Positions 1-64,000 of a stretch of DNA of 64,000 nt are shown piece after piece. The stretch comes from Prevotella sp. (GTDB lineage: Bacteria > Bacteroidota > Bacteroidia > Bacteroidales > Bacteroidaceae). A model generated the notes under the pieces. It worked only from the letters and a program-made list of their open reading frames with translations, ran no database searches and had not been told where the DNA came from. The position numbers and the translations under genes were made by a program. The stretch covers positions 1-64,000 of the forward strand of contig JAFZSI010000076.1 in assembly GCA_017619445.1 (NCBI GenBank). Reading direction: 5' to 3'. The first letter of the stretch is position 1. The number at the start of each line of letters is the position of its first letter.

Positions 1-334
1 CCCAGATGAGCTGGATTTGATAATCGCCTGAGAGAGTGGAGGGCAGAATGATGCTGCTGGTTGCAGCGGGCATCAGTGTCTGGTAAATGACATCGTCCTC
101 GTCTTCAACATCTACAATGCGCACAAGAAAGTCGGGATGAGTGCCAATAATGGTGAAGGTGTACCCTTCCAAACTGGCAGTTGGCGGCTGGATGGGGGAA
201 CGAGGATAATGTCCTCCCATTTGTGTGGGGTCGTAGATTTTAACTTGCCAGGAGAGGCCGTTTTCGTTGTTTTGAGCACAACACTGCACGCTCATTGCCA
301 CTAAAGCAAGAAACAATAATAATATCTTCTTCAT
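1..334 (-). CDS. DUF3244-like secreted protein (3' end cut by window edge)
   Basis: Small exported protein, of which 111 codons are visible; the C-terminus lies beyond base 1. The start is set by a signal peptide (MKKILLLFLALVAMS, then QCCAQ as the likely cleavage region). The rest is a single beta-rich domain with an EGYTFTIIG segment, an acidic VEDEDDV turn and a GDYQIQLIW strand. This pattern of a short strand-turn-strand domain after a signal peptide is what DUF3244 proteins of Bacteroides and Prevotella look like; their function is unknown. A TATATTTG -7 element lies 26 bases upstream. The family call is from pattern only and the product is incomplete. Confidence 0.6.
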   Translation of the reverse strand, partial: MKKILLLFLALVAMSVQCCAQNNENGLSWQVKIYDPTQMGGHYPRSPIQPPTASLEGYTFTIIGTHPDFLVRIVDVEDEDDVIYQTLMPAATSSIILPSTLSGDYQIQLIW

Positions 335-359
335 AATTTGCAATAATTAAGTAACGCTG

Positions 360-367
360 CAAATATA
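360..367 (-). promoter_or_regulatory. Putative -7 element TATATTTG for the DUF3244-like gene
   Basis: Minus-strand TATATTTG matches the Bacteroidota -7 consensus TAnnTTTG, 26 bases before the ATG at 334. No TTTG is present at the expected distance upstream, so only half of the promoter is supported. Confidence 0.45.
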
Positions 368-445
368 TGAAAGAATTCTGTTTTTATCTGATTTTTATAG
401 TAAACATTTGAAACACTTTTGCATAAATATCTTATTTTAAATAAG

Positions 446-2110
446 TTACAAAATGTTCAGATTCCTGATTTTCTCATCAAATTCATTGGCTTTCCCCTTT
501 TCTCCAAACAATCGTGAATGTAAACGAATACGCAGGTTAGAAATGGTCTGGCTATTGACAACATTAAAAAGAGTTGATATCTCTGATGACAAAAAGCGGA
601 GTTTCACCAATATACACAGATTAGTTTCGCGAGCGTTCATTTGGTAGGGAAATGCCGACAATGATTTGATGAAACCAGGAATGTATTGATTGACAACCAT
701 ACGTAAGTCTCTCCATTCTGCGTCTCCTGCTTGCTTCCCTGCAGCTGCCATATGGTGAAGGTGATTAACAATTGGCGAGCAAAGAAGACTTGCTTCCACA
801 TCCCACAATTCAGGACGTAGATTGTCGGACTGGTATTCAGACAGTTTTTGTTGCAATTGGGTAATCTCTTTCTCTTTTACGGAGATTTTTTCGGACTGTT
901 TATTGTTCATCTCTCTTAGAAGTGTGAGTTCGTTTTGAGTAGCCCTATATTGCTGCAAAGTGTTCACATACATGAGGTTAACTGTACGCGTTTCACGTTC
1001 CTTGTTTCTTTTATACCTGTTAAACAGATAGTAAGCAACAAAGAAGGATGCAAGAAACAAAGCTACAAGGAGAGCAAGATGCATTCTTATCGACATGGAT
1101 TCTTGTTCTTTCTGTTTTGCAATCTTTTCAAACTGGCTGTAGATGTATTGCGCTTTTATGCGTTGCATTGATTGTGCTGACAAAGCAGCTATGATAGAGT
1201 CGTTGGTATTGGAATAAAGAATGGCATACTTTGCCACAGAATCTTTCTTGTTTTGGAGGGTGAAAAGCTCGTACAGCCCTTTGACATTCACCATTCTGCT
1301 ATTGTTGTCGAGGCTCAGGCCGAGTCCGCGTGAAAAAAAGTGGTAAGCTGAGTCTGGTTTTCCCTCACTCAAATAAAGATTGCCCCAACAGGCACTCAAT
1401 AATGATGCCTGTGAGCCATGACTTACTGTCTTGTCGTAAACATTTGAATTAAACTCCATCAATTGTAGGTACGAACGTGCCTTCTCATAGTCCTTCTTCC
1501 TCAACAGGACGAGGACAGCCGGACCTAACGAACTGTTGGCCGATTTCACTTCACCAATAGCCCTGTAAAGGTTTGCTGTTCGTTCGCTTTCTAATAGAGC
1601 CTTGTCGTATTCTCCTTTCTGATAAAGAATATTAGCGAGATGTTCCATCACCTGGACTGTCAACAACGAGTCTTTTGCCTTCACTGCGTATTCCACAGCT
1701 TTTTGTTGCTCTGTGATTTCATAGTCAGGCATATACTGGTTTGAGAAAGCAGCCGCCATTTGGCAATGAATCCTGCACAAAAGAGCATAGTCACAGTTTC
1801 TGCTCGTCGTGTCCGCCCGTTCCACAGCATTCTGGTAGTTCTCCAATGCCCTCGGCGCGTCGCCCATGTCACGGTAGGCGCAGCCCAGCAGGTAGCTGGC
1901 GCGCATCTGCTCGTTTGCTGAGCCGTGGCGGTTGAAGAAATTGACAGCCATGCGGATGGAGTCAACGTTGGTGATGGAGTCGTAGGCAAGGTTCTGCTCC
2001 TGAGCGTGGTCGAGCACGCGGGTGAACTGTGCGCGCCTGTGCAGCGCCGGTGCGGTGCAGGCGGCGAGGATGGTAATCGCGAGAAGTGCGGTTAAGTAAT
2101 CTTTGAACAT
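446..2110 (-). CDS. TPR lipoprotein with transmembrane segment and C-terminal HTH-like domain
   Basis: 554 residues. The N-terminus is a lipoprotein signal (LLAITILAAC, lipobox Cys at 18). Residues about 60-320 are helical TPR repeats (for example ASYLLGCAYRDMGDAPRALE and ANILYQKGEYDKALLESE). A hydrophobic segment near residues 342-362 (LALLVALFLASFFVAYYLF) spans the membrane, a coiled coil follows at about 375-435, and the last 60 residues (ARETNLCILVKLRFLSSEIS, then SQTISNLRIRLHSRLF) look like a LuxR-type helix-turn-helix. This architecture is a common Bacteroidota membrane-spanning regulator or sensor, with TPRs on the outside and a cytoplasmic C-terminus. Targets cannot be inferred. It is probably a single-gene unit with a -7 element at 2156-2163. 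Confidence 0.75.
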   Translation of the reverse strand: MFKDYLTALLAITILAACTAPALHRRAQFTRVLDHAQEQNLAYDSITNVDSIRMAVNFFNRHGSANEQMRASYLLGCAYRDMGDAPRALENYQNAVERADTTSRNCDYALLCRIHCQMAAAFSNQYMPDYEITEQQKAVEYAVKAKDSLLTVQVMEHLANILYQKGEYDKALLESERTANLYRAIGEVKSANSSLGPAVLVLLRKKDYEKARSYLQLMEFNSNVYDKTVSHGSQASLLSACWGNLYLSEGKPDSAYHFFSRGLGLSLDNNSRMVNVKGLYELFTLQNKKDSVAKYAILYSNTNDSIIAALSAQSMQRIKAQYIYSQFEKIAKQKEQESMSIRMHLALLVALFLASFFVAYYLFNRYKRNKERETRTVNLMYVNTLQQYRATQNELTLLREMNNKQSEKISVKEKEITQLQQKLSEYQSDNLRPELWDVEASLLCSPIVNHLHHMAAAGKQAGDAEWRDLRMVVNQYIPGFIKSLSAFPYQMNARETNLCILVKLRFLSSEISTLFNVVNSQTISNLRIRLHSRLFGEKGKANEFDEKIRNLNIL

Positions 2111-2155
2111 TGAAATTTGAATATTGAACTATAACGATGCCGTTTTGTTTGCTTG

Positions 2156-2163
2156 CAAAGATA
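2156..2163 (-). promoter_or_regulatory. Putative -7 element TATCTTTG for the TPR gene
   Basis: Minus-strand TATCTTTG, 46 bases upstream of the ATG at 2110, fits TAnnTTTG. No matching -33 TTTG was found at 18-21 bases. Confidence 0.45.
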
Positions 2164-2383
2164 ATGAATGTTCTTGAGAAATGCGGTGGTTAGGTGTATT
2201 AAATACTTTGCCGTGTGTAACTTGGGAAAGAGAGAACCCACCCCAACCCTCCCCAAGGGAGGGAGTCGTGAAGTTGGGTGTTGGGAGAATCGTTTATTGT
2301 TAACAGTGAAAAGAACGCAAACTTACGAGTTATTTCTTCTATGGAAACCATTGATGGCAGTGAGTTGAATGGTAATTGTCTCA

Positions 2384-2440
2384 TCTCACGCAGAGGCGCA
2401 GAGAAGATGTCTTCCAGAGAGAAGATGTCTCACGCAGAGG
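2384..2440 (+). repeat. CACGCAGAGG repeat block (two direct copies)
   Basis: TCTCACGCAGAGG occurs at 2384-2396 and again at 2428-2440, separated by AGAAGATGTCTTCCAGAG-type sequence. The same words recur, arranged as a perfect palindrome, at 2627-2688. No gene is visible in 2111-2705; the open frames there merely read through these repeats. Confidence 0.75.
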
Positions 2441-2456
2441 ATTGGAGGAAACAGAG

Positions 2457-2538
2457 GTGGTACGTGGGTGTCTCACCCGCGGGTGGCACGGGTGCCATTG
2501 TTGTTGCGGTTGCCGCAGGTGAGACACCTGCGTACCAC
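2457..2538. repeat. Long imperfect inverted repeat (stem about 24 bp)
   Basis: The left arm at 2457-2480 (GTGGTACG, then GGTGTCTCACC and CGC) pairs with the right arm at 2514-2538 (GCAGGTGAGACACC, then CGTACCAC), with one or two mismatches. The loop contains a smaller GGCACGGGTGCC hairpin. It is a hairpin-forming intergenic repeat; whether it is mobile or repeated elsewhere cannot be told from this window. Confidence 0.7.
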
Positions 2539-2619
2539 GGTCGCTGTCCTCCGTGACCTCATTAATTCTCTGTTTAAGGGATTCTCCTGATACCTGTTCC
2601 TCATTCTTCTCTGGAAAAG

Positions 2620-2688
2620 AAAAAAACTCTGCGCCTCTGCGTGAAGATATCTTCCAGAGAGAAGATATCTTCACGCAGAGGCGCAGAG
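2620..2688 (-). terminator. Perfect 28-bp palindrome with U-tract downstream of the C1B peptidase
   Basis: Arms 2627-2654 and 2661-2688 are perfectly complementary over 28 bp with a 6-base loop (CAGAGA). Each arm also contains a self-complementary GAAGATATCTTC core. Read on the minus strand, the stem is followed by seven Ts (2626-2620), so it should act as an intrinsic terminator for the operon ending at 2706. Its sequence belongs to the CACGCAGAGGCGCAGAG repeat family seen at 2384-2440. Confidence 0.75.
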
Positions 2689-2705
2689 AGGACATGTCAC
2701 TACGC

Positions 2706-4103
2706 TCACTCGTCCTCAGCAAAGAGCGGGTCTTCGGGCATCACCATGACGGGTTTCTGCTCGTATTCGCGCAGCAGCTGCTCGGGAACGTAGGCCTTGT
2801 CGGCCACAAGGCGGAACATGTACTCCTCGAACCAGCGGTTGGTCATGATGATGCAGCCGCTGTTCTCGCCCCACGATGCTCCCCACGAGTTTTCCACCTT
2901 CCACTTGACGGGCTTGCCATTGTTGTCGAGGTCAACGGCGGTGAGCGTCATGGCGTGTGTGGAACCGCTGTCGAAAGTGCTGATGCGCTGGGCCTTGTCC
3001 ATGCCGAAGGTAGTGCCGAAAAGCGACGCGTAGTCGTAGTTCTCTAAGTCGCTGTAGCCGCGTTTGCGGTCGAGTTGCTTGGCCACGTCATAGGAGCTGT
3101 ACATCTTACGCCCGTCGCGGAGCTGTGCGATGGCAATCTGCGCAATCTCTTCCATAGGCAAGTTGAGGTAGCGCCAGTTGTGGCCGTCGTAGGTATGGCG
3201 GTCGTACTCCACCTCGTAGGTTTTGTGGTAGGGTCGGCGCGGGTCGTTCATCAGCATGATGAAGGTGCCGTTGAGCTTATCGCCCACCGTGGCTTGGTAG
3301 AAGCTGAGCGGCGTGTAGGTCTTGGCCTCGCCAACGGCCTCACCGGCGCGGTTGCGGAAGGTGTAGGTGAACTGTTGCGGGGGCTGTCCGATGGTGAGTA
3401 CGAGCATGTGGTAGATGGTGCCGAGCATCTGTGTTTTGGCGGCGTTGATGTCGGCCGTTTTCTTGCCCTTGGCCACCATGTCGCGCAGCTCTAACCCCTG
3501 CTCGCGCAGCTTCGACTTGATGAGCGAGGCCATGCGCGAGGTGTTGTCGCTTGAGTAAGACTCAGGCATCACCGATTTGGGCACCAGTCCGTATTTCTCG
3601 GCCAGGTCGGCCACTCCACAGAACGTGCCGCCGTCGCCTATGGGTGTCTTGAAGAAGAACTGCACGCGCGGGTCGTCGATGGGCTTGCGGGCATGATCGA
3701 TGACTCCTTGCAGGAATAGGTTGGCCTTCTCTAACTGGTCGTAGAAGAATAGGTAGGCCTGTGAGAAATCAACGGCCAGCGTGTCGTTGTTGTGACGGGC
3801 AAAGTCGGAGCGCAGCACGTTGAATCCCGAGAACATCCAGCACCGCCCGGAGCTTTTCTGGTCGGTGATGCTCTGTCTGGGAGTCTCAATACTGAAGTGC
3901 GTGTCAATCTGTCCCGCATGGTCGCGGTTGGCCACCAGGTTGTCAATGCTGTTGGCCGCAATGGCATTGCTGATGGCACGGTCGGAAGCATTTAACGGCT
4001 GGCTTTTCACAATGTCGTTGAGCATCTGTTGTGTGATGCCTCCCTGCGCGCTGGCCGTCATGGCGAGGCCAAGCGCACAAATGGTTAGAAAAAGTTTTCT
4101 CAT
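2706..4103 (-). CDS. pepC: Secreted C1B-family cysteine aminopeptidase (bleomycin hydrolase-like)
   Basis: About 465 residues from the ATG at 4103, chosen because a clean signal peptide follows (MRKLFLTICALGLAMTASAQ) and because it begins 7 bases after the upstream gene ends; the longer frame would overlap it. Papain-like peptidase C1B motifs are all present: Gln and Cys in QKSSGRCWMFSGFN (near residue 90), His in GSTHAMTLTAVD (near 390) and Asn in KVENSWGASWG (near 410). Family members trim N-terminal residues from peptides. Cytosolic PepC lacks a signal peptide, so this is the exported type seen in Bacteroidota. Last gene of the panE-hydrolase-peptidase unit. Confidence 0.9.
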   Translation of the reverse strand: MRKLFLTICALGLAMTASAQGGITQQMLNDIVKSQPLNASDRAISNAIAANSIDNLVANRDHAGQIDTHFSIETPRQSITDQKSSGRCWMFSGFNVLRSDFARHNNDTLAVDFSQAYLFFYDQLEKANLFLQGVIDHARKPIDDPRVQFFFKTPIGDGGTFCGVADLAEKYGLVPKSVMPESYSSDNTSRMASLIKSKLREQGLELRDMVAKGKKTADINAAKTQMLGTIYHMLVLTIGQPPQQFTYTFRNRAGEAVGEAKTYTPLSFYQATVGDKLNGTFIMLMNDPRRPYHKTYEVEYDRHTYDGHNWRYLNLPMEEIAQIAIAQLRDGRKMYSSYDVAKQLDRKRGYSDLENYDYASLFGTTFGMDKAQRISTFDSGSTHAMTLTAVDLDNNGKPVKWKVENSWGASWGENSGCIIMTNRWFEEYMFRLVADKAYVPEQLLREYEQKPVMVMPEDPLFAEDE

Positions 4104-4110
4104 AGTTTTA

Positions 4111-5355
4111 TCAGAATAATATTTTTGCCAAATCATCTATATTAAACCACGTCTTGATGCCAAGAATCTTGGTCACCTTTTCCACGGCGTAGGTGGCCAT
4201 CACAATGGCCCCGGACTCGTGGGCTGGCTGAGTGAAAAGCCAGAAGTAGTTGCTGTCGTGCAGCTCCACGTCTTCCACGCCAGCATCCTTCAGGAACTTG
4301 TAGAGATTGCGGGTGTTCTCCACCGGCACGGTGATGTCTTTCTCGTGGTGCACCAGCATAATATGGTTGTCCTTGCGCGGCGTCCATCCTTTGCAGAGAT
4401 TGTCGTGCTCCAGGGCCTGCATGTAGCGTTGCGACAGGTCAGAGTCGAGGTCGAGCATGGTGGGCGTAGCAAAATCGGCGATGGTCTGGGTGCCAACCAT
4501 GTCGTCAATCTGCGAGCGAGTGTATCGCTTACTGAGAATCCACTCGTCGATGTGGCTGAGCACAGGTTCCTTGAATATTTCGCTGCGGGGGATTCCCAGC
4601 TCCGCGTATTCATTGTAGGCCAACAGCACGCTGATGACCGTGGAGGGCATGCCTGTCTGGCCTGAGCGGATGAACTGGCGGTAGGTTTCAGGAATGTCGT
4701 AGGAACCGCCACCGGCAAAGGTGTAGGTGATGTGCAGGTCGGGATATTTCTCGTCAATGAGCCTCACCACGCCCATGGCCGTCTGGCCGCCCTGCGAATA
4801 GCCCACGTTGAACAGAATGTCATCGTTCCAGCTATAGCCCAGTTCTTTGAGAAGCTGCTTGGCTGCCAGCAACGCATCGACGCTGGCCTGGGCGTTGGCG
4901 CGCGAAATGCAGTAGGCCTGCTGTCGGTCCTCGGTGATGCCAAAGCCGTAGTAGTCGGCAGAGATGGTGATGAGCCCGCTGCCAGTCATGAACTTCTCCA
5001 CATCAAGATTGCCCTTCGAAGGACACTGGTTGGCACGATAGACGGTGAAATGATTGTAGAGCAACAGCCCGCGGCCAGGATGGTCCTTATCCACTTCGTC
5101 GCCCACGGTGATGGTGCCAGATAGCACCACGGGATTGCCCAGCGGGTCGGTGGAAGGATATTCAATGTTGTAGGCCGTGGTCTTTTCCTTCTCATAACGA
5201 ACGGTTTCGGTAACGCGGGCGGGCGGTAGCTCAGTCTTTGGTTCGGGCTCTGGTTCGGGCAACGGAGAATTGCCGTCATCGCTGCTTGAGCACGATGTCG
5301 CCAGCATTCCCCAAAACAGGAGAACTGAAATCAGCCACAGAAAGTCTTTTTTCAT
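4111..5355 (-). CDS. Alpha/beta-hydrolase lipoprotein (secretory lipase/esterase-like)
   Basis: 414 residues from the ATG at 5355, where a lipoprotein signal begins (MKKDFLWLISVLL, lipobox ATSC). A Pro-Glu linker (PEPEPEPK) follows the lipidated Cys. The nucleophile elbow is NVGYSQGGQTAM, and the charge-relay region near the C-terminus contains HHEKDITVPVENT (Asp) and QPAHESGAI (His). This layout matches large surface esterases or lipases of the alpha/beta-hydrolase fold; the true substrate is unknown. The gene sits 64 bases after panE and 7 bases before the C1B peptidase, so co-transcription is likely. Confidence 0.75.
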   Translation of the reverse strand: MKKDFLWLISVLLFWGMLATSCSSSDDGNSPLPEPEPEPKTELPPARVTETVRYEKEKTTAYNIEYPSTDPLGNPVVLSGTITVGDEVDKDHPGRGLLLYNHFTVYRANQCPSKGNLDVEKFMTGSGLITISADYYGFGITEDRQQAYCISRANAQASVDALLAAKQLLKELGYSWNDDILFNVGYSQGGQTAMGVVRLIDEKYPDLHITYTFAGGGSYDIPETYRQFIRSGQTGMPSTVISVLLAYNEYAELGIPRSEIFKEPVLSHIDEWILSKRYTRSQIDDMVGTQTIADFATPTMLDLDSDLSQRYMQALEHDNLCKGWTPRKDNHIMLVHHEKDITVPVENTRNLYKFLKDAGVEDVELHDSNYFWLFTQPAHESGAIVMATYAVEKVTKILGIKTWFNIDDLAKILF

Positions 5356-5382
5356 GTGCGTCATGGATTTCGACATAGGAGT

Positions 5383-5427
5383 TCTCAATTCACAATCCTC
5401 AATTATCAATTATCAATTCTCAATTAT
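5383..5427. repeat. CAATTATCAATT-type simple repeat at the 3' end of panE
   Basis: Tandem variants of TCAATTATC and TCAATTCTC fill the panE-hydrolase gap and run into the last codons of panE, whose Asn codon and TGA stop are part of the repeat. Similar words occur near 52080-52155 and 54660-54692. Confidence 0.7.
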
Positions 5428-6328
5428 CTTCCCCCAGGAAGCGAAGCTCGGCCTCGAGCATGGACAGCTTGGGCATGGCATAGCCTGCACGGGCGGCTTC
5501 CTCAATGGGACGGGTATAGAGATAATAGATTTCCATGGGACGATGAAAATCGTAATCGAGTTTCATGCTGGGCGAATATGGAGTCATCTCGTCGGTCATT
5601 TTCATCATCAGGTCGGCAAACGACGCGTCAAGGCCATTGACTCCCAAATGACGGGCAGCACCAATGACTTCCATCATCTGGTCGTATATCAACTGGCGTG
5701 TGGAGGGGTTGCCCAGCAAAAGGTCGGTACGTGTGTTGAGAGCCACGGTCATGCCGTTGAAGGGCATGTTCCAAACAGCCTTCTTCCAACGGGCCTCATG
5801 ATACTCCACCTCACGGGCCTCGATGCCTGCCTGCTGGAAATCGGCCAAAACCTGAGCCATCACCTGCTGCTCAGGACACGAATAGTTGGCCAGGTTGATG
5901 CTGCCGTAGCACTGGTGCGACACACGACCGGGACCGCTCTTGGCCGAACAGATGAATGCCAGGCCTGCCGCGAGCCACAAGCCGGGAAACATTTGCTGCA
6001 CATCGGGCTCAACACCAATACCGTTCTGTATCATCACCACCAGCGTGCGCTCGCCAAGCACCGGAGGGAGCAAGGAGGGAAGCAGATGGTTGTTGACAGA
6101 CTTGAGGCACACTAACACCACATCGCAACGGGGCATCTCGCTGGTAGAATGGTAGGCATTGACCTTGTCGATAAGAAATGAGCCGTCGCAGGAATCCAAC
6201 TGCAAGCCATGCTGGCACACATGCTCGTAGTCGGAATGGAAAAGAAAATGAACTTCGTGGCCAGCCTTGGCCAACTTGGCTCCATAGTATCCGCCTATGG
6301 CACCTGTTCCGATAATACCGTATTTCAT
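5420..6328 (-). CDS. panE: 2-dehydropantoate 2-reductase
   Basis: 302 residues. Reduces ketopantoate to pantoate with NADPH in pantothenate/CoA synthesis. The ATG at 6328 is preferred because it opens directly with the nucleotide-binding motif MKYGIIGTGAIGGYYGAKLA and because a TATTTTTG -7 element lies just 9 bases upstream, inside the longer frame. ApbA/PanE features include VLVCLKSVNNHLL, the MIQNGIG segment and the C-terminal helical domain with RWKKAVWNMPFNGM carrying the expected Lys and Asn. Length is normal for the family. First gene of the panE-hydrolase-peptidase unit. Confidence 0.88.
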   Translation of the reverse strand: MKYGIIGTGAIGGYYGAKLAKAGHEVHFLFHSDYEHVCQHGLQLDSCDGSFLIDKVNAYHSTSEMPRCDVVLVCLKSVNNHLLPSLLPPVLGERTLVVMIQNGIGVEPDVQQMFPGLWLAAGLAFICSAKSGPGRVSHQCYGSINLANYSCPEQQVMAQVLADFQQAGIEAREVEYHEARWKKAVWNMPFNGMTVALNTRTDLLLGNPSTRQLIYDQMMEVIGAARHLGVNGLDASFADLMMKMTDEMTPYSPSMKLDYDFHRPMEIYYLYTRPIEEAARAGYAMPKLSMLEAELRFLGEDN

Positions 6329-6336
6329 GACAGCTG

Positions 6337-6344
6337 CAAAAATA
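6337..6344 (-). promoter_or_regulatory. Putative -7 element TATTTTTG before panE
   Basis: Minus-strand TATTTTTG 9 bases before the panE ATG. It implies a nearly leaderless message and argues for the short panE start. No clear -33 element. Confidence 0.4.
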
Positions 6345-6503
6345 AGACAATTATTCCAAACTATGCCATGAATTGCAAAGTTTTTTGACGAAATCTTCAC
6401 GCTCAGCAATATTATTATATCAATTGTTGATACTTATCTCACAAAATGAGAGAGGAAAAAGAAAATAGTACGACAAAAAGAACCATTTATTGTATTTTTT
6501 GCC

Positions 6504-6511
6504 TATCTTTG
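6504..6511 (+). promoter_or_regulatory. Putative -7 element TATCTTTG of the GH36 gene
   Basis: TATCTTTG fits TAnnTTTG and lies 78 bases before the ATG at 6589. It falls inside the longer open frame that starts at 6490, supporting the downstream start. The -33 box is not evident. Confidence 0.5.
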
Positions 6512-6588
6512 CAATGCTTGAAAAATGGTGTTCAAGAATCAACAACGAAGAAATATTTATATCAATTCAACAACAGACAAATACTGCC

Positions 6589-8787
6589 ATGAAGAAAAAT
6601 CTCATCTTTTTAGCAATGCTCATCGTGTTGCCATGGGCCGCAAGAGCCGAACAAGTGGTTGTGCAAACCAAGAACATTTCGCTTGTACTGAATGTGGAAA
6701 AGGGCAAGCAGCCACAGTATGTTTATTTCGGTAGCAGGCTGACAAGCGACGACCTGCAGCATTTGCAAAAACCCGTTGGCGGACGAATGGACGCTTATCC
6801 TGCCTACGGAATGAATGCACCAGCCGAAGCTGCGATAGCCGTGCGCCATGCCGACGGCAACATGTCAACAGCATTGACTGTGACGGGCATTGAACGGCTG
6901 AAAAACGACGGCAACCAGATTACGGTCATCCACATGAAGGACAACGTGTATGCGCTGAATGTGGATTTGAAGTATCAGGAGTATAAGGATGTCGATATGA
7001 TTGAGGTGTGGACAGAAATCACCAACCAGGAGCGCGGCACGGTCACCCTGACGCAGTTTGCCTCGGGGTGTCTGCCCATACGCCGCGGCGAGGTGTGGCT
7101 GAGCCATCTCTACGGCTCGTGGGCCAACGAGGGACGGCTGAGCGAGGAAATGCTGCAGCCCGGCGTAAAAATACTGAAGAACAAAGACGGCACGCGCAAC
7201 TCGCACACAGACCATGGCGAGGTGATGTTCTCGCTCGACGGGAAACCTCGCGAGAATACGGGTGACGTAATCGGCGCGGCTATCTGCTACAGCGGCAACT
7301 ACCAGCTTAAAATTGATACCGATGACACGGAGTATCACTACTTCTTCGCCGGCATCAACCCCGACAACTCGGAGTATCACCTGAAAAAAGGCGAGACATT
7401 CAAAACCCCGAAACTGGCACTCACTTTCTCGAAAGAGGGACTGTCGGGCGCAAGCCGCAACTTCCACCGCTGGGGGCGCAAATACATGCTCGCTCACGGA
7501 AATAAGGAACGCAAGATTCTGCTGAACTCGTGGGAGGGTGTTTACTTCGACATCAACCAAGAGGGCATGGACCAGATGATGGCCGACATCGCATCTATGG
7601 GAGGAGAACTGTTTGTGATGGACGACGGATGGTTTGGGGACAAATATCCGCGAAAGACCGACAACTCGAGCCTCGGCGACTGGGTGGTTGACAAACAGAA
7701 ACTGCCTGAGGGCATTGAGGGCTTGCTACGCGACGCCAAAAAGCACGGCATCAGGTTTGGCATCTGGATTGAGCCGGAAATGACCAACAGCGTCAGCGAG
7801 TTATACGAGAAACACCCCGACTGGATTGTGAAGGCACCACAACGCGAGGCAGTACGCGGGCGCGGCGGCACCCAGCTCGTGCTCGACCTGTCGAACCCCA
7901 AGGTGCAGGACTTCGTTTTCAGCGTAGTGGATAACCTCATGACAAAATACCCTGAAATAGACTACATCAAGTGGGACGCTAACATGCCCATCGTTAACCA
8001 CGGCTCGCAATACCTGAACTTGGCTGACCAGAGCCACCTATACATTGAATATCACAGGGGCTTTGAGAAAGTATGCAAGCGTGTCCGTGCAAAATATCCA
8101 GACCTCACCATCCAGACATGTGCCAGCGGAGGAGGCCGTGCCAACTGGGGTGTATTGCCCTGGTTCGACGAGTTCTGGGTGAGCGACAACACCGACGCCC
8201 TGCAACGCATCTACATGCAGTGGGGCACCAGTTATTTCTTCCCCGCCATCGCCATGGCCAGCCATATTTCGGCAGCGCCCAACCACACCGTCTATCGCAC
8301 CACATCGCTCAAAATGCGCATCGACGTGGCCATGAGCGGACGCTTGGGAATGGAGATTCAGCCAAAGAACATGACTGATGAGGAAAAACAACTGTGCCGC
8401 AATGCCATCAGCGAGTACAAACGTATCAGGCCCGTTGTGCAGTTTGGCGACATCTACCGGCTGCTCTCTCCCTACGAGCACAAAGGACTGGCCTCGCTGA
8501 TGTACGTAACTGAGCAGAAAGACCGCGCGGTATTCTTCTGGTGGAAAACCGAGCAGTTCCAAAACGAGCATCTGCCCCGCGTTAAAATGGCCGGACTCAC
8601 CCCCGACCGAATGTACAAGGTGCACGAGCTGAACCGCATCGACCTAAAGCCCCTTGACTGTGAAGGACAGGTCTTTAGCGGCGAATATCTGATGAACCAT
8701 GGTCTGGAAATGCCTTACACGCACAACCTGGACTGGAACCAGAAGACCAACTGGTCGAGCCGTGTACTGGAGTTGCAGGCAGAATAA
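6589..8787 (+). CDS. Secreted GH36 alpha-galactosidase
   Basis: About 732 residues after choosing the ATG at 6589, where a signal peptide begins (MKKNLIFLAMLIVLPWAARA). GH36 retaining alpha-galactosidases release terminal alpha-galactose from raffinose-type sugars and galactomannan. Landmarks in order are WEGVYFDINQEGM, FVMDDGWFGDKYP (near 341), FGIWIEPEMTN (near 390), the nucleophile in YIKWDANMP (Asp near 462), CASGGGRANWG and the acid/base in WVSDNTDALQRI (near 530). A C-terminal beta domain completes the fold. Export implies periplasmic or surface action. It stands alone, transcribed away from panE and convergent with the polysaccharide locus. Confidence 0.93.
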   Translation: MKKNLIFLAMLIVLPWAARAEQVVVQTKNISLVLNVEKGKQPQYVYFGSRLTSDDLQHLQKPVGGRMDAYPAYGMNAPAEAAIAVRHADGNMSTALTVTGIERLKNDGNQITVIHMKDNVYALNVDLKYQEYKDVDMIEVWTEITNQERGTVTLTQFASGCLPIRRGEVWLSHLYGSWANEGRLSEEMLQPGVKILKNKDGTRNSHTDHGEVMFSLDGKPRENTGDVIGAAICYSGNYQLKIDTDDTEYHYFFAGINPDNSEYHLKKGETFKTPKLALTFSKEGLSGASRNFHRWGRKYMLAHGNKERKILLNSWEGVYFDINQEGMDQMMADIASMGGELFVMDDGWFGDKYPRKTDNSSLGDWVVDKQKLPEGIEGLLRDAKKHGIRFGIWIEPEMTNSVSELYEKHPDWIVKAPQREAVRGRGGTQLVLDLSNPKVQDFVFSVVDNLMTKYPEIDYIKWDANMPIVNHGSQYLNLADQSHLYIEYHRGFEKVCKRVRAKYPDLTIQTCASGGGRANWGVLPWFDEFWVSDNTDALQRIYMQWGTSYFFPAIAMASHISAAPNHTVYRTTSLKMRIDVAMSGRLGMEIQPKNMTDEEKQLCRNAISEYKRIRPVVQFGDIYRLLSPYEHKGLASLMYVTEQKDRAVFFWWKTEQFQNEHLPRVKMAGLTPDRMYKVHELNRIDLKPLDCEGQVFSGEYLMNHGLEMPYTHNLDWNQKTNWSSRVLELQAE

Positions 8788-8815
8788 GGCAGTAAATTTG
8801 GACGAATTATACAAC

Positions 8816-8851
8816 GAAAAATCCCTTTCCAGCTATCGCCGGAAAGGGATT
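8816..8851 (-). terminator. Hairpin terminator ending the polysaccharide operon (possibly bidirectional)
   Basis: AATCCCTTTCC (8820-8830) and GGAAAGGGATT (8841-8851) form a perfect 11-bp stem with a 10-base loop. On the minus strand the stem runs into TTTTT (8819-8815 region), as expected for intrinsic termination of transcripts coming from 9015. On the plus strand it lies 32 bases after the GH36 stop but lacks a U-tract. Confidence 0.7.
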
Positions 8852-9014
8852 CGCAATTATACGAACTATACGTATCTGCACTATTATTCGTTAGTGCTCA
8901 ACTGTACGTCGCGCCATGCATTAATAGCTGTCACAGCTATGCAGGCTAAACAAAAATAATGAATGGTCTTTTCTGATTTGAGGTTTGAGGATTCAAGTTT
9001 CAGGTTCCGGGTTG

Positions 9015-10127
9015 TCAACTGACGAACCTTTTCTTAAACGACCAAGCGGCCATTTCGGGAATTCTGAAAATCAGTTCGAGTGGCGCAAGAGAGAAATAAG
9101 TTTTCACTTGTTTTGCCACGACAGCCGAAGTGGATAGGCTGTGGCGCAGGCTCACGCCTCCACTGACTCTTACTTTCTCACTGAATTGCCTAATCTCCAA
9201 AAAATTGTCCAACATGCGTTCGGGCCATTCTGAGGTAGAAAGAAGGTCGTTTGAAGTTTGTGAATCGCAAAAAACGTCACAAGGAGAGAGGCCAAGTTTC
9301 TGGACACAGAAGGCAGCGACGGCCATATACGCTTTTTTCATTCCTAAGTGGCTGAGGTGTTGGTCGAGCCGGGGAAAATCTATCTGGTCGTGCAGGTTGT
9401 GCATGACCAAACACCAATCGCAATATTGCTTGAGCCCCAAACCGTTGCCATTGAGAATGAGGTGATAGAAAGCATGGATAAAGATGTAGAGGGCGTTGAG
9501 AGTCGGAGGCAGCGTTTTCACGGCCTGTCCGTCGATGTCAACTGTGGCAGGCGTTTCCTGCAATTCTTTGTCAAAGAAACCGTCCCAATACTTCTGGTAT
9601 CCCCAATAACCGAAATCGGTCATGTCGGAATGCATTTCGAAGGAGAAACCGTCGATTTCAAAATTGTCGTGTTTCTTGCTTTTGTTGCCAACAATTTTAA
9701 TGCCCAACCGTTCTTGGATGACCTCATGCACTTGCTTAAACGCATGTTTCGGACAATAGAAATCGATGTCTCCAGGAGTTCTTGCCTGTGGGTCAGGATA
9801 GAGCGTGGCCATTGTCTGCCCTTTGATGATGGCATAGTCGAGGTTTCTACGATTGAGGAAGGCCGAAAACTTGGCTACCTCGGTGTTTATGTTGATATTG
9901 TTTCTTTCGTGGGCTTTCTGAATGGCGCAGACGTTCATCGTCAGGTCGTCGCCAATGGGTAGTTGGTTTCTGATGATCGCATTGGCAACGAGACCGCTGA
10001 CAGCCTGCTGCTTGGCACACTGCAGAATTTCTTCTATGTCACCCGTTGGGATTGGCGCGTCTAATGGCTGATTCCACAATTCGTTGCGGACCAAAGCCAG
10101 TACTTGCTCAAAAGTTGACTTCCTCAC
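9015..10127 (-). CDS. Nucleotidyltransferase-family protein (NTP_transf_5-like)
   Basis: 370 residues with a GTG start whose bases overlap the stop of the upstream gene (GTGA), showing tight coupling; no ATG is available for the first 60 codons. The core is YAIIKGQTMATLYPDPQART followed by GDIDFYC, the Lys plus Asp-x-Asp pattern of the minimal nucleotidyltransferase fold in the PF14907 group. Members occur widely in polysaccharide clusters, but their reaction is not established. The last gene of the 35 kb locus, followed by the hairpin at 8816-8851. Function in sugar or carrier modification is inference from position only. Confidence 0.7.
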   Translation of the reverse strand: MRKSTFEQVLALVRNELWNQPLDAPIPTGDIEEILQCAKQQAVSGLVANAIIRNQLPIGDDLTMNVCAIQKAHERNNININTEVAKFSAFLNRRNLDYAIIKGQTMATLYPDPQARTPGDIDFYCPKHAFKQVHEVIQERLGIKIVGNKSKKHDNFEIDGFSFEMHSDMTDFGYWGYQKYWDGFFDKELQETPATVDIDGQAVKTLPPTLNALYIFIHAFYHLILNGNGLGLKQYCDWCLVMHNLHDQIDFPRLDQHLSHLGMKKAYMAVAAFCVQKLGLSPCDVFCDSQTSNDLLSTSEWPERMLDNFLEIRQFSEKVRVSGGVSLRHSLSTSAVVAKQVKTYFSLAPLELIFRIPEMAAWSFKKRFVS

Positions 10128-12064
10128 GCTTTCTTATCCAACACAGTATAGACAGAATTGTTGCTAACATACTCCGGCACGATTTCCTTCATCTTCTTGA
10201 CCGTGGCCATGTCGTCGTAAGCCATGCTGGTTGCAATCAGCTCATCGATGTCGCGGCTTACCTTTTCGTAGTCGTATTCGCGAACGGTGGCGATTCTGAT
10301 TTTCTCGTGGAACGAGGGCTTGGTGTTCTCTTCGGTGGAGAGCATCTCCTCATAGAGTTTCTCGCCAGGCCTTAGACCAGTGTATTTTATCTCCACATTG
10401 CGCGCTCCACTGAGTTGAATCATGCGCTTAGCGAGGTCTGCAATCTTGACGGGCTTGCCCATGTCGAACACGAAAATCTCACCTCCATGACCCATGGTTC
10501 CAGCTTCGAGCACCAGTTTGCATGCTTCAGGAATCAACATGAAATAACGGATGATGTCGGGATGGGTCACCGTGACGGGGCCACCCTCCTTGATTTGCCG
10601 CTCGAACAAGGGTATCACCGAACCGTTTGAACCCAGCACATTGCCGAAACGAGTGGTGACAAACTGTGTCCTTGCATTTGAGGAGAGAGGAGAGATGAGA
10701 GAAGGGAGAGGTTGACCGAGCTTTAATGCTCTGTCCAATGACTGAACATAGATTTCACAGATTCGCTTTGAACAACCCATGACATTGGTCGGGTTAACGG
10801 CCTTGTCGGTGGAAATCATGACAAACTTCTTCACCCCATGTTTCACGCTGAGGTCTGCAAGAATCTTTGTGCCATAAACATTGTTCTGTATGCTCTCGCT
10901 GGGATTGTCTTCCATCATCGGCACATGCTTATAGGCGGCGGCATGGAACACATAGTCAGGACGGAATTCCTCGAACACCTTTTCCATCCTTTTCTCCTTA
11001 CAGATGCTAGTCACCACAGTGCGGACCTTGATGCCCGACCATTGTTTCTTCATCATCAGCCGAATGTCGTGCTGAGGTGTCTCTGCCTGGTCGATGAGCA
11101 TCATCTGAGAGGGGCCGAAAGCTGCAATCTGGCGAACCAATTCACTGCCAATACTGCCAGCTGAGCCTGTAATCAGAATCTTTTCTCCCTTGAGCATCTG
11201 CTCCACTTCCTCAAGGTTGACCTTTATCTCATCGCGAGGCAACAAATCATCAATACTCACAGCCTTCAGCTTCATCTGGTTTGTATCCATCCCTTCTGTA
11301 TAGCCTTCGGTCATGTATATCTTTACATTGGAATTGGTCAGAATGCTCTGTAGTTTCTCGTCGTTTCTGAATTCATAATTTCGCATGGGAGAAACCAGAA
11401 CGGCTTGGATATGAAGGCGTTCAATGGCATCGGCAAGATCCTCGGTTCTGAAGATACTAACACCCATGAGCAGATGGCCTTGGAAATTTGCGTCATGCGC
11501 AATAAATCCACGCAGGTTGAATCTGATGGGCTGCTCACTTCTTATCAGCTTAGCCAATCCTATGCCTCCCTCCTTCACACCGTATATGAGAACATTCTTC
11601 TTGGCTCTGTTTGAACGCGAGACCTCATAGATTTCTTTCACCAGCACTCGTCCTGCCCACATCAACATGGTGGCCACTCCAAACATCACCACCAAATGAC
11701 GCAAATGAAAGGCCTCGAACATCGGACGAGGGAGTTTATACATTGGATAGTGAGCAATGATAGCAACAAACAGCGAGAAGGCATTGGCGTATGCAATGCG
11801 TCGCAAATCTACAAACGAAGAATAGCGCATCATGCCGGTATAGGTCTTGAACAGCCTAAAGCCAACCATGGCAATGAGTACATATACCACAATTGAATTT
11901 AATATCCCCCAAAAATGGTGAATATTATATCCTGTGCGGTGGTATGCCCAGAACACCACCAACCCTGCCAAAAAGGTCATCAGGCAGTCGAAAACAAACA
12001 CGCACCAATATGGCAGCGCGTCTTTGGTGAAGTACCAGCTTGTTAGTTTTTGTATGAGATTCAT
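10124..12064 (-). CDS. Membrane NDP-sugar 4,6-dehydratase (PglF/WbpM/FlaA1-like)
   Basis: 646 residues. Probably converts UDP-GlcNAc to UDP-2-acetamido-4-keto-2,6-dideoxyglucose, the first step to bacillosamine or related amino sugars. The N-terminal ~150 residues hold about four transmembrane helices (such as CVFVFDCLMTFLAGLVVFWA). A first Rossmann-like domain has LIYGVKEGGIGLAKLI. The catalytic short-chain dehydrogenase domain has ILITGSAGSIGSELV near 300 and STDKAVNPTNVMGCSK near 421, lacking the usual Tyr as in this dehydratase family. An odd Ser-Leu-Ile-Ser-Pro insertion near 455 is encoded by a CTCC-type simple repeat. Lies directly downstream of the aminotransferase gene. Confidence 0.85.
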   Translation of the reverse strand: MNLIQKLTSWYFTKDALPYWCVFVFDCLMTFLAGLVVFWAYHRTGYNIHHFWGILNSIVVYVLIAMVGFRLFKTYTGMMRYSSFVDLRRIAYANAFSLFVAIIAHYPMYKLPRPMFEAFHLRHLVVMFGVATMLMWAGRVLVKEIYEVSRSNRAKKNVLIYGVKEGGIGLAKLIRSEQPIRFNLRGFIAHDANFQGHLLMGVSIFRTEDLADAIERLHIQAVLVSPMRNYEFRNDEKLQSILTNSNVKIYMTEGYTEGMDTNQMKLKAVSIDDLLPRDEIKVNLEEVEQMLKGEKILITGSAGSIGSELVRQIAAFGPSQMMLIDQAETPQHDIRLMMKKQWSGIKVRTVVTSICKEKRMEKVFEEFRPDYVFHAAAYKHVPMMEDNPSESIQNNVYGTKILADLSVKHGVKKFVMISTDKAVNPTNVMGCSKRICEIYVQSLDRALKLGQPLPSLISPLSSNARTQFVTTRFGNVLGSNGSVIPLFERQIKEGGPVTVTHPDIIRYFMLIPEACKLVLEAGTMGHGGEIFVFDMGKPVKIADLAKRMIQLSGARNVEIKYTGLRPGEKLYEEMLSTEENTKPSFHEKIRIATVREYDYEKVSRDIDELIATSMAYDDMATVKKMKEIVPEYVSNNSVYTVLDKKA

Positions 12065-12133
12065 TGTAAGGCAGAATTAAAAAGAACGAGGAAGAAAAGA
12101 ATCAGAAAAAGAGTCCAATAATAGAAAGCTCTG

Positions 12134-13414
12134 CTATACAATTAGCCCCTTAATGCTATCAACAATAAAGACTACGTCCTCATCTGTCACGCAAGGACCT
12201 GACGGCAAACAGAGGCCAACCTTGAACAGCGACTCGCTAACTCCATTGACGTATGCCGGGGCATTTTTATATATAGGCTGTTTGTGCATGGGTTTCCAAA
12301 GAGGTCGAGCCTCAATCCCCAAAGAATCCAAAGCTACACGCATCGCCTCCACATTACGGTTGGGTTCACAATCTGTATGGACAGTTCCACCCAAATGTAC
12401 CACACCCGCAGCTCCTCCTACAGCACCTTTGACAGTCTCTGCATATACACTTTCTTCACCTCTAACATGCAGTTTTTCATCCAAGATGATTGTTGACAAC
12501 CAGAAATTACTTTCCATATCATCACACTCGTCATGGAAACTGATTCCGTCTACATCTGCAAAAGCTTCACGATATAAAGCCGCAACATGCCTATGATGCT
12601 TTATGTGGTCATCAAGAACCGTCATCTGCCCTCTACCGATTCCTGCACAGATATTCGATAAGCGATAGTTATAGCCAATGGCCTCATGCTGATAATAAGG
12701 ATAAGCCTCGCGTGCCTGGGTTGCAAGCCACATCACTTTCTGCCATGCATTCTTGTCAGGACAAATCAATGCTCCGCCACCAGAAGTGGTAATCATTTTG
12801 TTTCCATTGAATGACAAAATGCCATAGTTTCCAAAGGTACCACATACTTGACCTTTATAGCGCGAGCCCAACCCTTCGGCAGCGTCCTCTATCAGAGGAA
12901 TTTCATACTTGCTGGCAACAGCCATAATCTCGTTAATCTTTGCCGGCATACCATAAAGATAAACAAGAACAATGGCTTTCGGCTTTCCCCCCGTCTTTTC
13001 TATACGGTCTTTGATTGCCTCCTCCAACAGTTGCGGATCCATATTCCATGTGTCAGGCTCAGAATCCACGAACACAGGTGTAGCCCCAAGATAAGTAACA
13101 GGATGACTCGAAGCACAAAAAGTGAAGCTCTGAACTATCACCTCGTCGCCTGGTTGGACTCCACACGCAATTAACGACAAATGCACAGCGGCCGTACCTG
13201 AACTGAGAGCCACAACTTGTTTGTCCTCCAGTGCAGGAATCATTGTGTCTTGAGCATCTTTTACAACGAATTGACGCAAGTCTTCCTCAAACCCGATCAC
13301 ATTTGGTCCAAGAGGCACTACCCAATTGGTATCAAAGGCCTCTTTGATATATTTCTGTTCCGTGCCTGCTTCAGACATGTGGGCAAGACACAAATAGATT
13401 CTCTTGTTTGCCAT
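12134..13414 (-). CDS. pglE: DegT/DnrJ/EryC1/StrS aminotransferase (PglE-like)
   Basis: About 426 residues. PLP enzyme expected to transfer an amino group from glutamate to the C4 keto group made by the neighbouring dehydratase, giving a 4-amino-4,6-dideoxy sugar. The ATG at 13414 is preferred to the in-frame TTG at 13420 that touches the previous stop. Motifs: VALSSGTAAVHLSLIACGV (substrate/PLP entrance), LIEDAAEGLGSRYKG and the Schiff-base lysine in SFNGNKMITTSGGG near residue 200. The order acetyltransferase-aminotransferase-dehydratase on one strand, together with a PglC-like transferase, points to diacetyl-bacillosamine synthesis; the exact isomer is not provable from sequence. Confidence 0.87.
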   Translation of the reverse strand: MANKRIYLCLAHMSEAGTEQKYIKEAFDTNWVVPLGPNVIGFEEDLRQFVVKDAQDTMIPALEDKQVVALSSGTAAVHLSLIACGVQPGDEVIVQSFTFCASSHPVTYLGATPVFVDSEPDTWNMDPQLLEEAIKDRIEKTGGKPKAIVLVYLYGMPAKINEIMAVASKYEIPLIEDAAEGLGSRYKGQVCGTFGNYGILSFNGNKMITTSGGGALICPDKNAWQKVMWLATQAREAYPYYQHEAIGYNYRLSNICAGIGRGQMTVLDDHIKHHRHVAALYREAFADVDGISFHDECDDMESNFWLSTIILDEKLHVRGEESVYAETVKGAVGGAAGVVHLGGTVHTDCEPNRNVEAMRVALDSLGIEARPLWKPMHKQPIYKNAPAYVNGVSESLFKVGLCLPSGPCVTDEDVVFIVDSIKGLIV

Positions 13415-13420
13415 TCTCAA

Positions 13421-14020
13421 CTATATTAAATCAGCATTAATCAGTTTTATCAATTTACACCTGTTTCCAACAGCCAAATAGCCATCCGGTATATCTTTTG
13501 TAACAACGCTTCCCGCTCCGACAACGCACCAACGGCCGATCTTTACTCCTTGAATAATTGTCGTACCTGCGCCTACCCAAGAGCCTTCACCAACACTAAC
13601 ATTGCCACATAACGTGGCATGAGGCGAGACGTGAACATAATCGCCCAGTTGGCATTCGTGGTCAATGGAAGCACCTGTATTGATGATGCAATGCTTGCCT
13701 ATTACAGACTCAGCATTGATGATTGAACCGGCCATAACAACAGTTCCCTCGCATATTTCTGCAGAAGGAGAGACTATAGCACAAGGATGAACTGCTTTAC
13801 CAAAGCGGCAACTTAATCTTTCGGCCACTTTTTTCCTTATAGCATTCACCCCAATACTGACAATAATCTCGTCTTTATCTTCCATGGTATGAAAAACGGG
13901 AAGCCCACACAACATATCAATCTCAGGATTGTCGTCAATAAAACCATCAACAATCATCCCCTGAGCCTCAAGAATTTCCTTAATCACCTTTCCGTGACCA
14001 CTTGCTCCATATAAATACAT
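13421..14020 (-). CDS. pglD: PglD-like sugar O/N-acetyltransferase (left-handed beta-helix)
   Basis: 199 residues from the ATG at 14020; the frame extends to a TTG inside the preceding stop, which is less likely. The N-terminal Rossmann-like domain has MYLYGASGHGKVIKEIL, the hallmark of the PglD/NeuD group, and the C-terminal half is hexapeptide repeats (VVMAGSIINAESVIG, INTGASIDHECQLG, VHVSPHATLCGNVSVGEG). The His in SIDHEC aligns with the catalytic base of PglD. The enzyme would acetylate the 4-amino group of the UDP-sugar using acetyl-CoA. Tightly packed between the PglC-like and PglE-like genes. Confidence 0.88.
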   Translation of the reverse strand: MYLYGASGHGKVIKEILEAQGMIVDGFIDDNPEIDMLCGLPVFHTMEDKDEIIVSIGVNAIRKKVAERLSCRFGKAVHPCAIVSPSAEICEGTVVMAGSIINAESVIGKHCIINTGASIDHECQLGDYVHVSPHATLCGNVSVGEGSWVGAGTTIIQGVKIGRWCVVGAGSVVTKDIPDGYLAVGNRCKLIKLINADLI

Positions 14021-14022
14021 CT

Positions 14023-14631
14023 TCAATTGCTCCCATTAAATGGTTCTTTCGTTGCATGCCCTTCTTCGGAAATACCGTCTCGAATAAACACTTTTTTTAT
14101 TGTAATCAGAATTATCTTGATATCTGTCAGTAAACTAACATTGTCAACGTACCAAACATCATGTTTGAACTTCTCCGTCCAACTAATGGCATTGCGACCA
14201 TGACATTGTGCCCATCCGCTGATACCAGGTCGAACCTCGTGACGACGCGCCTGTTCAGGTGAATACAAAGGCAAATACTGTACAAGCAATGGCCTTGGCC
14301 CTATCAGTGCCATGTCGCCCTTCAAGACATTTATGAGCTGTGGTAGTTCGTCAATAGAAGTCGAGCGAACGAACTTACCCACCTTTGTCAGGCGCAGTTC
14401 ATCGGGCAGCAATTCACCATTCTCGTCCCGCTCATCAGTCATGGTCTTGAATTTTATCACCTTGAATATCTTTGCGTCTTTTCCTGGACGTTCCTGAAAG
14501 AAGAAGGCACCTGCACCTTTGTTGGCAAAATGCAACCAAACCGTCACCACCAACAGAACAGGGGAAAAACAGATAAGTGCGATAAGCGAAATCCAAAAAT
14601 CAAAAAAACGCTTAAAAAAATGCTTATACAT
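14023..14631 (-). CDS. pglC: Small phosphoglycosyl transferase (PglC-like initiating sugar transferase)
   Basis: 202 residues, the size of monotopic PglC rather than of the larger WbaP/WcaJ enzymes. One N-terminal re-entrant hydrophobic helix carries the Ser-Pro break ([11 protein letters not shown], residues 23-24), and the catalytic Asp-Glu pair sits in [20 protein letters not shown] (residues 94-95), followed by [13 protein letters not shown]. These match the PglC family closely. It would move the phospho-sugar, plausibly diNAc-bacillosamine, from UDP to undecaprenyl phosphate at the inner membrane, priming the repeat unit. It overlaps the upstream glycosyltransferase gene by 8 bases. Confidence 0.92.
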
Positions 14632-15853
14632 GAGCCATTATAGCATTATAGGTATGCTCCACAAGATAGTTTTGCTTCAAAAACTGATAACCACGTTCGC
14701 CCATAGAAACTCGGTCAGACTGTAGTATTTTGTCAACGAGGGCAGTGAAACCTTCTGGTTTTATACTCTCACACCAATAACCATAGCCGTTTTCCTCGGC
14801 TATACGTCCGATGTCGGTATTCACATCTGTAGCACAAATGACAGGCATTTTGTATTCCAGATATGAAAGTAGACGTGAAGGATAGTTGGGAATAGTAAAG
14901 CGGTGATCAAGGAAGATAAGCCCCACATCACAAGAACGTACCAACATGTCATAATCCTCTTTGGGCAATTTATCCATCAGTTTCACATTGAGATGAAGTT
15001 GTGGATTTAACTTCTGTGACTCATACCAGGTTGCCATTTTCTGATATTCCGTACCATTCCCCACGACAAGAAACACACAATCCTTCCGTTCTTTGTTAGC
15101 ATCAAGGCATTTGATAAGATAATCTATTCCTTGAGGTTTCCCAATGTTTCCACCGTAAATAAAAACAGGTAAATCGGAGGGCAGGCCATACTTGCTTCGA
15201 ATAGTCTCACGCTCAATCTGTTTGCTCGTAAAATCTTCTTGATGATTCTCTTTCAATTCTACAGAGTTGGGTGCTACTTCAATATTGCCTTCAGGATAGT
15301 ATTTGTTGTGCTTACGAACATACTCCACATTAGCAGGCGACATACACCCGATGCAGTCAGATGCCTTATAAAGAGCTATTTCTTTTCTTCTGAAATACCA
15401 TTTAAAAAATGACTTCTCGCCAAACAAACCAATATCAATAGCATTTTGTGGAAAGATATCCTTCAATAACAAATATGACACGGCTTTTGGATTTTTCCGT
15501 TTCAAGAAAGTCACCACATTTGTAAATGTTATTGGTGGAGTAGAATAGAGAATTAAGTCAAAACTAATTCCTGAGAGATATTTCTTTATGGCGTTTTGAT
15601 ATTGCTTTTCAATAAGTAAAGTCCCTATACCCTTTTCAACGATGTTTGTTTTCTGAATATTAAGCGTTCTGACATTTAAAAGACTCACCCCCTCTGATTT
15701 CGTGATATGGGTCTTTTTCCCCATACGCCTTTCAAAAGGAGAAACGATGAACACATTGTGTCCCTCATCACGGAATTTTCGCATCAAATCGGTGTAAATC
15801 CCACGTTCTTCAATGCTGTTGATATTAATCAGTGTCAGAAAAATGATGTTCAT
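14624..15853 (-). CDS. GT4-family glycosyltransferase (WbuB-like)
   Basis: 409 residues with two Rossmann domains of the GT-B fold. N-terminus [20 protein letters not shown] then [14 protein letters not shown]; the C-terminal donor domain has [19 protein letters not shown] near 235, [13 protein letters not shown] and [20 protein letters not shown], where the Glu-x7-Glu region of GT4 would be. Downstream [16 protein letters not shown] and VEHTYNAIM end the protein. In the locus it likely adds the second sugar on the PglC product at the cytoplasmic face; donor and acceptor cannot be predicted. Its stop region overlaps the PglC-like start by 8 bases. Confidence 0.85.
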
Positions 15854-15906
15854 CTATCTATATAAGAAAAAGGAATGTCTGTTTGAGCCCAAAGACCACC
15901 GATGGT

Positions 15907-17019
15907 CTAATTCTTTTCAGCTATTTCTTCAAGAATACTTATCAATTTCTCTGTTCGTTGTTCATAGTTGTCAAACTTCAACAGTTGTTTCTGTCCGTTT
16001 GAAACCAGTTTTTGAGCATAGTCCTTGACTGTTGCAACCATATAGATTGCATCTGCTGCAGCCTTAGCACTCATAGCATCGTAATAACAAGCGGCCTCTC
16101 CACACAAACCATGAGCATAAGTCAAATCGGTCGTCACGATGGGCACCTCCATACGCATCGCCTCAGGATAAGTAGCCGTAAAGCATTCCATCAATGATGG
16201 CATGAACATCACGTCGGCTTGTTCGTAGAGATTAGGACATTCCGACACATCCACCTTACCAATTAGACAAAAATGCTCCTTAATATCATCAGTCACAAAT
16301 ATAGCCTCATCTTCAGATAAGGTCATCACAAAACGGAACTGAAATGACGGATAATGGGTCACAAAAAATCTGGCTATGTCTGCCGTGATTTTCATGTTTT
16401 TCCATGCCCCATTAGAAGAGATGCTCAGTACTGTAGCCCCATGAAACTCTGGCAACTTTATAGTACGACTCCATTGGCTTGGCACGTCAAATACTTGATT
16501 ATAATAATTTGTTACCGTATAAACCTTGATGTCACCCAACAATTGTGGAAGCATGGAAGAAATCAACGAGTTTTCCGTATAGAAACATTTTGAACTACGC
16601 TTAAAAGCCCATGTCCAGAGTCTAAACAGCAACCGTTCTTTAAAAGAAATGAAGTCGTAATAGGGAGAATCTGTCAACAACAACTGAGCCCTTGCAAAAC
16701 CGCAAAGATGCTTTGTTCTTGGAATCCAGCGTGAAGGACCAAAAACCGTAAGCACAGCATCTATCTGATTGTCTTTAACCAAAGAGTCAAGAAAGACATC
16801 ACGCCCAAGGAGCAAGGTTTTCAGATTATTGCAGATATCATAAGTGTAAACCTCTGCATTCTTATATGCTGCTATCTTTTTCTTTGTGTTATTCAGCCCA
16901 CTTGATAAAACAACCCAAAAATGATGGTTGGGGAAATTGTTCAATTCGCAGCAAATAGAATCTGCAACTTGAAGCCCGCCACCAGCCTTCAGATTTGTAC
17001 AATTAATCAGAATGTTCAT
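15907..17019 (-). CDS. GT4-like glycosyltransferase
   Basis: 370 residues. It begins with a GT-B type glycine-rich acceptor loop (MNILINCTNLKAGGGLQVAD). The C-terminal donor domain has FHGATVLSISSNGAWKNMKI, FCLIGKVDVSECPNLYEQAD and the family-4 signature DVMFMPSLMECFTATYPEA with the conserved Glu pair, followed by MRMEVPIVTTDLTYAHGLCG. Role: addition of one sugar to the lipid-linked repeat unit. The start overlaps the stop of the deacetylase gene (ATGA), so the two are translationally coupled. No transmembrane segment is seen. Confidence 0.82.
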   Translation of the reverse strand: MNILINCTNLKAGGGLQVADSICCELNNFPNHHFWVVLSSGLNNTKKKIAAYKNAEVYTYDICNNLKTLLLGRDVFLDSLVKDNQIDAVLTVFGPSRWIPRTKHLCGFARAQLLLTDSPYYDFISFKERLLFRLWTWAFKRSSKCFYTENSLISSMLPQLLGDIKVYTVTNYYNQVFDVPSQWSRTIKLPEFHGATVLSISSNGAWKNMKITADIARFFVTHYPSFQFRFVMTLSEDEAIFVTDDIKEHFCLIGKVDVSECPNLYEQADVMFMPSLMECFTATYPEAMRMEVPIVTTDLTYAHGLCGEAACYYDAMSAKAAADAIYMVATVKDYAQKLVSNGQKQLLKFDNYEQRTEKLISILEEIAEKN

Positions 17020-17744
17020 TGCTGATAATGCTGTTTCATCAATCTCTTCTTATAGAAGGTCGATGTACTATTCAGCATCCACTTAAATTCTGACGGTGAT
17101 GAAAACTGTGCACAGTTTCTGCAAACAAGACCTTGTTCGTTCAAATCATAGTATCCGCCAGAAATGGAAGAAAACTGTCTTACATAACCATAACGATTAC
17201 ACAATTTATGAACAGTATCAGAAAATCGTCCCTGTGGGTAGCAGATATCATTGAACGGATGACCGAATGTCTTCTCAAGCCATTCCTTAGAGTCTTTCAA
17301 TTCATGTTCCAAATCTCTTTCAGAATAAGTAGAAAGATCGTAATGAGACCAGGCATGACACTCGAAACGGAATCCTAATTCTTCCAGTTCCTTTATTTGC
17401 TCAATCGAAAGATAGCCTTCTTCGCCAATCAGACTAACAGCGATGAAAACCGTTGGGAGAATTCTTTCTTGAACAAAGAAATCCTTATAATCATACAATC
17501 CTCTCCATCCATCGTCAAAACAAACCATTACCTGACCTTTAGGCTGGTTGACAGATGGAACGAAAGAATAGCCAGAGACACGGACTAACTTAAAATGCCT
17601 CTTCATCAACTCCAACTCAGTTCCCATATCTGTATATTTTTTGCTTACATCGTGGTAATAAATCACCTTGCTGTCGTGATTCCTGTGGAATATGTAAGCA
17701 AGTAAGAAAATACAGCTTTTTAATAGAACCTTTATCCTATCCAT
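17016..17744 (-). CDS. NodB-type polysaccharide deacetylase
   Basis: 242 residues from the ATG at 17744, which follows the previous stop by 4 bases; an ATG at 17765 in the same frame is an alternative that would overlap. A short hydrophobic N-terminus (LLKSCIFLLAYIF) may anchor it. NodB motifs: IYYHDVS, VMVCFDDGWRGLYD with the catalytic Asp-Asp, FECHAWSHYDLS giving the His-x3-His metal pair, and ICYPQGRFS. Such enzymes remove N-acetyl or O-acetyl groups from polysaccharides. In this locus deacetylation could expose an amine for the acyl or ATP-grasp chemistry encoded nearby; that link is inference. Confidence 0.85.
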   Translation of the reverse strand: MDRIKVLLKSCIFLLAYIFHRNHDSKVIYYHDVSKKYTDMGTELELMKRHFKLVRVSGYSFVPSVNQPKGQVMVCFDDGWRGLYDYKDFFVQERILPTVFIAVSLIGEEGYLSIEQIKELEELGFRFECHAWSHYDLSTYSERDLEHELKDSKEWLEKTFGHPFNDICYPQGRFSDTVHKLCNRYGYVRQFSSISGGYYDLNEQGLVCRNCAQFSSPSEFKWMLNSTSTFYKKRLMKQHYQQ

Positions 17745-17748
17745 AAAC

Positions 17749-18711
17749 TTAATAAGTATGAGCATTTATGGATGGTAAGACCATCTTAAAGTCATCTATC
17801 TTAAGACTTTCATCCAGAATCTTATAGCAAAAATTACCACTTGCCGGCACTTTGAAAAAGCCCATTACGCCTTCCAAGGTGGAATCAAACACTGAAGAAG
17901 CATACTCAATCACATCTGGACTCACATTCTTTTTTAAGCTTTTGAGTGTTTCCCTAATACTACTTCCCATCGTTTTGTCTTTCTTGGATATGGAATACAA
18001 GACATGAGCAGTCTTGAGATGCCCACGCTTACCTATCATTGAAATGGAGAACACCGTATCTGTATTCAAGACATAATACTCACGGTTAGGAATGGAAAAG
18101 AACCGCCATCTAATATAATCCGCAGACCATACTGGTGTAATAACTTTAGCATTAGTGTTCTCTATAGGCAAGTCCACAGGAGCAAATCTTTTTATGTTAT
18201 CCCAATTTGAGACATTCGGCTCAAATGGTTTTTTCAAGTCCAAGACATGCAAAGCCGTTTTGCACAAATGTTGCACCCTAATCTTGAAGCATCGCACGTC
18301 GTTGCGACAAATCCACCCCATGTGCTTGAACCCTGTAATACTATTTGTATTAGGGAAATTATACACGAATTGAACACCCTCATTGGCCATCTCCTGTTCA
18401 GCCAAGGCAATCAGTTTCTTAAACAATCCATGACCTTGATAATCAGGTCGGACAAAAGTTTCATACGACAAAGCACAATTCCATTCCTTGTTTTCATATT
18501 GCATCACACCTCTCCCGTATGCCACACAACCGGCCACGGTCTCTCCATCAAAGGCGCAAGCCATTATTGCCTTGCCATAGGGACTCTGTTCAAACTTCCA
18601 TCGGAACCATTCCTCACTTCTCACAGGCTCCTCATGAGCCATTGACATTCCTTCCAAAAAACTGGGAACGAACGAATCATCATTATTAAACTGCCAGACT
18701 CTTATTTGCAT
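17749..18711 (-). CDS. GNAT-family N-acyltransferase
   Basis: 320 residues. The N-terminal half is a GNAT domain: RSEEWFRWKFEQSPYG, then VAGCVAYGRGVM, SYETFVRPDYQGHGLFKKLI with the acyl-CoA binding loop pattern R-P-x-Y-Q-G-H-G (near residues 95-105), and YNFPNTNSITGFKHMGW. The C-terminal half is a second, less conserved domain that may be a degenerate GNAT repeat. Proteins of this shape are frequent in O-antigen and capsule clusters, where they acylate amino sugars. Donor and acceptor are unknown. It follows the Wzy-like gene by 6 bases. Confidence 0.75.
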   Translation of the reverse strand: MQIRVWQFNNDDSFVPSFLEGMSMAHEEPVRSEEWFRWKFEQSPYGKAIMACAFDGETVAGCVAYGRGVMQYENKEWNCALSYETFVRPDYQGHGLFKKLIALAEQEMANEGVQFVYNFPNTNSITGFKHMGWICRNDVRCFKIRVQHLCKTALHVLDLKKPFEPNVSNWDNIKRFAPVDLPIENTNAKVITPVWSADYIRWRFFSIPNREYYVLNTDTVFSISMIGKRGHLKTAHVLYSISKKDKTMGSSIRETLKSLKKNVSPDVIEYASSVFDSTLEGVMGFFKVPASGNFCYKILDESLKIDDFKMVLPSINAHTY

Positions 18712-18717
18712 ATAACA

Positions 18718-20058
18718 CTAACGAACCTTTTTCTTAAAGAACAACAAATGACAAACATACATGAATACCATTTCAGCCAAAATTGTCATTGACGCTGTCA
18801 CCGGAGAACGAACAGCAAAAAATACATACGGTATTAATAATACTGCATAGATTGATTTGTAATTCGGTGCCAATCCCCATCTGTACTTTCTGAGGAAGTT
18901 TGTTCCCTTCTTTATTCCTACTCCAAAGAAAAACATAAGGATTAATGAAAAATAGCCAAAATCAGCATAAGGTTCACCACAAAACGCAGAAGAAGTAGAG
19001 TGATTAGAGCGCAGATTGTCCATATAAACTCTTGGCAACCAATAATTCAACATAACGGGCTTGCTATGCCACAAAAATCTTGGAATCCAAAAATAGAAAA
19101 CAAAACCTGTGGATTTACCATAAGTAAAATCATGTTCATCAAAATATTGAAACACATAATTTACCATCTTAACACATCCTTCCGGTGACCCGTGCTCACA
19201 AACCTTAACGCTAAGGTAATTGAAATATCCAGAGCGTGTTTCTGTCATGAACAATTCTTCTTTTTGCGCTTTTTCAAAAGAAGTTCCTCGAATTGCTACC
19301 ATGAAAGGACCGACTATTACAAACAACCCAACAAAAGCAGCCATTGCAGCCAGATTCTTCATTGAGAATTTGTCAAATCGGAAGAACCCACAAATAAGTA
19401 GGAAGGGCACCAATGCAAAAAGCAATCTGAATCTTGTACCAGACAGCAATACCATCCAGAAAATGGGCAACGAGACCAAAAGTGCAGTCCATTTGCTCTT
19501 ATGAAGCACTCTAACCATGTAGAAGCCAAGAAGCAACGGATAATACTTATACGTAGATAACAATTGCGCAATAACAACATTGAATTTGGTAGAAACCACA
19601 TTTCTTCCACCACGATAAAAAGCCTCAATAGTATCTGGAGTCTTCAAAATAACATACATCAGATATATCAACACCAAAAGGAAAGTAAATAATTTTCGGT
19701 GTCTTTCTACCGTTATTACTTCTTCCTTTACTTTCTTTGGTTGTTTCGTCTTGCTAAGCAAATAGCCTAACAACACAAAATCATTGGCCACAAAAATAAA
19801 CCTGTAGGTTCGGTCAAAAAGAATAGAATATCGAACCAGCAGCATCTCTGACAGCAATATATAGACAAAACCAACAATCCATACCGTTAGCAGTGTTATT
19901 GACTTATTGTCTATGATATCAATAATCAAAATTGCTGTTAGCAAATAGAAATGTATATCTGCCATTTGAAATCGCCCCACATTTATAACTGAAGCAATAA
20001 CAAATGAAACAAAAACAAGAAAAATGTATAATATTTTACAAATTGCAGTTTTTTGCAT
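18718..20058 (-). CDS. Wzy-like O-antigen/oligosaccharide repeat-unit polymerase
   Basis: 446 residues, almost all hydrophobic, with about ten to twelve predicted transmembrane helices (for example FLVFVSFVIASVINVG, LFTFLLVLIYLMYVIL, MVLLSGTRFRLLFALVPFLL). A larger extracytoplasmic stretch near residues 260-345 contains the polar segment TRSGYFNYLSVKVCEHGS and FWIPRFLWHSKP, typical of oligosaccharide repeat-unit polymerases. Such proteins polymerise undecaprenyl-linked repeats in the periplasm after flipping. With the Wzx at 34938-36410 this makes the locus Wzx/Wzy-dependent. Sequence conservation in this family is low, so the call rests on topology and context. Confidence 0.82.
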   Translation of the reverse strand: MQKTAICKILYIFLVFVSFVIASVINVGRFQMADIHFYLLTAILIIDIIDNKSITLLTVWIVGFVYILLSEMLLVRYSILFDRTYRFIFVANDFVLLGYLLSKTKQPKKVKEEVITVERHRKLFTFLLVLIYLMYVILKTPDTIEAFYRGGRNVVSTKFNVVIAQLLSTYKYYPLLLGFYMVRVLHKSKWTALLVSLPIFWMVLLSGTRFRLLFALVPFLLICGFFRFDKFSMKNLAAMAAFVGLFVIVGPFMVAIRGTSFEKAQKEELFMTETRSGYFNYLSVKVCEHGSPEGCVKMVNYVFQYFDEHDFTYGKSTGFVFYFWIPRFLWHSKPVMLNYWLPRVYMDNLRSNHSTSSAFCGEPYADFGYFSLILMFFFGVGIKKGTNFLRKYRWGLAPNYKSIYAVLLIPYVFFAVRSPVTASMTILAEMVFMYVCHLLFFKKKVR

Positions 20059-20096
20059 TTTATTTAAAAAAGCTATCTATGATGAAGAGTCATCAT

Positions 20097-20894
20097 CTAT
20101 TTCCAATAATATGTGTTTTCGTGATGGGCTATTCTCTTTTCCTCTGGTGGCAACGTCATATAATCGCCGAAAGTCTTTGTCAGATAGGTATCAAAATCGC
20201 TAACGGCCATATATGTCCGGTCTTCAAACTTTCTATCAGTATATGATTCGAACACTTGTATTGGCATGGGTGTCTTGCAAATGGCTCCGGCTATCATTTC
20301 GAAAACAAGTGGACAATCCATATTTTCTTTTTTAGCTGCCAAATCATTAATTCTGACAGCAAGTTTCTCTCGCGACTGCCATGACCCTACGAAAAATGCA
20401 CAAATCTTCTTCCATAGGGGATAGTTTCCACTCTTGCGCCGTTTCCATGCAAACGAAAGCATCTGTCTGAAATACAGCCTGCGTATCTTCTTGTGCCGCT
20501 TTTCAAAGTCTTCCATGTCAGCAACCTTGTCAACAGGAAAAACATCTATAAAGACTCCTGTCCGCTCAACCCCGTCAACATAGGTGACTGTCTTTGGATT
20601 GCTTACCTTACCAAATGGATAGCCTAAACTGTTTCCCGTCTCAATACTGATGAATTCATAAGGATGATTATCGTTGCACCCTTTCCACGATTGAGCAAAA
20701 CGTATATATTCCGATCGCAACATCTGAATGTCAATGTCGTCATCCCAAGGGATATATCCTCCATGACGGACTGCACCTAACAGAGTGCCGCCACTAATGG
20801 TATATTTTATATTGTGTTTGCGACAGAAATCATCGACATAATCAAGTATCTCCATCTGTAACTGCCGTAATTCTTCGCTCTTTATTTCTACCAT
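20097..20894 (-). CDS. LicD-family phosphotransferase
   Basis: 265 residues. The LicD core is intact: KYTISGGTLLGAVRHGGYIP followed by WDDDIDIQM with the Asp-rich metal site near residues 53-60, then a hydrophilic C-terminal half (TYVDGVERTGVFIDVFPVD). LicD proteins move phosphocholine or other phospho-alcohols from a CDP carrier to a sugar. A TagD-like cytidylyltransferase in the same locus (39385-39789) could supply the activated donor. The nature of the alcohol is not evident. A 21-base tandem repeat lies immediately upstream (20941-21003). Confidence 0.87.
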   Translation of the reverse strand: MVEIKSEELRQLQMEILDYVDDFCRKHNIKYTISGGTLLGAVRHGGYIPWDDDIDIQMLRSEYIRFAQSWKGCNDNHPYEFISIETGNSLGYPFGKVSNPKTVTYVDGVERTGVFIDVFPVDKVADMEDFEKRHKKIRRLYFRQMLSFAWKRRKSGNYPLWKKICAFFVGSWQSREKLAVRINDLAAKKENMDCPLVFEMIAGAICKTPMPIQVFESYTDRKFEDRTYMAVSDFDTYLTKTFGDYMTLPPEEKRIAHHENTYYWK

Positions 20895-20940
20895 AAAACC
20901 TTTATATACAAGTGTTTTTTAAGAACTATGCTTTTCCTCT

Positions 20941-21003
20941 CCGTAAACCTACACTTTAGAACCGTAAACCTACACTTTAGAGTCATAAACCTATACTTTA
21001 TGA
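20941..21003. repeat. Three tandem 21-base repeats (CCGTAAACCTACACTTTAGA type)
   Basis: Units at 20941-20961 and 20962-20982 are nearly identical; the third at 20983-21003 (TCATAAACCTATACTTTATG) is diverged. They occupy the gap between the LicD and ATP-grasp genes. The unit resembles segments inside the MITE-like element at 53211-53355 (CGTAAACCCATGCTTTG). Confidence 0.8.
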
Positions 21004-21046
21004 AAACAAAACGCACATATAGGGCCAATTGATGAAAACATACTTA

Positions 21047-22252
21047 TTACTTCATCCATTTTTTCAGCTTTCTCTTGATGCGCAACAGTTTCATCTGGCG
21101 TTCAAGAGCTTTCTGGGGAGCAGGGTCTTTCTCATCATATACAAATTGAATATCAGCATTGCTTATCATCTGCAGACATTCTTCTTCCGTAATATAATTA
21201 TAACACCAGTCATCAATGCACATTCGCTCATTGGTATAAGTGGCCGTCCCTGTAACATATTGAGGCATTTCTGTATAGCTCTCACCACACAAACACTTCA
21301 CCATCATCGCAGGCAGGTTGACACCCATCTTTGTGACAGCATAGCCTGAACCACCAAAACGGAGATTCAGCTCGCCAAAATAAAGAACTCCCCCGCTTTC
21401 GTAGAAATCAATGTCAAAGAGGCCGCAAAAGCCTATCCTCCTCACGAACTCTTTAAACTGGTCAATAATACCCTCAAAACCATCAACGGGCTTAATCTGC
21501 CCCTGTCTTGCTATACCAAAATGACTCTGGCTGTTGGCAACAAACTCAATAATGCCAGGAACAACCACATTCTCGCCATCAGAAAAGCCCAACACAGCAT
21601 ATTCACTATTGATAGTCTTATAATCCTCAACGAGCATGTCCAAATCACGATAATTAGAGACAGCATCCAGCACCCTCCTAAGGTCGGTTTCATGGTTGCA
21701 CCTTTTCAGGAACTGTTTACCGCCGCCAACTGTGGCTAGTGGTTTTGTAAAACAAGGGTAATTCAGATTTTCTGGTATCGTATAAGACTTATTCTTAACA
21801 GAAACGATTTGCCCATTTGCCACATTCATGCCAACCTCAACAGCAAGTTGCTTCTGGGCAGCCTTTTTCATCCAACGCTCCACGGCTCCCGGCGTATGAT
21901 TGATATGCGGGAACAAGAAATGCTCCTTCAGCCGCTCCTGATTAATATCTATCACCAAAGCAGAGAAATCGCTATCGGGAATAAGAACAACTTTCTGTTT
22001 AGCATCAGTGCATTTCTCTAAAAGCAGGTTGATCAAGTTTTCTTTATTTGCTGAAGAACAATAATAATACTTACTTACATACTTACTATTACAGTCCACA
22101 GGAACTCCTATCTCAAAATGAAGAAATCGCCTTAAACGACCAAAGGGGGTCATCACGATAACTATAATTTCGCAATCTATTGCAGCTAAGGAGCGGATTA
22201 TACCAAGGCGCACCGTATAACCATGTCCTATGACAACCACTTTCTGCCTCAT
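21047..22252 (-). CDS. ATP-grasp ligase A (polysaccharide-locus type)
   Basis: 401 residues. N-terminal Rossmann-like pre-ATP domain MRQKVVVIGHGYTVRLG, with KVVLIPDSDFSALVID; central ATP-grasp domain with YPCFTKPLATVGGGKQFLKR (ATP-binding lysine and glycine loop), DMLVEDYKTI and the metal-ligand segment FGELNLRFGGSGYAVTKMG near residue 315. ATP-grasp enzymes join a carboxylate to an amine or thiol through an acyl phosphate. It is a clear paralogue of 23530-24741 (shared start, shared FGELNLRFGGSGYA and a common C-terminal NERMCIDDW-type motif). Substrates are unknown; amide-type decoration of the polysaccharide is inference from context. Confidence 0.8.
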   Translation of the reverse strand: MRQKVVVIGHGYTVRLGIIRSLAAIDCEIIVIVMTPFGRLRRFLHFEIGVPVDCNSKYVSKYYYCSSANKENLINLLLEKCTDAKQKVVLIPDSDFSALVIDINQERLKEHFLFPHINHTPGAVERWMKKAAQKQLAVEVGMNVANGQIVSVKNKSYTIPENLNYPCFTKPLATVGGGKQFLKRCNHETDLRRVLDAVSNYRDLDMLVEDYKTINSEYAVLGFSDGENVVVPGIIEFVANSQSHFGIARQGQIKPVDGFEGIIDQFKEFVRRIGFCGLFDIDFYESGGVLYFGELNLRFGGSGYAVTKMGVNLPAMMVKCLCGESYTEMPQYVTGTATYTNERMCIDDWCYNYITEEECLQMISNADIQFVYDEKDPAPQKALERQMKLLRIKRKLKKWMK

Positions 22253-22332
22253 TAGCTGTTAGTTTCGATTAATTATGATAGTTTGTGCTTGTTTGTAAGA
22301 CTAATAAGAAGCCAGAGACCTATAAGCATTCC

Positions 22333-23469
22333 CTACTTAAGGTTCAGTAAGTTTTCTATTCCGCAAATCGCAGTTTCACGATTTTGCTCCGAACGCAATG
22401 AATGGAGAGCGAACATCAGGTCTCTTCTCTTAAACGCCTTGGTATATAAGTACTTCTTAAATTGTTTTGGAAAATATCTGCGTAATACCCTTTGGAAGTT
22501 TGACGGACTCTTATAAGCAGCTAAATAGAGTCGCAGTTCTTTATAGCAAAACTTCTCAAATTCTTCCATCACGAAATCCTCGTCTTTGACTTTCGCAGAG
22601 CGTTCATCAAAGGCAGTGAAGTCCTGATTGTCACAATAACGCACAAAGTGATTCTCAACCGAGTGAACCATGTGCTTTTTTACTTGAAAATTGTCATTGT
22701 CAAATATCACTTCTAACATTAATCCAGTGTCTGTGTTACCGTCATGGAAATCTCTGAACAAGAAATTACCTTGTCCATACAGCAAGTAAGAACCTTTATA
22801 ATATTCTTCAGAACCAACGCAATGCGTATGCTGTGAAAGAATCATATTTGCACCAGAATCCACCATACGATAAAAACGTTTTCTTGTCTCAGGAGAAGGA
22901 TACCTGAACTTTTCTACGCCACCATGATAGATAACGATTAAAAAATCACACTGTTTCCGGTAATCATTTATCTCTCTACAGACTACATATTCATCATAAA
23001 GCCATGCACCCGCCTTAGTTTTCGTCGGCTTATTGTACATGGTTTCACAAACATTATAAAAGCCTATCTTTTTCCCACAAACGTCAAAAACAATGAAGCG
23101 TTTGATAGAACTTTCATTTTCACCAGCTCCAATATGCTTGATACCAGCATCGTCCAAGGTTTGCATTGTGTCAAGAACGCCTTGATGGCCTGCATCAGTA
23201 ATATGATTGTTGGCCAGCATGCAACACTCTATACCCATTGCCTTGTAAGTATTAACAACAGACCTGGGAGAGCTTATTACAGGCCCAGTCTTGTCACACC
23301 GGTCTTTCCCGTCTGTCAAAGCACCCTCAAGATTGCATATCCTCAAATCTGCCTCTTTAAACATAGAGCAGATTTTCTCGCCAAATAATCTTTCAACATC
23401 GGCATCAGAAAAATATTGCTCATTTGTTACAACAGGGAACAAGTCGCCAACAATTAGAATTTTAGACAT
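22333..23469 (-). CDS. CapA-family metallophosphoesterase A (no membrane anchor)
   Basis: 378 residues of the PgsA/CapA fold: MSKILIVGDLFP, RICNLEGALTD, MLANNHITDAGHQG (near 110), LIVIYHGGVEKFRYPSP, SQHTHCVGSEEY and YLLYGQGNFLF. The usual N-terminal transmembrane anchor of CapA/PgsA is absent; the protein opens directly with the first beta strand, so it is probably cytoplasmic. CapA proteins belong to poly-gamma-glutamate machinery, but PgsB and PgsC partners are not present here. It is paralogous to 25449-26603 and, like it, is grouped with an ATP-grasp gene. A hydrolytic or transfer role in attaching a substituent is speculative. Confidence 0.82.
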   Translation of the reverse strand: MSKILIVGDLFPVVTNEQYFSDADVERLFGEKICSMFKEADLRICNLEGALTDGKDRCDKTGPVISSPRSVVNTYKAMGIECCMLANNHITDAGHQGVLDTMQTLDDAGIKHIGAGENESSIKRFIVFDVCGKKIGFYNVCETMYNKPTKTKAGAWLYDEYVVCREINDYRKQCDFLIVIYHGGVEKFRYPSPETRKRFYRMVDSGANMILSQHTHCVGSEEYYKGSYLLYGQGNFLFRDFHDGNTDTGLMLEVIFDNDNFQVKKHMVHSVENHFVRYCDNQDFTAFDERSAKVKDEDFVMEEFEKFCYKELRLYLAAYKSPSNFQRVLRRYFPKQFKKYLYTKAFKRRDLMFALHSLRSEQNRETAICGIENLLNLK

Positions 23470-23529
23470 ATCTTTAATGAAATAAACATAAATGAAACAG
23501 AACGAAACTCTATAAATATATACTAGGCA

Positions 23530-24741
23530 CTAATGCATACCTAAACACTTTTTGATAGTTCTCTTTATTCTTCTTTTCTGAAATTCTTTATTTAACGCTT
23601 TCTGTGGGCCAATGTCATTCGCATCATTCACAAAACTGATGTCAGATGACTGAAGTATCTTGTAATACTCATCTATAGAAATGTAATTACTATACCATTC
23701 GTCAATGCACATCCGTTCATTCACATAAACAGCCTTTTTGTCAACCTCTTTCATCATGCCTGAGACATCATCTCCTTTTAGGTCTTTTACCATAATTGCG
23801 GGTAAATTCGTTCCCATTTTTGTATATGCATATCCAGAACCTCCAAAACGAAGATTTAATTCTCCAAAATATAATATCCCATCGCTAAGAAAGAAATCAA
23901 TATCAAAAATGCCTTGAAAACTTACCCTCCTGACAAATGTCTTAAATAATTCAACAATATTCTCAAAACCATCCACAGGCATTATTTCACCCTTAATGGC
24001 AACACCAAAATGTCCTCCGTGGGCAATTGATATTAATTGGAGAATACCAGGAATAAACACGTCGTTACCATTTGCATATCCCAAAAGCGCATACTCTGTA
24101 TCAATGGTCTTAAAATCCTCAACAAGAAGTTTTACATTCTGATACTTTTGTATTACTACATCAATATGTTTTTGTAAAGCGGTCTCATTAGCACACCGTT
24201 TCAATCCAGATTTCCCCCCCACAACAGACACCAAAGGTTTGACAAAGCAAGGATAATTGATTGCCTGAGGAATCTTGTAAGAACCGTTATTCACTTCTAT
24301 CAATTGAGACTCCACAACATTCAACCCCACTTCTTTTGCTAAAGCTTTCTGCTTAACTTTATCCATCCAATCTATAACAGATTCTTGATGGTTAATCATT
24401 CTCGGGAAAAGGAACTTATTCTCTAATACGCTCTTGTTTTTATCTATTACAGCAGCAGAGAAGTCGTTATCGGGAATTATTACAACCTTTTGCTCATCAT
24501 CAGCACATTTTTCGAGCAGAATGCTCACTAAACCTTGTTCATCGTTCATTCCACAATAATAAACTCTGCTCACACATTTGCTGTAGCCATCTATCGGTTT
24601 GTGTGAACGAAGTGTCTTACCGTCCTTCTTATAACTCACTAAAGCAATAATAATGGCTTCGCATCCAATTTCTGCTACAGAACGAGCAATACTTAATCGG
24701 CCTGTAAATCCTTGGCCAATAATCACTACTTTTTGCTTCAT
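23530..24741 (-). CDS. ATP-grasp ligase B (paralogue of 21047-22252)
   Basis: 403 residues with the same layout as ligase A: MKQKVVIIGQGFTGRLSIA, KVVIIPDNDFSAAVID, YPCFVKPLVSVVGGKSGLKR, LLVEDFKTIDTEYALLGY and FDIDFFLSDGILYFGELNLR. Mg/ATP ligands in the ELNLR segment are conserved. Divergence from A is spread along the protein and greatest in the N-terminal ~80 residues and the C-terminal ~80, so the two copies may differ in one substrate. Gene order ATP-grasp, GNAT and CapA here parallels ATP-grasp and CapA in the first module, suggesting an old module duplication. The reaction is not known. Confidence 0.8.
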   Translation of the reverse strand: MKQKVVIIGQGFTGRLSIARSVAEIGCEAIIIALVSYKKDGKTLRSHKPIDGYSKCVSRVYYCGMNDEQGLVSILLEKCADDEQKVVIIPDNDFSAAVIDKNKSVLENKFLFPRMINHQESVIDWMDKVKQKALAKEVGLNVVESQLIEVNNGSYKIPQAINYPCFVKPLVSVVGGKSGLKRCANETALQKHIDVVIQKYQNVKLLVEDFKTIDTEYALLGYANGNDVFIPGILQLISIAHGGHFGVAIKGEIMPVDGFENIVELFKTFVRRVSFQGIFDIDFFLSDGILYFGELNLRFGGSGYAYTKMGTNLPAIMVKDLKGDDVSGMMKEVDKKAVYVNERMCIDEWYSNYISIDEYYKILQSSDISFVNDANDIGPQKALNKEFQKRRIKRTIKKCLGMH

Positions 24742-24755
24742 AATTATTTATTCCA

Positions 24756-25418
24756 TCAAATAGCCTTGTCTAACATTTTCGAGATATACCAATCTGCTTT
24801 TTTGCAAAATTTGGTAATGTACCGAGAACGTTCAATACGGCCAGGTTTGAATCGCATTTTGGTTAAAACTCTTGACAATATGAAACGAGTCCTAATGTGT
24901 CGGTCAGTAAAAGGACATTCACCCAACCATTTTACAAATTCCACAGAATAGTGTTTTTGATAATATGCTGGGAAAAAACGTACTTCCTTAAATCCTTTTT
25001 TTGCAACGATCTCACGTAAAGCTGTGTTATTCTCCGCAGTATCCCCTTCAAGCATCTGAACATTATTCTCTGCGACAAACACATCACGCAGTTCGTTCAT
25101 TTCTTCCAGAATACCCAATCCCTGATATTTCTTTATTATAGCAGACATCATCCCCTTTGCAACAGTTTTATCTTTATCATACCATCTTTTACCCGTTGCT
25201 ATTCTTACTGATGTTGTGCCGACTAATGTATCACCGCAAAAAGCAACAAAACAACGGCCATTTTCACCAATATAGTTCTTCAACTCCTCACCTGACATAG
25301 TTGTAGTATTCATTACAACACCTTTTTCTATGTTTTTTTTATGAGCAGTCAGAATGAGTTCATGTATATCATCCCACGAAACCCAATCAGGTTTTTGCAT
25401 TACTTTAATTTCATCCAT
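24756..25418 (-). CDS. GNAT-family acyltransferase
   Basis: 220 residues with a GNAT core: CFVAFCGDTLVGTTSVRIAT, then AKGMMSAIIKKYQGLGILEE with the acyl-CoA loop near residue 105, and ENNTALREIVAKKGFKEVRF, the usual C-terminal helix-strand. A basic C-terminal tail of about 40 residues follows. It lies between ATP-grasp B and CapA-like B, 14 bases before the former, the one gene that distinguishes the second module from the first. The substrate is not predictable; acylation of an amine in the same substituent is a reasonable inference. Confidence 0.75.
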   Translation of the reverse strand: MDEIKVMQKPDWVSWDDIHELILTAHKKNIEKGVVMNTTTMSGEELKNYIGENGRCFVAFCGDTLVGTTSVRIATGKRWYDKDKTVAKGMMSAIIKKYQGLGILEEMNELRDVFVAENNVQMLEGDTAENNTALREIVAKKGFKEVRFFPAYYQKHYSVEFVKWLGECPFTDRHIRTRFILSRVLTKMRFKPGRIERSRYITKFCKKADWYISKMLDKAI

Positions 25419-25448
25419 ACAGAATCAACAATTACTAAAATCCCAAAA

Positions 25449-26603
25449 TCAGTTGTTTTCAAGCATATAGCGAATAGCAGCAAACATGTCTTCACCATAC
25501 CGTTCACTTTCTAAAGTCTTAGCTATACGCAACAATTGCTCTCTTCTATATTTTTCCATAAGGTGCTTTTTGTAAAAATTCGAAGAGAGTTTATTAATCA
25601 AACGATAATACATTGTATCTCCTCTATAAGCTTTCAAAAACCGGGTTTTAATACTTGGCTTAGAATAGGCAAAGTTATGATACTTATCTTCTACTTTTCC
25701 AAAATCCAACAATTCTCGACTTCTTTCATAGAATCCTGACAAATCTTGAACTTCATCATATCTCACAACATCTTCATCAGTAACACTGACAACATGCTGT
25801 TTAATTTGAACTTCTTTACCAGAAAAAACAATTTCAGAAATCAGCCCCTTTTTTGTTATCTTGTTTTTCATTCTTGAAAACAAGAAATTACCTTGTCCAT
25901 AAAGCAAATATGAGCCATTGTATTCTTCATAACAACCAATACAATGAGTATGTTGAGCTGTGATAAAATCTGCTCCACAATCTGCCATCCGATGAAAATG
26001 CTGTCTTAATAAAGGAGAGGGGTATTGGAACTCCTCTGTCCCCCCATGATAAATGACAATCAAATAATCATGTGTCTGTTTCAAGTTTCTGATATCATTG
26101 CACACGACATATTCATCATATAGATTTACGCCTGGAGTCGAATCTGTTGGAATATTATAAAAAGTTTCTGAAACATTATATATACATACTCTCTTATTAC
26201 CGATAGATAAGCTGATACTCTTTTTTATGTTATTCACATTCTCGCCTACACCAAGATAACTTATTCCATTATCATCCAATAGCTTTATCGTATCATTGAG
26301 TCCTTCTCCCTGATAATCAGTAATATGATTATTGGCCAATGCCACTGCTTTAACACCCAACCCTTTAACACCTTTTATGCATTCTTTGGAAGCCTTAATC
26401 ACAGGACCTGTCTTTTCCATTGCTTTATTAGAATTTGTCAAAGGTCCTTCAAGGTTGAAGATAGAAAAAACTGAATTGCTGAATAACTCCAACACTTTCT
26501 CTCCAAAAACAACTTTAGAATTCCCTTCTTCAAATAAACTCACGTTATTTCCTGAAGGAAGCAGGTCTCCAGCTATAACAATATGGTGAGAGTTCTTCTC
26601 CAT
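25449..26603 (-). CDS. CapA-family metallophosphoesterase B (no membrane anchor)
   Basis: 384 residues, clearly homologous to 22333-23469 across the catalytic domain: IVIAGDLLPSGN, FNLEGPLTN, ALANNHITDYQGEG, YLIVIYHGGTEEFQYPSP, TAQHTHCIGCYEEYNG and YLLYGQGNFLFS. Again no signal peptide or transmembrane segment precedes the first strand, so a cytoplasmic location is expected. The conserved metal-binding His and Asn residues of the CapA group are all present, arguing for an active enzyme. The C-terminal 100 residues diverge between copies. It begins 9 bases after the reductase gene in a dense run of genes. Confidence 0.82.
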   Translation of the reverse strand: MEKNSHHIVIAGDLLPSGNNVSLFEEGNSKVVFGEKVLELFSNSVFSIFNLEGPLTNSNKAMEKTGPVIKASKECIKGVKGLGVKAVALANNHITDYQGEGLNDTIKLLDDNGISYLGVGENVNNIKKSISLSIGNKRVCIYNVSETFYNIPTDSTPGVNLYDEYVVCNDIRNLKQTHDYLIVIYHGGTEEFQYPSPLLRQHFHRMADCGADFITAQHTHCIGCYEEYNGSYLLYGQGNFLFSRMKNKITKKGLISEIVFSGKEVQIKQHVVSVTDEDVVRYDEVQDLSGFYERSRELLDFGKVEDKYHNFAYSKPSIKTRFLKAYRGDTMYYRLINKLSSNFYKKHLMEKYRREQLLRIAKTLESERYGEDMFAAIRYMLENN

Positions 26604-26612
26604 TGTGTTCTA

Positions 26613-27356
26613 TTATTGAAGTGTGTAACCACCGTCTATTGTAAAGATGCTACCCGTAACCCATCGTGAAGCATCAGACAAAAGATAAATACAGCCATTT
26701 GCTATGTCTGAAGGAGTTCCAAAGCCCAAGGGATGTCTTTCCTCGTAGAACTTCAGAAAATCATCCTCTTCAATGGCTCCACTGTTCAACAATCTTGATG
26801 GCACAAAACCTGGTTGGATACAGTTAACACGGATGTTCTGCTTAGAAGTCTCAAGGGCCATTGCCTTGGCAAAAGAATTGACAGCACCCTTGGTAGCCGA
26901 ATAGAGAGAATTGCCAACCTTAACATTGAATGTAGATACTGATGAGATAAACACTACAGATCCTCCGTGATTGAGTTTTTTCTTCTTTAACAGACGACTA
27001 CAAAACCTTATGTTTCCCAAAATATTGGCATTGAATATTTCAAACATCGCATCCTCTCTGATGTTTTTAACTGGCATGGTCTTTACAATACCGGCACAAA
27101 GAACCACTCCGTCAATGACTGGCAAGACATCAACCAAATCGTAAATATCGTCAACGACGGAAAGGTCGGACTTATGAATTACATGCCCTTCTCCTTCCAT
27201 TAACATGAGTGTTTCGTTTAACCGCTCTTCATTACGGGCCATCAGATGAACTTTAGCACCCATCTTGGAGCAGTCAATGCAGATTCCCTTTCCAATGCCC
27301 GAAGAAGCGCCAGTCACAAGTATTGTTTTACCTTCAATGGAGAATGGGTTATACAT
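26613..27356 (-). CDS. Short-chain dehydrogenase/reductase, FabG-like (copy 1)
   Basis: 247 residues of the classical SDR family: cofactor loop ILVTGASSGIGKGI (near 16-25), VVLCAGIV, catalytic Ser in VVFISSVSTF and the Tyr-x3-Lys in SLYSATKGAVNSFAKAM, and a C-terminal WVTGSIFTIDGGYTL. Closely related to 33943-34692, sharing the unusual opening YNPFS-(I/L)-EGK and RNEERLNET. In context it would reduce the 3-ketoacyl-ACP made by the adjacent ketoacyl synthase to a 3-hydroxyacyl-ACP; a sugar-nucleotide substrate remains possible. Confidence 0.85.
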   Translation of the reverse strand: MYNPFSIEGKTILVTGASSGIGKGICIDCSKMGAKVHLMARNEERLNETLMLMEGEGHVIHKSDLSVVDDIYDLVDVLPVIDGVVLCAGIVKTMPVKNIREDAMFEIFNANILGNIRFCSRLLKKKKLNHGGSVVFISSVSTFNVKVGNSLYSATKGAVNSFAKAMALETSKQNIRVNCIQPGFVPSRLLNSGAIEEDDFLKFYEERHPLGFGTPSDIANGCIYLLSDASRWVTGSIFTIDGGYTLQ

Positions 27357-27367
27357 ATCCGATACAA

Positions 27368-28435
27368 TTAAAGATACATTAAATCAGGAACAATTATACC
27401 ACCATTTGTCTTTATTTGGGCCACTCCAAGGGAAAATCCCACTCCAATGGTTGCAGCAAGCATATTAAGTTGGCGATCATGCAATTCTTTCTGTAATTCT
27501 GTAATCATTAATAGCGGAATAGTAGCTCCACTAGTGTTGCCGAACTCTTGTATGTTATAAGGCACTTTCTCTGGGGGGAACTTCATCTTCTTTCGTAGTT
27601 TCTCACAAAGGAACTTGTTTGCTTGATGAAGTAGCAAGTAATCAACTTCATCTTGTTCTATGTTGAATCTTGTACGCATTTCCTGATAAACTTTAGGGAT
27701 AAAATGCGTACCGTACGAGAACACCTCATCACCAATCATTTTCTCATGCAGACGAGTACGACGGATGCCGTCGCCATAATCTTCCATAACAAAAGATTTT
27801 TCGTTGACAGGATTTCGCGACCCACCATCTGGCAAGATAACAAACTCTCTTCCCGATCCATCTGACATGTAAGTAACATTTACCTCATCTTTCGAATTTG
27901 GGTCATACTCTATGGCTGTAACTGTGCCTGCATCACCTAACAACAAAGACATGCTACGGTCTTCAGGACTAGCATATTCGGATTGCGTGTTACCTACCAT
28001 CAACAAGCCTTTGCGGAAAGAACCAGTAGCCATCAAGTTACCCATCACTCCAAGTCCAACAAGGAAACCTGAACAACCAAGGGTGATGTCGAAGGCCAGA
28101 CAAGAAGTTGGAATGCCCATTTTATCCTGAAGCACAATGCCCGTGGCTGGAAGTTTATAATCAGTCGTGTGGGACACAAAAACAAGAAGGTCTATCTCAT
28201 TTTTATCCCAGCCCATGTCTGTAATCAACCTCTCTGCTGCTTTTTGGCAGAGGTCGGAAGTGCAAATGCTGCCATCATGAATGGCGCAATGCCGACGTTC
28301 CACACCTGTAACATTAATATATTTCTGAATTTCCTCAACTGTCATCCCTGGATAATTCCTGTTTTCCTCAACACGAGCAGGAACGCACCCCGCCATACCC
28401 TTGATGGAAATGTTTTTAACGCTAATAGAAGACAT
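27368..28435 (-). CDS. 3-oxoacyl-ACP synthase III (FabH-like, copy 1)
   Basis: 355 residues of the thiolase fold with the full KAS III triad: Cys121 in ITLGCSGFLVG, His270 in YLLLHQANKFLCEKL and Asn300 in EFGNTSGATIPLLM. KAS III condenses an acyl-CoA primer with malonyl-ACP. Housekeeping fabH usually sits with plsX; here it lies between an SDR reductase and an acyl carrier protein inside a polysaccharide locus, so a dedicated role in making an acyl substituent is inferred. About 355 residues is slightly longer than typical FabH. A second, diverged copy is at 30509-31570. Confidence 0.92.
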   Translation of the reverse strand: MSSISVKNISIKGMAGCVPARVEENRNYPGMTVEEIQKYINVTGVERRHCAIHDGSICTSDLCQKAAERLITDMGWDKNEIDLLVFVSHTTDYKLPATGIVLQDKMGIPTSCLAFDITLGCSGFLVGLGVMGNLMATGSFRKGLLMVGNTQSEYASPEDRSMSLLLGDAGTVTAIEYDPNSKDEVNVTYMSDGSGREFVILPDGGSRNPVNEKSFVMEDYGDGIRRTRLHEKMIGDEVFSYGTHFIPKVYQEMRTRFNIEQDEVDYLLLHQANKFLCEKLRKKMKFPPEKVPYNIQEFGNTSGATIPLLMITELQKELHDRQLNMLAATIGVGFSLGVAQIKTNGGIIVPDLMYL

Positions 28436-28496
28436 TGTTCAAATTAAAATTTGAGGGAAGCACTTCCTTCTATGAAAATGCTTCCCTTTTGTTGGT

Positions 28497-28724
28497 TTAC
28501 TTAGACTCAACAAGATTGTACAATTCCTCAATGGTTGTACAATTACGCAGATCAGCACCAGTCACGCGTTTATCCATTTCGTCATCAACCATTGAAATAA
28601 TGGATAAAGCAATGAGTGATCCCCATTCTTCCAGTTCTCGATAATGAGTGTCTGCCTTGAAGTTATCTTCAGGCGTGTCGTCAAACTCGGCTGCAAAAGC
28701 CTTTACAAATTCGTCTAATGTCAT
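28497..28724 (-). CDS. Acyl carrier protein 1
   Basis: 75 residues, acidic and helical, of the phosphopantetheine-carrier family. The prosthetic-group Ser is Ser36 in LEEWGSLIALSII, where housekeeping ACP has a DSL motif; here Asp is replaced by Gly. It is a near relative of 34700-34933, sharing TLDEFV at the N-terminus and the Y-R-E-L-x-E-W-x-S-L-I signature. Encoded directly between KAS III and the malonyl transacylase, which would load it. Altered residues around the Ser suggest a specialised carrier recognised by the locus enzymes rather than by bulk fatty acid synthesis. Confidence 0.88.
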   Translation of the reverse strand: MTLDEFVKAFAAEFDDTPEDNFKADTHYRELEEWGSLIALSIISMVDDEMDKRVTGADLRNCTTIEELYNLVESK

Positions 28725-28735
28725 GTCATAAAAAT

Positions 28736-29692
28736 TTAAAGGTTATTATTATTCCTAATAATTTTGTAGTTTTTTACATTACAATAATAGGTAGGCACAT
28801 CAAGCAACGATTGGCTGTGCAAGTCTGGATACATACGATGCACGATTTTCTCCAAAGTGTCATCAGTGCCGACTTCATAAAACTCAGTTACTCCATCTTT
28901 AGCCATATTACGTGTCATTTCTGTCCATAATACAGGATGAGTAATATGCTGGATTAAATTCGATTTAATCTCATCAGGGTCAGTATGAGGCAACGCATCA
29001 ACACACTGATAAACAGGGATAGTTGGTTTTGAGAATCTGGTTGCCTCGATAATTTTTCCCAACTCCTCACGAGCCTCATTCATAAATGGAGTATGAAAAG
29101 AACCACCAATGGGTAACGAAACAGCTTTTTTAGCTCCTTCTTTCATAAAGGCCTTGCAGGCTAAACGTACCCCTTTTTTGCTTCCAGAAATAACAACCTG
29201 CCCAGGACCGTTATAATTGGCAAAATAAATGGGTTCTCCTGTTTCGTCCCAAATCTCCTTGATTCGTTTTGCGACATATTCGTCGCTTAAGCCTATGACA
29301 GCTCCCATGCCCGTCTTTACAGGTGCATTCTCATATGCCTTTTGTCCTATAACTGCACGGTTGAGAACAAGATTCAGACCGTCCTCAAAACTTATCGTAC
29401 CATTAACTACCAAGGCAGCAAACTCTCCTAGAGAATGACCTGCCACAACATCTGGCACAATATCTTTTTGCGTTATGGCAAGTGCCACTTCATATAGAAA
29501 CACTGAAGGTTGTGTATTGACGGTTTCCATCAATTCCTCTTCGGTACCATCGAACATCACATCGGTTATACGCCTGCCAAAGAAATCGTTGGCTCGTTCA
29601 AACAAATCATGGGCTTCAGGAAATTTCTCATATAAATCCTTGCCCATTCCTTCCTTTTGACATCCTTGGCCTGGAAAAATAAATGCTTTCAT
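28736..29692 (-). CDS. fabD: Malonyl-CoA:ACP transacylase
   Basis: 318 residues. Transfers malonyl from CoA to an acyl carrier protein. The active-site Ser is Ser87 in AGHSLGEFAALV, His is near residue 200 in IGGSFHTPFM, the carboxylate-binding Arg is Arg112 in LVLNRAVIGQ, and the N-terminal oxyanion loop is FPGQGCQKEGMG. The Arg supports malonyl rather than acetyl specificity. Housekeeping FabD is usually elsewhere, so this is probably a dedicated copy supplying malonyl-ACP to the two ketoacyl synthases of the locus. It lies 11 bases from the carrier gene. Confidence 0.9.
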   Translation of the reverse strand: MKAFIFPGQGCQKEGMGKDLYEKFPEAHDLFERANDFFGRRITDVMFDGTEEELMETVNTQPSVFLYEVALAITQKDIVPDVVAGHSLGEFAALVVNGTISFEDGLNLVLNRAVIGQKAYENAPVKTGMGAVIGLSDEYVAKRIKEIWDETGEPIYFANYNGPGQVVISGSKKGVRLACKAFMKEGAKKAVSLPIGGSFHTPFMNEAREELGKIIEATRFSKPTIPVYQCVDALPHTDPDEIKSNLIQHITHPVLWTEMTRNMAKDGVTEFYEVGTDDTLEKIVHRMYPDLHSQSLLDVPTYYCNVKNYKIIRNNNNL

Positions 29693-29697
29693 CTGAA

Positions 29698-30498
29698 TTA
29701 TTCGCTATGTCTGAAATAAGTACGTGCTTTAGGAGAAATCTTATTAATTATTTGAGCAGGATTACCTGCCACAATGGAATTAGCAGGAACAGGTTTTGTC
29801 ACAACAGAACCAGCAGAAATCATAGCATTCTCTCCAATCTCTGTTACACCCGGCATGATAATTGACCGTGCTCCAATTAAGGCATTGTCCTTAATCGTTA
29901 ATGGAGTGTTGTGAGCTCTGTGTGTTGCATTATGAATCAACTCGCTGTCATCATATAATCCAAAGTAATCATGATCGTGGGTCAGAATTTTACATCCTTC
30001 AGCAAGCGAAACGCCATTACCAATAACCAAATCGCCTGTATAATCAATATCAATATCACGGGCAAACAAAACATTATCCCCTATGGTTAGTTTTCCTGCA
30101 TGAAGATGCTCTGCAATAAAAATAACACCGTATTGAACTTGGCAATGTTTACCCATATGGAAATGCTTAATGTAGGCATTCTTGCGACATCTCCTTTTTT
30201 TACTGGACTTTTCCCATTCTATACCAGAGTATTTAACAAGAAAACGCCTGTTTTCATTATACTGTTTTAAACTATTCTTCTTTACGAGAAGTTGATGCAA
30301 CAAAATACCCCTTTCTTCATCAGAAAGTGTTCCGATTCTTTTTGAAAGATACTCTGAAGCTTTAACACCATAATTGCAGTAAAGCGAAATAATGTCTTTA
30401 CTGATAGTTACTAAGGAACGCTTGTCACCTGTCTTAATTGACTGTTTTGCATAATTGGGAACACGCAACAACAATCGAAGAAAATAACTAATAGTCAT
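29698..30498 (-). CDS. Left-handed beta-helix acyltransferase
   Basis: 266 residues. The N-terminal ~110 residues are basic and helical ([18 protein letters not shown]); the C-terminal part is hexapeptide repeats of the LbH acyltransferase class: [40 protein letters not shown], the active-site region around [20 protein letters not shown] and [20 protein letters not shown] ending GNPAQIINK. Maltose/galactoside acetyltransferase-like proteins with this end are common in surface polysaccharide loci. Sitting among ACP, ketoacyl synthase and ligase genes, it is the best candidate to move the finished acyl group onto the sugar, though a simple acetyl donor cannot be excluded. Confidence 0.82.
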
Positions 30499-30508
30499 AA
30501 GTAATACT

Positions 30509-31570
30509 TTATACCTTATTTATTGGAAGAACCAACATGGGTTGGGTTTTCAATAGCATTGTGCCCCATGTCAATCCCAATCCAAAAGAAGAACACAACA
30601 AAGTCATTGGTCTTTGGGATAATTCTTTTGCCAACTCTGAAACCATTAGCATGATAATTGAAGCACCTCCCAAATTTCCGAACATCTGAAGGTTGTAAGG
30701 AACTTTCTCTGCAGGTAATTTGAGTTTCTTTACTAATCGATCAACAATCAGTTTATTTGCCTGATGAATCAAAAAATAATCAATATCCTTCTCTTTGTCA
30801 AGTCCTTTTTCTTCAAGCATCTTTTTCACGCTAATGGGCGGTTTGGTGATGGCAAAGGAGAACACATCCATTCCAATAATCAAAGCATCTTTCGGCGCAC
30901 GGATAATTCCATTTCCAAAGTCCTCGTATTCAAACGATGTTTCTTTTTCAATTGGATGGCGGTATCCGCCATGCGGGGTCATCAATGCATCATATCCTGA
31001 ACCTAAAGTGTTGAAATCAATAACAATTTCATTGGCATTTGTATCGAATTCCAATGCTATAGCCGTGCCACTATCTCCGAAAAGAGGGCTACGACTTTTA
31101 TCTTTGGGTGAGCCCATGCGCATAGCTGTGTCACCCACTAAGACTAATGCTCGCTTTGCCGTTCCTGCTGAAAGGAGATTTCCCGCTACATTAATTCCAT
31201 ACATACATCCGCAGCATCCCATAGGAACGTCGAGAACAAACGTTTTAGAAGGCAAACCCAAACGGTTCTGAAGAATGGCCGAAGTAGGCGGTGTCTTGTA
31301 ATCGCCCGTAACAGAAACAAACAACAACACATCAATACTATCTTTTGGCCAACCCAAGCCCTCCAATAATCGCTCTGCAGCATCAAAACAAAGGTCTGAT
31401 GCACAAATATCCATAGGGGCAATGTATCTGTTTTTAATACCTACGGTGGCATCAAACAAATCTGCCTCTTCTTTTGTAAAGAAAGGGAAATCTGCTGTCT
31501 TTACGGGATTGTTGGGTACAGTGCCCGTAACACCCCTTAAAGCAACATTTTTAATACTCCAGTATGCCAT
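30509..31570 (-). CDS. 3-oxoacyl-ACP synthase III (FabH-like, copy 2)
   Basis: 353 residues, same fold as 27368-28435 and with the same KAS III triad: Cys119 in [11 protein letters not shown], His269 in [15 protein letters not shown] and Asn299 in [14 protein letters not shown]. Differences around the active site (a second Cys directly after the nucleophile, and GNLGGASI instead of GNTSGATI) suggest a different primer. Its start codon shares one base with the stop of the carrier at 31570-31809, indicating coupled expression with that carrier. It probably performs a second or alternative condensation; which primer is used is unknown. Confidence 0.9.
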
Positions 31571-31809
31571 CAGAGTTCAATCTCGTATTTTGCCAAGACA
31601 GTCTTGGCGTTATCATAGGAGGTAAATTCCAGAATATCCTCAGCGTCCAGCATGATGTCAAACTCGTCCTCAACAGAAGAAGTAAGGCTAAGCTGACGGA
31701 CAGAGTCCCACCCGTCAATGTTGCTGTTATTAAAATCGCTATTCAATGCTGATTCTTCTACGCCGAAGACCTCGCAAAATATTGCATTCAACTTCTCTAA
31801 ATTAGTCAT
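31570..31809 (-). CDS. Acyl carrier protein 2
   Basis: 79 residues, acidic, with the phosphopantetheine Ser at 36 in NIDGWDSVRQLSL; here the DSV form is closer to standard ACP/PCP than in the other two carriers. It is flanked by the AMP-forming ligase (6 bases) and by ketoacyl synthase copy 2 (1-base overlap), suggesting that this carrier receives the primer activated by the ligase and hands it to the synthase. No close similarity to the other two carriers beyond the fold. Confidence 0.88.
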   Translation of the reverse strand: MTNLEKLNAIFCEVFGVEESALNSDFNNSNIDGWDSVRQLSLTSSVEDEFDIMLDAEDILEFTSYDNAKTVLAKYEIEL

Positions 31810-31815
31810 AATAAT

Positions 31816-33195
31816 TTATTGATTTATTACTTTACCTGATTCATTTCTTAAGATAGCTTCAACTATTTGAACTTCAATGTTCTTATGGAACAGATGTGTT
31901 TTTTCTTCAATAAAAGCTGGTAATTGGTCGGCTATTGCTGGACTGGTAACAAGGATAATGAGTTTCTCGTCGTTTCCTTTACAATAACAGTCAACATGGT
32001 ATTCCGACTTTATCATATTCTCAACCTCATCCAGTCCTATTCTCAATCCAAAAATCTTTAAGAACCGTTTGAGACGACCAACAATATAATAACAACCATC
32101 TGCATCACGATAGGCTAAGTCACCAGTATGCATGACGCCGTGGTTCTCGTCTCCTTTCGTCAGGTCTTCAAGGCATTTGGCATAACCAAGAGTGACATTT
32201 TCACCACGATAGACCATCTCACCTGTAGCCTCTCCCTCAAAAGTCTCTTTGCCATCATTATCTATGATAGACAACTGACCTCCAGGTTCAGCGATGCCAA
32301 TACTACATGTTTTTTCCATTGCCATTTCTGCAGGCAGATAAGCCATTCGAGCCGTGCATTCCGATTGGCCGTAGGTTGCAATAAACTTTTTGCCTTTATC
32401 TTGTGCATATTGAGCCAAGGATTGCCACATTTCAGAAGTCAGTTTTCCTCCTCCTTGGGTTATAATTCTCAGGTTGGGCAAATCCATTCTTGTAAACCGC
32501 ATTTTTTTCAGGATATCGTAACTATACGGAACTCCTGTGAAACTGGTGGCTTCTTTCAGCATTGTCCAGAATCCCTTATCCAAAAGAGACCTGCCAGAGA
32601 GTAACAATGTTGCACCGGCAAGCAGATGTGAAGCAATGACCGACAGTCCCATCGTATAGTGCATGGGAAGAATGGCCATAGCTTTCTCGTTATCAGTCAA
32701 TTCGAACATTCTCCTGACATTATCCGCGTTAGCTTCAATGTTCCTGTAGCTATGTCGAACCAATTTGGGACTGCCTGTTGAGCCTGATGTGGGCAGCAAC
32801 AAAGACAGTTCCTCATATAAAGGAACAGGAGGGAATCCTGTCTTCACTAAGGTATAATCCCATGCGGAGAACACGCATTCATACCCTAACTGATTCACCA
32901 TCTCATCTGGCACCCACATATATTCGGGCTTATACATATCACGAAGATTCGTGTACAACCCCTTTTCAGTCTTGACACTGATAATAAGCGAAACAATCCT
33001 GTTTGACAGTGAAGAAGTATAGCCTAATAACGAGCCTATCTTATTCTCAGAAAGGATAAAGATAAGAGATCGTTGAGGCAAGTACTTGGCAAACTTTTGT
33101 GAGAAGTCACAAATGTCACCGTATGTAACAGAACGGCCACTGTCGTCAATGACGGCAACTTTGTTCCTGTTTTTTTTGTCTAAATTGAGAAACAT
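31816..33195 (-). CDS. AMP-forming acyl ligase (acyl-CoA/acyl-ACP synthetase family)
   Basis: 459 residues from the ATG at 33195, 4 bases after the preceding reductase stop; the frame could extend to 33228 but would overlap it. ANL-superfamily motifs: phosphate loop LLPTSGSTGSPKLVRHSY near 130, ATYGQSECTARM near 280, HTGDLAYRDADGCYYIVGRL near 360 and LKIFGLRIGLDEVE in the hinge. It is shorter than most acyl-CoA ligases, resembling stand-alone acyl- or aminoacyl-ACP loaders. It would activate a carboxylic acid as adenylate and load the adjacent carrier. Substrate not predictable. Confidence 0.87.
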   Translation of the reverse strand: MFLNLDKKNRNKVAVIDDSGRSVTYGDICDFSQKFAKYLPQRSLIFILSENKIGSLLGYTSSLSNRIVSLIISVKTEKGLYTNLRDMYKPEYMWVPDEMVNQLGYECVFSAWDYTLVKTGFPPVPLYEELSLLLPTSGSTGSPKLVRHSYRNIEANADNVRRMFELTDNEKAMAILPMHYTMGLSVIASHLLAGATLLLSGRSLLDKGFWTMLKEATSFTGVPYSYDILKKMRFTRMDLPNLRIITQGGGKLTSEMWQSLAQYAQDKGKKFIATYGQSECTARMAYLPAEMAMEKTCSIGIAEPGGQLSIIDNDGKETFEGEATGEMVYRGENVTLGYAKCLEDLTKGDENHGVMHTGDLAYRDADGCYYIVGRLKRFLKIFGLRIGLDEVENMIKSEYHVDCYCKGNDEKLIILVTSPAIADQLPAFIEEKTHLFHKNIEVQIVEAILRNESGKVINQ

Positions 33196-33199
33196 CTTC

Positions 33200-33937
33200 T
33201 TAGATGATGGCACCACCGTCAACACCAATGATTTGCCCTGTTATATAAGTAGAATGGTCAGAAGCAAGGAAAAGACATAGATTTGCAATCTCATCTGGTT
33301 CTGCCAGGCGTCCAAACGGCACATCGTTGATTTTCTGTGCAAACTTCTCAGCCAAAACAACCTTGAACCGCTCTGAACCAACCATGCCAGGAGCGATGGC
33401 ATTGACTCGAATCTTATGCTCAGCGAGTTCTTTAGCAGCAGACTTGGTAGCGGCAATTACGGCTCCTTTGGTGGCGGAATAAGACAACTGGCCTTTGGCA
33501 CCCTTTTCTCCCACCATGCTGGCCATATTTATAATGGATCCACTTTGCTGACGGCTCATGATTCTTGACACCAACGACATGAAATGAATCAATGCCACAA
33601 CATTCACATCCAGCATCTTTCGAAAGAAGTCGTAGTTAATCATCGGCATCAGTTCGTAGGAAATAAGCCCAGCTATATTCGCCAATACATCAATACAACC
33701 ATGCTCCTTCTTGATTGTCATAACCAAGTTTTTGACTTCACTGAAATCGCAAATATCAAGTTCTTTCGCTATAATCCGAGTGCCGTTTGATTCCTCTGGA
33801 TTTACCCAATTTAATCCTTTGATGTCCACAGCATAAACTGTTGCACCTTCTTCTGCAAACAACTGTGCCGTTGCTTTTCCAATGCCAGCATCAGCTCCAG
33901 TGACAATACAGATTTTATTATTCAATAGCTTGCCCAT
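33200..33937 (-). CDS. Short-chain dehydrogenase/reductase (copy 2)
   Basis: 245 residues with classical SDR motifs: CIVTGADAGIGKATAQLFAE (cofactor loop), the Asn-Ala-Gly-type LANIAGLI segment, Ser in INMASMVGEKGAKG and the Tyr-x3-Lys in LSYSATKGAVIAA, ending YITGQIIGVDGGAII. It is more diverged from the copies at 26613 and 33943 than these are from each other, so it may act on a different intermediate. Expected to reduce a ketoacyl-ACP or a sugar ketone. Lies in a run of genes separated by 4-6 bases. Confidence 0.85.
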   Translation of the reverse strand: MGKLLNNKICIVTGADAGIGKATAQLFAEEGATVYAVDIKGLNWVNPEESNGTRIIAKELDICDFSEVKNLVMTIKKEHGCIDVLANIAGLISYELMPMINYDFFRKMLDVNVVALIHFMSLVSRIMSRQQSGSIINMASMVGEKGAKGQLSYSATKGAVIAATKSAAKELAEHKIRVNAIAPGMVGSERFKVVLAEKFAQKINDVPFGRLAEPDEIANLCLFLASDHSTYITGQIIGVDGGAII

Positions 33938-33942
33938 AACAT

Positions 33943-34692
33943 TTATATAGTTACTCCTCCATCAATTACCAGAGAATGACCAGTGACCCAAGATGAAGCA
34001 TCAGACAACAAATAAATGATACCATAAGCTATGTCTTGTGGCTCGCCGTAACGTTTCAAAGGATACTTTTCCATATCCAACTCATACTGTTCTTCAGATA
34101 TTGCTCCATTATGTATCAGTTTTGTATTTACCATTCCTGGATTAACAGTATTCACTCTGATTTTCTTTACAGCTAATTCCTTTGCACAAAACCTCATTGT
34201 AGAATTTATAGCTGCTTTTGATGCACCATATACACAATTACCTAATGAAAACGATTCTACCCCACCAATGGAAGAAACAAACACGACCGATGATTCCTTT
34301 CCAATTCTTTTTTTCTTTACAAGAAGTCTCAACAACTCAACAGGGGCATAAAAGTTTATTTCAAAAACAGAATCATATTTATCGCGAGATGAGAACAAAA
34401 ATGGTGAGGTCATCCCAATTCCTGCACATAATACGACTCCGTTCAGAGTATCCACTTTGTTTACTAAATTCTCAACTTCCTCTTTATGAGTCAGTTCCGA
34501 AACAATCATAGAATGTCCACCTCCTTCTAACTGAAGGAATGTCTCATTAAGCCGTTCTTCGTTGCGTCCTGAAATAATCAAACTCGCACCCAATTTGGAA
34601 CATTGGATGGCTGTTTCTTGACCAATACCAGAAGATGCGCCTGTGACAAGTATAGACTTGCCTTCAAGTGAAAACGGGTTATAGTCAAGCAT
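33943..34692 (-). CDS. Short-chain dehydrogenase/reductase (copy 3, close to 26613-27356)
   Basis: 249 residues; motifs SILVTGASSGIGQETA, VVLCAGIG, VVFVSSIGGVESF with the catalytic Ser, and NCVYGASKAAINS with Tyr and Lys, ending WVTGHSLVIDGG. Shares the opening YNPFSLEGK and RNEERLNET with copy 1, so the two are recent paralogues. The neighbouring carrier (34700-34933) is likewise a paralogue of carrier 1, so the reductase and carrier appear to have been duplicated together. Probable 3-ketoacyl-ACP reductase; NAD(P) preference not determined. Confidence 0.85.
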   Translation of the reverse strand: MLDYNPFSLEGKSILVTGASSGIGQETAIQCSKLGASLIISGRNEERLNETFLQLEGGGHSMIVSELTHKEEVENLVNKVDTLNGVVLCAGIGMTSPFLFSSRDKYDSVFEINFYAPVELLRLLVKKKRIGKESSVVFVSSIGGVESFSLGNCVYGASKAAINSTMRFCAKELAVKKIRVNTVNPGMVNTKLIHNGAISEEQYELDMEKYPLKRYGEPQDIAYGIIYLLSDASSWVTGHSLVIDGGVTI

Positions 34693-34699
34693 CGTAATG

Positions 34700-34933
34700 T
34701 TATAGTTTGCTTAAAATGGTATTGTATACGTCTTCTATTGTTGTTACTGATCTAAAATCATTCGCTTTTAAAGCAACGCCAAACTCCTCATCAACCATTG
34801 CAATTAACGAAAGTCCAATTAACGAAGACCATTCGTCAAGTTCACGATAATCGGTATCAGGAGAAAAAACGTTCGAATCTGTTTCATCGAACAATTCTGC
34901 AAACATTTCTACAAATTCATCAAGAGTTTTCAT
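34700..34933 (-). CDS. Acyl carrier protein 3 (paralogue of carrier 1)
   Basis: 77 residues; the likely phosphopantetheine Ser is Ser37 in LDEWSSLIGLSLI. The pattern KTLDEFVEMF, YRELDEW and IAMVDEEF parallels carrier 1 (TLDEFVKAF, YRELEEW, ISMVDDEM). It precedes the reductase copy 3 gene by 7 bases and begins 4 bases after the flippase stop, so it is the first gene of the acyl block in transcription order. Confidence 0.87.
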   Translation of the reverse strand: MKTLDEFVEMFAELFDETDSNVFSPDTDYRELDEWSSLIGLSLIAMVDEEFGVALKANDFRSVTTIEDVYNTILSKL

Positions 34934-34937
34934 ATAT

Positions 34938-36410
34938 TTACAATTTATTAAACCTAAAAAAATTCTTTATTCTCTCATAAGGTACAACTGTAAGGAAATA
35001 GGTGTATGCTTCTGGCTTGAAAAAAATAGACCATGACATATAAACAATCACATATACAATCAACTTAATTATACCATCAGGATACATATCCAAATTAAGT
35101 ATCTTCCCACAGAAAAAACTAATTGCTGCAGCCGTTAATGAAGCTATTGTTACAGGTAAAAGATCTAGTAATTGTCTCCACCATTTATATCCTATATGTT
35201 TTGATACCAAGCCGATATTAACAAAATATGAAAACCAAGTATTAAATACCATACCAACTAATAATCCATTCATACCCCATAAGGCCAAACCTCCCACGAC
35301 CAAACCTATTCCAATTATTCTTTTAACTAAAGTCCATAAAAACATTGTTCTGCTTTTCCCTATTGCAGAAATTGTTTGCAAATTAACGGATTGTAAACAA
35401 TAAGCTAAACCTGCTATACATAATACCTGAAAATAAGGAACACTCTGCAACCACCTATCTGAATAAAGCAACACAAATATTGGCTTTGCACAGAGCAACA
35501 GAATAAACATCAAAGGGAAAGTAATATATGACAAAGTCATCGTCAACCGCTTAACCATGTTCTGCATCTTCTCTTTATCGTCTTGAACCTCAGCATACAA
35601 TGGATAAGTTACTTGGGTCATCACCTGAGAAATGCTTGTTGAAGCCAGTTTTTCCAAGCCCTGTGCCTTTGAATAAAAGCCCATAGTGGACGGATTATAC
35701 ACTTTACCTATCAACAATCCTTGAAATTGTTGTCCAAATCGATTGACTAAATGTGTCAAAAACATATAGAATCCGAAACTAAACAACTCTTTTAAAGATT
35801 TCCAAGAAAATGTCCAAATAGGACGCCATTTGACATAGAACCAAAAAACTAACGATGGAATAGCGGCAACTATTAAATTTTGAGCTACCAATGACCACAC
35901 ACCGAAACCTTTATACGCCATAAAAACTGTTACGCACAACGCGATAACAGCAGTACTTACAGAGACGATGGAAAGCAGTTTGAAATTGAGCTTCTTCTTC
36001 AGTTGATTCCGCTGTATGATATTCAGAGCATAAATAAAGAGCACCAGGCCTTGCACACGTAAAACATCACATAATACAGGAATTTTATAGAAGCGGGCTA
36101 TGGCGGGAGCACAAAAATACAAGACAATATACATTACAACTGCAACTGCAACATTCCACCAAAAAATAGTTGAATAATCCACTTGTGTGGGACGCTTTTT
36201 TTGGATTAATGCAGAACCAAAACCACCATCAATGAACGATTCCGCCAGAACCATGAAAATGGCAAGCATACCTATGCAGCCATAGTCATATGGTGTAAGC
36301 AAACGAGCCAAAATGATACCCGAAATAAACTGAATAATCATTTTCGAGTATTTTTGGAATGCTGTCCACACCATTCCTGATGCGGCTTTCTGCTTAAGGT
36401 TTTTTGCCAT
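34938..36410 (-). CDS. Wzx-type polysaccharide flippase (MOP superfamily)
   Basis: 490 residues with about 12-14 transmembrane helices. Opening AKNLKQKAASGMVWTAFQKY and FISGIILARLLTPYDYGCIG are the usual start of PST-family (WzxC-like) exporters; SFIDGGFGSALIQKKRPTQ and RFGQQFQGLLIGKVYNPSTM follow. It would move undecaprenyl-linked repeat units across the inner membrane, before the Wzy-like polymerase at 18718. Located between two lipoprotein genes and the acyl block. A second, unrelated-looking flippase is encoded at 45501-47042. Confidence 0.9.
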   Translation of the reverse strand: MAKNLKQKAASGMVWTAFQKYSKMIIQFISGIILARLLTPYDYGCIGMLAIFMVLAESFIDGGFGSALIQKKRPTQVDYSTIFWWNVAVAVVMYIVLYFCAPAIARFYKIPVLCDVLRVQGLVLFIYALNIIQRNQLKKKLNFKLLSIVSVSTAVIALCVTVFMAYKGFGVWSLVAQNLIVAAIPSLVFWFYVKWRPIWTFSWKSLKELFSFGFYMFLTHLVNRFGQQFQGLLIGKVYNPSTMGFYSKAQGLEKLASTSISQVMTQVTYPLYAEVQDDKEKMQNMVKRLTMTLSYITFPLMFILLLCAKPIFVLLYSDRWLQSVPYFQVLCIAGLAYCLQSVNLQTISAIGKSRTMFLWTLVKRIIGIGLVVGGLALWGMNGLLVGMVFNTWFSYFVNIGLVSKHIGYKWWRQLLDLLPVTIASLTAAAISFFCGKILNLDMYPDGIIKLIVYVIVYMSWSIFFKPEAYTYFLTVVPYERIKNFFRFNKL

Positions 36411-36433
36411 AAAACGTTTCTAAGAGTAGGCGA

Positions 36434-38203
36434 TTAATCCCAAGTAACTTGAATCTGGTAGGGCACCCCATTCAACACATCGGTACGCCCGATGTAAGAC
36501 TGACCATAATCTGTTTGCTCGATATCAACGGTTGTGAGACATTGAACAGACACATACCAAATTCCTTCTTCTAATGATTTAAAAGAGAATTGCTGTGATG
36601 CTCCACCTGTTGACACAGAATAATCAGCATTATCAGGGAAAGCGAAAGTGTCACGGCACATCCTCAATGCCAAATCACATTTTATTTCACTATCTACTTT
36701 CAAGGTAATGTTATTTGCATTGGGTGGAATATAAACAGCAAAATGGTGACATTGTTTGTCACCAATTTTTGTGAACATTGGATCATTATCCTCTGTACTT
36801 TTGTACATCTGTCGGATTTTACAGTTTTGCAAAAAACCTTTGAGAGAAGTATAGCCAAGACCGTCAATCGCATAAAGAATCATGGAAGCTGACAAATCTC
36901 TAATTTCACCATCCGAAGCATATTCTGGATGAGAACCTGTCGTAACAATTCTTCCACTCATTCCACTTGTTTTATATGCCATGACGCAAGGTTTCTTATG
37001 AACTTTTTCATGATCGGGACGGTCAAAACGGGCTAACACCTCCACACCTTCAGGTATTGTTGTGGGGTAACCACCTTTACTATGATATACTTCTTCTACA
37101 TAGAGGTCATTTCCAAAATTGTAATAGTTTAATAGTGGAGACTGGGGTTCAATAAACATTCCTGTGCTGCTATTTGAAATACCTGTATGATTCATAACGA
37201 AAGGTATTAGCGAAAGATAATACGGATAGTTTTCTTTGTCGTCATAACCATTAGAAGCAAAAAAAGCACCAGCACAAGCTCCGAGATAACTACCACCATT
37301 TTGAACAAATGAACGCATATTGATTAATGCTTGTTCATCTAAAGATTTTCCGTGTGTGGTAGAACTACCTCCATTAACAAAAAGTAACTTGTAACGGGGT
37401 TGTCCATCAGGATAAAGCAAACGACCGTTTGAATCATCGGAGTTTCCAACAAGCATCTCATTCTGGATGTCATATTCATAATCCGAGGGATCATTACGTG
37501 ACAAGCTTAAACACTCCAAAGGCATCCGTAACATACCGGAAGCTGCCAAAGACTTCCTGGGATTAAGACCAATGCCTGCATCCAAGAAAATGTCCTTATA
37601 GAATGCTCGATTCGGAACATTTGGTAATTGAAAGGCAGACATGGAAACTGGCAACTGGAAATGGGAGGGGAAAGAAATATAAGCATTTTCCTCATCCATT
37701 CGCTCAACCAAAGGATAACCATATGACAACTGAGTATTCTGAACTGCTAAGACGGTATCCCCAAGCAAACAATTCCATTGGTCGTTTAGATAGTGTATGG
37801 AAGGTAAATCATCATTCGTCACACTAATTCTTTCACCCTTTGAATCTGTAAGGAAATCGCCAGAAATAGTCCAGCAATAATCATCTTCAACGGATGCTAT
37901 CGAAAGACATGGATATAAGACAGGTTTGGAAGTAACTACTTTGTACAAAGCTACAGGTTGTTCTTCTTCAAGGAAAAACAACAACGTTTTTTCATCAGAT
38001 GAACTAACCGAACACAATTGTTTGTTGCTGCTTTTTAATTCCACCAAATGCCTTATGCTTTGAATGTTTTTGTTCAAAGTGTTTTGAAGTTGCGTGTAAT
38101 CAATTGTTTTTTCTACTGTGACTTCCTCTGTCTCCGAATGCGAGCAAGAAGGAAAAATCAGCAGAAAACCAATTAAAGATAATATTTCAAAAAAACGGTT
38201 CAT
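36434..38203 (-). CDS. Lipoprotein with amidotransferase-like BPL_N domain
   Basis: About 589 residues from the ATG at 38203, where a lipoprotein signal starts (FFEILSLIGFLLIFPSC). The middle of the protein resembles the class I glutamine amidotransferase-like BPL_N domain: YKLLFVNGGSSTTHG, MRSFVQNGGSYLGACAGAFF (nucleophile-elbow Cys near residue 305) and IVTTGSHPEYASDGEIRDLS. The N-terminal ~190 residues and the C-terminal beta-rich ~120 (SVQCLTTVDIEQTDYGQSY) are not recognised. Surface or periplasmic location is expected. Why it lies in a polysaccharide locus is unknown; it may process or sense the polymer. Confidence 0.65.
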   Translation of the reverse strand: MNRFFEILSLIGFLLIFPSCSHSETEEVTVEKTIDYTQLQNTLNKNIQSIRHLVELKSSNKQLCSVSSSDEKTLLFFLEEEQPVALYKVVTSKPVLYPCLSIASVEDDYCWTISGDFLTDSKGERISVTNDDLPSIHYLNDQWNCLLGDTVLAVQNTQLSYGYPLVERMDEENAYISFPSHFQLPVSMSAFQLPNVPNRAFYKDIFLDAGIGLNPRKSLAASGMLRMPLECLSLSRNDPSDYEYDIQNEMLVGNSDDSNGRLLYPDGQPRYKLLFVNGGSSTTHGKSLDEQALINMRSFVQNGGSYLGACAGAFFASNGYDDKENYPYYLSLIPFVMNHTGISNSSTGMFIEPQSPLLNYYNFGNDLYVEEVYHSKGGYPTTIPEGVEVLARFDRPDHEKVHKKPCVMAYKTSGMSGRIVTTGSHPEYASDGEIRDLSASMILYAIDGLGYTSLKGFLQNCKIRQMYKSTEDNDPMFTKIGDKQCHHFAVYIPPNANNITLKVDSEIKCDLALRMCRDTFAFPDNADYSVSTGGASQQFSFKSLEEGIWYVSVQCLTTVDIEQTDYGQSYIGRTDVLNGVPYQIQVTWD

Positions 38204-38236
38204 GGTCATTCGGCAATTAATATCAAACAACACTAT

Positions 38237-39388
38237 CTATTTTCTGTAAGCGTACTTTTTACCTCCTCGAATTAGCAACTGATTCTTTAGTTTATCGGAG
38301 AACAGTCTTTGTCCTGTAAGGCTATACTCAACATCAGAATTGGCTTTACTCCGAACTTCTTTTATCGAAGTAATGGGAGGCTCTTTAGCATATTTAAATC
38401 GAAAGAGAACTTTCTTGTTATTAAAATACTTTTCGGTCTTTGTATTGATAATAAAAACATTTGCGCTATCACTGTCCAAAGGAAACTCCCATAACATCAG
38501 CCAAGAATCAGAGTTGTATGGTTCCTCTTGAATATTGTGCTGAATCTCTGGAACGTCCCGACCATGTTCATTTCGGTCGTATGAAAAAGAGTACAAACTA
38601 CCCACATGTCCACAAAGAACACACAAAATGTTGTCATACACACTTATTAATTCATCGAAAACTTCTGTTGGAGTGGTATAATATGAATTTCGTAATCGGG
38701 TAACGCACTTAAGATTATTGGTCCTAATCCCCCCCCCCGACTCAAGGTATTCATGTGTCAACAGAATGAAATCAATCCAATAATGGTCGAAAACATAAGA
38801 GATTGCCCAATCGATTACCTCTGGCCGCGGGCCAAATTCGAGTATTATAAAGTAGTATGGCTGCCCATGAATATAATTCTCAACAACAACATTCTCCATC
38901 CTTCCTTCTTCATAAAAATCTACAACTCTTGAGACGGAAAGAGGAAAATTCACGTAATCGTTAAAACAAGTGTCATACCTGTCATCTATGTATTGGCCTG
39001 TCCATGTATAGTCATGATCACCAATAGCCGCAAAGAAGGGAACTTTTTTGGCAAGACGATATGTGGCACTATAAAAGTTCTTCCATTGACCTACAATGTT
39101 TGCACCAGTTATATCCCCAACTTGCAATACTGCATCTATTTTAATCCCTAAATCCAACTGCTTCTCAATCCAATCTACTGACTGTTGGTAAAGAGACAAC
39201 TTGTCAAGATTGACAGTTTGTCCCTGTATATCTCCAAAAACAGCAATATACTCCGACGTGGGATTGAGAATGCTTTTCGCTTTGGCTTCTTTTTTTGTTT
39301 CTTCATCGCCTTTTTCACAAGAAAAGAGATAAACGGAAACGTATAAAAAAGCCAAAAGTAAAACTATTTTCTTCATGACTCTTATCAT
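38237..39388 (-). CDS. Metallophosphoesterase lipoprotein with poly-G tract
   Basis: 383 residues. The ATG at 39388 overlaps the cytidylyltransferase stop (ATGA); an ATG at 39376 gives the same lipoprotein signal (KKIVLLLAFLYVSVYLFSC). Calcineurin-type motifs are present: IAVFGDIQGQ, VLQVGDITGA, AAIGDHDYTWTG (Asp where Asn is common), FILLTHEYLESGG and VLCGHVGSLYS. Export plus this fold suggests a periplasmic or surface phosphodiesterase or phosphatase acting on phospho-groups of the envelope. A run of ten Gs in the coding strand (38729-38738) lies at the THEYLESGGG motif and could cause frameshifting. Confidence 0.75.
   Translation of the reverse strand: MIRVMKKIVLLLAFLYVSVYLFSCEKGDEETKKEAKAKSILNPTSEYIAVFGDIQGQTVNLDKLSLYQQSVDWIEKQLDLGIKIDAVLQVGDITGANIVGQWKNFYSATYRLAKKVPFFAAIGDHDYTWTGQYIDDRYDTCFNDYVNFPLSVSRVVDFYEEGRMENVVVENYIHGQPYYFIILEFGPRPEVIDWAISYVFDHYWIDFILLTHEYLESGGGIRTNNLKCVTRLRNSYYTTPTEVFDELISVYDNILCVLCGHVGSLYSFSYDRNEHGRDVPEIQHNIQEEPYNSDSWLMLWEFPLDSDSANVFIINTKTEKYFNNKKVLFRFKYAKEPPITSIKEVRSKANSDVEYSLTGQRLFSDKLKNQLLIRGGKKYAYRK
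38729..38738 (-). repeat. Poly-G(10) tract inside the metallophosphoesterase gene
   Basis: Ten consecutive C residues on the plus strand, read as G in the coding strand (…TCG GGG GGG GGG ATT…), encode Ser-Gly-Gly-Gly. It is the only homopolymer of this kind noticed in a gene of the window. Loss or gain of one G would truncate the protein shortly after its fourth metal motif. Confidence 0.85.
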
Positions 39389-39789
39389 TTGTTTTTAGAA
39401 TACTCCCTCAACAACGTTGAGCTTATACCTTCTGTTCTAGGAATCACTACTACTTCCTTGCCATTTTCCTCACACCATTCCACAGCTTTTTGGAAGCCTG
39501 CATGGCACTGATCTGGGCCTTTGGCAAACACATCAAAATCCACGTGCTGAATATCCTTGTCAACATCGCTGTAAACAATCACTTCGTCCACATACTTGAC
39601 AGAATCAACCATGAACATGCGCTCGGCAGTGGAATAGACCATTTTTGCCTCGGGCTTATATTTCAGAATCACGTCGTCTGCCTGAACTGCCACAATCAGA
39701 TAATCGCCAAGTTCCTTGGCGTGTTTGAAAAGTAAAACATGGCCTATATGAAGCATGTCATATACACCTACAGTTAATACTTTTTTCAT
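39385..39789 (-). CDS. TagD-like glycerol-3-phosphate cytidylyltransferase family protein
   Basis: 134 residues, the size of single-domain TagD/GCT enzymes. Nucleotidyltransferase motifs: GVYDMLHIGHVLLFKHAKEL with the His-x-Gly-His signature, IVAVQADDVILKYKP and PRTEGISSTLLREY, the Arg-Thr-Glu-Gly-Ile-Ser-Ser-Thr motif of CTP-using members. It would form a CDP-alcohol such as CDP-glycerol (CDP-ethanolamine or a related carrier is possible). The LicD protein in the same locus could use the product. It lies 25 bases downstream of the capG-type epimerase. Confidence 0.85.
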   Translation of the reverse strand: MKKVLTVGVYDMLHIGHVLLFKHAKELGDYLIVAVQADDVILKYKPEAKMVYSTAERMFMVDSVKYVDEVIVYSDVDKDIQHVDFDVFAKGPDQCHAGFQKAVEWCEENGKEVVVIPRTEGISSTLLREYSKNK

Positions 39790-39814
39790 TGTTTTTGGTT
39801 TGTATTGGTTGATT

Positions 39815-40975
39815 TCAGAATTTCCGCCACACCATTTTGTTGACTATGCCAGTGTAGCTTTGAATGATTTTCACGACCTTCGTGCTGACATTCTCCTCGA
39901 TGTAGTCGGGAACGGGAATGCCGTAGTCGCCGTTCTGGTTGAGCGTAACGGCGGTATCAACGGCCTGGAGGAGCGAGTGCTCGTCGATGCCGGCAATGAT
40001 GAAGCAGGCTTTGTCAAGGGCTTCGGGGCGCTCTGTGCTGGTGCGGATACATACGGCAGGGAACGGATGACCAATGCTGGTGAAGAACGAGGATTCTTCG
40101 GGAAGCGTACCGCTGTCGCTAACTACAGCAAAGGCGTTCATCTGCAGACAGTTGTAGTCGTGGAACCCAAGAGGTTCGTGCTGAATGACACGAGGGTCGA
40201 GCTGGAAACCACTCGCTTCCAAACGCTTGCGGCTGCGGGGATGACAACTATAGAGAATAGGCATGTCATATTTCTCAGCCATGCGATTGATAGCGGTAAA
40301 GAGCGACAGAAAATTTTTCTCTGTGTCGATGTTTTCCTCACGATGAGCACTCAACAGGATATACCTGCGTTTCTTCAGCCCAAGACGCTTGTGAATGTCA
40401 GACGACTCAATCTCCTTAAGGTTCTGGTGGAGCACCTCGGCCATGGGAGAACCCGTGACATAAGTACGCTCACGAGGCAAGCCACACTCAGCCAGATAAC
40501 GACGAGCATGTTCCGAGTATGCCATGTTAACATCAGAGATAATATCAACAATACGGCGGTTGGTCTCTTCGGGCAGACATTCATCCTTGCACCGATTGCC
40601 CGCTTCCATATGGAAGATGGGGATGTGCAAGCGTTTTGCACCTATTACAGAAAGACAAGAATTGGTGTCGCCCAACACCAGCACGGCATCGGGCTTTATC
40701 TCAACCATCACCTTGTAAGACTTGTCAATAATATTGCCCATCGTAGCACCGAGGTCATCGCCCACGGCATTCATATAGATGTCGGGGTCGGCAAGTTTCA
40801 GGTCGCGGAAGAACACGCCATTGAGATTATAGTCGTAGTTCTGTCCCGTATGGGCAAGAAGTGTGTCAAAATACTGACGGCACTTATTGATGACTGCTGC
40901 TAAGCGGATTATTTCAGGACGCGTGCCCACGATAATCAGCAACTTCAACTTTCCGTTATTCTTAAATTCAGCCAT
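39815..40975 (-). CDS. wecB: UDP-N-acetylglucosamine 2-epimerase family (CapG/WbjD-type)
   Basis: 386 residues of the non-hydrolysing 2-epimerase family: LLIIVGTRPEIIRLAAVINK, HTGQNYDYNLNGVFFRDL, PDAVLVLGDTNSCL, HMEAGNRCKDECLPEETNR and ILLSAHREENIDTEKNF with the catalytic-pocket His and Glu. Following capE and capF in transcription order, it most likely performs the last step of UDP-N-acetyl-L-fucosamine synthesis (2-epimerisation of UDP-L-FucNAc's talose isomer), as in the CapE-CapF-CapG and WbjBCD pathways. Plain UDP-ManNAc formation is the alternative. Separated from capF by a four-helix-bundle gene. Confidence 0.88.
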   Translation of the reverse strand: MAEFKNNGKLKLLIIVGTRPEIIRLAAVINKCRQYFDTLLAHTGQNYDYNLNGVFFRDLKLADPDIYMNAVGDDLGATMGNIIDKSYKVMVEIKPDAVLVLGDTNSCLSVIGAKRLHIPIFHMEAGNRCKDECLPEETNRRIVDIISDVNMAYSEHARRYLAECGLPRERTYVTGSPMAEVLHQNLKEIESSDIHKRLGLKKRRYILLSAHREENIDTEKNFLSLFTAINRMAEKYDMPILYSCHPRSRKRLEASGFQLDPRVIQHEPLGFHDYNCLQMNAFAVVSDSGTLPEESSFFTSIGHPFPAVCIRTSTERPEALDKACFIIAGIDEHSLLQAVDTAVTLNQNGDYGIPVPDYIEENVSTKVVKIIQSYTGIVNKMVWRKF

Positions 40976-40999
40976 ATACTATGAAAGATTCAATTGTTT

Positions 41000-41450
41000 G
41001 AAAAGTTTAAGGGTTTAATCCCTATTCTTTGTATTTAGCACCTGTGATGTCACTGGCTTTTATCTCTTTGATGAAGTTCATAATGCCTGCAGAAAGTTTA
41101 CGGCAGTCATTGTACAGTTCATCATACTCTTCTTGAGTTAAATAACCAACATCATTAGCTCTGATAAGCTGAGAGCGGACTTCGCCGGAAGAACCTTTGG
41201 CAATGTATAAGAAGTTCAAGAATTCTTTATTGCCGCCTCTTTCAAAGCCCTCGGCTATATTGTCCATGACAGAACCAGAGGCAGCCCGTATTTGTTGTAC
41301 AAAGCGGAAGTCGTTTTTGAACTCACCCCTTTGGGTGATTGGGTAAATCTTCTTTGAAAGCTCACGTGCTTTCTGAAAGATTGCCAGATCTTCAAAATAC
41401 TTTACCGCTGCCATTTTAAACTCCTAAACTCTTAAACTCTTAAACTTTTT
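41000..41450. repeat. Inverted-repeat-bounded cassette around the four-helix-bundle gene
   Basis: At 41000-41017 AAAAGTTTAAGGGTTTA occurs; at 41416-41450 TAAACTCTTAAACTTTTT and further TAAACTC copies form its reverse complement. The two flank a single small gene (41022-41414). The right arm also contains the last codons and stop of capF, so if the unit was inserted, it redefined the capF end. No transposase is encoded. Confidence 0.55.
41022..41414 (-). CDS. Four-helix-bundle protein (S23/IVS-encoded protein family)
   Basis: 130 residues predicted as all helix, of the 23S rRNA-intervening-sequence protein family: YFEDLAIFQKARELSKKIYP, QIRAASGSVMDNIAEGFERG (the family's most constant segment) and KGSSGEVRSQLIRANDVGYL. 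The family also includes the Avd accessory protein of diversity-generating retroelements, but no reverse transcriptase or variable repeat is nearby. Free-standing copies are common in Bacteroidota genomes and their role is unknown. Here it interrupts the capF-capG pair and is bounded by inverted TTTAAGAG-type repeats. Confidence 0.88.
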   Translation of the reverse strand: MAAVKYFEDLAIFQKARELSKKIYPITQRGEFKNDFRFVQQIRAASGSVMDNIAEGFERGGNKEFLNFLYIAKGSSGEVRSQLIRANDVGYLTQEEYDELYNDCRKLSAGIMNFIKEIKASDITGAKYKE

Positions 41451-42639
41451 CTCCGTACGTATCTGGATGTTTCGGGTCGAACTGTTCGTTGGCCCACATT
41501 ACCGTAACAAGGTTCTCTGTATCAGAGAGATTGATGATGTTATGCGTATAGCCAGGCAGCATGTGCACTGCCTCTATCTTGTCGCCGCTCACCTCGAACT
41601 CAATAACTTCGTCGCTGTCAATCTTCCGTTCCTGAATCAGCCCGTGGCCGCTGACTACAATGAAAAACTCCCACTTAGTGTGATGCCAATGCTGTCCTTT
41701 GGTGATGCCGGGCTTAGAAATATTCACACTAAACTGCCCGCAGTTAGCGGTCTTCAGCAGTTCGGTGAACGAACCGCGATCGTCAATATTCATCCGCAAC
41801 GGGAAAGCAACTTTTTCCTTGGGCAGGTAGCTCAGGAAAGTAGAGTACAACTTCTTTTCGAACGAATTATTGGGAATCTCTGGCATCAGTAGCGTCTGCG
41901 GCTGCTCATTGAACAAGTTTATCAGCTCAACAATATGTCCCAGCGTCACTTTGTGTGTTATGGGGCAAAAACAATATCTGCCATCCTGCTTGGCAATCAC
42001 CTCCAGCCCGTCGAACTCACAGCGGTGCTCGTTTCCTTCGAGTGCATCGAGCATTTCAGTGACCAGGTCGTCTATATACAGCAGTTCCAGCTCCACGCTG
42101 GGGTCGTTCACCTGTATGGGCAGGTCGTTGGCGATGTTGTTGCAGAAAGTAGCTACGGCAGAGTTGTAGTTCGGACGGCACCATTTGCCGAAGAGATTGG
42201 GAAAGCGATATATCAGCACCTTGGCCCCCGTTTCCTCCTGATAGTGCAGGAACAAGTCTTCGCCGGCTTTCTTGCTGCGTCCATACTCACTGTTGCCAAA
42301 GCGTCCCGTAAGCGATGCCTGCTGCGAGCTGGAGAGCATCACAGGGCACGTATTGCCCTGCTTTTTCAGTGTGTTGAGCAATGTGGAAGCAAATCCGAAA
42401 TTACCCTCCATGAACTCGGAAGCCTCTTTCGGGCGATTTACACCTGCCAGATTGAAAACAAAGTCAGCCTCCTTGCAATACTCATCGAGTAGCGAGGGGG
42501 CTGTATCTATGTCATACTCCAGAATCTCGTCGATTTGCAGGTTTGGACATGTGCGGTCTTTTCCTTCCTTAATATTTCTCAGCGAGGCACAAAGGTTTCT
42601 GCCTGCAAATCCCTTGGCTCCTGTAACAAGAATCTTCAT
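41440..42639 (-). CDS. capF: CapF-type bifunctional reductase with C-terminal cupin
   Basis: 399 residues. N-terminal Rossmann reductase: MKILVTGAKGFAGRNLCASL, FVFNLAGVNRPKEASEF, SSSQQASLTGRFGNSEYGRS and LIYRFPNLFGKWCRPNYN. C-terminal ~130 residues form a metal cupin: GITKGQHWHHTKWEFFIVVS with two His and a Glu, then HMLPGYTHNIINLSDTENL. This two-domain form is diagnostic of CapF/WbjC, which epimerises at C3 and reduces at C4 in UDP-L-FucNAc synthesis. Lies 2 bases downstream of capE. Its final codons and stop fall in the repeat at 41433-41450. Confidence 0.93.
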   Translation of the reverse strand: MKILVTGAKGFAGRNLCASLRNIKEGKDRTCPNLQIDEILEYDIDTAPSLLDEYCKEADFVFNLAGVNRPKEASEFMEGNFGFASTLLNTLKKQGNTCPVMLSSSQQASLTGRFGNSEYGRSKKAGEDLFLHYQEETGAKVLIYRFPNLFGKWCRPNYNSAVATFCNNIANDLPIQVNDPSVELELLYIDDLVTEMLDALEGNEHRCEFDGLEVIAKQDGRYCFCPITHKVTLGHIVELINLFNEQPQTLLMPEIPNNSFEKKLYSTFLSYLPKEKVAFPLRMNIDDRGSFTELLKTANCGQFSVNISKPGITKGQHWHHTKWEFFIVVSGHGLIQERKIDSDEVIEFEVSGDKIEAVHMLPGYTHNIINLSDTENLVTVMWANEQFDPKHPDTYGEKV

Positions 42640-42641
42640 CG

Positions 42642-43682
42642 TTATTGCTTTGCCAGCTCATTCTGGATATACTCTAGCGAAGCTATCTTCGCTTTGGTCT
42701 CCTCCAGATTTAGGCGCTGGGTGTTGTTGGAATTGAACTCCTCAATCATGGCACGCTTCACGTTGCCCTCAGTGAAATACTTATCGTAGTTCAGGTCACG
42801 GTTATCTGCCGGCACACGGAAGAAGTTGCCCATGTCAATAGCTTTCGAGCATTCTTCCTTGGTGAGCAGTGTCTCATACATCTTCTCGCCGTGTCTTATC
42901 CCAATAACCTTGATGTCCTCTTTTTTGCCTCCAAACAGCTCGCACACGGCCTCGGCCTGGGTCTGGATGGTGCAGGCCGGTGCTTTCTGCACCAGGATGT
43001 CGCCACTCTCGCCATGCTCAAAGGCAAAGAGCACCAAGTCAACGGCCTCATCCAACGACATGATGAATCGAGTCATTGTAGGTTCGGTCACGGTGACGGG
43101 CAAACCATGGCGTATCTGGTCAATCCAAAGGGGTATGACAGAACCGCGCGAGCACATCACATTACCGTAACGTGTGCAGCAGATTTTTGTTCTCGTCGGG
43201 TCGCACTGTCTTGCCTTGGCAACGGCAACTTTTTCCTCCACGGCCTTGGTAATTCCCATGGCGTTCACGGGATAGGCTGCCTTGTCGGTTGAAAGACAAA
43301 TCACCGACTTCACCCCCTGTTCAATGGCGGCAGTCAGCACATTGTCAGTGCCGATGATGTTTGTGCGCACGGCCTCCATGGGGAAGAACTCGCACGATGG
43401 CACCTGCTTCAAGGCCGCAGCATGGAAAATATAGTCGGTGCCGGGCATAGCTGAGCGCACACTTTCCAATGAGCGCACATCGCCGATATAAAACTTTATC
43501 TTGTGCGCCTCCTGTGGAAACAGAACCTGATACTCATGGCGCATGTCGTCTTGTTTCTTCTCATCACGCGAGAAAATGCGTATCTCGCGGATGTCGGTGT
43601 TCACGAAACGGCGCAGCACAGCATTGCCAAACGAGCCCGTGCCGCCCGTAATCATAAGGGTTTTGTCTTTGAAAATAGACAT
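42642..43682 (-). CDS. capE: CapE-type UDP-GlcNAc 4,6-dehydratase/5-epimerase
   Basis: 346 residues, soluble SDR: KTLMITGGTGSFGNAVLRRF, IFSRDEKKQDDMRHEYQ, DYIFHAAALKQVPSCEFFP, CLSTDKAAYPVNAMGITKAV and TRYGNVMCSRGSVIPLW. The first enzyme of the UDP-L-FucNAc route; the following capF and capG-type genes complete the set. Shares the catalytic pattern with the membrane dehydratase at 10124-12064 but lacks its membrane domain. First gene of the 35 kb polysaccharide transcription unit; the promoter candidate lies 342 bases upstream, leaving a long leader. Confidence 0.93.
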   Translation of the reverse strand: MSIFKDKTLMITGGTGSFGNAVLRRFVNTDIREIRIFSRDEKKQDDMRHEYQVLFPQEAHKIKFYIGDVRSLESVRSAMPGTDYIFHAAALKQVPSCEFFPMEAVRTNIIGTDNVLTAAIEQGVKSVICLSTDKAAYPVNAMGITKAVEEKVAVAKARQCDPTRTKICCTRYGNVMCSRGSVIPLWIDQIRHGLPVTVTEPTMTRFIMSLDEAVDLVLFAFEHGESGDILVQKAPACTIQTQAEAVCELFGGKKEDIKVIGIRHGEKMYETLLTKEECSKAIDMGNFFRVPADNRDLNYDKYFTEGNVKRAMIEEFNSNNTQRLNLEETKAKIASLEYIQNELAKQ

Positions 43683-44376
43683 ACTGAGATATTTACGATT
43701 TACTGTATTGACAATTTACGTATTAACAGTTCACAATCGTTAACTGCCCAAACAGCACGAATCAGATGCAGAAGAACTAAAAAGCAATAAAACATTTCCC
43801 CACAGCCTCTGCTGAGGGATAATGCCATTTCTTGCCATAAAAACACAGTGCGATTCAAGCCTGCATCCGCATAGGAGCACAACTACAGCAACAAACAAGG
43901 ACATGAAGATACCACTGACTGACGTTTTCCTCTCTCCGTTTACCCTTGTCTCCCTTTCTCCTTTTTCTTCTTTTATCAGTCCTGCTGTGCTCGCAGATCC
44001 GTACTATTCGTCTAATTGCGGTGCAAAGGTAAACAATATTGTTGACCTGACAAAGATTTTCACGTTTTTTATCTCACTATTATTGCGCGCAGGTGTATTT
44101 ACGCCCAAATAACAAATGGAAAATAGGTGTTTTGATAAAGACATAACAACCATTTGCTTGTTTCTGGTTTATATATACAAAAAATACAAAATTTCTTTAC
44201 ATTACCATCCATTAATATAACATATGCCCACTCAAAGACATTGCATCGGGAAGAACAGGAAGAAAGATAATTCGAAACAACCTTAAACTGCCCAGAACGC
44301 TGTTTTGTCGTCATAAATATTTACAAAAGAGTTACAAACAGAAAGATCAACAGTCTTGGAAAACGGCTCGGGGTTG
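43683..44376. other. Gene-free leader/promoter region of the polysaccharide operon
   Basis: No convincing gene. It contains the minus-strand promoter at 44024-44054, a long 5' leader of roughly 335 bases, a purine-rich stretch in that leader (43925-43978) and a short CCTC-TGCT-GAGG hairpin near 43809. No inverted repeats flanking the promoter were found that would suggest an invertible switch, and no UpxY/UpxZ-type regulator gene is present. Confidence 0.6.
44024..44054 (-). promoter_or_regulatory. Promoter of the polysaccharide operon (TTTG-N19-TACCTTTG)
   Basis: On the minus strand TTTG (44054-44051) is followed after exactly 19 bases by TACCTTTG (44031-44024), a full match to the Bacteroidota promoter pattern. 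Transcription would begin near 44017, giving a leader of about 335 bases before capE. Confidence 0.75.
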
Positions 44377-45504
44377 CTACTTCCAATACTTCCGAAGTTT
44401 GTGCAACCAACTATTGTTGCCATAGCGCCAAAGGGCATAGCGGAGGCCGAAACGACGGTAGGCACGCTCAAAAATGCGGCGGTGGCGATAGCCGTTATAG
44501 TTGCACTGAAGGGCTGGTTGACCACAGTTTTCCAGTTGAGCCTCAACGAGTTGCAGCTGCGACAAAACAGCATTAAGGTATTGCTGGCCACGCAGAGTGT
44601 TGACCAACACGAGCGAACAGCCGCGGTCGTCAGCGTTCATCTGGGGGGCTGTGCGCTCCCATCCCCAGAAATCGCCGAGGGTGATGTCTGAGGGGCGGCG
44701 GAAATTCTTGAACGGACAGGCAAAACACGAGTAGCGCTCGGTGTAGTTGCGCATGAAAAGAAACTTATACGCGTCTGTAGAAACCACCTTGCCGCCACCT
44801 TCAAAGGTTTCGCGGTGGGCGCGCCATCCGAAACGTTTTTTGTCACGGAACTCAACATGTGAGAAACTTACGCCAGCCTTGCGCTCCATCATTGCAAGGT
44901 AATCACGCCAGACGAACGGGCCTGGAACGCCGTGGCAGACAATGTCAACCAACAGAAGTTGCTCGCTTTCAGCCCATTTGCTTCCGAGGAAAGCGCGCAA
45001 ACCAGCTGTCTGACAGGCTGTTCCTGAGAACAACACAGTCTTGCATGCCTCCAAATCGCGCAGTACCTGAGAGAAAACGCCCGTCAGGTCGCTCTGAACA
45101 TATTTGCTGCCACGCATGGCGTCGCGTTCCTCGCGGGTAGTTGCCCGTTTGTGCACCACACGAAAATGTTCAGCAAAGGCCGCCCCATAGACCACCCCGC
45201 CATGAGTAATTACCACGTCACTGAGGGCCGCAAACACCGCTCCACTGCGACTTTTCTCCACTTCGGCAGAGTCGTTATGACGGGCAGCAAACGCCTGTGG
45301 CTCAGAAAAATCTGCACTTGTATCATAATCGGCACGAAACGCGCACACCCGCTCACACCGTCCGCAGTCCACACAGCGGTCCGCATCAACCTCTGGATAC
45401 AAGAAACCAAGGCCATCGGGCCGCATGGAGATAGCTCCGTGGGCGCAGATGCTTTGACAGGCGGTGCAGCCGCTACAGTCCTGGGGATTCTGAAGACGTA
45501 TCAT
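44377..45504 (-). CDS. FrhB-like iron-sulfur protein (F420 hydrogenase beta-subunit family)
   Basis: 375 residues. N-terminal double 4Fe-4S ferredoxin domain: DCSGCTACQSICAHGAIS and DRCVDCGRCERVCAF, eight Cys in the canonical spacing. The remainder matches the FrhB/FdhB N- and C-terminal domains (SGAVFAALSDVVITHGGVVY, LFSGTACQTAGLRAFLG, DIVCHGVPGPFVWRDY, SCFACPFKNFRRPSDITLG, FWGWER). In Bacteroidota such proteins sit in exopolysaccharide clusters, often near pyruvyl transferases, and probably reduce a sugar intermediate; the substrate is not known. Its start overlaps the stop of the flippase (ATGA). Confidence 0.87.
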   Translation of the reverse strand: MIRLQNPQDCSGCTACQSICAHGAISMRPDGLGFLYPEVDADRCVDCGRCERVCAFRADYDTSADFSEPQAFAARHNDSAEVEKSRSGAVFAALSDVVITHGGVVYGAAFAEHFRVVHKRATTREERDAMRGSKYVQSDLTGVFSQVLRDLEACKTVLFSGTACQTAGLRAFLGSKWAESEQLLLVDIVCHGVPGPFVWRDYLAMMERKAGVSFSHVEFRDKKRFGWRAHRETFEGGGKVVSTDAYKFLFMRNYTERYSCFACPFKNFRRPSDITLGDFWGWERTAPQMNADDRGCSLVLVNTLRGQQYLNAVLSQLQLVEAQLENCGQPALQCNYNGYRHRRIFERAYRRFGLRYALWRYGNNSWLHKLRKYWK

Positions 45505-47042
45505 CGGTTCAACAGTTTATTAATCAGCCTTCGGGCCTTGTTTTTCACGAATATGCGCTCCTCGGCATTGCATCCGATATAGAACACCACGGCAAACGAG
45601 CTCAGCAGACACACCAACGACAACACGACAAACCGCAGGAAACTCTCGCCTGGCCAAAGATGGGCCACCAATAGGGGAAGCACCAGCGAGAGCAGCGTCA
45701 CCACAATGACATTGAAATACACGCGCCGCAAATACTCGCCTGCCTTTAGGTGAATCATATTTCGGAGCATATAGATGCGCGCAAAGAAACAAATCTGCGA
45801 CACGACTATGGCCACCACCATCACCGTCTCGGGTATGCAGCCCATGCGCAGCAGAACGTAGGAAATGGGCAGGTTGAGCATGTTCAGTCCTCCTACCACA
45901 AGCTGGTAGTCGCGAATCTTTCCCGTAGCCAACTGCGCCGTAATGAGCGGGTTGGAGATGCTCTCGCACATGCCGAACGTCAGCACCAGTTGGGTGAACA
46001 GCACGGCATGGTCGGGAACTTTCTTCAGCCACAAGTCGAGCACGTAATGGGTATTGAGCAGAATAGGCAGCGAGAGCAACAGCAACATGTAGAACGACAG
46101 CCGCGCGCCCTGATACAACAGTCGCATCATGTAGTCGTGGTCGCCAGAGGCATACGACTTGGTGATTTGCGGATTAAGGGCCGTCATGAAGTTGCTCACG
46201 AAGCCGTGAACAGCCTTATTAACCGACATCGACACACCGCGAGCGGCATTGACAGCCGGACCCGCAAACAGGTTGATGATAACATTGCCGCCTTGGTCGC
46301 GTAGCACCGCCGCAGTGGCGCCAATGTAATTCCAGCCTGCAAAGGTAAACATCTGAGTGATAAGCTGTTTATCGCGCGACAGACGATAACGGCACTCGGA
46401 GAAATGCTTGCCGCAATACCATCCGTAGATGGCGCGGAGCATCACGGTAACGAGTGCCATCAGTATGGCATAAAACACCAGGCGGTCTGCACCCGACATC
46501 TGGATGGCAAAAGCAATGAGGAGTTTCATCACACCATCGACAATGGTGATGTAGGCAAAGGCCGACATGCGCTCGTGTGCGATAATGACAGCACGATAGG
46601 GCATGGTAGCCAGCGTCAACGCAAACGTGGCCACCGACAGATGGAACACCCAATAGGCAGCCGTCATGCGCTCGGGGGGAATGACCATCTTGTTGGCAAG
46701 GAACCAAAGGCCGACAGTCTCGGCCAGCACAACGATGATAAAGGATATGAGCAGCTGGATGGTGATGGCAGCCGAGAACACCTCGCTCAGTCTGGAGTCT
46801 TCCTTGCGCCCCAACTCGAACGTAAGAAAACGGCTGATGGATGAAGAAACTGAATGGGAAACCACCGAAAACAGACCCACAAAACCACCTACCACATTGT
46901 AAATGCCATAGTCAACCACACCCAACGCATGGAGAATCACACGGCTCGTGTATAGACTGATGGCCATGAGCAGCAACATGCGCATATAGAGCATGAGCGT
47001 GTTCTTGGCTATTCGTTTGCTGTTTTCGGTGTTTTTGGACAT
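45501..47042 (-). CDS. Second polysaccharide flippase-like membrane protein
   Basis: 513 residues with about 14 transmembrane helices of the MOP flippase superfamily: MLYMRMLLLMAISLYTSRVI, LHALGVVDYGIYNVVGGFVG, SSSISRFLTFELGRKED, and FAGWNYIGATAAVLRDQGGN. It couples by a 4-base overlap to the FrhB-like gene. No glycosyltransferase or polymerase accompanies the pair, so either it serves a pathway encoded elsewhere or it is a remnant of a larger cluster. It differs from the flippase at 34938-36410 both in sequence and in GC-richer codon use. Confidence 0.85.
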   Translation of the reverse strand: MSKNTENSKRIAKNTLMLYMRMLLLMAISLYTSRVILHALGVVDYGIYNVVGGFVGLFSVVSHSVSSSISRFLTFELGRKEDSRLSEVFSAAITIQLLISFIIVVLAETVGLWFLANKMVIPPERMTAAYWVFHLSVATFALTLATMPYRAVIIAHERMSAFAYITIVDGVMKLLIAFAIQMSGADRLVFYAILMALVTVMLRAIYGWYCGKHFSECRYRLSRDKQLITQMFTFAGWNYIGATAAVLRDQGGNVIINLFAGPAVNAARGVSMSVNKAVHGFVSNFMTALNPQITKSYASGDHDYMMRLLYQGARLSFYMLLLLSLPILLNTHYVLDLWLKKVPDHAVLFTQLVLTFGMCESISNPLITAQLATGKIRDYQLVVGGLNMLNLPISYVLLRMGCIPETVMVVAIVVSQICFFARIYMLRNMIHLKAGEYLRRVYFNVIVVTLLSLVLPLLVAHLWPGESFLRFVVLSLVCLLSSFAVVFYIGCNAEERIFVKNKARRLINKLLNR

Positions 47043-47189
47043 TGAGTATTATTGGTGGTGTTGCATAGCCCAACCCCTTCGCATGGCGAAAGTAGTATGA
47101 AAAGAGCGGCTAAAGGTACAAAGTTTTTAGCAACAGACAAAGAATTTGGCAAAGAATTAGCCCCAGAAGTGCGATTTTTAGCAAATTGT

Positions 47190-47220
47190 TTTGTGCCTCG
47201 GCAAGAAAATTGTACCTTTG
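47190..47220 (+). promoter_or_regulatory. dxs promoter (TTTG-N19-TACCTTTG)
   Basis: TTTG at 47190-47193 and TACCTTTG at 47213-47220 are spaced by exactly 19 bases, an exact Bacteroidota-type promoter. It lies 30 bases before the dxs ATG at 47251 and within the longer frame, supporting that start. Confidence 0.8.
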
Positions 47221-47250
47221 CAAGGTTATAGAATCATTTGCGTCATTGAA

Positions 47251-49191
47251 ATGAGCGAAAAAGAGAAATACGGACTGCTCAGCCAAATCAACTCACCGGC
47301 AGACCTGCGAAAACTCAAGGTCGAGCAACTGCCCGAGGTGTGCAAAGAATTGCGCGCCGACATTGTTGACGAACTGGCAGTAAACCCGGGCCATCTGGCC
47401 TCAAGCCTCGGAGCCGTCGAAATAACGGTCGCTCTGCACTATGTGTTTGACACACCAGAGGACCGCATCGTGTGGGACGTGGGACATCAGGCCTACGGCC
47501 ACAAGATTATTACGGGCCGGCGCGAGGCATTCTGCACTAACCGCAAACTGAACGGCATTCGCCCGTTCCCGTCACCTGCAGAAAGCCCTTACGACTCCTT
47601 TGTCTGCGGACACGCATCCAATTCTATTTCTGCCGCACTTGGCATGGCCGTAGCCAGCTCTTTGGAACAGGACGAGAAACAGAAAAACCACAGAAAAGTT
47701 GTGGCTGTCATCGGTGACGGCGCCATGAGCGGCGGACTGGCATTCGAAGGACTAAACAACGTGTCGTCGTCGCCCAACGACCTGCTCATCATCCTCAATG
47801 ACAACAACATGTCCATCGACCGTTCGGTGGGTGGCATGAAGCAATATCTGCTCAATCTCAATACCAACGAGACCTACAACGCGCTTCGCTATAAAGCCTC
47901 CAACTGGCTCCGCTCGCGGGGAATGATGAACGATGACCGCCGAAAAGGACTTATCCGCCTGAGCAACGCATTTAAGTCGGCTATCTCGCATCAGCAGAAC
48001 ATTTTCGAGGGCATGAATATCCGATATTTCGGACCCTTCGACGGGCACAACGTGCTTGAACTGGTGCGCCTGCTGCGCCAGCTGAAAAAGATGAAAGGCC
48101 CGAAACTGCTTCATCTGCACACCGTGAAAGGTAAAGGTTACGAACCCGCCGAGAAACACGCCACTGTGTGGCATGCACCGGGCAAGTTCAACGCAGCTAC
48201 AGGCGAGCGTCAGGTGAGCGCAGCCACCAACGTGCCACCAAAATTCCAGGATGTGTTTGGCCACACCCTGCTCGAACTGGCACAGAACAATCCGCGCATC
48301 GTGGGTGTCACGCCTGCCATGCCTACAGGATGCTCCATGAACATCATGATGAAGGCCATGCCAACCCGCACATTCGACGTGGGCATTGCCGAGGGACATG
48401 CCATCACGTTCTCCGGCGGTATGGCAAAAGACGGACTGCAACCTTTCTGCAACATCTACAGCGCTTTTGCGCAGAGAGCCTACGACAACATCATACACGA
48501 TGTGGCCATGCTCAATCTGCCCGTCGTCATCTGTCTCGACCGGGCTGGTCTCGTAGGCGAGGACGGTCCCACGCACCACGGAGCTTTCGACCTGGCTGCC
48601 CTGCGCCCCATTCCCAACATCACCATCGCTTCGCCCATGGACGAACATGAACTGCGCCGACTAATGTACACGGCTCAGTTACCAGAAAAAGGAACGTTTG
48701 TTATCCGCTATCCCCGCGGACGGGGCGAACTGACTGACTGGCAGTGCCCATTTGAGGAAATTACCGTCGGAACAGGCCGCAAGCTGCACGACGGAACCGA
48801 TGTGGCCGTGCTCTCTATCGGTCCTATCGGCAACGAAGTGAAAAAAGCTATCGCACACATAGAAAAAGAACACGATGGCATCGACAAAGGCCCGTCAGTT
48901 GCCCACTATGACATGCGTTTCCTGAAACCTCTCGACGAACAGCTGCTCAACGAGGTTGGCCAACGCTTTAGCCGTGTGATTACTATTGAGGACGGCGTGC
49001 GCAACGGCGGTCTCGGCTCGGCTGTGCTCGAATGGTTCAATGACCATGGTTTTCAGCCGCAAGTCATACGACTTGGACTGCCCGATAACTTCGTGGAGCA
49101 CGGCACTGTGAGCGAACTGCGACAGATTGTGGGCATTGACTGCGAAAACATCCGCAAGGCCATTCTCCAACAAGTACGGGAAACCATCTGA
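47251..49191 (+). CDS. dxs: 1-deoxy-D-xylulose-5-phosphate synthase
   Basis: 646 residues from the ATG at 47251; the longer frame begins inside the promoter. Condenses pyruvate and glyceraldehyde 3-phosphate with thiamine diphosphate, the first step of the MEP isoprenoid pathway. Motifs: [18 protein letters not shown], the ThDP/Mg site [18 protein letters not shown] followed by [51 protein letters not shown] with the catalytic Glu, and YPRGRG. Isoprenoids feed undecaprenyl phosphate used by the polysaccharide locus, though no regulatory link is implied. Followed 44 bases later by trkA. Confidence 0.96.
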
Positions 49192-49235
49192 CAACTGACA
49201 ACAGAAATCAACCTACATCCATCCCATATCAGCCC

Positions 49236-50582
49236 ATGAAAATCATCATCGTCGGCGCATACGCCATAGGAACCCATCTGGCAAAACTTCTTTCCAGAAA
49301 CAACCACGACACCGTGCTCATCGACTCAGATGAGGAACGGTTGTCGAGCATCAGCAGCGACTACGACCTGATGACCATTCAGGCATCGGCATCACGCATC
49401 AGGACCCTCAAAGAAGCAGGCGTCAGCGGTGCTGACCTGTTCATCGCCGTAACGCCCGATGAAAACCTCAATATGAACTCATGTATGCTGGCCAAGGCTA
49501 TGGGAGCAAAGCGCACCGTAGCCAAGGTTGACAACTACGAATACACCGACCCCAAGCTCAACGCGGTTTTCGAGAAGGTGGGCATCACCAAACTCATCTA
49601 CCCTGAGAATCTTGCTGCGCGCGACATATCAAGCGGATTGAAAATGTCTTGGGTGCGCCAGCGATGGGATGTGCACGAAGGAGCGCTCATCATGTTAGGC
49701 ATCAAGCTGCGCGACACCTGCGAGATTCTCAACGAGCCGCTGAAAGACCTCTGCAAACCCGAGTCGCCCTATCACATCGTGGCCGTGAAACGCAACGGAG
49801 AAACCATCATCCCGCGCGGTGACGACGTTCTCAAGTTGAACGACCTCGCCTACTTCATGACCACGCGAACCTACATTCCCTACATCCGCAAGATTGTGGG
49901 CAAAGAGCACTATGTTGACGTGAAGAACGTAATGATTATGGGTGGCGGAGCGACGGCCATTCGTGCCACGAGCATGATTCCTGAATACATGAACGTGAAA
50001 ATCATCGAAGAAGACGAGGCCCGTTGCGAGCGCATCAACGAACTGATTGACACCGACCGCGTCATGGTGATTCACGGCGATGGACGCGATTTGTCGCTGC
50101 TCAGCGAAGAAGGAATCAAGAACACACAGGCATTCGTCGCCCTGACAGGCAATGCCGAAACCAACATCCTTGCCTGCTTGACTGCCAAGCGCTTAGGAGT
50201 GAGGAAAACTGTAGCCATGGTCGAGAACTTCGATTATGTAGATATGGCTGAGAGTCTCGACATCGGCACCATCATCAACAAAAAAGCCCTGGCGGCCAGC
50301 TACATCTATCAGTTGATGCTCGATGCCGACGTGAACAACATCCGTTTCCTGATGTCTGCCAACGCCGATGTGGCGGAATTCACAGCCCAGCCAGGCTCTA
50401 AAGTGACGCGCAAACGTGTGTTTGAGTTAGGATTGCCCAAAGGTGCCACCATTGGCGGCCTGGTGCGCAATGGTGAAGGCCAGCTGGTGAGCGGCGGCAC
50501 CCAGATTGAGGCCGGCGACTCGGTGGTGGTGTTCTGCCATGACATCAATATGTCGAAAATCGAGAAATTCTTCAAATACTGA
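49236..50582 (+). CDS. trkA: Trk potassium uptake regulatory subunit TrkA
   Basis: 448 residues, cytoplasmic. Two tandem RCK repeats: the first Rossmann half has MKIIIVGAYAIGTHLAKLLS and VLIDSDEERL, and the second VMIMGGGATAIRATSMIPE and HGDGRDLSLLSEEGI; each is followed by a TrkA-C domain (VFCHDINMSKIEKFF at the end). The first nucleotide loop reads G-A-Y-A-I-G, with Tyr in place of the second Gly. It binds NAD(H) or nucleotides and gates TrkH, encoded next, 39 bases away. Confidence 0.95.
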   Translation: MKIIIVGAYAIGTHLAKLLSRNNHDTVLIDSDEERLSSISSDYDLMTIQASASRIRTLKEAGVSGADLFIAVTPDENLNMNSCMLAKAMGAKRTVAKVDNYEYTDPKLNAVFEKVGITKLIYPENLAARDISSGLKMSWVRQRWDVHEGALIMLGIKLRDTCEILNEPLKDLCKPESPYHIVAVKRNGETIIPRGDDVLKLNDLAYFMTTRTYIPYIRKIVGKEHYVDVKNVMIMGGGATAIRATSMIPEYMNVKIIEEDEARCERINELIDTDRVMVIHGDGRDLSLLSEEGIKNTQAFVALTGNAETNILACLTAKRLGVRKTVAMVENFDYVDMAESLDIGTIINKKALAASYIYQLMLDADVNNIRFLMSANADVAEFTAQPGSKVTRKRVFELGLPKGATIGGLVRNGEGQLVSGGTQIEAGDSVVVFCHDINMSKIEKFFKY

Positions 50583-50621
50583 TTCAATACCGACTCCGAC
50601 ATCCACAATTCCGAAGAACAG

Positions 50622-52079
50622 ATGCTGAACTTCAAGATAATATACAAAATCATCGGAACGCTGCTTTACATCGAGGCAGCCATGATGATGATATGTATGC
50701 TCATGGCCATTCAATTGAATGGCGATGACACGCTGGCATTTATCATTTCGGTGGTGATCACCATCATGGGCGGCATCATCTTCCGTTACTTAGGGCGCAA
50801 CTCCGAAAACTCGCTGGGCCGCCGCGAAGCCTATCTGTTAGTGACCCTCACATGGATTATCTTCAGTTTCTTTGGTGCACTGCCCTTCATCATCAGCGGC
50901 TACATCAACAATTTCACCGACGCTTTCTTCGAGACTATATCGGGATTCACCACCACTGGCTGCAGCATTCTCGACGATGTGGAATGCCTGCCACACGGAC
51001 TGCTGTTCTGGCGCACCATGACCCAGTGGATAGGCGGTTTGGGAATCGTGTTCTTCACCATCGCCATCATCCCTTCCTTGGTTGGGGGCAACGTCAAGGT
51101 GTTCTCAGCCGAGGCCACTGGCCCCATCCGCGCCAAGATGCACCCGCGACTGAGCACAACAGCCAAATGGATTTGGAGCATCTACTTGTTTCTCACCATT
51201 ACCTGTGCATTCTTTTACTATATTTCGGGCATGGGGATGTTCGACTGTCTGAACTACGCCATGACCACCACGGCCACGGGTGGATTCTCCACACATAATG
51301 CCAGCACGGGTTACTTCCACAATCCATACCTCGACTACACGGCCATTGCTTTCATGTTCCTGTCGGGAACCAGCTTCACGCTGCTCTACACAACCCTTTT
51401 TAAAGGACGGATCAGGCAATTTCTGAAAAACTCGGAGTTCCGTTTCTATGTGACGGTCGTTTTCATTGCCACCACCGCCATTGTGCTGATTCTCGTCAAC
51501 GACAACGGCTACAAACTGGCCGATGCCATCCGTGTGGGACTGTTCCAGGTGATTTCCTTCATTACCACCACCGGTGTATTCAACGACGACGCCGCCCAGT
51601 GGCACCACATCACTTGGGTCATACTGAGCATCTGCATGATTCTTGGTGCCTGCTCAGGCTCCACCAGCGGCGGACTCAAGAGCATACGCGCCGTCATGGT
51701 GCTCACCATCCTGAGAAACGAGATACGGCGCATCATCCATCCGCGCGCCGTACTGCCCGTCAAGGTAAACGACAACAACATTCCTTATTCTTCGCAGGTG
51801 ACGTTGCTCGCATTCCTTGCGGCCTACATGCTGCTGTGCCTGTTCACCTATTTCTGCATGATTCTTATGGGCATAGACAGCACCAATTCCATCACCATCT
51901 CCATCAGTTGTGCCAGCAACGTGGGACCAACCTTAGGACTGGAAATCGGTCCGACGATGTCGTGGGCCATACTGCCAGCCACAGTAAAATGGCTGCTCTC
52001 AGCCCTGATGCTCATGGGTCGTCTTGAGATTTTCACGGTTGTCGTATTATTTACCCCATCATTCTGGAAAGACAACTAA
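50622..52079 (+). CDS. trkH: Trk potassium channel subunit TrkH
   Basis: 485 residues, integral membrane protein with about ten helices in four channel-like repeats. Selectivity-loop segments are visible: ISGFTTTGCSIL, TTTATGGFSTHNAST, ISFITTTGVFNDD and the last SCASNVGPTLGLEIGP. MTQWIGGLGIVFFTIAIIPS and GACSGSTSGGLKSIRAVMV are typical TrkH/KtrB. With TrkA it takes up K+ across the inner membrane. A gap of 127 bases packed with simple repeats separates it from manA. Confidence 0.95.
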   Translation: MLNFKIIYKIIGTLLYIEAAMMMICMLMAIQLNGDDTLAFIISVVITIMGGIIFRYLGRNSENSLGRREAYLLVTLTWIIFSFFGALPFIISGYINNFTDAFFETISGFTTTGCSILDDVECLPHGLLFWRTMTQWIGGLGIVFFTIAIIPSLVGGNVKVFSAEATGPIRAKMHPRLSTTAKWIWSIYLFLTITCAFFYYISGMGMFDCLNYAMTTTATGGFSTHNASTGYFHNPYLDYTAIAFMFLSGTSFTLLYTTLFKGRIRQFLKNSEFRFYVTVVFIATTAIVLILVNDNGYKLADAIRVGLFQVISFITTTGVFNDDAAQWHHITWVILSICMILGACSGSTSGGLKSIRAVMVLTILRNEIRRIIHPRAVLPVKVNDNNIPYSSQVTLLAFLAAYMLLCLFTYFCMILMGIDSTNSITISISCASNVGPTLGLEIGPTMSWAILPATVKWLLSALMLMGRLEIFTVVVLFTPSFWKDN

Positions 52080-52085
52080 TATTCA

Positions 52086-52208
52086 TTTACAATTTAACAA
52101 TTTACAATTTACAATTTATTTGGCTTTTGACAATTTGACAATTTACAATTTCTCATTTGTCCGGTAACACCCAAACGACCAAACACCCAAACGACCAAAC
52201 GACCAAAT
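52086..52208. repeat. ACAATTTAC and ACCCAAACGACCAAAC simple repeats
   Basis: 52086-52151 is variants of AATTTACAATTTAC; 52168-52208 is three to four variants of ACCCAAACGACCAAAC, the last of which abuts the manA start codon. This would form the manA leader. Confidence 0.8.
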
Positions 52209-53181
52209 GTATAAGTTCAAGCCCATATTAAAATCAACCCTGTGGGGTGGTGACAGAATCATTCCATTCAAAGCAATTCCAATTGACGTTGACCATGATG
52301 TTGACATCAACCAGATTGGCGAGAGTTGGGAGTTGTCGGGAGTTGAAGGTTATGAGACCGTCGTGGCCGATGGTCCCATGGCAGGCAAGAGCCTCAACGA
52401 GCTTGTTGCCCTGTTAGGCGACCGTCTTGTGGGGCACGACAACTATGTCCGCAGCGGCAACGAGTTCCCGTTGCTGGTGAAATTCATCGACGCACGTCAG
52501 GATTTGAGCATACAAGTACACCCCAACGACGAGATGGCACGCCAAAAAGGCAAGGAGCACGGGAAAACAGAAATGTGGTACATCATGGACTCGCAGCCCG
52601 ACGCGAAAATCTACTGCGGACTGCGCCAGCAAATTACTCCCGAAGACTACAACCGGATGGTGGCCAACGACACTATCTGCGACGCCCTGGCACAATACAC
52701 CGTCAGCGAGGACGATGTGTTCTACCTGCCCGCAGGGCGCATCCACTCCATCTGCACCGGGTGTTTCCTCACTGAAATCCAACAAACAAGCGACATCACC
52801 TACCGCATCTACGACTTCCGGCGGCGCGACAAAGACGGCAACTACCGCCAGCTGCACACAAAGGAAGCTGCCGAGTGCATAGACTACCACGTGCAGGACG
52901 ACTACCGCACCCACTACACGCCCCAGAAGAACCAGCGCGTGCAGCTCGTCAGTTGCCCCCACTTCACCACAGCCGTCTATGACCTCGACCAGCCCACGAC
53001 GCTCGACTATTCCCGCCTCGACTCGTTCGTCATTCTCATTGGAATGAAAGGCGAGGCCACCATCACAGACGACACTGGCCAGCAAACCACTCTGCGCGCG
53101 GGCGAGACCCTGCTCATTTCCGCAACCACAAACTCGCTTCAAGTAAGCGGAACCCTGAAATTCCTCGAGTCATACGTATAA
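52207..53181 (+). CDS. manA: Class I mannose-6-phosphate isomerase
   Basis: 324 residues, the short type I PMI of Bacteroidota and Gram-positives. Interconverts mannose 6-phosphate and fructose 6-phosphate, linking glycolysis to GDP-mannose. Zinc ligands: SIQVHPNDEMA (Gln and His), GKTEMWYIMD (Glu) and YLPAGRIHSICTG (His). The substrate Arg lies downstream in TYRIYDFRRRD. N-terminus MYKFKPILKSTLWGGDR is the family signature. Directly follows a simple-repeat leader; the 145-bp MITE-like element begins 30 bases after its stop. Confidence 0.94.
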   Translation: MYKFKPILKSTLWGGDRIIPFKAIPIDVDHDVDINQIGESWELSGVEGYETVVADGPMAGKSLNELVALLGDRLVGHDNYVRSGNEFPLLVKFIDARQDLSIQVHPNDEMARQKGKEHGKTEMWYIMDSQPDAKIYCGLRQQITPEDYNRMVANDTICDALAQYTVSEDDVFYLPAGRIHSICTGCFLTEIQQTSDITYRIYDFRRRDKDGNYRQLHTKEAAECIDYHVQDDYRTHYTPQKNQRVQLVSCPHFTTAVYDLDQPTTLDYSRLDSFVILIGMKGEATITDDTGQQTTLRAGETLLISATTNSLQVSGTLKFLESYV

Positions 53182-53210
53182 CTGCAAACGGCAAGCTAAA
53201 AGCTAGCAGA

Positions 53211-53355
53211 ACAACGTCGCACTTTACGCTCAAATTTTCTAGAAAATCTGTGCGTAAACCCATGCTTTGTGACAATAGTACAAAGCGTGGGTTTTGCAAA
53301 CCTATGGTTTACGGTTGAATTCTTTAGAAAATTTGAGCGTAAAGTGCGACGTTGT
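53211..53355. mobile_element. MITE-like element with perfect 31-bp terminal inverted repeats
   Basis: Arms 53211-53241 and 53325-53355 are perfect inverted repeats (outer ACAACGTCGCACTTTACGCT, inner AAATTTTCTA). Inside is a nested imperfect hairpin, AAACCCATGCTTTGT against ACAAAGCGTGGGTTT (14 of 15 paired), and a GGTTTACGG segment. Total 145 bp, no coding capacity. It lies between the convergent manA and DUF4435 genes, where it could also serve as a bidirectional terminator. No clear target-site duplication was seen. Confidence 0.75.
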
Positions 53356-53414
53356 GTTTGGCAATGAAATAACGGGGATTCCGGAAATCCGCTTTGCAAA
53401 AACGGTGCTGGGGT

Positions 53415-54572
53415 TTATGGCTGCTGTTGCCGGGTGTGGGCATTCTGCTTGAGGGTGTTGGCTCCTTCTGACTTGCCCAATGGGTTGGAATCGTCCTTCT
53501 TTCCTCTCTCCTCTCTCCTATCTCCTCTTTCCTCTTTCCACTCTCCTCTCTCCTCTTTTTGAGGCTCTTGGCGTGAGGTCTGCTGCACAAAGTGGAGAAT
53601 GTCGTTCTGAAGTCGGCGGAAGGGCTCGCTCATGATGTAGGATGTGTTTTTCTTGAGCATCTGCTCCACGTCCTGCAGGCTGTGGATGTAGCACGAGAGC
53701 TCGTTGCGGCGCTGGGTATCGTGCACGGCCTGTCGGTTAATTTCGTTCTCGCGTTCGCGGCGCAGGCGGTCGCATACTTTCTTTGCGAGCGGGAACACAA
53801 TTTTATCGAACAGGTGGTGGCCCTGTATATATAAATAGGTGGTTTGCGGGGTGATGCCAAGCTGCTCGATAAGTTCTTGTTTGAGTGCAAGATACGACTC
53901 CTTGGCATCGGGGTGCTGGTGTATGAATTGCGAGAGTTTCTTGTTCACCTTGCGTTTAAGGTGTTCTATGGGCTCCAATGGCTCGCGCAGGTTCAGGTTG
54001 CCCAGGTCGCAGATGCGGTTGAGGTCGGTAATGGAGAACTGGTTGTAAATGCCACGGCGGTAGTGCCACACGCTCCACACGAAAACGGGGAACAGCACCT
54101 CGGAAAAGCGGGTGAGGAAGGTGACGAAGTCTAAGTCCTGATGGTCGTTGAGGGTTGCCATGACGCAGGCGGTGTGCAGGCCCTGGGCGTAGCAGTGGTA
54201 GTTCTCAATGGCATAGACGTAGGTGTGGAAAACGTATGGATTGTCGAGTATCTGCCTCGAAGTGAGCGTGATACCCTGCAGCACATAATCGTAGTCGGCA
54301 TCAACACAGGCAATGAGGTCGCGCCCCACTTTCTGCGATAGCGTGTTCATGAGCACCGACTTCTTGCCCCGCTCAAGCACGCCCTTGGATGGGAGCATCA
54401 CTTCGAAATACATCTGCGGGGTCTCGTAATTGCCGAGCACGGTACGCCAGAAAAAAATGTCGTCGTAGCTCTCGACGTAGGCCACAATCCTACGCCGCGA
54501 CTTCTTAGAGTTGAGCCTGTTGGCTGCCTCTAAGTATCTTGACGAGATATTATCGTTCAGGCGTCTGCTCAT
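53415..54572 (-). CDS. DUF4435 (TOPRIM-like) protein, partner of an AAA ATPase
   Basis: 385 residues. The N-terminus carries a TOPRIM-like pattern: Glu34 in RRRIVAYVESYDDIFFW and Asp-x-Asp at 91/93 in LIACVDADYDYVL, the arrangement found in DUF4435 proteins such as the AriB toxin-nuclease of PARIS and in OLD nucleases. The last ~50 residues are an Arg/Glu/Lys-rich tail (EERGEWKEERGDRREERGKK) encoded by a CTCC-type simple repeat and likely unstructured. It is downstream of and co-directional with the AAA ATPase at 54690-55505, 117 bases apart. Defence is inferred by analogy; a housekeeping role is possible. Confidence 0.78.
   Translation of the reverse strand: MSRRLNDNISSRYLEAANRLNSKKSRRRIVAYVESYDDIFFWRTVLGNYETPQMYFEVMLPSKGVLERGKKSVLMNTLSQKVGRDLIACVDADYDYVLQGITLTSRQILDNPYVFHTYVYAIENYHCYAQGLHTACVMATLNDHQDLDFVTFLTRFSEVLFPVFVWSVWHYRRGIYNQFSITDLNRICDLGNLNLREPLEPIEHLKRKVNKKLSQFIHQHPDAKESYLALKQELIEQLGITPQTTYLYIQGHHLFDKIVFPLAKKVCDRLRRERENEINRQAVHDTQRRNELSCYIHSLQDVEQMLKKNTSYIMSEPFRRLQNDILHFVQQTSRQEPQKEERGEWKEERGDRREERGKKDDSNPLGKSEGANTLKQNAHTRQQQP
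53500..53563. repeat. CTCC/CTTT pyrimidine-rich simple repeat in the DUF4435 3' end
   Basis: Repeated CCTCTCTCCT words on the plus strand (purine-rich in the coding strand) encode the charged tail of the DUF4435 protein. The same kind of tract occurs in the leader at 43925-43978, in the dehydratase at about 10679-10711 and near 61885-61917. Confidence 0.75.
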
Positions 54573-54610
54573 TTGAGTAAAGGAGAAATGAGGAATGAGG
54601 AATTGAAAAG

Positions 54611-54658
54611 TGGAGTTATCGGGAGTTAACGGGAGTTAGCGGAAGTTAGCGGACAAAT
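54611..54658. repeat. GGGAGTTAGC decamer repeats, copy A
   Basis: Four tandem ten-base units (GGAGTTATCG, GGAGTTAACG, GGAGTTAGCG, GAAGTTAGCG) followed by GACAAATG. A second array with the same order and end is at 61834-61881. AT-rich TCAATTGTCAATTAT sequence follows at 54660-54692. Confidence 0.85.
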
Positions 54659-54689
54659 GAAATAATTATCAATTGTCAATTATAAATTA

Positions 54690-55505
54690 TCACAATGTAA
54701 TGTCGGTCACTTCGGTCACGCGGTCCATCCATCCGTTCATCACGACGGCTGGCGAGTGGGTAGTGAGAATGATTTGCACGTTGGGATTGAGTTCCAAAAC
54801 AAGGTCAATGAGCCGTTGCTGCCAGTCGATATGCAGGCTCACCTCAGGCTCGTCCATGAAGAACACGTAATGCTGGTTGTCCTCAACAAGCACGGTGAGC
54901 AGGATGGCCAGCATCTGCTTCTCGCCGCTCGACAGCTGGTAAGGCACCAGCGTCTCGCCAATCTGCGTAAAGCGTATCTCGTTCTCCGTGCGCACGATGC
55001 GCTTGCCCGTGTCGCTGAACAGGTCATCGACGATGTCTTGGAAACGGGTCTTGCGCGAGGCTATCTGCTGCGCTTTCTCGGCGGAGTCGGCCCCGCCCTG
55101 CTGCAACACCTCGATGATGCGGTTGCCAATGTTCACTTGATAATCCAAATACTTTCTTTGCAACTGAAACAGCTGCCAGTCGAGCTCGGTGGCCAGACTG
55201 AGGTCCATTTTTGCAACCATGTCGCCGTTCATAATGGGACGGTCGAACGAACGTATCACATCATAGCGAATCCACTTGGCATCCTCGGGCACCACCTTCA
55301 GGCGCACGCCCTTGAGCATGTGGCTGGGAAACTCGCCACCAGCACTCAAGCCGCGCACCACCTTATTTAATATAGTACTCTTGCCCACACCGTTGATGCC
55401 GCTCAGGATGTTCACCTGCCGGTCCAGGTTCCACACAATGTGTTTCTTGCCACTCCAAAGCGAGTCAATCTCAATCTGTTGGATATATTCCGCAAACTTC
55501 TGCAT
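54690..55505 (-). CDS. Compact AAA/ABC-type ATPase paired with DUF4435
   Basis: 271 residues. Walker A GINGVGKST (36-44), ABC-like signature LSSGEKQMLAILL (near 192), Walker B HYVFFMDEPEVSLH (near 216) and switch His in IILTTHSPAVVMNG (near 251). It resembles the AAA_15/AAA_21 ATPases of OLD, Septu and PARIS systems but is far shorter, because no long coiled-coil insert is present between the ATPase halves. Encoded upstream of the DUF4435 gene; a TATATTTG -7 element lies 29 bases before its start. ATP-gated control of the DUF4435 partner is the likely arrangement by analogy. Confidence 0.82.
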   Translation of the reverse strand: MQKFAEYIQQIEIDSLWSGKKHIVWNLDRQVNILSGINGVGKSTILNKVVRGLSAGGEFPSHMLKGVRLKVVPEDAKWIRYDVIRSFDRPIMNGDMVAKMDLSLATELDWQLFQLQRKYLDYQVNIGNRIIEVLQQGGADSAEKAQQIASRKTRFQDIVDDLFSDTGKRIVRTENEIRFTQIGETLVPYQLSSGEKQMLAILLTVLVEDNQHYVFFMDEPEVSLHIDWQQRLIDLVLELNPNVQIILTTHSPAVVMNGWMDRVTEVTDITL

Positions 55506-55533
55506 AGTTTTCCTGTGTTGATTTAAGATGCAG

Positions 55534-55541
55534 CAAATATA
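55534..55541 (-). promoter_or_regulatory. Putative -7 element TATATTTG of the ATPase-DUF4435 unit
   Basis: Minus-strand TATATTTG, 29 bases before the ATPase ATG; no convincing -33 TTTG at 18-21 bases. Confidence 0.45.
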
Positions 55542-55630
55542 ATAAAAAGAGCTGAAAAACTCACTTCAAAACGTCTTTTTTTTGTTTCTGAGCCCCATTT
55601 TTCACGGTTTGGCAGGCAAAAAACTGCTAA

Positions 55631-55648
55631 ATACCACAATCGTGGTAT
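55631..55648. promoter_or_regulatory. ATACCAC-N4-GTGGTAT palindrome upstream of metY
   Basis: Perfect 7-bp inverted repeat with a four-base centre (AATC). It lies about 23 bases upstream of the -33 region of the metY promoter candidate. Its size and position suit a dimeric repressor or activator controlling sulfur assimilation; no regulator gene is adjacent. Confidence 0.55.
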
Positions 55649-55670
55649 GCCAAATGCCCCATGTGTGCGA

Positions 55671-55701
55671 TTTCACGGTATGGTTTTCCGCCGTAACTTT
55701 G
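55671..55701 (+). promoter_or_regulatory. metY promoter (TTTC-N19-TAACTTTG)
   Basis: TAACTTTG at 55694-55701 fits the -7 box, and TTTC at 55671-55674 is one base off the TTTG -33 element at the exact 19-base spacing. It is 97 bases upstream of the metY start. Confidence 0.65.
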
Positions 55702-55797
55702 CACCCAGAAACATTTATTAAGGGAGAAAAGGAGAAAAGGAGTATAGAAAAAGAAGTAATAAAATAATAATTTAAACAAAAAGAAAGGAAACAAATT

Positions 55798-57090
55798 ATG
55801 AGCGAAAAGAAACTTCACTTCGAGACACTGCAACTTCATGTAGGACAAGAGCAGCCCGACCCCGCAACCGACGCGCGTGCCGTGCCCATATATCAGACCA
55901 CCAGCTATGTGTTCCGTAACTCACAGCATGCCGCCGACCGCTTCGGACTGCGCGATGCAGGCAACATCTACGGACGTCTGACAAACTCCACGCAGGGCGT
56001 GTTCGAAGACCGCGTGGCAGCGCTTGAGGGTGGCGTGGCCGGACTGGCCGTGGCAAGCGGTGCAGCAGCCATCACATACGCTTTGCAGAACATTGCACAG
56101 GCAGGCGACCACATCGTTGCTGCCGACAACCTCTACGGAGGTTCCTATAACCTTATTACCCACACGCTGGCCACACAGGGCATCAGCAACACCATCGTCA
56201 ACGTGAACGACCTTGAGGCTGTCGAGGCAGCTATCCAGCCCAACACGAAAGTGATTTACGCTGAAACCTTCGGCAATCCCAACAGCGATGTCACTAACCT
56301 TGAAGCCGTGGCCGAAATTGCCCACAGACACAACATTCCGTTCATCGTTGACAACACCTTCGGCACGCCGTTCCTCATCCGTCCCATCGAGCATGGAGCC
56401 GACGTCGTGGTACACTCTGCCACAAAATTCATCGGCGGACATGGCAGCAGCCTGGGCGGCGTCATCGTCGATGGCGGTACATTCGACTGGAAGGCCAACG
56501 CCGACAAGTTCCCCACCCTGGCCAAGCCCGACCCAAGCTACCACGGTGCCGTATTTGCCGATGTAGCCGGTGCAGCAGCCTTCGTCACCCGCATCCGTGC
56601 CGTCATTCTCCGCGATACAGGTGCAGCCATCTCACCGTTCAACGCTTTCATCCTGCTGCAGGGACTTGAGACCCTTAGCCTGCGCGTGGAGCGTCATGTG
56701 TTCAACGCGCTGCGTGTGGTGGAATTCCTTAAGAACCATCCCAAGGTGGCCAAGGTGAACCATCCCAGCTTGCCCGAACATCCCGACCACGCCCTCTACA
56801 ACAAGTATTTCCCCAATGGCGGAGGCAGCATCTTCACCTTCGAAATCAAAGGCGGCGAACAAGAGGCTTGGAAGTTCATTGACTCATTGCAGATTTTCTC
56901 ACTCTTAGCCAACGTTGCCGACGTGAAGAGTCTGGTGATTCACCCCTACACCACCACCCACTCGCAGCTCTCGCCCGAAGAACTGGAACAGCAGCACATC
57001 ACCCCTGCCACCATCCGCCTGAGCATCGGCACCGAGCACATCGACGACATCATCGACGACCTCGCACAGGCTTTCGACAAAATCAGATAA
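55798..57090 (+). CDS. metY: O-acetylhomoserine sulfhydrylase
   Basis: 430 residues. PLP-dependent Cys/Met-metabolism enzyme that makes homocysteine from O-acetylhomoserine and sulfide. MetY is longer than MetB/MetC (about 390), as here. Motifs: [40 protein letters not shown] (MetY-type), [40 protein letters not shown] and [20 protein letters not shown] with the PLP lysine. Followed by cysK, 110 bases away; together they form an inorganic sulfide assimilation unit, preceded by the palindrome at 55631-55648. Confidence 0.95.
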
Positions 57091-57110
57091 AAATAGGGCT
57101 AAAACCTCTA

Positions 57111-57155
57111 TAACATCTAGAAAATCTAGAATATCTAGAACATCTAGAGCTTCTA
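57111..57155. repeat. ATCTAGAAA repeats between metY and cysK
   Basis: Four to five copies of a 9-12 base word (ATCTAGAAA, ATCTAGAAT, ATCTAGAAC, ATCTAGAGC) bounded by CTCTATAAC and CTTCTATAAC. Distinct from the other repeat families in the window. Confidence 0.8.
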
Positions 57156-57200
57156 TAACCCAATAACCCCCAAAAACAATAACAAAAAAAACATACAACT

Positions 57201-58148
57201 ATGACAAAGATTGCAAAACAACTGACCGAACTCATCGGCAACACACCTTTGTTGGAACTCAACAAATTCTCACAAGCTAAGGGAATCAGCACCCCCATCA
57301 TCGCAAAAGTAGAGTATTTCAACCCCGGCGGCAGCGTGAAGGACCGCATCGCCCTGGCCATGATTGAGGATGCTGAGAAGCGGGGCATCATCAAACCCGG
57401 TGCAACCATCATCGAGCCCACCAGCGGCAACACAGGCGTGGGACTGGCACTCGTTTCGGCTGTAAAAGGCTATAAACTCATCCTCACCATGCCCGAGACC
57501 ATGAGCATTGAGCGCCGCAACCTGGTGAAGGCCTACGGAGCCGAAGTGCGCCTGACCAGCGGCAAGGACGGTATGCCCGGCGCCATCCGTGCAGCAGAGG
57601 AACTGCGCGACAGCATTCCCGGCAGCATCATCCTGCAGCAGTTTGAGAACGCCGCCAACCCGGAGAAGCACTACCAGACCACGGGCGAGGAAATCTGGCA
57701 GCAGACCGACGGACAAATAGACATCTTCGTGGCTGGTGTGGGCACTGGCGGCACCATCAGCGGTGTTGCACGCCGACTGAAGGAACACAACCCCAACATT
57801 AAGATTGTGGCCGTAGAGCCCGCCTCTTCGCCCGTGCTTAGCGGTGGACAGAGCGGCCCACACAAGATTCAGGGCATCGGTGCCGGATTTGTACCCAAGA
57901 CCTACGACGCACAGCTCATTGACGAGGTGCTGCCGGTGGAAAACGACGACGCCATCCGCATAGGCCGCCAACTGGCTCAGCAGCAGGGTCTGCTCGTGGG
58001 TATCAGCTCGGGCGCTGCAGCCTTTGCCGCCTCAGAGATTGCCAAACGGCCAGAGAACCAGGGCAAGCGCATCGTAGTGCTGCTACCCGACACCGGCGAG
58101 CGCTATCTCTCTACCGTGCTCTATGCCTTTGACGAATATCCACTATAA
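57201..58148 (+). CDS. cysK: Cysteine synthase A
   Basis: 315 residues, typical CysK length. Makes cysteine from O-acetylserine and sulfide using PLP. Motifs: [13 protein letters not shown], the PLP lysine in [51 protein letters not shown] (phosphate loop), [14 protein letters not shown] and [14 protein letters not shown]. It lies downstream of metY in the same orientation. Confidence 0.96.
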
Positions 58149-58196
58149 AAAGAAAACTTTTCGTCATCATCATGCCTGAAATATCAAAAAATGTTG

Positions 58197-58204
58197 TATT
58201 TTTG
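58197..58204 (+). promoter_or_regulatory. Putative -7 element TATTTTTG of the DUF1593 gene
   Basis: TATTTTTG, 43 bases before the ATG at 58247 and within the longer frame, favouring the downstream start. -33 box not evident. Confidence 0.45.
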
Positions 58205-58246
58205 CCACACAGAAACCAACGTGCAACCTTTCAGACAGGAACAAAG

Positions 58247-59716
58247 ATGATGACGAAAAGACTTTTCTTGATCATTCTCATAGCGACGGCTTCTGCCGCC
58301 GCTATTTTTGCTTACGGACAACCCGTGCAGAACGCCCATGAAACAGCCATCAACAACGAACTGAAACCCCGCCTCGTGGTGCTCACCGACATTGCGCCGG
58401 GCAACATCGAGCCCGATGACATGGAGTCGATGGTGCGCCTCATGTGCTACGCCGACCAGGTGGAAATCGAGGCACTCATCACCACCGTGGGATGGAACTG
58501 CGACCCCTATCCCACGGAATGGGCCGACTCGCTGTGGCGCGTCATCGATGCCTACGAGCGCGATGCGAAGAACCTGATGCGACGCTCAACACAAAAGAAG
58601 TTCCTCAGTCTGGAACAAGAAAACGGACAGCAGACAATCGGCTACTGGCCCAGCCCTGCCTATCTGCGCAGCCGCGTGGCCTTGGGCAGCACCCGTGCGG
58701 GCATAGGAATCATCGGCAACGGTAACCGCTCGGCGGGCAGCGACCTGATTATACGCCTTGCAGACGAGGACGACCCTCGCCCGCTGTGGATTACGGCCTG
58801 GGGAAGCGCTAACACATTGGCACAAGCCATCTGGCAAGTGCAGCAGGAACGCACGCCCGAACAGCTGAAAACTTTTCTGAACAAGCTGCGCGTCTATACC
58901 ATCACCGACCAAGATATGGTTTGGGGCATGAGAATGAACCGCCCATACAGCTCACACATGTGGATGCGACGCGAGTTTGCTGCCGACCTGATGTTCGTAT
59001 GGGATGAGAGCGCATGGCTGTCACAAAACGAACTGGGCAGCAAAAGCTGGCAGCAATACGCCACACACATCCAAGGACACGCGAACTTAGGACGCGCCTA
59101 CCCCACCTACAAATGGGGCGTGGAAGGCGACACGCCCAGCTGGCTAAACATACTCCCCAACGGCCTGCACGACCCTTCGCAGCCCGAACAGATTGGATGG
59201 GCAGGCTGTTTCTGCCGAGACATGTGTCCCGACTCACTCACCGTGGCCTGGACCAACTGGCGGCAACCGCAGAAAAACATCTCGCGCAGCTACGAGGAGA
59301 AATTCTATCCCGACATCTTCAACGATTTCGCCGCCCGTATGCAATGGGCAGAAAAGGGAAAAGGCAACCACAACCCCACAGTCGTAGTCAACGGAAGCAA
59401 CAACAGCCTGCAGCCCCTCTGCATCGAAGCGGAAGCAGGCAGCACGCTTCACCTCGATGCCTCGCAGTCATACGACACCGACGGCGATGCGCTGACCTTC
59501 AGCTGGTGGCAACAAACAGACCTGTCACCATCCAAGGCCGTCATCACGTTTGAAGGGGCTACTAATTCCCCGACTGCATCCGTCGCCGACGTACAGATTC
59601 CCGCCGACGCACAGGGGCAGACCATCCACCTCATCTGCGAGGTCCACGACAATGGTCCCTTCCAATTAGCAGCCTATCGCCGTATTATTGTGAAAGTAAA
59701 AGATACAAAGGAATAA
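58247..59716 (+). CDS. Secreted DUF1593 protein (nucleoside-hydrolase-like)
   Basis: 489 residues; the start pair ATG-ATG at 58247/58250 precedes a signal peptide (TKRLFLIILIATASAAAIFA), and the frame upstream lies inside the promoter. The N-terminal domain PRLVVLTDIAPGNIEPDDME (Asp-rich nucleoside-hydrolase-like entrance), then EALITTVGWNCDPYPTEW and WITAWGSANTLAQAIWQVQ, matches DUF1593/Sde182-type proteins. The C-terminal ~100 residues form an immunoglobulin/Big-like domain beginning LDASQSYDTDGDALTFSWWQ. Known relatives occur with plant cell-wall degrading systems; its substrate is unknown. Convergent with the esterase gene. Confidence 0.85.
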   Translation: MMTKRLFLIILIATASAAAIFAYGQPVQNAHETAINNELKPRLVVLTDIAPGNIEPDDMESMVRLMCYADQVEIEALITTVGWNCDPYPTEWADSLWRVIDAYERDAKNLMRRSTQKKFLSLEQENGQQTIGYWPSPAYLRSRVALGSTRAGIGIIGNGNRSAGSDLIIRLADEDDPRPLWITAWGSANTLAQAIWQVQQERTPEQLKTFLNKLRVYTITDQDMVWGMRMNRPYSSHMWMRREFAADLMFVWDESAWLSQNELGSKSWQQYATHIQGHANLGRAYPTYKWGVEGDTPSWLNILPNGLHDPSQPEQIGWAGCFCRDMCPDSLTVAWTNWRQPQKNISRSYEEKFYPDIFNDFAARMQWAEKGKGNHNPTVVVNGSNNSLQPLCIEAEAGSTLHLDASQSYDTDGDALTFSWWQQTDLSPSKAVITFEGATNSPTASVADVQIPADAQGQTIHLICEVHDNGPFQLAAYRRIIVKVKDTKE

Positions 59717-59753
59717 GAAGTAGGAGTTAACTCCCGAACACTCCATAGGCTCA

Positions 59754-60848
59754 TCAGAACCAATTCATCAGCACGCGGAGATAGGCGGTCAGTTCGGCGG
59801 CCATTTTCTGATGCTGCCACAAACTGGGATGCCAGTCGGCGCCATAATAGAGTTCGCCCGTCTGCGGGGTAAAGTCAAAGCGATAGACTTCGTAGTCGCC
59901 GTTTTTGTTGGCATCCTCCTTAATCTGGTCGAGCGTCTTTCGTTGCAGTTCCATTTCCTTGCCGTTGAGCATACAACCGGTAAGCAGCACTATCTTGGCT
60001 TTGGGATAATGGCCGCGCACGGTAGCGAGAAACTTGCGGTATGCCTGGTCGAACAGTTTGATGTCGAAGTTGGGTGTCGAGAGGTCGTTGGTGCCAAGGT
60101 TGATGCACACCAGGTCGGGCTGGAAGCGGCTGAAGTCCCACCGCTGCTTGAATTCGTTGAAGAGCGTGTATTCATACTGTGCCGGCATACAGTCTTTGTT
60201 GCCCGTGCGGGGGCCGTTGTAGTTGCGGTAGATGCCTATGCCACTACGCGCCACGACCCAATGCTGCGCGTCTAACTGGCGGGCAGCCTCAGCGGCGTAG
60301 GAGTAGTAGTGGTTTTCGGTTTCATATTCAAAGTGGTTGTTCTTGTCAATACTTTCGTTGCCGTATCCGCAGGTGATGCTATTGCCGATGAACTCTATTT
60401 TGCGCTCAGGCAACTGCGGTGCGTCGGCCAGGCTGCGGCCTTGGTCGAGAATGAAGCCTCGGAAAACGGGTTTCAGGTCGAGGCCCTCAACGATATACAT
60501 CAGCCGCACGGTGTGCTGACCGTCGGGCAGCGCCATGGCCAGCGTGACCACCGAGTCGCGGGGCGCGTTGAAGCCTACCTTAAACGGCTCTGCCCCGTCT
60601 ATCTGCGCCATGAAGTAACCGCTCTTGGGCTTGGCCATCATTTTGAGCGACGTGCCATAGAACGAAGCGATGATTTGCGTGCCCGGATAGGTGAACGTGG
60701 GCGCGTCGGGGTTGGCAAAACTAATGCGGCCCGTATAGACGATGCGCGGGTCGCTGGGTTTGACTATTTGTCCTTTCACGGGGATGGTCGAGGCCGCAGC
60801 CGCCATGGCCATTGTCAAGGCCAGAAGTGACAGAAATGCTTTTTTCAT
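59754..60848 (-). CDS. CE2-like SGNH/GDSL acetyl esterase (secreted)
   Basis: 364 residues from the ATG at 60848, chosen for its signal peptide (KKAFLSLLALTMAMAAAA) and because the promoter lies within the longer frame. An N-terminal beta-sandwich (VYTGRISFANPDAPTFTYPG, IIASFYGTSLKMMA) precedes an SGNH hydrolase domain: Ser in EFIGNSITCGYGNE (near 155), VCINLGTNDLSTPN and the Asp-His pair in YGADWHPSLWQHQKMA. This two-domain form is CE2, deacetylating xylan or mannan side chains. Divergent from nagB with adjoining promoters. Confidence 0.88.
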   Translation of the reverse strand: MKKAFLSLLALTMAMAAAASTIPVKGQIVKPSDPRIVYTGRISFANPDAPTFTYPGTQIIASFYGTSLKMMAKPKSGYFMAQIDGAEPFKVGFNAPRDSVVTLAMALPDGQHTVRLMYIVEGLDLKPVFRGFILDQGRSLADAPQLPERKIEFIGNSITCGYGNESIDKNNHFEYETENHYYSYAAEAARQLDAQHWVVARSGIGIYRNYNGPRTGNKDCMPAQYEYTLFNEFKQRWDFSRFQPDLVCINLGTNDLSTPNFDIKLFDQAYRKFLATVRGHYPKAKIVLLTGCMLNGKEMELQRKTLDQIKEDANKNGDYEVYRFDFTPQTGELYYGADWHPSLWQHQKMAAELTAYLRVLMNWF

Positions 60849-60882
60849 AATGAAGAAAATAAAAATGTTGATTTTCTGAGGG

Positions 60883-60912
60883 CAAAGATAACAAAAAAAT
60901 AAGTGCATCAAA
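60883..60912 (-). promoter_or_regulatory. Esterase promoter (TTTG-N18-TATCTTTG)
   Basis: Minus-strand TATCTTTG (60890-60883) preceded at 18 bases by TTTG (60912-60909); 35 bases before the chosen ATG. Confidence 0.65.
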
Positions 60913-60955
60913 TAAAAAAATGACAAAATGTTTCGTGTTTTTCGTGCTCATGTTG

Positions 60956-60963
60956 TATTTTTG
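60956..60963 (+). promoter_or_regulatory. nagB -7 element TATTTTTG
   Basis: TATTTTTG 40 bases before the nagB ATG at 61003, inside the longer frame. TTTC at 60931-60934 could be a weak -33 element with a 21-base spacer. Confidence 0.5.
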
Positions 60964-61002
60964 CAGCAGATTTTTCGGAAAACATCAAAAAAACAGAAGA
61001 TT

Positions 61003-61797
61003 ATGAGACTAATTATTGAGAACGATTACCAACGCATGTCGCAATGGGCGGCAGAGCACGTTATCAAACGCATCAACGAGGCAAAGCCTACGGCTGAGAA
61101 GCCGTTCGTTTTAGGACTTCCCACGGGCAGCTCGCCCGAGGGCATGTATGCCTGCTTGGTGAAGGCCAATAAAGAGGGCCGCGTGTCGTTCAAGAACGTG
61201 ATTACGTTCAACATGGACGAGTATGTGGGCCTGGCCGAGGACCATCCCGAGAGCTACCACTCATTTATGGCCCGCAACCTGTTTGACCACATCGACATCA
61301 AGAAAGAGAACATCCACATCCTGAACGGCAATGCCGAGGATCTGGCTGCCGAGTGCGCTCACTATGAGCAGATGATAAAGGAGGCTGGCGGCATCGACCT
61401 GTTCCTTGGAGGCATTGGCCCCGACGGTCACATTGCCTTCAACGAGCCCTACTCAAGCCTGAGCAGCCGCACCCGCGTGAAGACACTCACCACCGACACC
61501 ATCATCGCCAACTCGCGTTTCTTTGACAACGATGTGAACAAGGTGCCCAAGCTGGCACTCACCGTGGGTGTAGGCACCGTGATGGATGCCCGCGAGGTGA
61601 TGATTCTGGTGAACGGACACCACAAGGCCCGCGCGCTGAAGGCTGCCGTAGAAGGAGCCGTGACACACGAGTGGACCATCAGCGCCCTGCAGATGCACCA
61701 GCACGGCATCATCGTTGCCGACGAGCCTGCCTGCGACGAGCTGAAGGTGGCCACCTACAAGTATTTCAAGGACATTGAGAAGGACAACCTCATTTGA
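61003..61797 (+). CDS. nagB: Glucosamine-6-phosphate deaminase
   Basis: 264 residues from the ATG at 61003 (normal length for NagB). Converts glucosamine 6-phosphate to fructose 6-phosphate and ammonia. Motifs: [59 protein letters not shown] with the catalytic Asp, and [18 protein letters not shown] with His and Glu. Cytoplasmic. Amino sugars recovered from outside can enter glycolysis this way, or glucosamine can be drawn from the envelope precursor pool. Probably a single-gene unit; no clear terminator follows. Confidence 0.95.
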
Positions 61798-61833
61798 GCC
61801 TCGGAATTCGGACACAGAATGAGTTATTTGAAA

Positions 61834-61881
61834 TGGAGTTAACGGGAGTTAGCGGAAGTTAGCGGGAGTTAGCGGACAAAT
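61834..61881. repeat. GGGAGTTAGC decamer repeats, copy B
   Basis: TGGAGTTAACG, GGAGTTAGCG, GAAGTTAGCG, GGAGTTAGCG, then GACAAATG, the same units as copy A at 54611-54658. A pyrimidine-rich CTCCTAATTTCCTCTCTCC tract follows at 61885-61917. Together they fill the nagB-GH97 gap; nothing else is visible there. Confidence 0.85.
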
Positions 61882-61948
61882 GCTTCTTATCTCCTAATTT
61901 CCTCTCTCCTCTTATCATTATCTTCGGTATGAAACTGAAGGACACGCA

Positions 61949-63913
61949 ATGATTATGCGCAAACTTATTTCCATTCTACTGATATGTTGGGCCACGGCAA
62001 TCGTGGCCCAACCCGTTTCGGTGCAGTCGCCCGACGGAAGGCTGACAGTCACCGTGAGCAACGACAACCACCGCGCGTGGTACGAAGTGACCTACGACGG
62101 TGTGACCGCCGTCCAGAAATCGGGCCTCGGACTGAAAACCAACATCGGCGACCTGACCGAAGAACTCACCATGACCAGCCACCACAGCAGCACCGTGACC
62201 GACTGCTACGAGATGGACCGTGTGAAAGCCTCGCACATCAACTACGAGGCCAACCGCATTGACGTTGATTTCATCAATGCGCAAGGATTGTGCATGACGG
62301 TGGTGTTTCAGGTTTCGAACAACAACGTGGCCTTCTGCTACCAAATGCCGCGACCAGAGAAAAACAACCCCAAGTGCGCCGTCATCTACAGCGAGGCATC
62401 GGCATTCCGCCTGCCCGACGCCACCACAACCTTTCTCTCACCGCAAATCAACGCCATGGCCGGCTGGGAGCGCACCAAGCCCAGTTATGAGGAGGACTAC
62501 GAGGTGGAACAGCCCATGCAGCGGGCTTCGAAGTTCGGCGAGGGCTACACATTTCCGTGCCTGTTTAAAATAGAACCCTCTCTGTGGCTCCTTATCAGCG
62601 AGACAGGCGTGTCGAGCAGTTACTGCGCCTCGCACCTGAGCGATTTCAAACCCGACGAGGGCTACACCATTGCCTTCCCGATGGAGGGTGAGAACAACGG
62701 TGTGGGTAGTGCTTTCGCTGCCGTTTCGTTGCCGGCGCAGACACCCTGGCGCACGATTACCGTGGGCACAGACCTGGCCCCCATCGTTGAGACCACCATT
62801 GCCTACGACGTGGTGAAACCGCTCTACGAGCCGTCGAAGAAATACGAGGGCGGGCGCTACACATGGAGCTGGCTCATCTGGCAGGACCAGAGCATCAACT
62901 ACGACGACCAGGTGAAGTTCATCGACCTTGCCTCTGCAATGGGCATCGAGTATTGCCTGGTTGACAACTGGTGGGATACGCAGATTGGCCGCGAACGCAT
63001 TGCCGAACTGAGCCGCTATGCCCAGAGCAAGGGTGTCAGGCTGATGCTGTGGTACAACAGCAACGGCTACAGCAACGACGCTCCGCAGACTCCACGCGAC
63101 TGCATGAGCACCGCCATTGCCCGCGAACGCGAGATGAAATGGCTGCGCAGCATTGGCGTGGTGGGCATCAAAGTGGACTTCCTTGGCAGCGACAAACAGG
63201 AGACCATGCGCCTCTATGAGGACATACTGAGCGACGCCAACCGCTACGGGCTGCAGGTGATTTTCCACGGCTGCACCATTCCGCGCGGATGGGAGCGCAT
63301 GTATCCCAACTATGTGGCCAGCGAGGCCGCACTGGCCTCGGAGAATGTGTTCTTCAGCGAGGGCCATGCCCGCACCGAAGGCTTCGAACTGACCATTCAC
63401 CCTTTCTGCCGCAACACCTTGGGCGCATTCGACTGGGGCGGAGTCATCATGAACCGCTACATCAGCAAAGACAACAAGAGCCGTCACCCTCGCTACACCA
63501 GCGACGTGTTTGAAATGGCTACGGGCATCACCAACCAGACGCTCGTTCAGTGCATTGCCATGCAGCCCAACAACCTGAACGAACTGCCGCAGTTTGAGAT
63601 GGACTTCATACGCCAGCTGCCCACGCAGTGGGATGAGACGCGCTTCATCGACGGCTACCCCTCGCGCTACGTAGTGCTGGCACGCCGCCACGGCAACGAC
63701 TGGTATGTGGCTGGGCTCAACGGCACCGACCGCGCCATGACGCTCACCCTGCAACTGCCCATGCTTGCAGGAAAGACGGTCAGCCTCTACACCGACAATC
63801 CCAAGCGCAAGGGTGAGATTGTGTCCACTTCTGTGCTCAAACAACAAAAAATCGGGCGCGACGGCAACGTGAAATTGACCATTCAACCCATGGGCGGCAT
63901 TATTTTGAAGTAA
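61949..63913 (+). CDS. GH97 glycoside hydrolase, retaining-type (alpha-galactosidase-like)
   Basis: 654 residues with a signal peptide (RKLISILLICWATAIVAQ); ATGs at 61949 and 61955 are both usable. The N-terminal GH97 beta-super-sandwich (LTVTVSNDNHRAWYEVTYDG) leads into the (beta/alpha)8 catalytic domain: TWSWLIWQDQSINYDDQVKF, YCLVDNWWDTQIG, and VVGIKVDFLGSDKQETM. In GH97 an Asp at the KVDF position acts as nucleophile in retaining alpha-galactosidases, whereas inverting SusB-type alpha-glucosidases have Gly there and use Glu residues elsewhere. The C-terminal beta domain ends MGGIILK. No SusC/SusD pair is adjacent. Confidence 0.9.
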   Translation: MIMRKLISILLICWATAIVAQPVSVQSPDGRLTVTVSNDNHRAWYEVTYDGVTAVQKSGLGLKTNIGDLTEELTMTSHHSSTVTDCYEMDRVKASHINYEANRIDVDFINAQGLCMTVVFQVSNNNVAFCYQMPRPEKNNPKCAVIYSEASAFRLPDATTTFLSPQINAMAGWERTKPSYEEDYEVEQPMQRASKFGEGYTFPCLFKIEPSLWLLISETGVSSSYCASHLSDFKPDEGYTIAFPMEGENNGVGSAFAAVSLPAQTPWRTITVGTDLAPIVETTIAYDVVKPLYEPSKKYEGGRYTWSWLIWQDQSINYDDQVKFIDLASAMGIEYCLVDNWWDTQIGRERIAELSRYAQSKGVRLMLWYNSNGYSNDAPQTPRDCMSTAIAREREMKWLRSIGVVGIKVDFLGSDKQETMRLYEDILSDANRYGLQVIFHGCTIPRGWERMYPNYVASEAALASENVFFSEGHARTEGFELTIHPFCRNTLGAFDWGGVIMNRYISKDNKSRHPRYTSDVFEMATGITNQTLVQCIAMQPNNLNELPQFEMDFIRQLPTQWDETRFIDGYPSRYVVLARRHGNDWYVAGLNGTDRAMTLTLQLPMLAGKTVSLYTDNPKRKGEIVSTSVLKQQKIGRDGNVKLTIQPMGGIILK

Positions 63914-63918
63914 AAAAA

Positions 63919-63943
63919 CGCCTTTCTGTCGAATAGAAAGCGC
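63919..63943 (+). terminator. Possible weak hairpin terminator after the GH97 gene
   Basis: CG-C-CTTTCT and AGAAAGCG form a stem of about 8 pairs with one bulge and a 7-base loop, followed only by AAAAATA on the plus strand. Weak evidence. Confidence 0.35.
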
Positions 63944-63983
63944 AAAAATATGTAAAATGGGGGCTTAGTTGCGTTTTTATGCG

Positions 63984-63991
63984 TAACTTTG
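63984..63991 (+). promoter_or_regulatory. -7 element TAACTTTG of a gene beyond the window
   Basis: GCGTAACTTTGCACCCC closely resembles the metY promoter core (CCGTAACTTTGCACCC). It points rightwards out of the window, so a gene is expected just after base 64000. Confidence 0.5.
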
Positions 63992-64000
63992 CACCCCATT

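Follow-up and report, generated by a model that had tools for sequence, protein, structure and literature searches.

The eleven genes at positions 26613 to 34933 of a 64,000-nucleotide stretch of Prevotella sp. DNA (the window) probably encode a dedicated acyl-ACP line, assembled from exchangeable units, that would supply an acyl group for a sugar of a surface polysaccharide. All eleven open reading frames (ORFs) lie intact on the minus strand, and Pfam and NCBIfam profiles recognise three SDRs, two KAS III enzymes, three PP-binding carriers, an acyl/malonyl transferase, an AMP-binding ligase and a hexapeptide (LbH) transferase (Table 1), bearing out the gene set and enzyme types given in an earlier note made from the sequence of the window. 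The setting is a surface-polysaccharide locus, with Wzx, glycosyltransferases and homologues for the synthesis of UDP-FucNAc and UDP-QuiNAc4N. The 39 window ORFs submitted to the profile search, a part of those between 446 and 47042, gave no Pfam match to FabA/Z (PF07977) or FabF/B (PF00109), in agreement with the absences that the note had reported. We take PDB entries 1o61 and 4ztc to be C. jejuni PglE and the 5bju series to be PglF. An S23-type ORF (41022-41414) lies inside the CapG-, CapF- and CapE-like set.

Table 1. Features of the acyl-ACP block and of the surrounding polysaccharide locus
Feature	Position	Strand	Profile or other evidence
ACP1, carrier of extension unit E	34700..34933	-	PF00550; Ser motif WSSL
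SDR1, probable 3-ketoacyl-ACP reductase, unit E	33943..34692	-	PF13561/PF00106
SDR2, reductase of primer unit P	33200..33937	-	FabG-like; NF004198 202.5 bits, below the model cut-off of 296
AMPL, AMP-forming acyl ligase, unit P	31816..33195	-	PF00501
ACP2, carrier of unit P	31570..31809	-	PF00550
KS2, KAS III of the six-gene core	30509..31570	-	PF08545/PF08541
LbH acyltransferase	29698..30498	-	PF00132/PF14602; best PDB matches are O-acetyltransferases
FabD, second malonyl-CoA:ACP transacylase	28736..29692	-	TIGR00128 265.1 bits, above the cut-off of 260.9
ACP3, carrier of second extension set E'	28497..28724	-	PF00550
KS1, second KAS III	27368..28435	-	PF08545/PF08541
SDR3, reductase of E'	26613..27356	-	PF13561/PF00106
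Wzx-type flippase	34938..36410	-	PF13440/PF01943
PglC-like priming phosphosugar transferase	14023..14631	-	PF02397
PglD-family sugar N-acyltransferase, candidate final enzyme	13421..14026	-	TIGR03570 221.9 bits, cut-off 160.8
PglE-like aminotransferase	12134..13420	-	PF01041; best PDB matches 1o61, 4ztc
PglF/FlaA1-like UDP-GlcNAc 4,6-dehydratase	10124..12064	-	PF02719; best PDB matches 5bju series, 'WlaL protein'
CapG-, CapF-, CapE-like set for UDP-L-FucNAc	39815..43682	-	Best models of CapE-/CapF-like proteins below equivalog cut-offs; epimerase above that of wecB

The catalytic residues that the note had read as intact are indeed present. Cys/His/Asn are found in both window KAS III enzymes and in all 109 non-FabH KAS III compared (80 + 29, window included), and the carrier Ser occurs in 63/63 rows of the ACP1/3 class and 56/56 of the ACP2 class (window included). 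In FabD, read by eye, we see the Ser of GHSLGE, the Arg and the His of FHTPFM, to which we assign their presumed catalytic roles. The window SDRs carry YxxxK, a motif that FabI-type enoyl reductases are not known to have, and the KAS III triad, own carrier Ser and YxxxK reductase expected of a private cassette of the wfp or vio kind are all found here. The positions of FabH Trp32 and Arg36, which we take to be CoA contacts, are lost in 109/109 non-FabH KAS III. Because ligase-less cassettes show this loss too, it says nothing on whether the ligase supplies the KS2 primer, and we rejected it as evidence for such a supply.

The block is dedicated and is not the organism's housekeeping fatty acid synthesis set. 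The suggestion that these are housekeeping genes in an odd place draws on the organism's assembly, in which no other KAS III and no KAS I/II that we judged to be housekeeping was found, but that assembly is 85.2% complete and we consider the suggestion extremely improbable. In 23/23 same-genus genomes the KAS III match has an E value of 2e-28 or better, far stronger than the window's own 3e-14; the window KAS III are 27-30% identical to four FabH and stand apart from FabH in the tree. The block holds no FabH-type KAS III, and the 39 ORFs submitted include no dehydratase or KAS I/II alongside it. The earlier note had named as fatal the case in which these were the only fab genes in the genome; that case did not materialise, as the assembly (G000) has a second FabD on contig C50, 50% identical to that of the window, and a FabA/Z-type match elsewhere. 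Ketoacyl synthase matches on contig C54 were rejected as housekeeping FabF; they sit among further KS fragments, together with a weak hotdog match, and look like an aryl-polyene-type cluster.

Comparison with 58 related, ligase-containing loci from more than 50 sequenced genomes (at least one of which, Butyricimonas sp. Marseille-P3923, carries two) defined a conserved core of six genes, ACP1-SDR1-SDR2-ligase-ACP2-KAS III. All six types were called in 53/58 loci, and 36/58 keep the strict order, one KS being allowed after ACP1. Cultured bearers of the core include Butyricimonas synergistica (L048) and Bacteroides timonensis (L016). The eleven-gene order that the note proposed as a set is accordingly too long: FabD was found in 4/58 loci, and genes of the KS1, SDR3 and LbH types are occasional. 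Relative to the core, the window has SDR3-KS1-ACP3 and FabD in addition. Queries with the organism's own FabZ, hotdog and KAS I/II-type proteins gave no blastp matches in the 58 loci, a search that may miss distant homologues and in which the controls, window KS2 and FabD, matched in 58/58 and 4/58. In 33/55 loci the gene immediately upstream of ACP1 is of the PglD type; PglC-type genes occur in 45/58 and a DegT cluster in 36/58. The PglD and PglC genes, and the position of the window block between Wzx and other polysaccharide genes, weigh against an independent pathway for a secondary metabolite or lipid whose place in a capsule locus is accidental. Natural-product clusters also hold KAS III, ACP, ligase and SDR genes, but we regard this alternative as very unlikely.

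Judged by its distribution across genomes, the core splits into two units, E (ACP1-SDR1-KS), which occurs without the ligase, and P (SDR2-ligase-ACP2), which occurs without a KS nearby. In 16 ligase-less stretches (L129-L144, chosen for their KS) the best matches of the carriers are to the ACP1/3 class only. Among seven other genomes at order level with the ligase, two have the core (L145, L151) and five have no KS in the fetched stretch (L146-L150, of which L147 and L150 are short contigs). The trees, whose SH-aLRT values come from quick searches and which carry a long-branch warning (the ACP alignment has 81 columns), divide the proteins in the same way. ACP1 falls on the same side as 19/20 carriers from KS loci that lack the ligase (support 94), and the SDR1/3 side takes in 16/20 of their SDR rows (support 88), with ACP3 and SDR3 on the sides of ACP1 and SDR1. 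The ACP2 clade (22 rows, SH-aLRT 97) includes 4/5 carriers of the KS-less ligase loci, one L146 carrier lying outside it, and the SDR2 side takes in 3/3 of their SDRs (support 87). A second carrier in L153, a ligase-less KS locus, has ACP2 as its best match (38%) and in the tree lies on a long branch outside the ACP2 clade. Core KS2 forms one clade (24 rows after thinning, SH-aLRT 100) apart from FabH, and KS1 sits on a long branch outside both.

Within unit P the probable start of the ligase is ATG 33195 (459 aa), 4 bases past the SDR2 stop, and not TTG 33228; the corresponding ORFs of relatives are 436-481 aa long. Using motif names that we assign provisionally, core motifs A3, A5, A7 and A8 are present in 58/58 ligases and an A10-like NxxGK in 56/58. 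Our first A4 pattern matched 0/58, the window reading PMHYTMGL and the consensus PLYYTMGL, and the Asp typical of amino-acid-activating enzymes is absent. The ligase adjoins ACP2 in 54/58 loci, and ACP2 has the motif WDS[VI] in 56/56.

These observations enable us to propose a model for the pathway. The ligase would adenylate a carboxylic acid and load it on ACP2, with SDR2 making or reducing the acid or acyl group of unit P. KS2 would then take the acyl group from ACP2 and condense it with malonyl-ACP1, and SDR1 would reduce the resulting 3-keto group. The E' set (KS1, ACP3 and SDR3, with FabD loading malonate) could provide either a second chain extension or a second acyl group. Since no dehydratase or KAS I/II was seen in the locus, the product is expected to be short and hydroxylated. 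The acyl group would then go to an acyltransferase of the left-handed beta-helix type, for which the PglD-family protein is the likeliest candidate, and be attached at the 4-amino position of UDP-QuiNAc4N, supplied by the PglF and PglE homologues, before the repeat unit is assembled; an N-acyl product is favoured and an O-acyl one is less likely.

The earlier note's central idea of a dedicated acyl-ACP pathway in a polysaccharide locus stands and sugar acylation is probable, whereas its views on the number of condensations and on the acid are not supported. It had proposed a single condensation; there are two KAS III here, as there are in the nearest published counterpart, whose chain has six carbons. 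It had also favoured a 3-hydroxybutyryl group, whereas the presence of the ligase and of a second ACP hints that the primer is not acetyl. A simple 3-hydroxybutyryl maker, in which an acetyl primer and malonyl-ACP are joined, reduced by an SDR and transferred by LbH or PglD, with the ligase and extra ACP left to salvage or a side function, has precedents in the viosamine island genes VioS, VioR, ACP and VioB (PMC3927599, as far as excerpted) and in the 3-hydroxybutyryl group already known on QuiNAc4N (PMC9676051, PMC3210612, likewise). It is nonetheless unlikely, as it accounts neither for the company that ligase, ACP2 and SDR2 keep with KS2 in 53/58 loci nor for two KAS III with separate carriers.

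Alternatively, two separate substituents could be made, one by the ligase unit and one by the KS units, and be transferred by different acyltransferases (PglD, LbH, GNAT). Ligase units without a KS nearby do occur with PglD (L149, in the order PglD-SDR2-ligase-ACP2) or LbH (L147), and the window encodes several acyltransferases: besides PglD, the candidates are LbH and two GNAT-like proteins. Nevertheless, core KS2 is a clade of its own and comes after ACP2 in the 36 strictly ordered loci, which points to a handover, and we think two independent acyl groups quite unlikely.

For the final transfer the note had chosen LbH, but it is a PglD-type gene that precedes ACP1 in most relatives, and a PglD is encoded in the window too, with PDB matches to perosamine N-acetyltransferase, VioB and UDP-N-acetylbacillosamine N-acetyltransferase. 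A sugar acyltransferase of the PglD/VioB type is thus present in the locus, although it lies about 13 kb from the block, unlike the relatives in which the genes are adjacent. The GNAT-like protein at 24756-25418 (GNATb) was rejected for this role. It and a PglD adjacent to ACP1 nearly exclude each other, PglD being adjacent in 1/12 GNATb loci vs 32/44 others (Fisher p 8e-5, uncorrected for relatedness), but a TagD-like match is also present in 10/12 GNATb loci vs 2/46 others, so that the protein may belong to a phospho-substituent module.

The general idea of such a pathway is known, and it is the extra acid-activating unit that sets the block apart from simpler published versions. The note's "undescribed system" must be narrowed, since private ACP/KAS III/ketoreductase sets in glycan loci have been published (PMC3927599 and PMC6519341, on the parts available to us). 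In Flavobacterium psychrophilum, the authors ascribe 3,5-dihydroxyhexanoyl on QuiNAc4N of the O-polysaccharide to wfpC-wfpG, a Bacteroidota set that, like the window, has two KAS, an ACP, a ketoreductase and a PglD homologue in an O-polysaccharide locus, with roles that are author-predicted (PMC6519341, in the sections cited). That polysaccharide also contains L-FucNAc, and the PglF/E/D/C-like and FucNAc genes of the window fit two of its three sugars, the third being L-Rha. As described in those sections, the wfp set has one ACP and one reductase and neither ligase nor FabD, whereas the window has a ligase, three ACPs, three SDRs, FabD and an extra LbH. The Pseudomonas viosamine islands (vioS/vioR/acp/vioB in P. 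syringae, orfB-orfE in P. aeruginosa PAK) likewise have a private KAS III, ACP, reductase and sugar acyltransferase, for the 3-hydroxybutyryl-type group of N-(3-hydroxy-1-oxobutyl)-2-O-methylviosamine, and mutants of some genes were examined by MS. They differ in having one KAS III, one ACP and no ligase among the seven tabulated genes, and in serving flagellin-glycan viosamine (PMC3927599, from the same excerpt). The Acinetobacter qhbCB/gdr module for QuiNAc4NHb acylates the 4-amino position of QuiNAc4N with 3-hydroxybutanoyl, and as listed in the portion cited it names no KAS III, ACP or ligase, unlike the window (PMC9676051). FabH itself shares with the window KAS III its family and triad and differs in clade and in the two lost positions described above. 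Our searches of open-access papers, judged by title and abstract opening, yielded no description of a polysaccharide-locus cassette that combines ligase, KAS III and ACP.

A broader reading, possible though open to considerable doubt, is that sugar substituents of Bacteroidales are made by a small trans-acting polyketide-like line, in which interchangeable starter units P are joined to one or two extension units, the KS2 clade is primed by a carrier and not by CoA, and a combinatorial range of polyhydroxy acyl groups, the acid varying between species, is set on amino sugars of capsules or O-antigens. If so, gut and rumen Bacteroidales would possess a compact mix-and-match acyl system that alters surface-glycan antigenicity, and the cassettes would let the priming of KAS III by a carrier protein be tested in a natural setting; the identity of the ligase substrate would predict an unseen sugar substituent in the more than 50 sequenced genomes that hold the 58 loci. 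F. psychrophilum strains with different R-group genes do differ antigenically (PMC6519341, in the part cited).

In some loci the ligase-ACP2 pair may serve a different chemistry, as three KS-less ligase loci suggest by their gene content: a split transketolase in L146 and L148, LuxE in L147, and LuxE with LuxC in L148. Five relatives share an ORF between SDR2 and the ligase that is PD-(D/E)XK nuclease-like in the one of the five tested. An Acyl_transf_3 protein occupies the same position in L046, and a pyruvyltransferase-like protein precedes SDR2 in L009.

The eleven open reading frames described in the earlier note are all present where it placed them, on the minus strand, and the block is real. 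From low to high coordinate they encode an SDR reductase (SDR3), a KAS III (KS1), a carrier (ACP3), FabD, a hexapeptide (LbH) acyltransferase, a second KAS III (KS2), ACP2, an AMP ligase, SDR2, SDR1 and ACP1. These domains and the intact catalytic residues claimed for the enzymes and carriers were confirmed, the sole correction being the ligase start, which is probably ATG 33195 instead of TTG 33228.

The gene set, active residues and locus context of the block and the separability of its units are evident at the level of sequence, and we propose a model in which the ligase would load an acid onto ACP2, KS2 would condense this acid with malonyl-ACP1, the SDRs would reduce the product, and an acyltransferase of the LbH type would transfer it to an amino sugar. 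KS1, ACP3, SDR3 and FabD may then provide either a second round or a second acyl group. UDP-QuiNAc4N is the most likely acceptor, because the window carries PglF-, PglE-, PglD- and PglC-like genes and because the gene directly before ACP1 is of PglD type in 33 of 55 relatives (Wzx in six). The lost CoA-contact residues of FabH were dropped as support for a carrier-bound primer, as this KAS III group shows that loss throughout.

The earlier note would have given way had these been the only fab genes in the genome. The only KAS III matches in the assembly (85.2% complete) are the window's own two, at 50-54 bits. A search of 23 same-genus genomes gave, in every one, a match of E 2e-28 or better, which we read as FabH. 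Three of these matches and one FabH from a different family were taken into an alignment; the window's KAS III shared 27-30% identity with the four and stood apart from them in a tree. The genome also holds an additional FabD (contig C50) and a strong FabA/Z match, a 461-aa ORF on contig C74 that we read as LpxC-FabZ. On these grounds a housekeeping identity was rejected. Contig C54 (330-11363) carries clustered ketoacyl-synthase matches with one weak hotdog match; as this may be an aryl-polyene-type cluster, we claim no housekeeping FabF.

KS2 served as query in a pattern scan across the genome collection; this approach, which picks up close relatives only, returned 58 loci labelled Bacteroidia, Bacteroidales or taxa within. 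The ordered set proposed in the earlier note holds for its core: ACP1, SDR1, SDR2, ligase, ACP2 and KS2 types were all called in 53 of the 58, the others being truncated by contig ends (L015, L033) or having no called ACP2 (L024, L052) or SDR1 (L061). Strict core order, with one KS permitted after ACP1, is kept in 36/58, and the ligase adjoins ACP2 in 54/58. The remainder of the set did not hold, with FabD in four loci (L007, L036, L043, L049) and SDR3-, KS1- and LbH-like genes occasional. One same-genus genome (L154) reads PglD-ACP1-SDR1-SDR2-ligase-ACP2-KS2-PglC-FlaA1. Within or beside the acyl operon lie PD-(D/E)XK nuclease-like ORFs, namely cluster c39 in L022, L024, L032, L034 and L035 (tested in L032) and c72, an AAA-ATPase_like plus PDDEXK_9 protein, in L008 and L034 (both tested).

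Of 393 genomes drawn evenly across the order, 8 (the window's own included) have a ligase match at E 1e-60 or better, and ~65 by hand count have KS1-type matches above ~205 bits (94 at E 1e-40, a threshold at which FabH-like matches enter). Of 394 genomes drawn from the phylum, 20 other than the window's own have KS2 matches at E 1e-60, all at most 43% identical.

Judged from gene content, the primer unit (SDR2-ligase-ACP2) and the extension unit (ACP1-SDR1-KS) are separable across genomes. Among the seven other order genomes with a ligase, L145 and L151 hold the complete core; in the remaining five (L146-L150) the fetched stretch shows no KS. L147 and L150 are short contigs, and L150 also shows neither carrier nor SDR. 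L149 reads PglD-SDR2-ligase-ACP2. L147 has ligase-ACP2-LbH with LuxE, the only such neighbour tested there, while L146 and L148 carry split transketolases, L148 with LuxE and LuxC; the units of these three possibly help to make a sugar substituent by a different C-C bond-forming route. Conversely, in ligase-less stretches selected for having a KS (L129-L144), the carriers' best matches are of the ACP1/3 class only, with PglD in several. Carrier and SDR trees, both quick searches with modest deep-fork support (85-97), give the same split: the window's ACP2 and SDR2 group with the ligase side, its other carriers (ACP1, ACP3) and reductases (SDR1, SDR3) with the KS side. The pattern is broken by two long-branched carriers outside the ACP2 clade, one from L146 and one from ligase-less L153 (best match ACP2, 38%), and by 4/20 SDR rows of ligase-less loci that fall off the SDR1/3 side.

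The general plan of the block is of a known kind, like published vio and wfp sets, and to that extent the proposal of an undescribed system is not supported; the ligase-ACP2 starter unit is the part for which we found no description in the open-access literature searched. P. syringae vioS/vioR/acp/vioB are reported for dTDP-N-(3-hydroxy-1-oxobutyl)-2-O-methylviosamine, with homologues in P. aeruginosa PAK (PMC3927599). F. psychrophilum wfpC, wfpE, wfpD, wfpF and wfpG are assigned, by their authors' predictions, to 3,5-dihydroxyhexanoyl on Qui2NAc4N, the acylated structure being known from NMR (PMC6519341; structure also in PMC3210612). Acinetobacter qhbCB/gdr lead to QuiNAc4NHb but, as listed, without a private acyl-ACP set like the window's (PMC9676051). 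Flexibacter maritimus is reported to carry 2-hydroxyglutaryl on a 2,4-diamino-trideoxyglucose (PMC3210612), a reminder that other acids occur as sugar substituents. No occurrence of "acyl" turned up in the PMC5601056 main text.

The block lies between the Wzx gene and a stretch of CapA-like, ATP-grasp, LicD and glycosyltransferase genes. G+C is 35-43% over ~14-40 kb of the window, against 43-57% in flanking DNA, a pattern to be expected of a polysaccharide locus that is exchanged between genomes. From its position and its hydrophobicity judged by eye, the 446-aa ORF may be the polymerase. The paired ATP-grasp and CapA-like genes are perhaps a duplicated module for ligating amino acids or peptides.

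Features in and around the acyl block
Feature	Position	Remark
Eleven-gene block	26613-34933	minus strand
Wzx flippase	34938-36410	flanks block on one side
446-aa ORF	18718-20058	no Pfam match; polymerase candidate
ATP-grasp genes (two)	21047-22252, 23530-24741	just downstream of block
PGA_cap/CapA-like genes (two)	22333-23469, 25449-26603	just downstream of block, with GNAT-like gene
GNAT-like gene	24756-25418	no Pfam match
BPL_N-domain protein and calcineurin-like phosphoesterase	36434-39388	between Wzx and TagD-like gene
S23 (23S rRNA-intervening-sequence-type) protein gene	41022-41414	between CapG- and CapF-like genes

The GNAT-like protein (cluster GNATb) recurs in 12/58 relatives, ten of which also have a TagD-like match and just one of which has PglD directly before ACP1.
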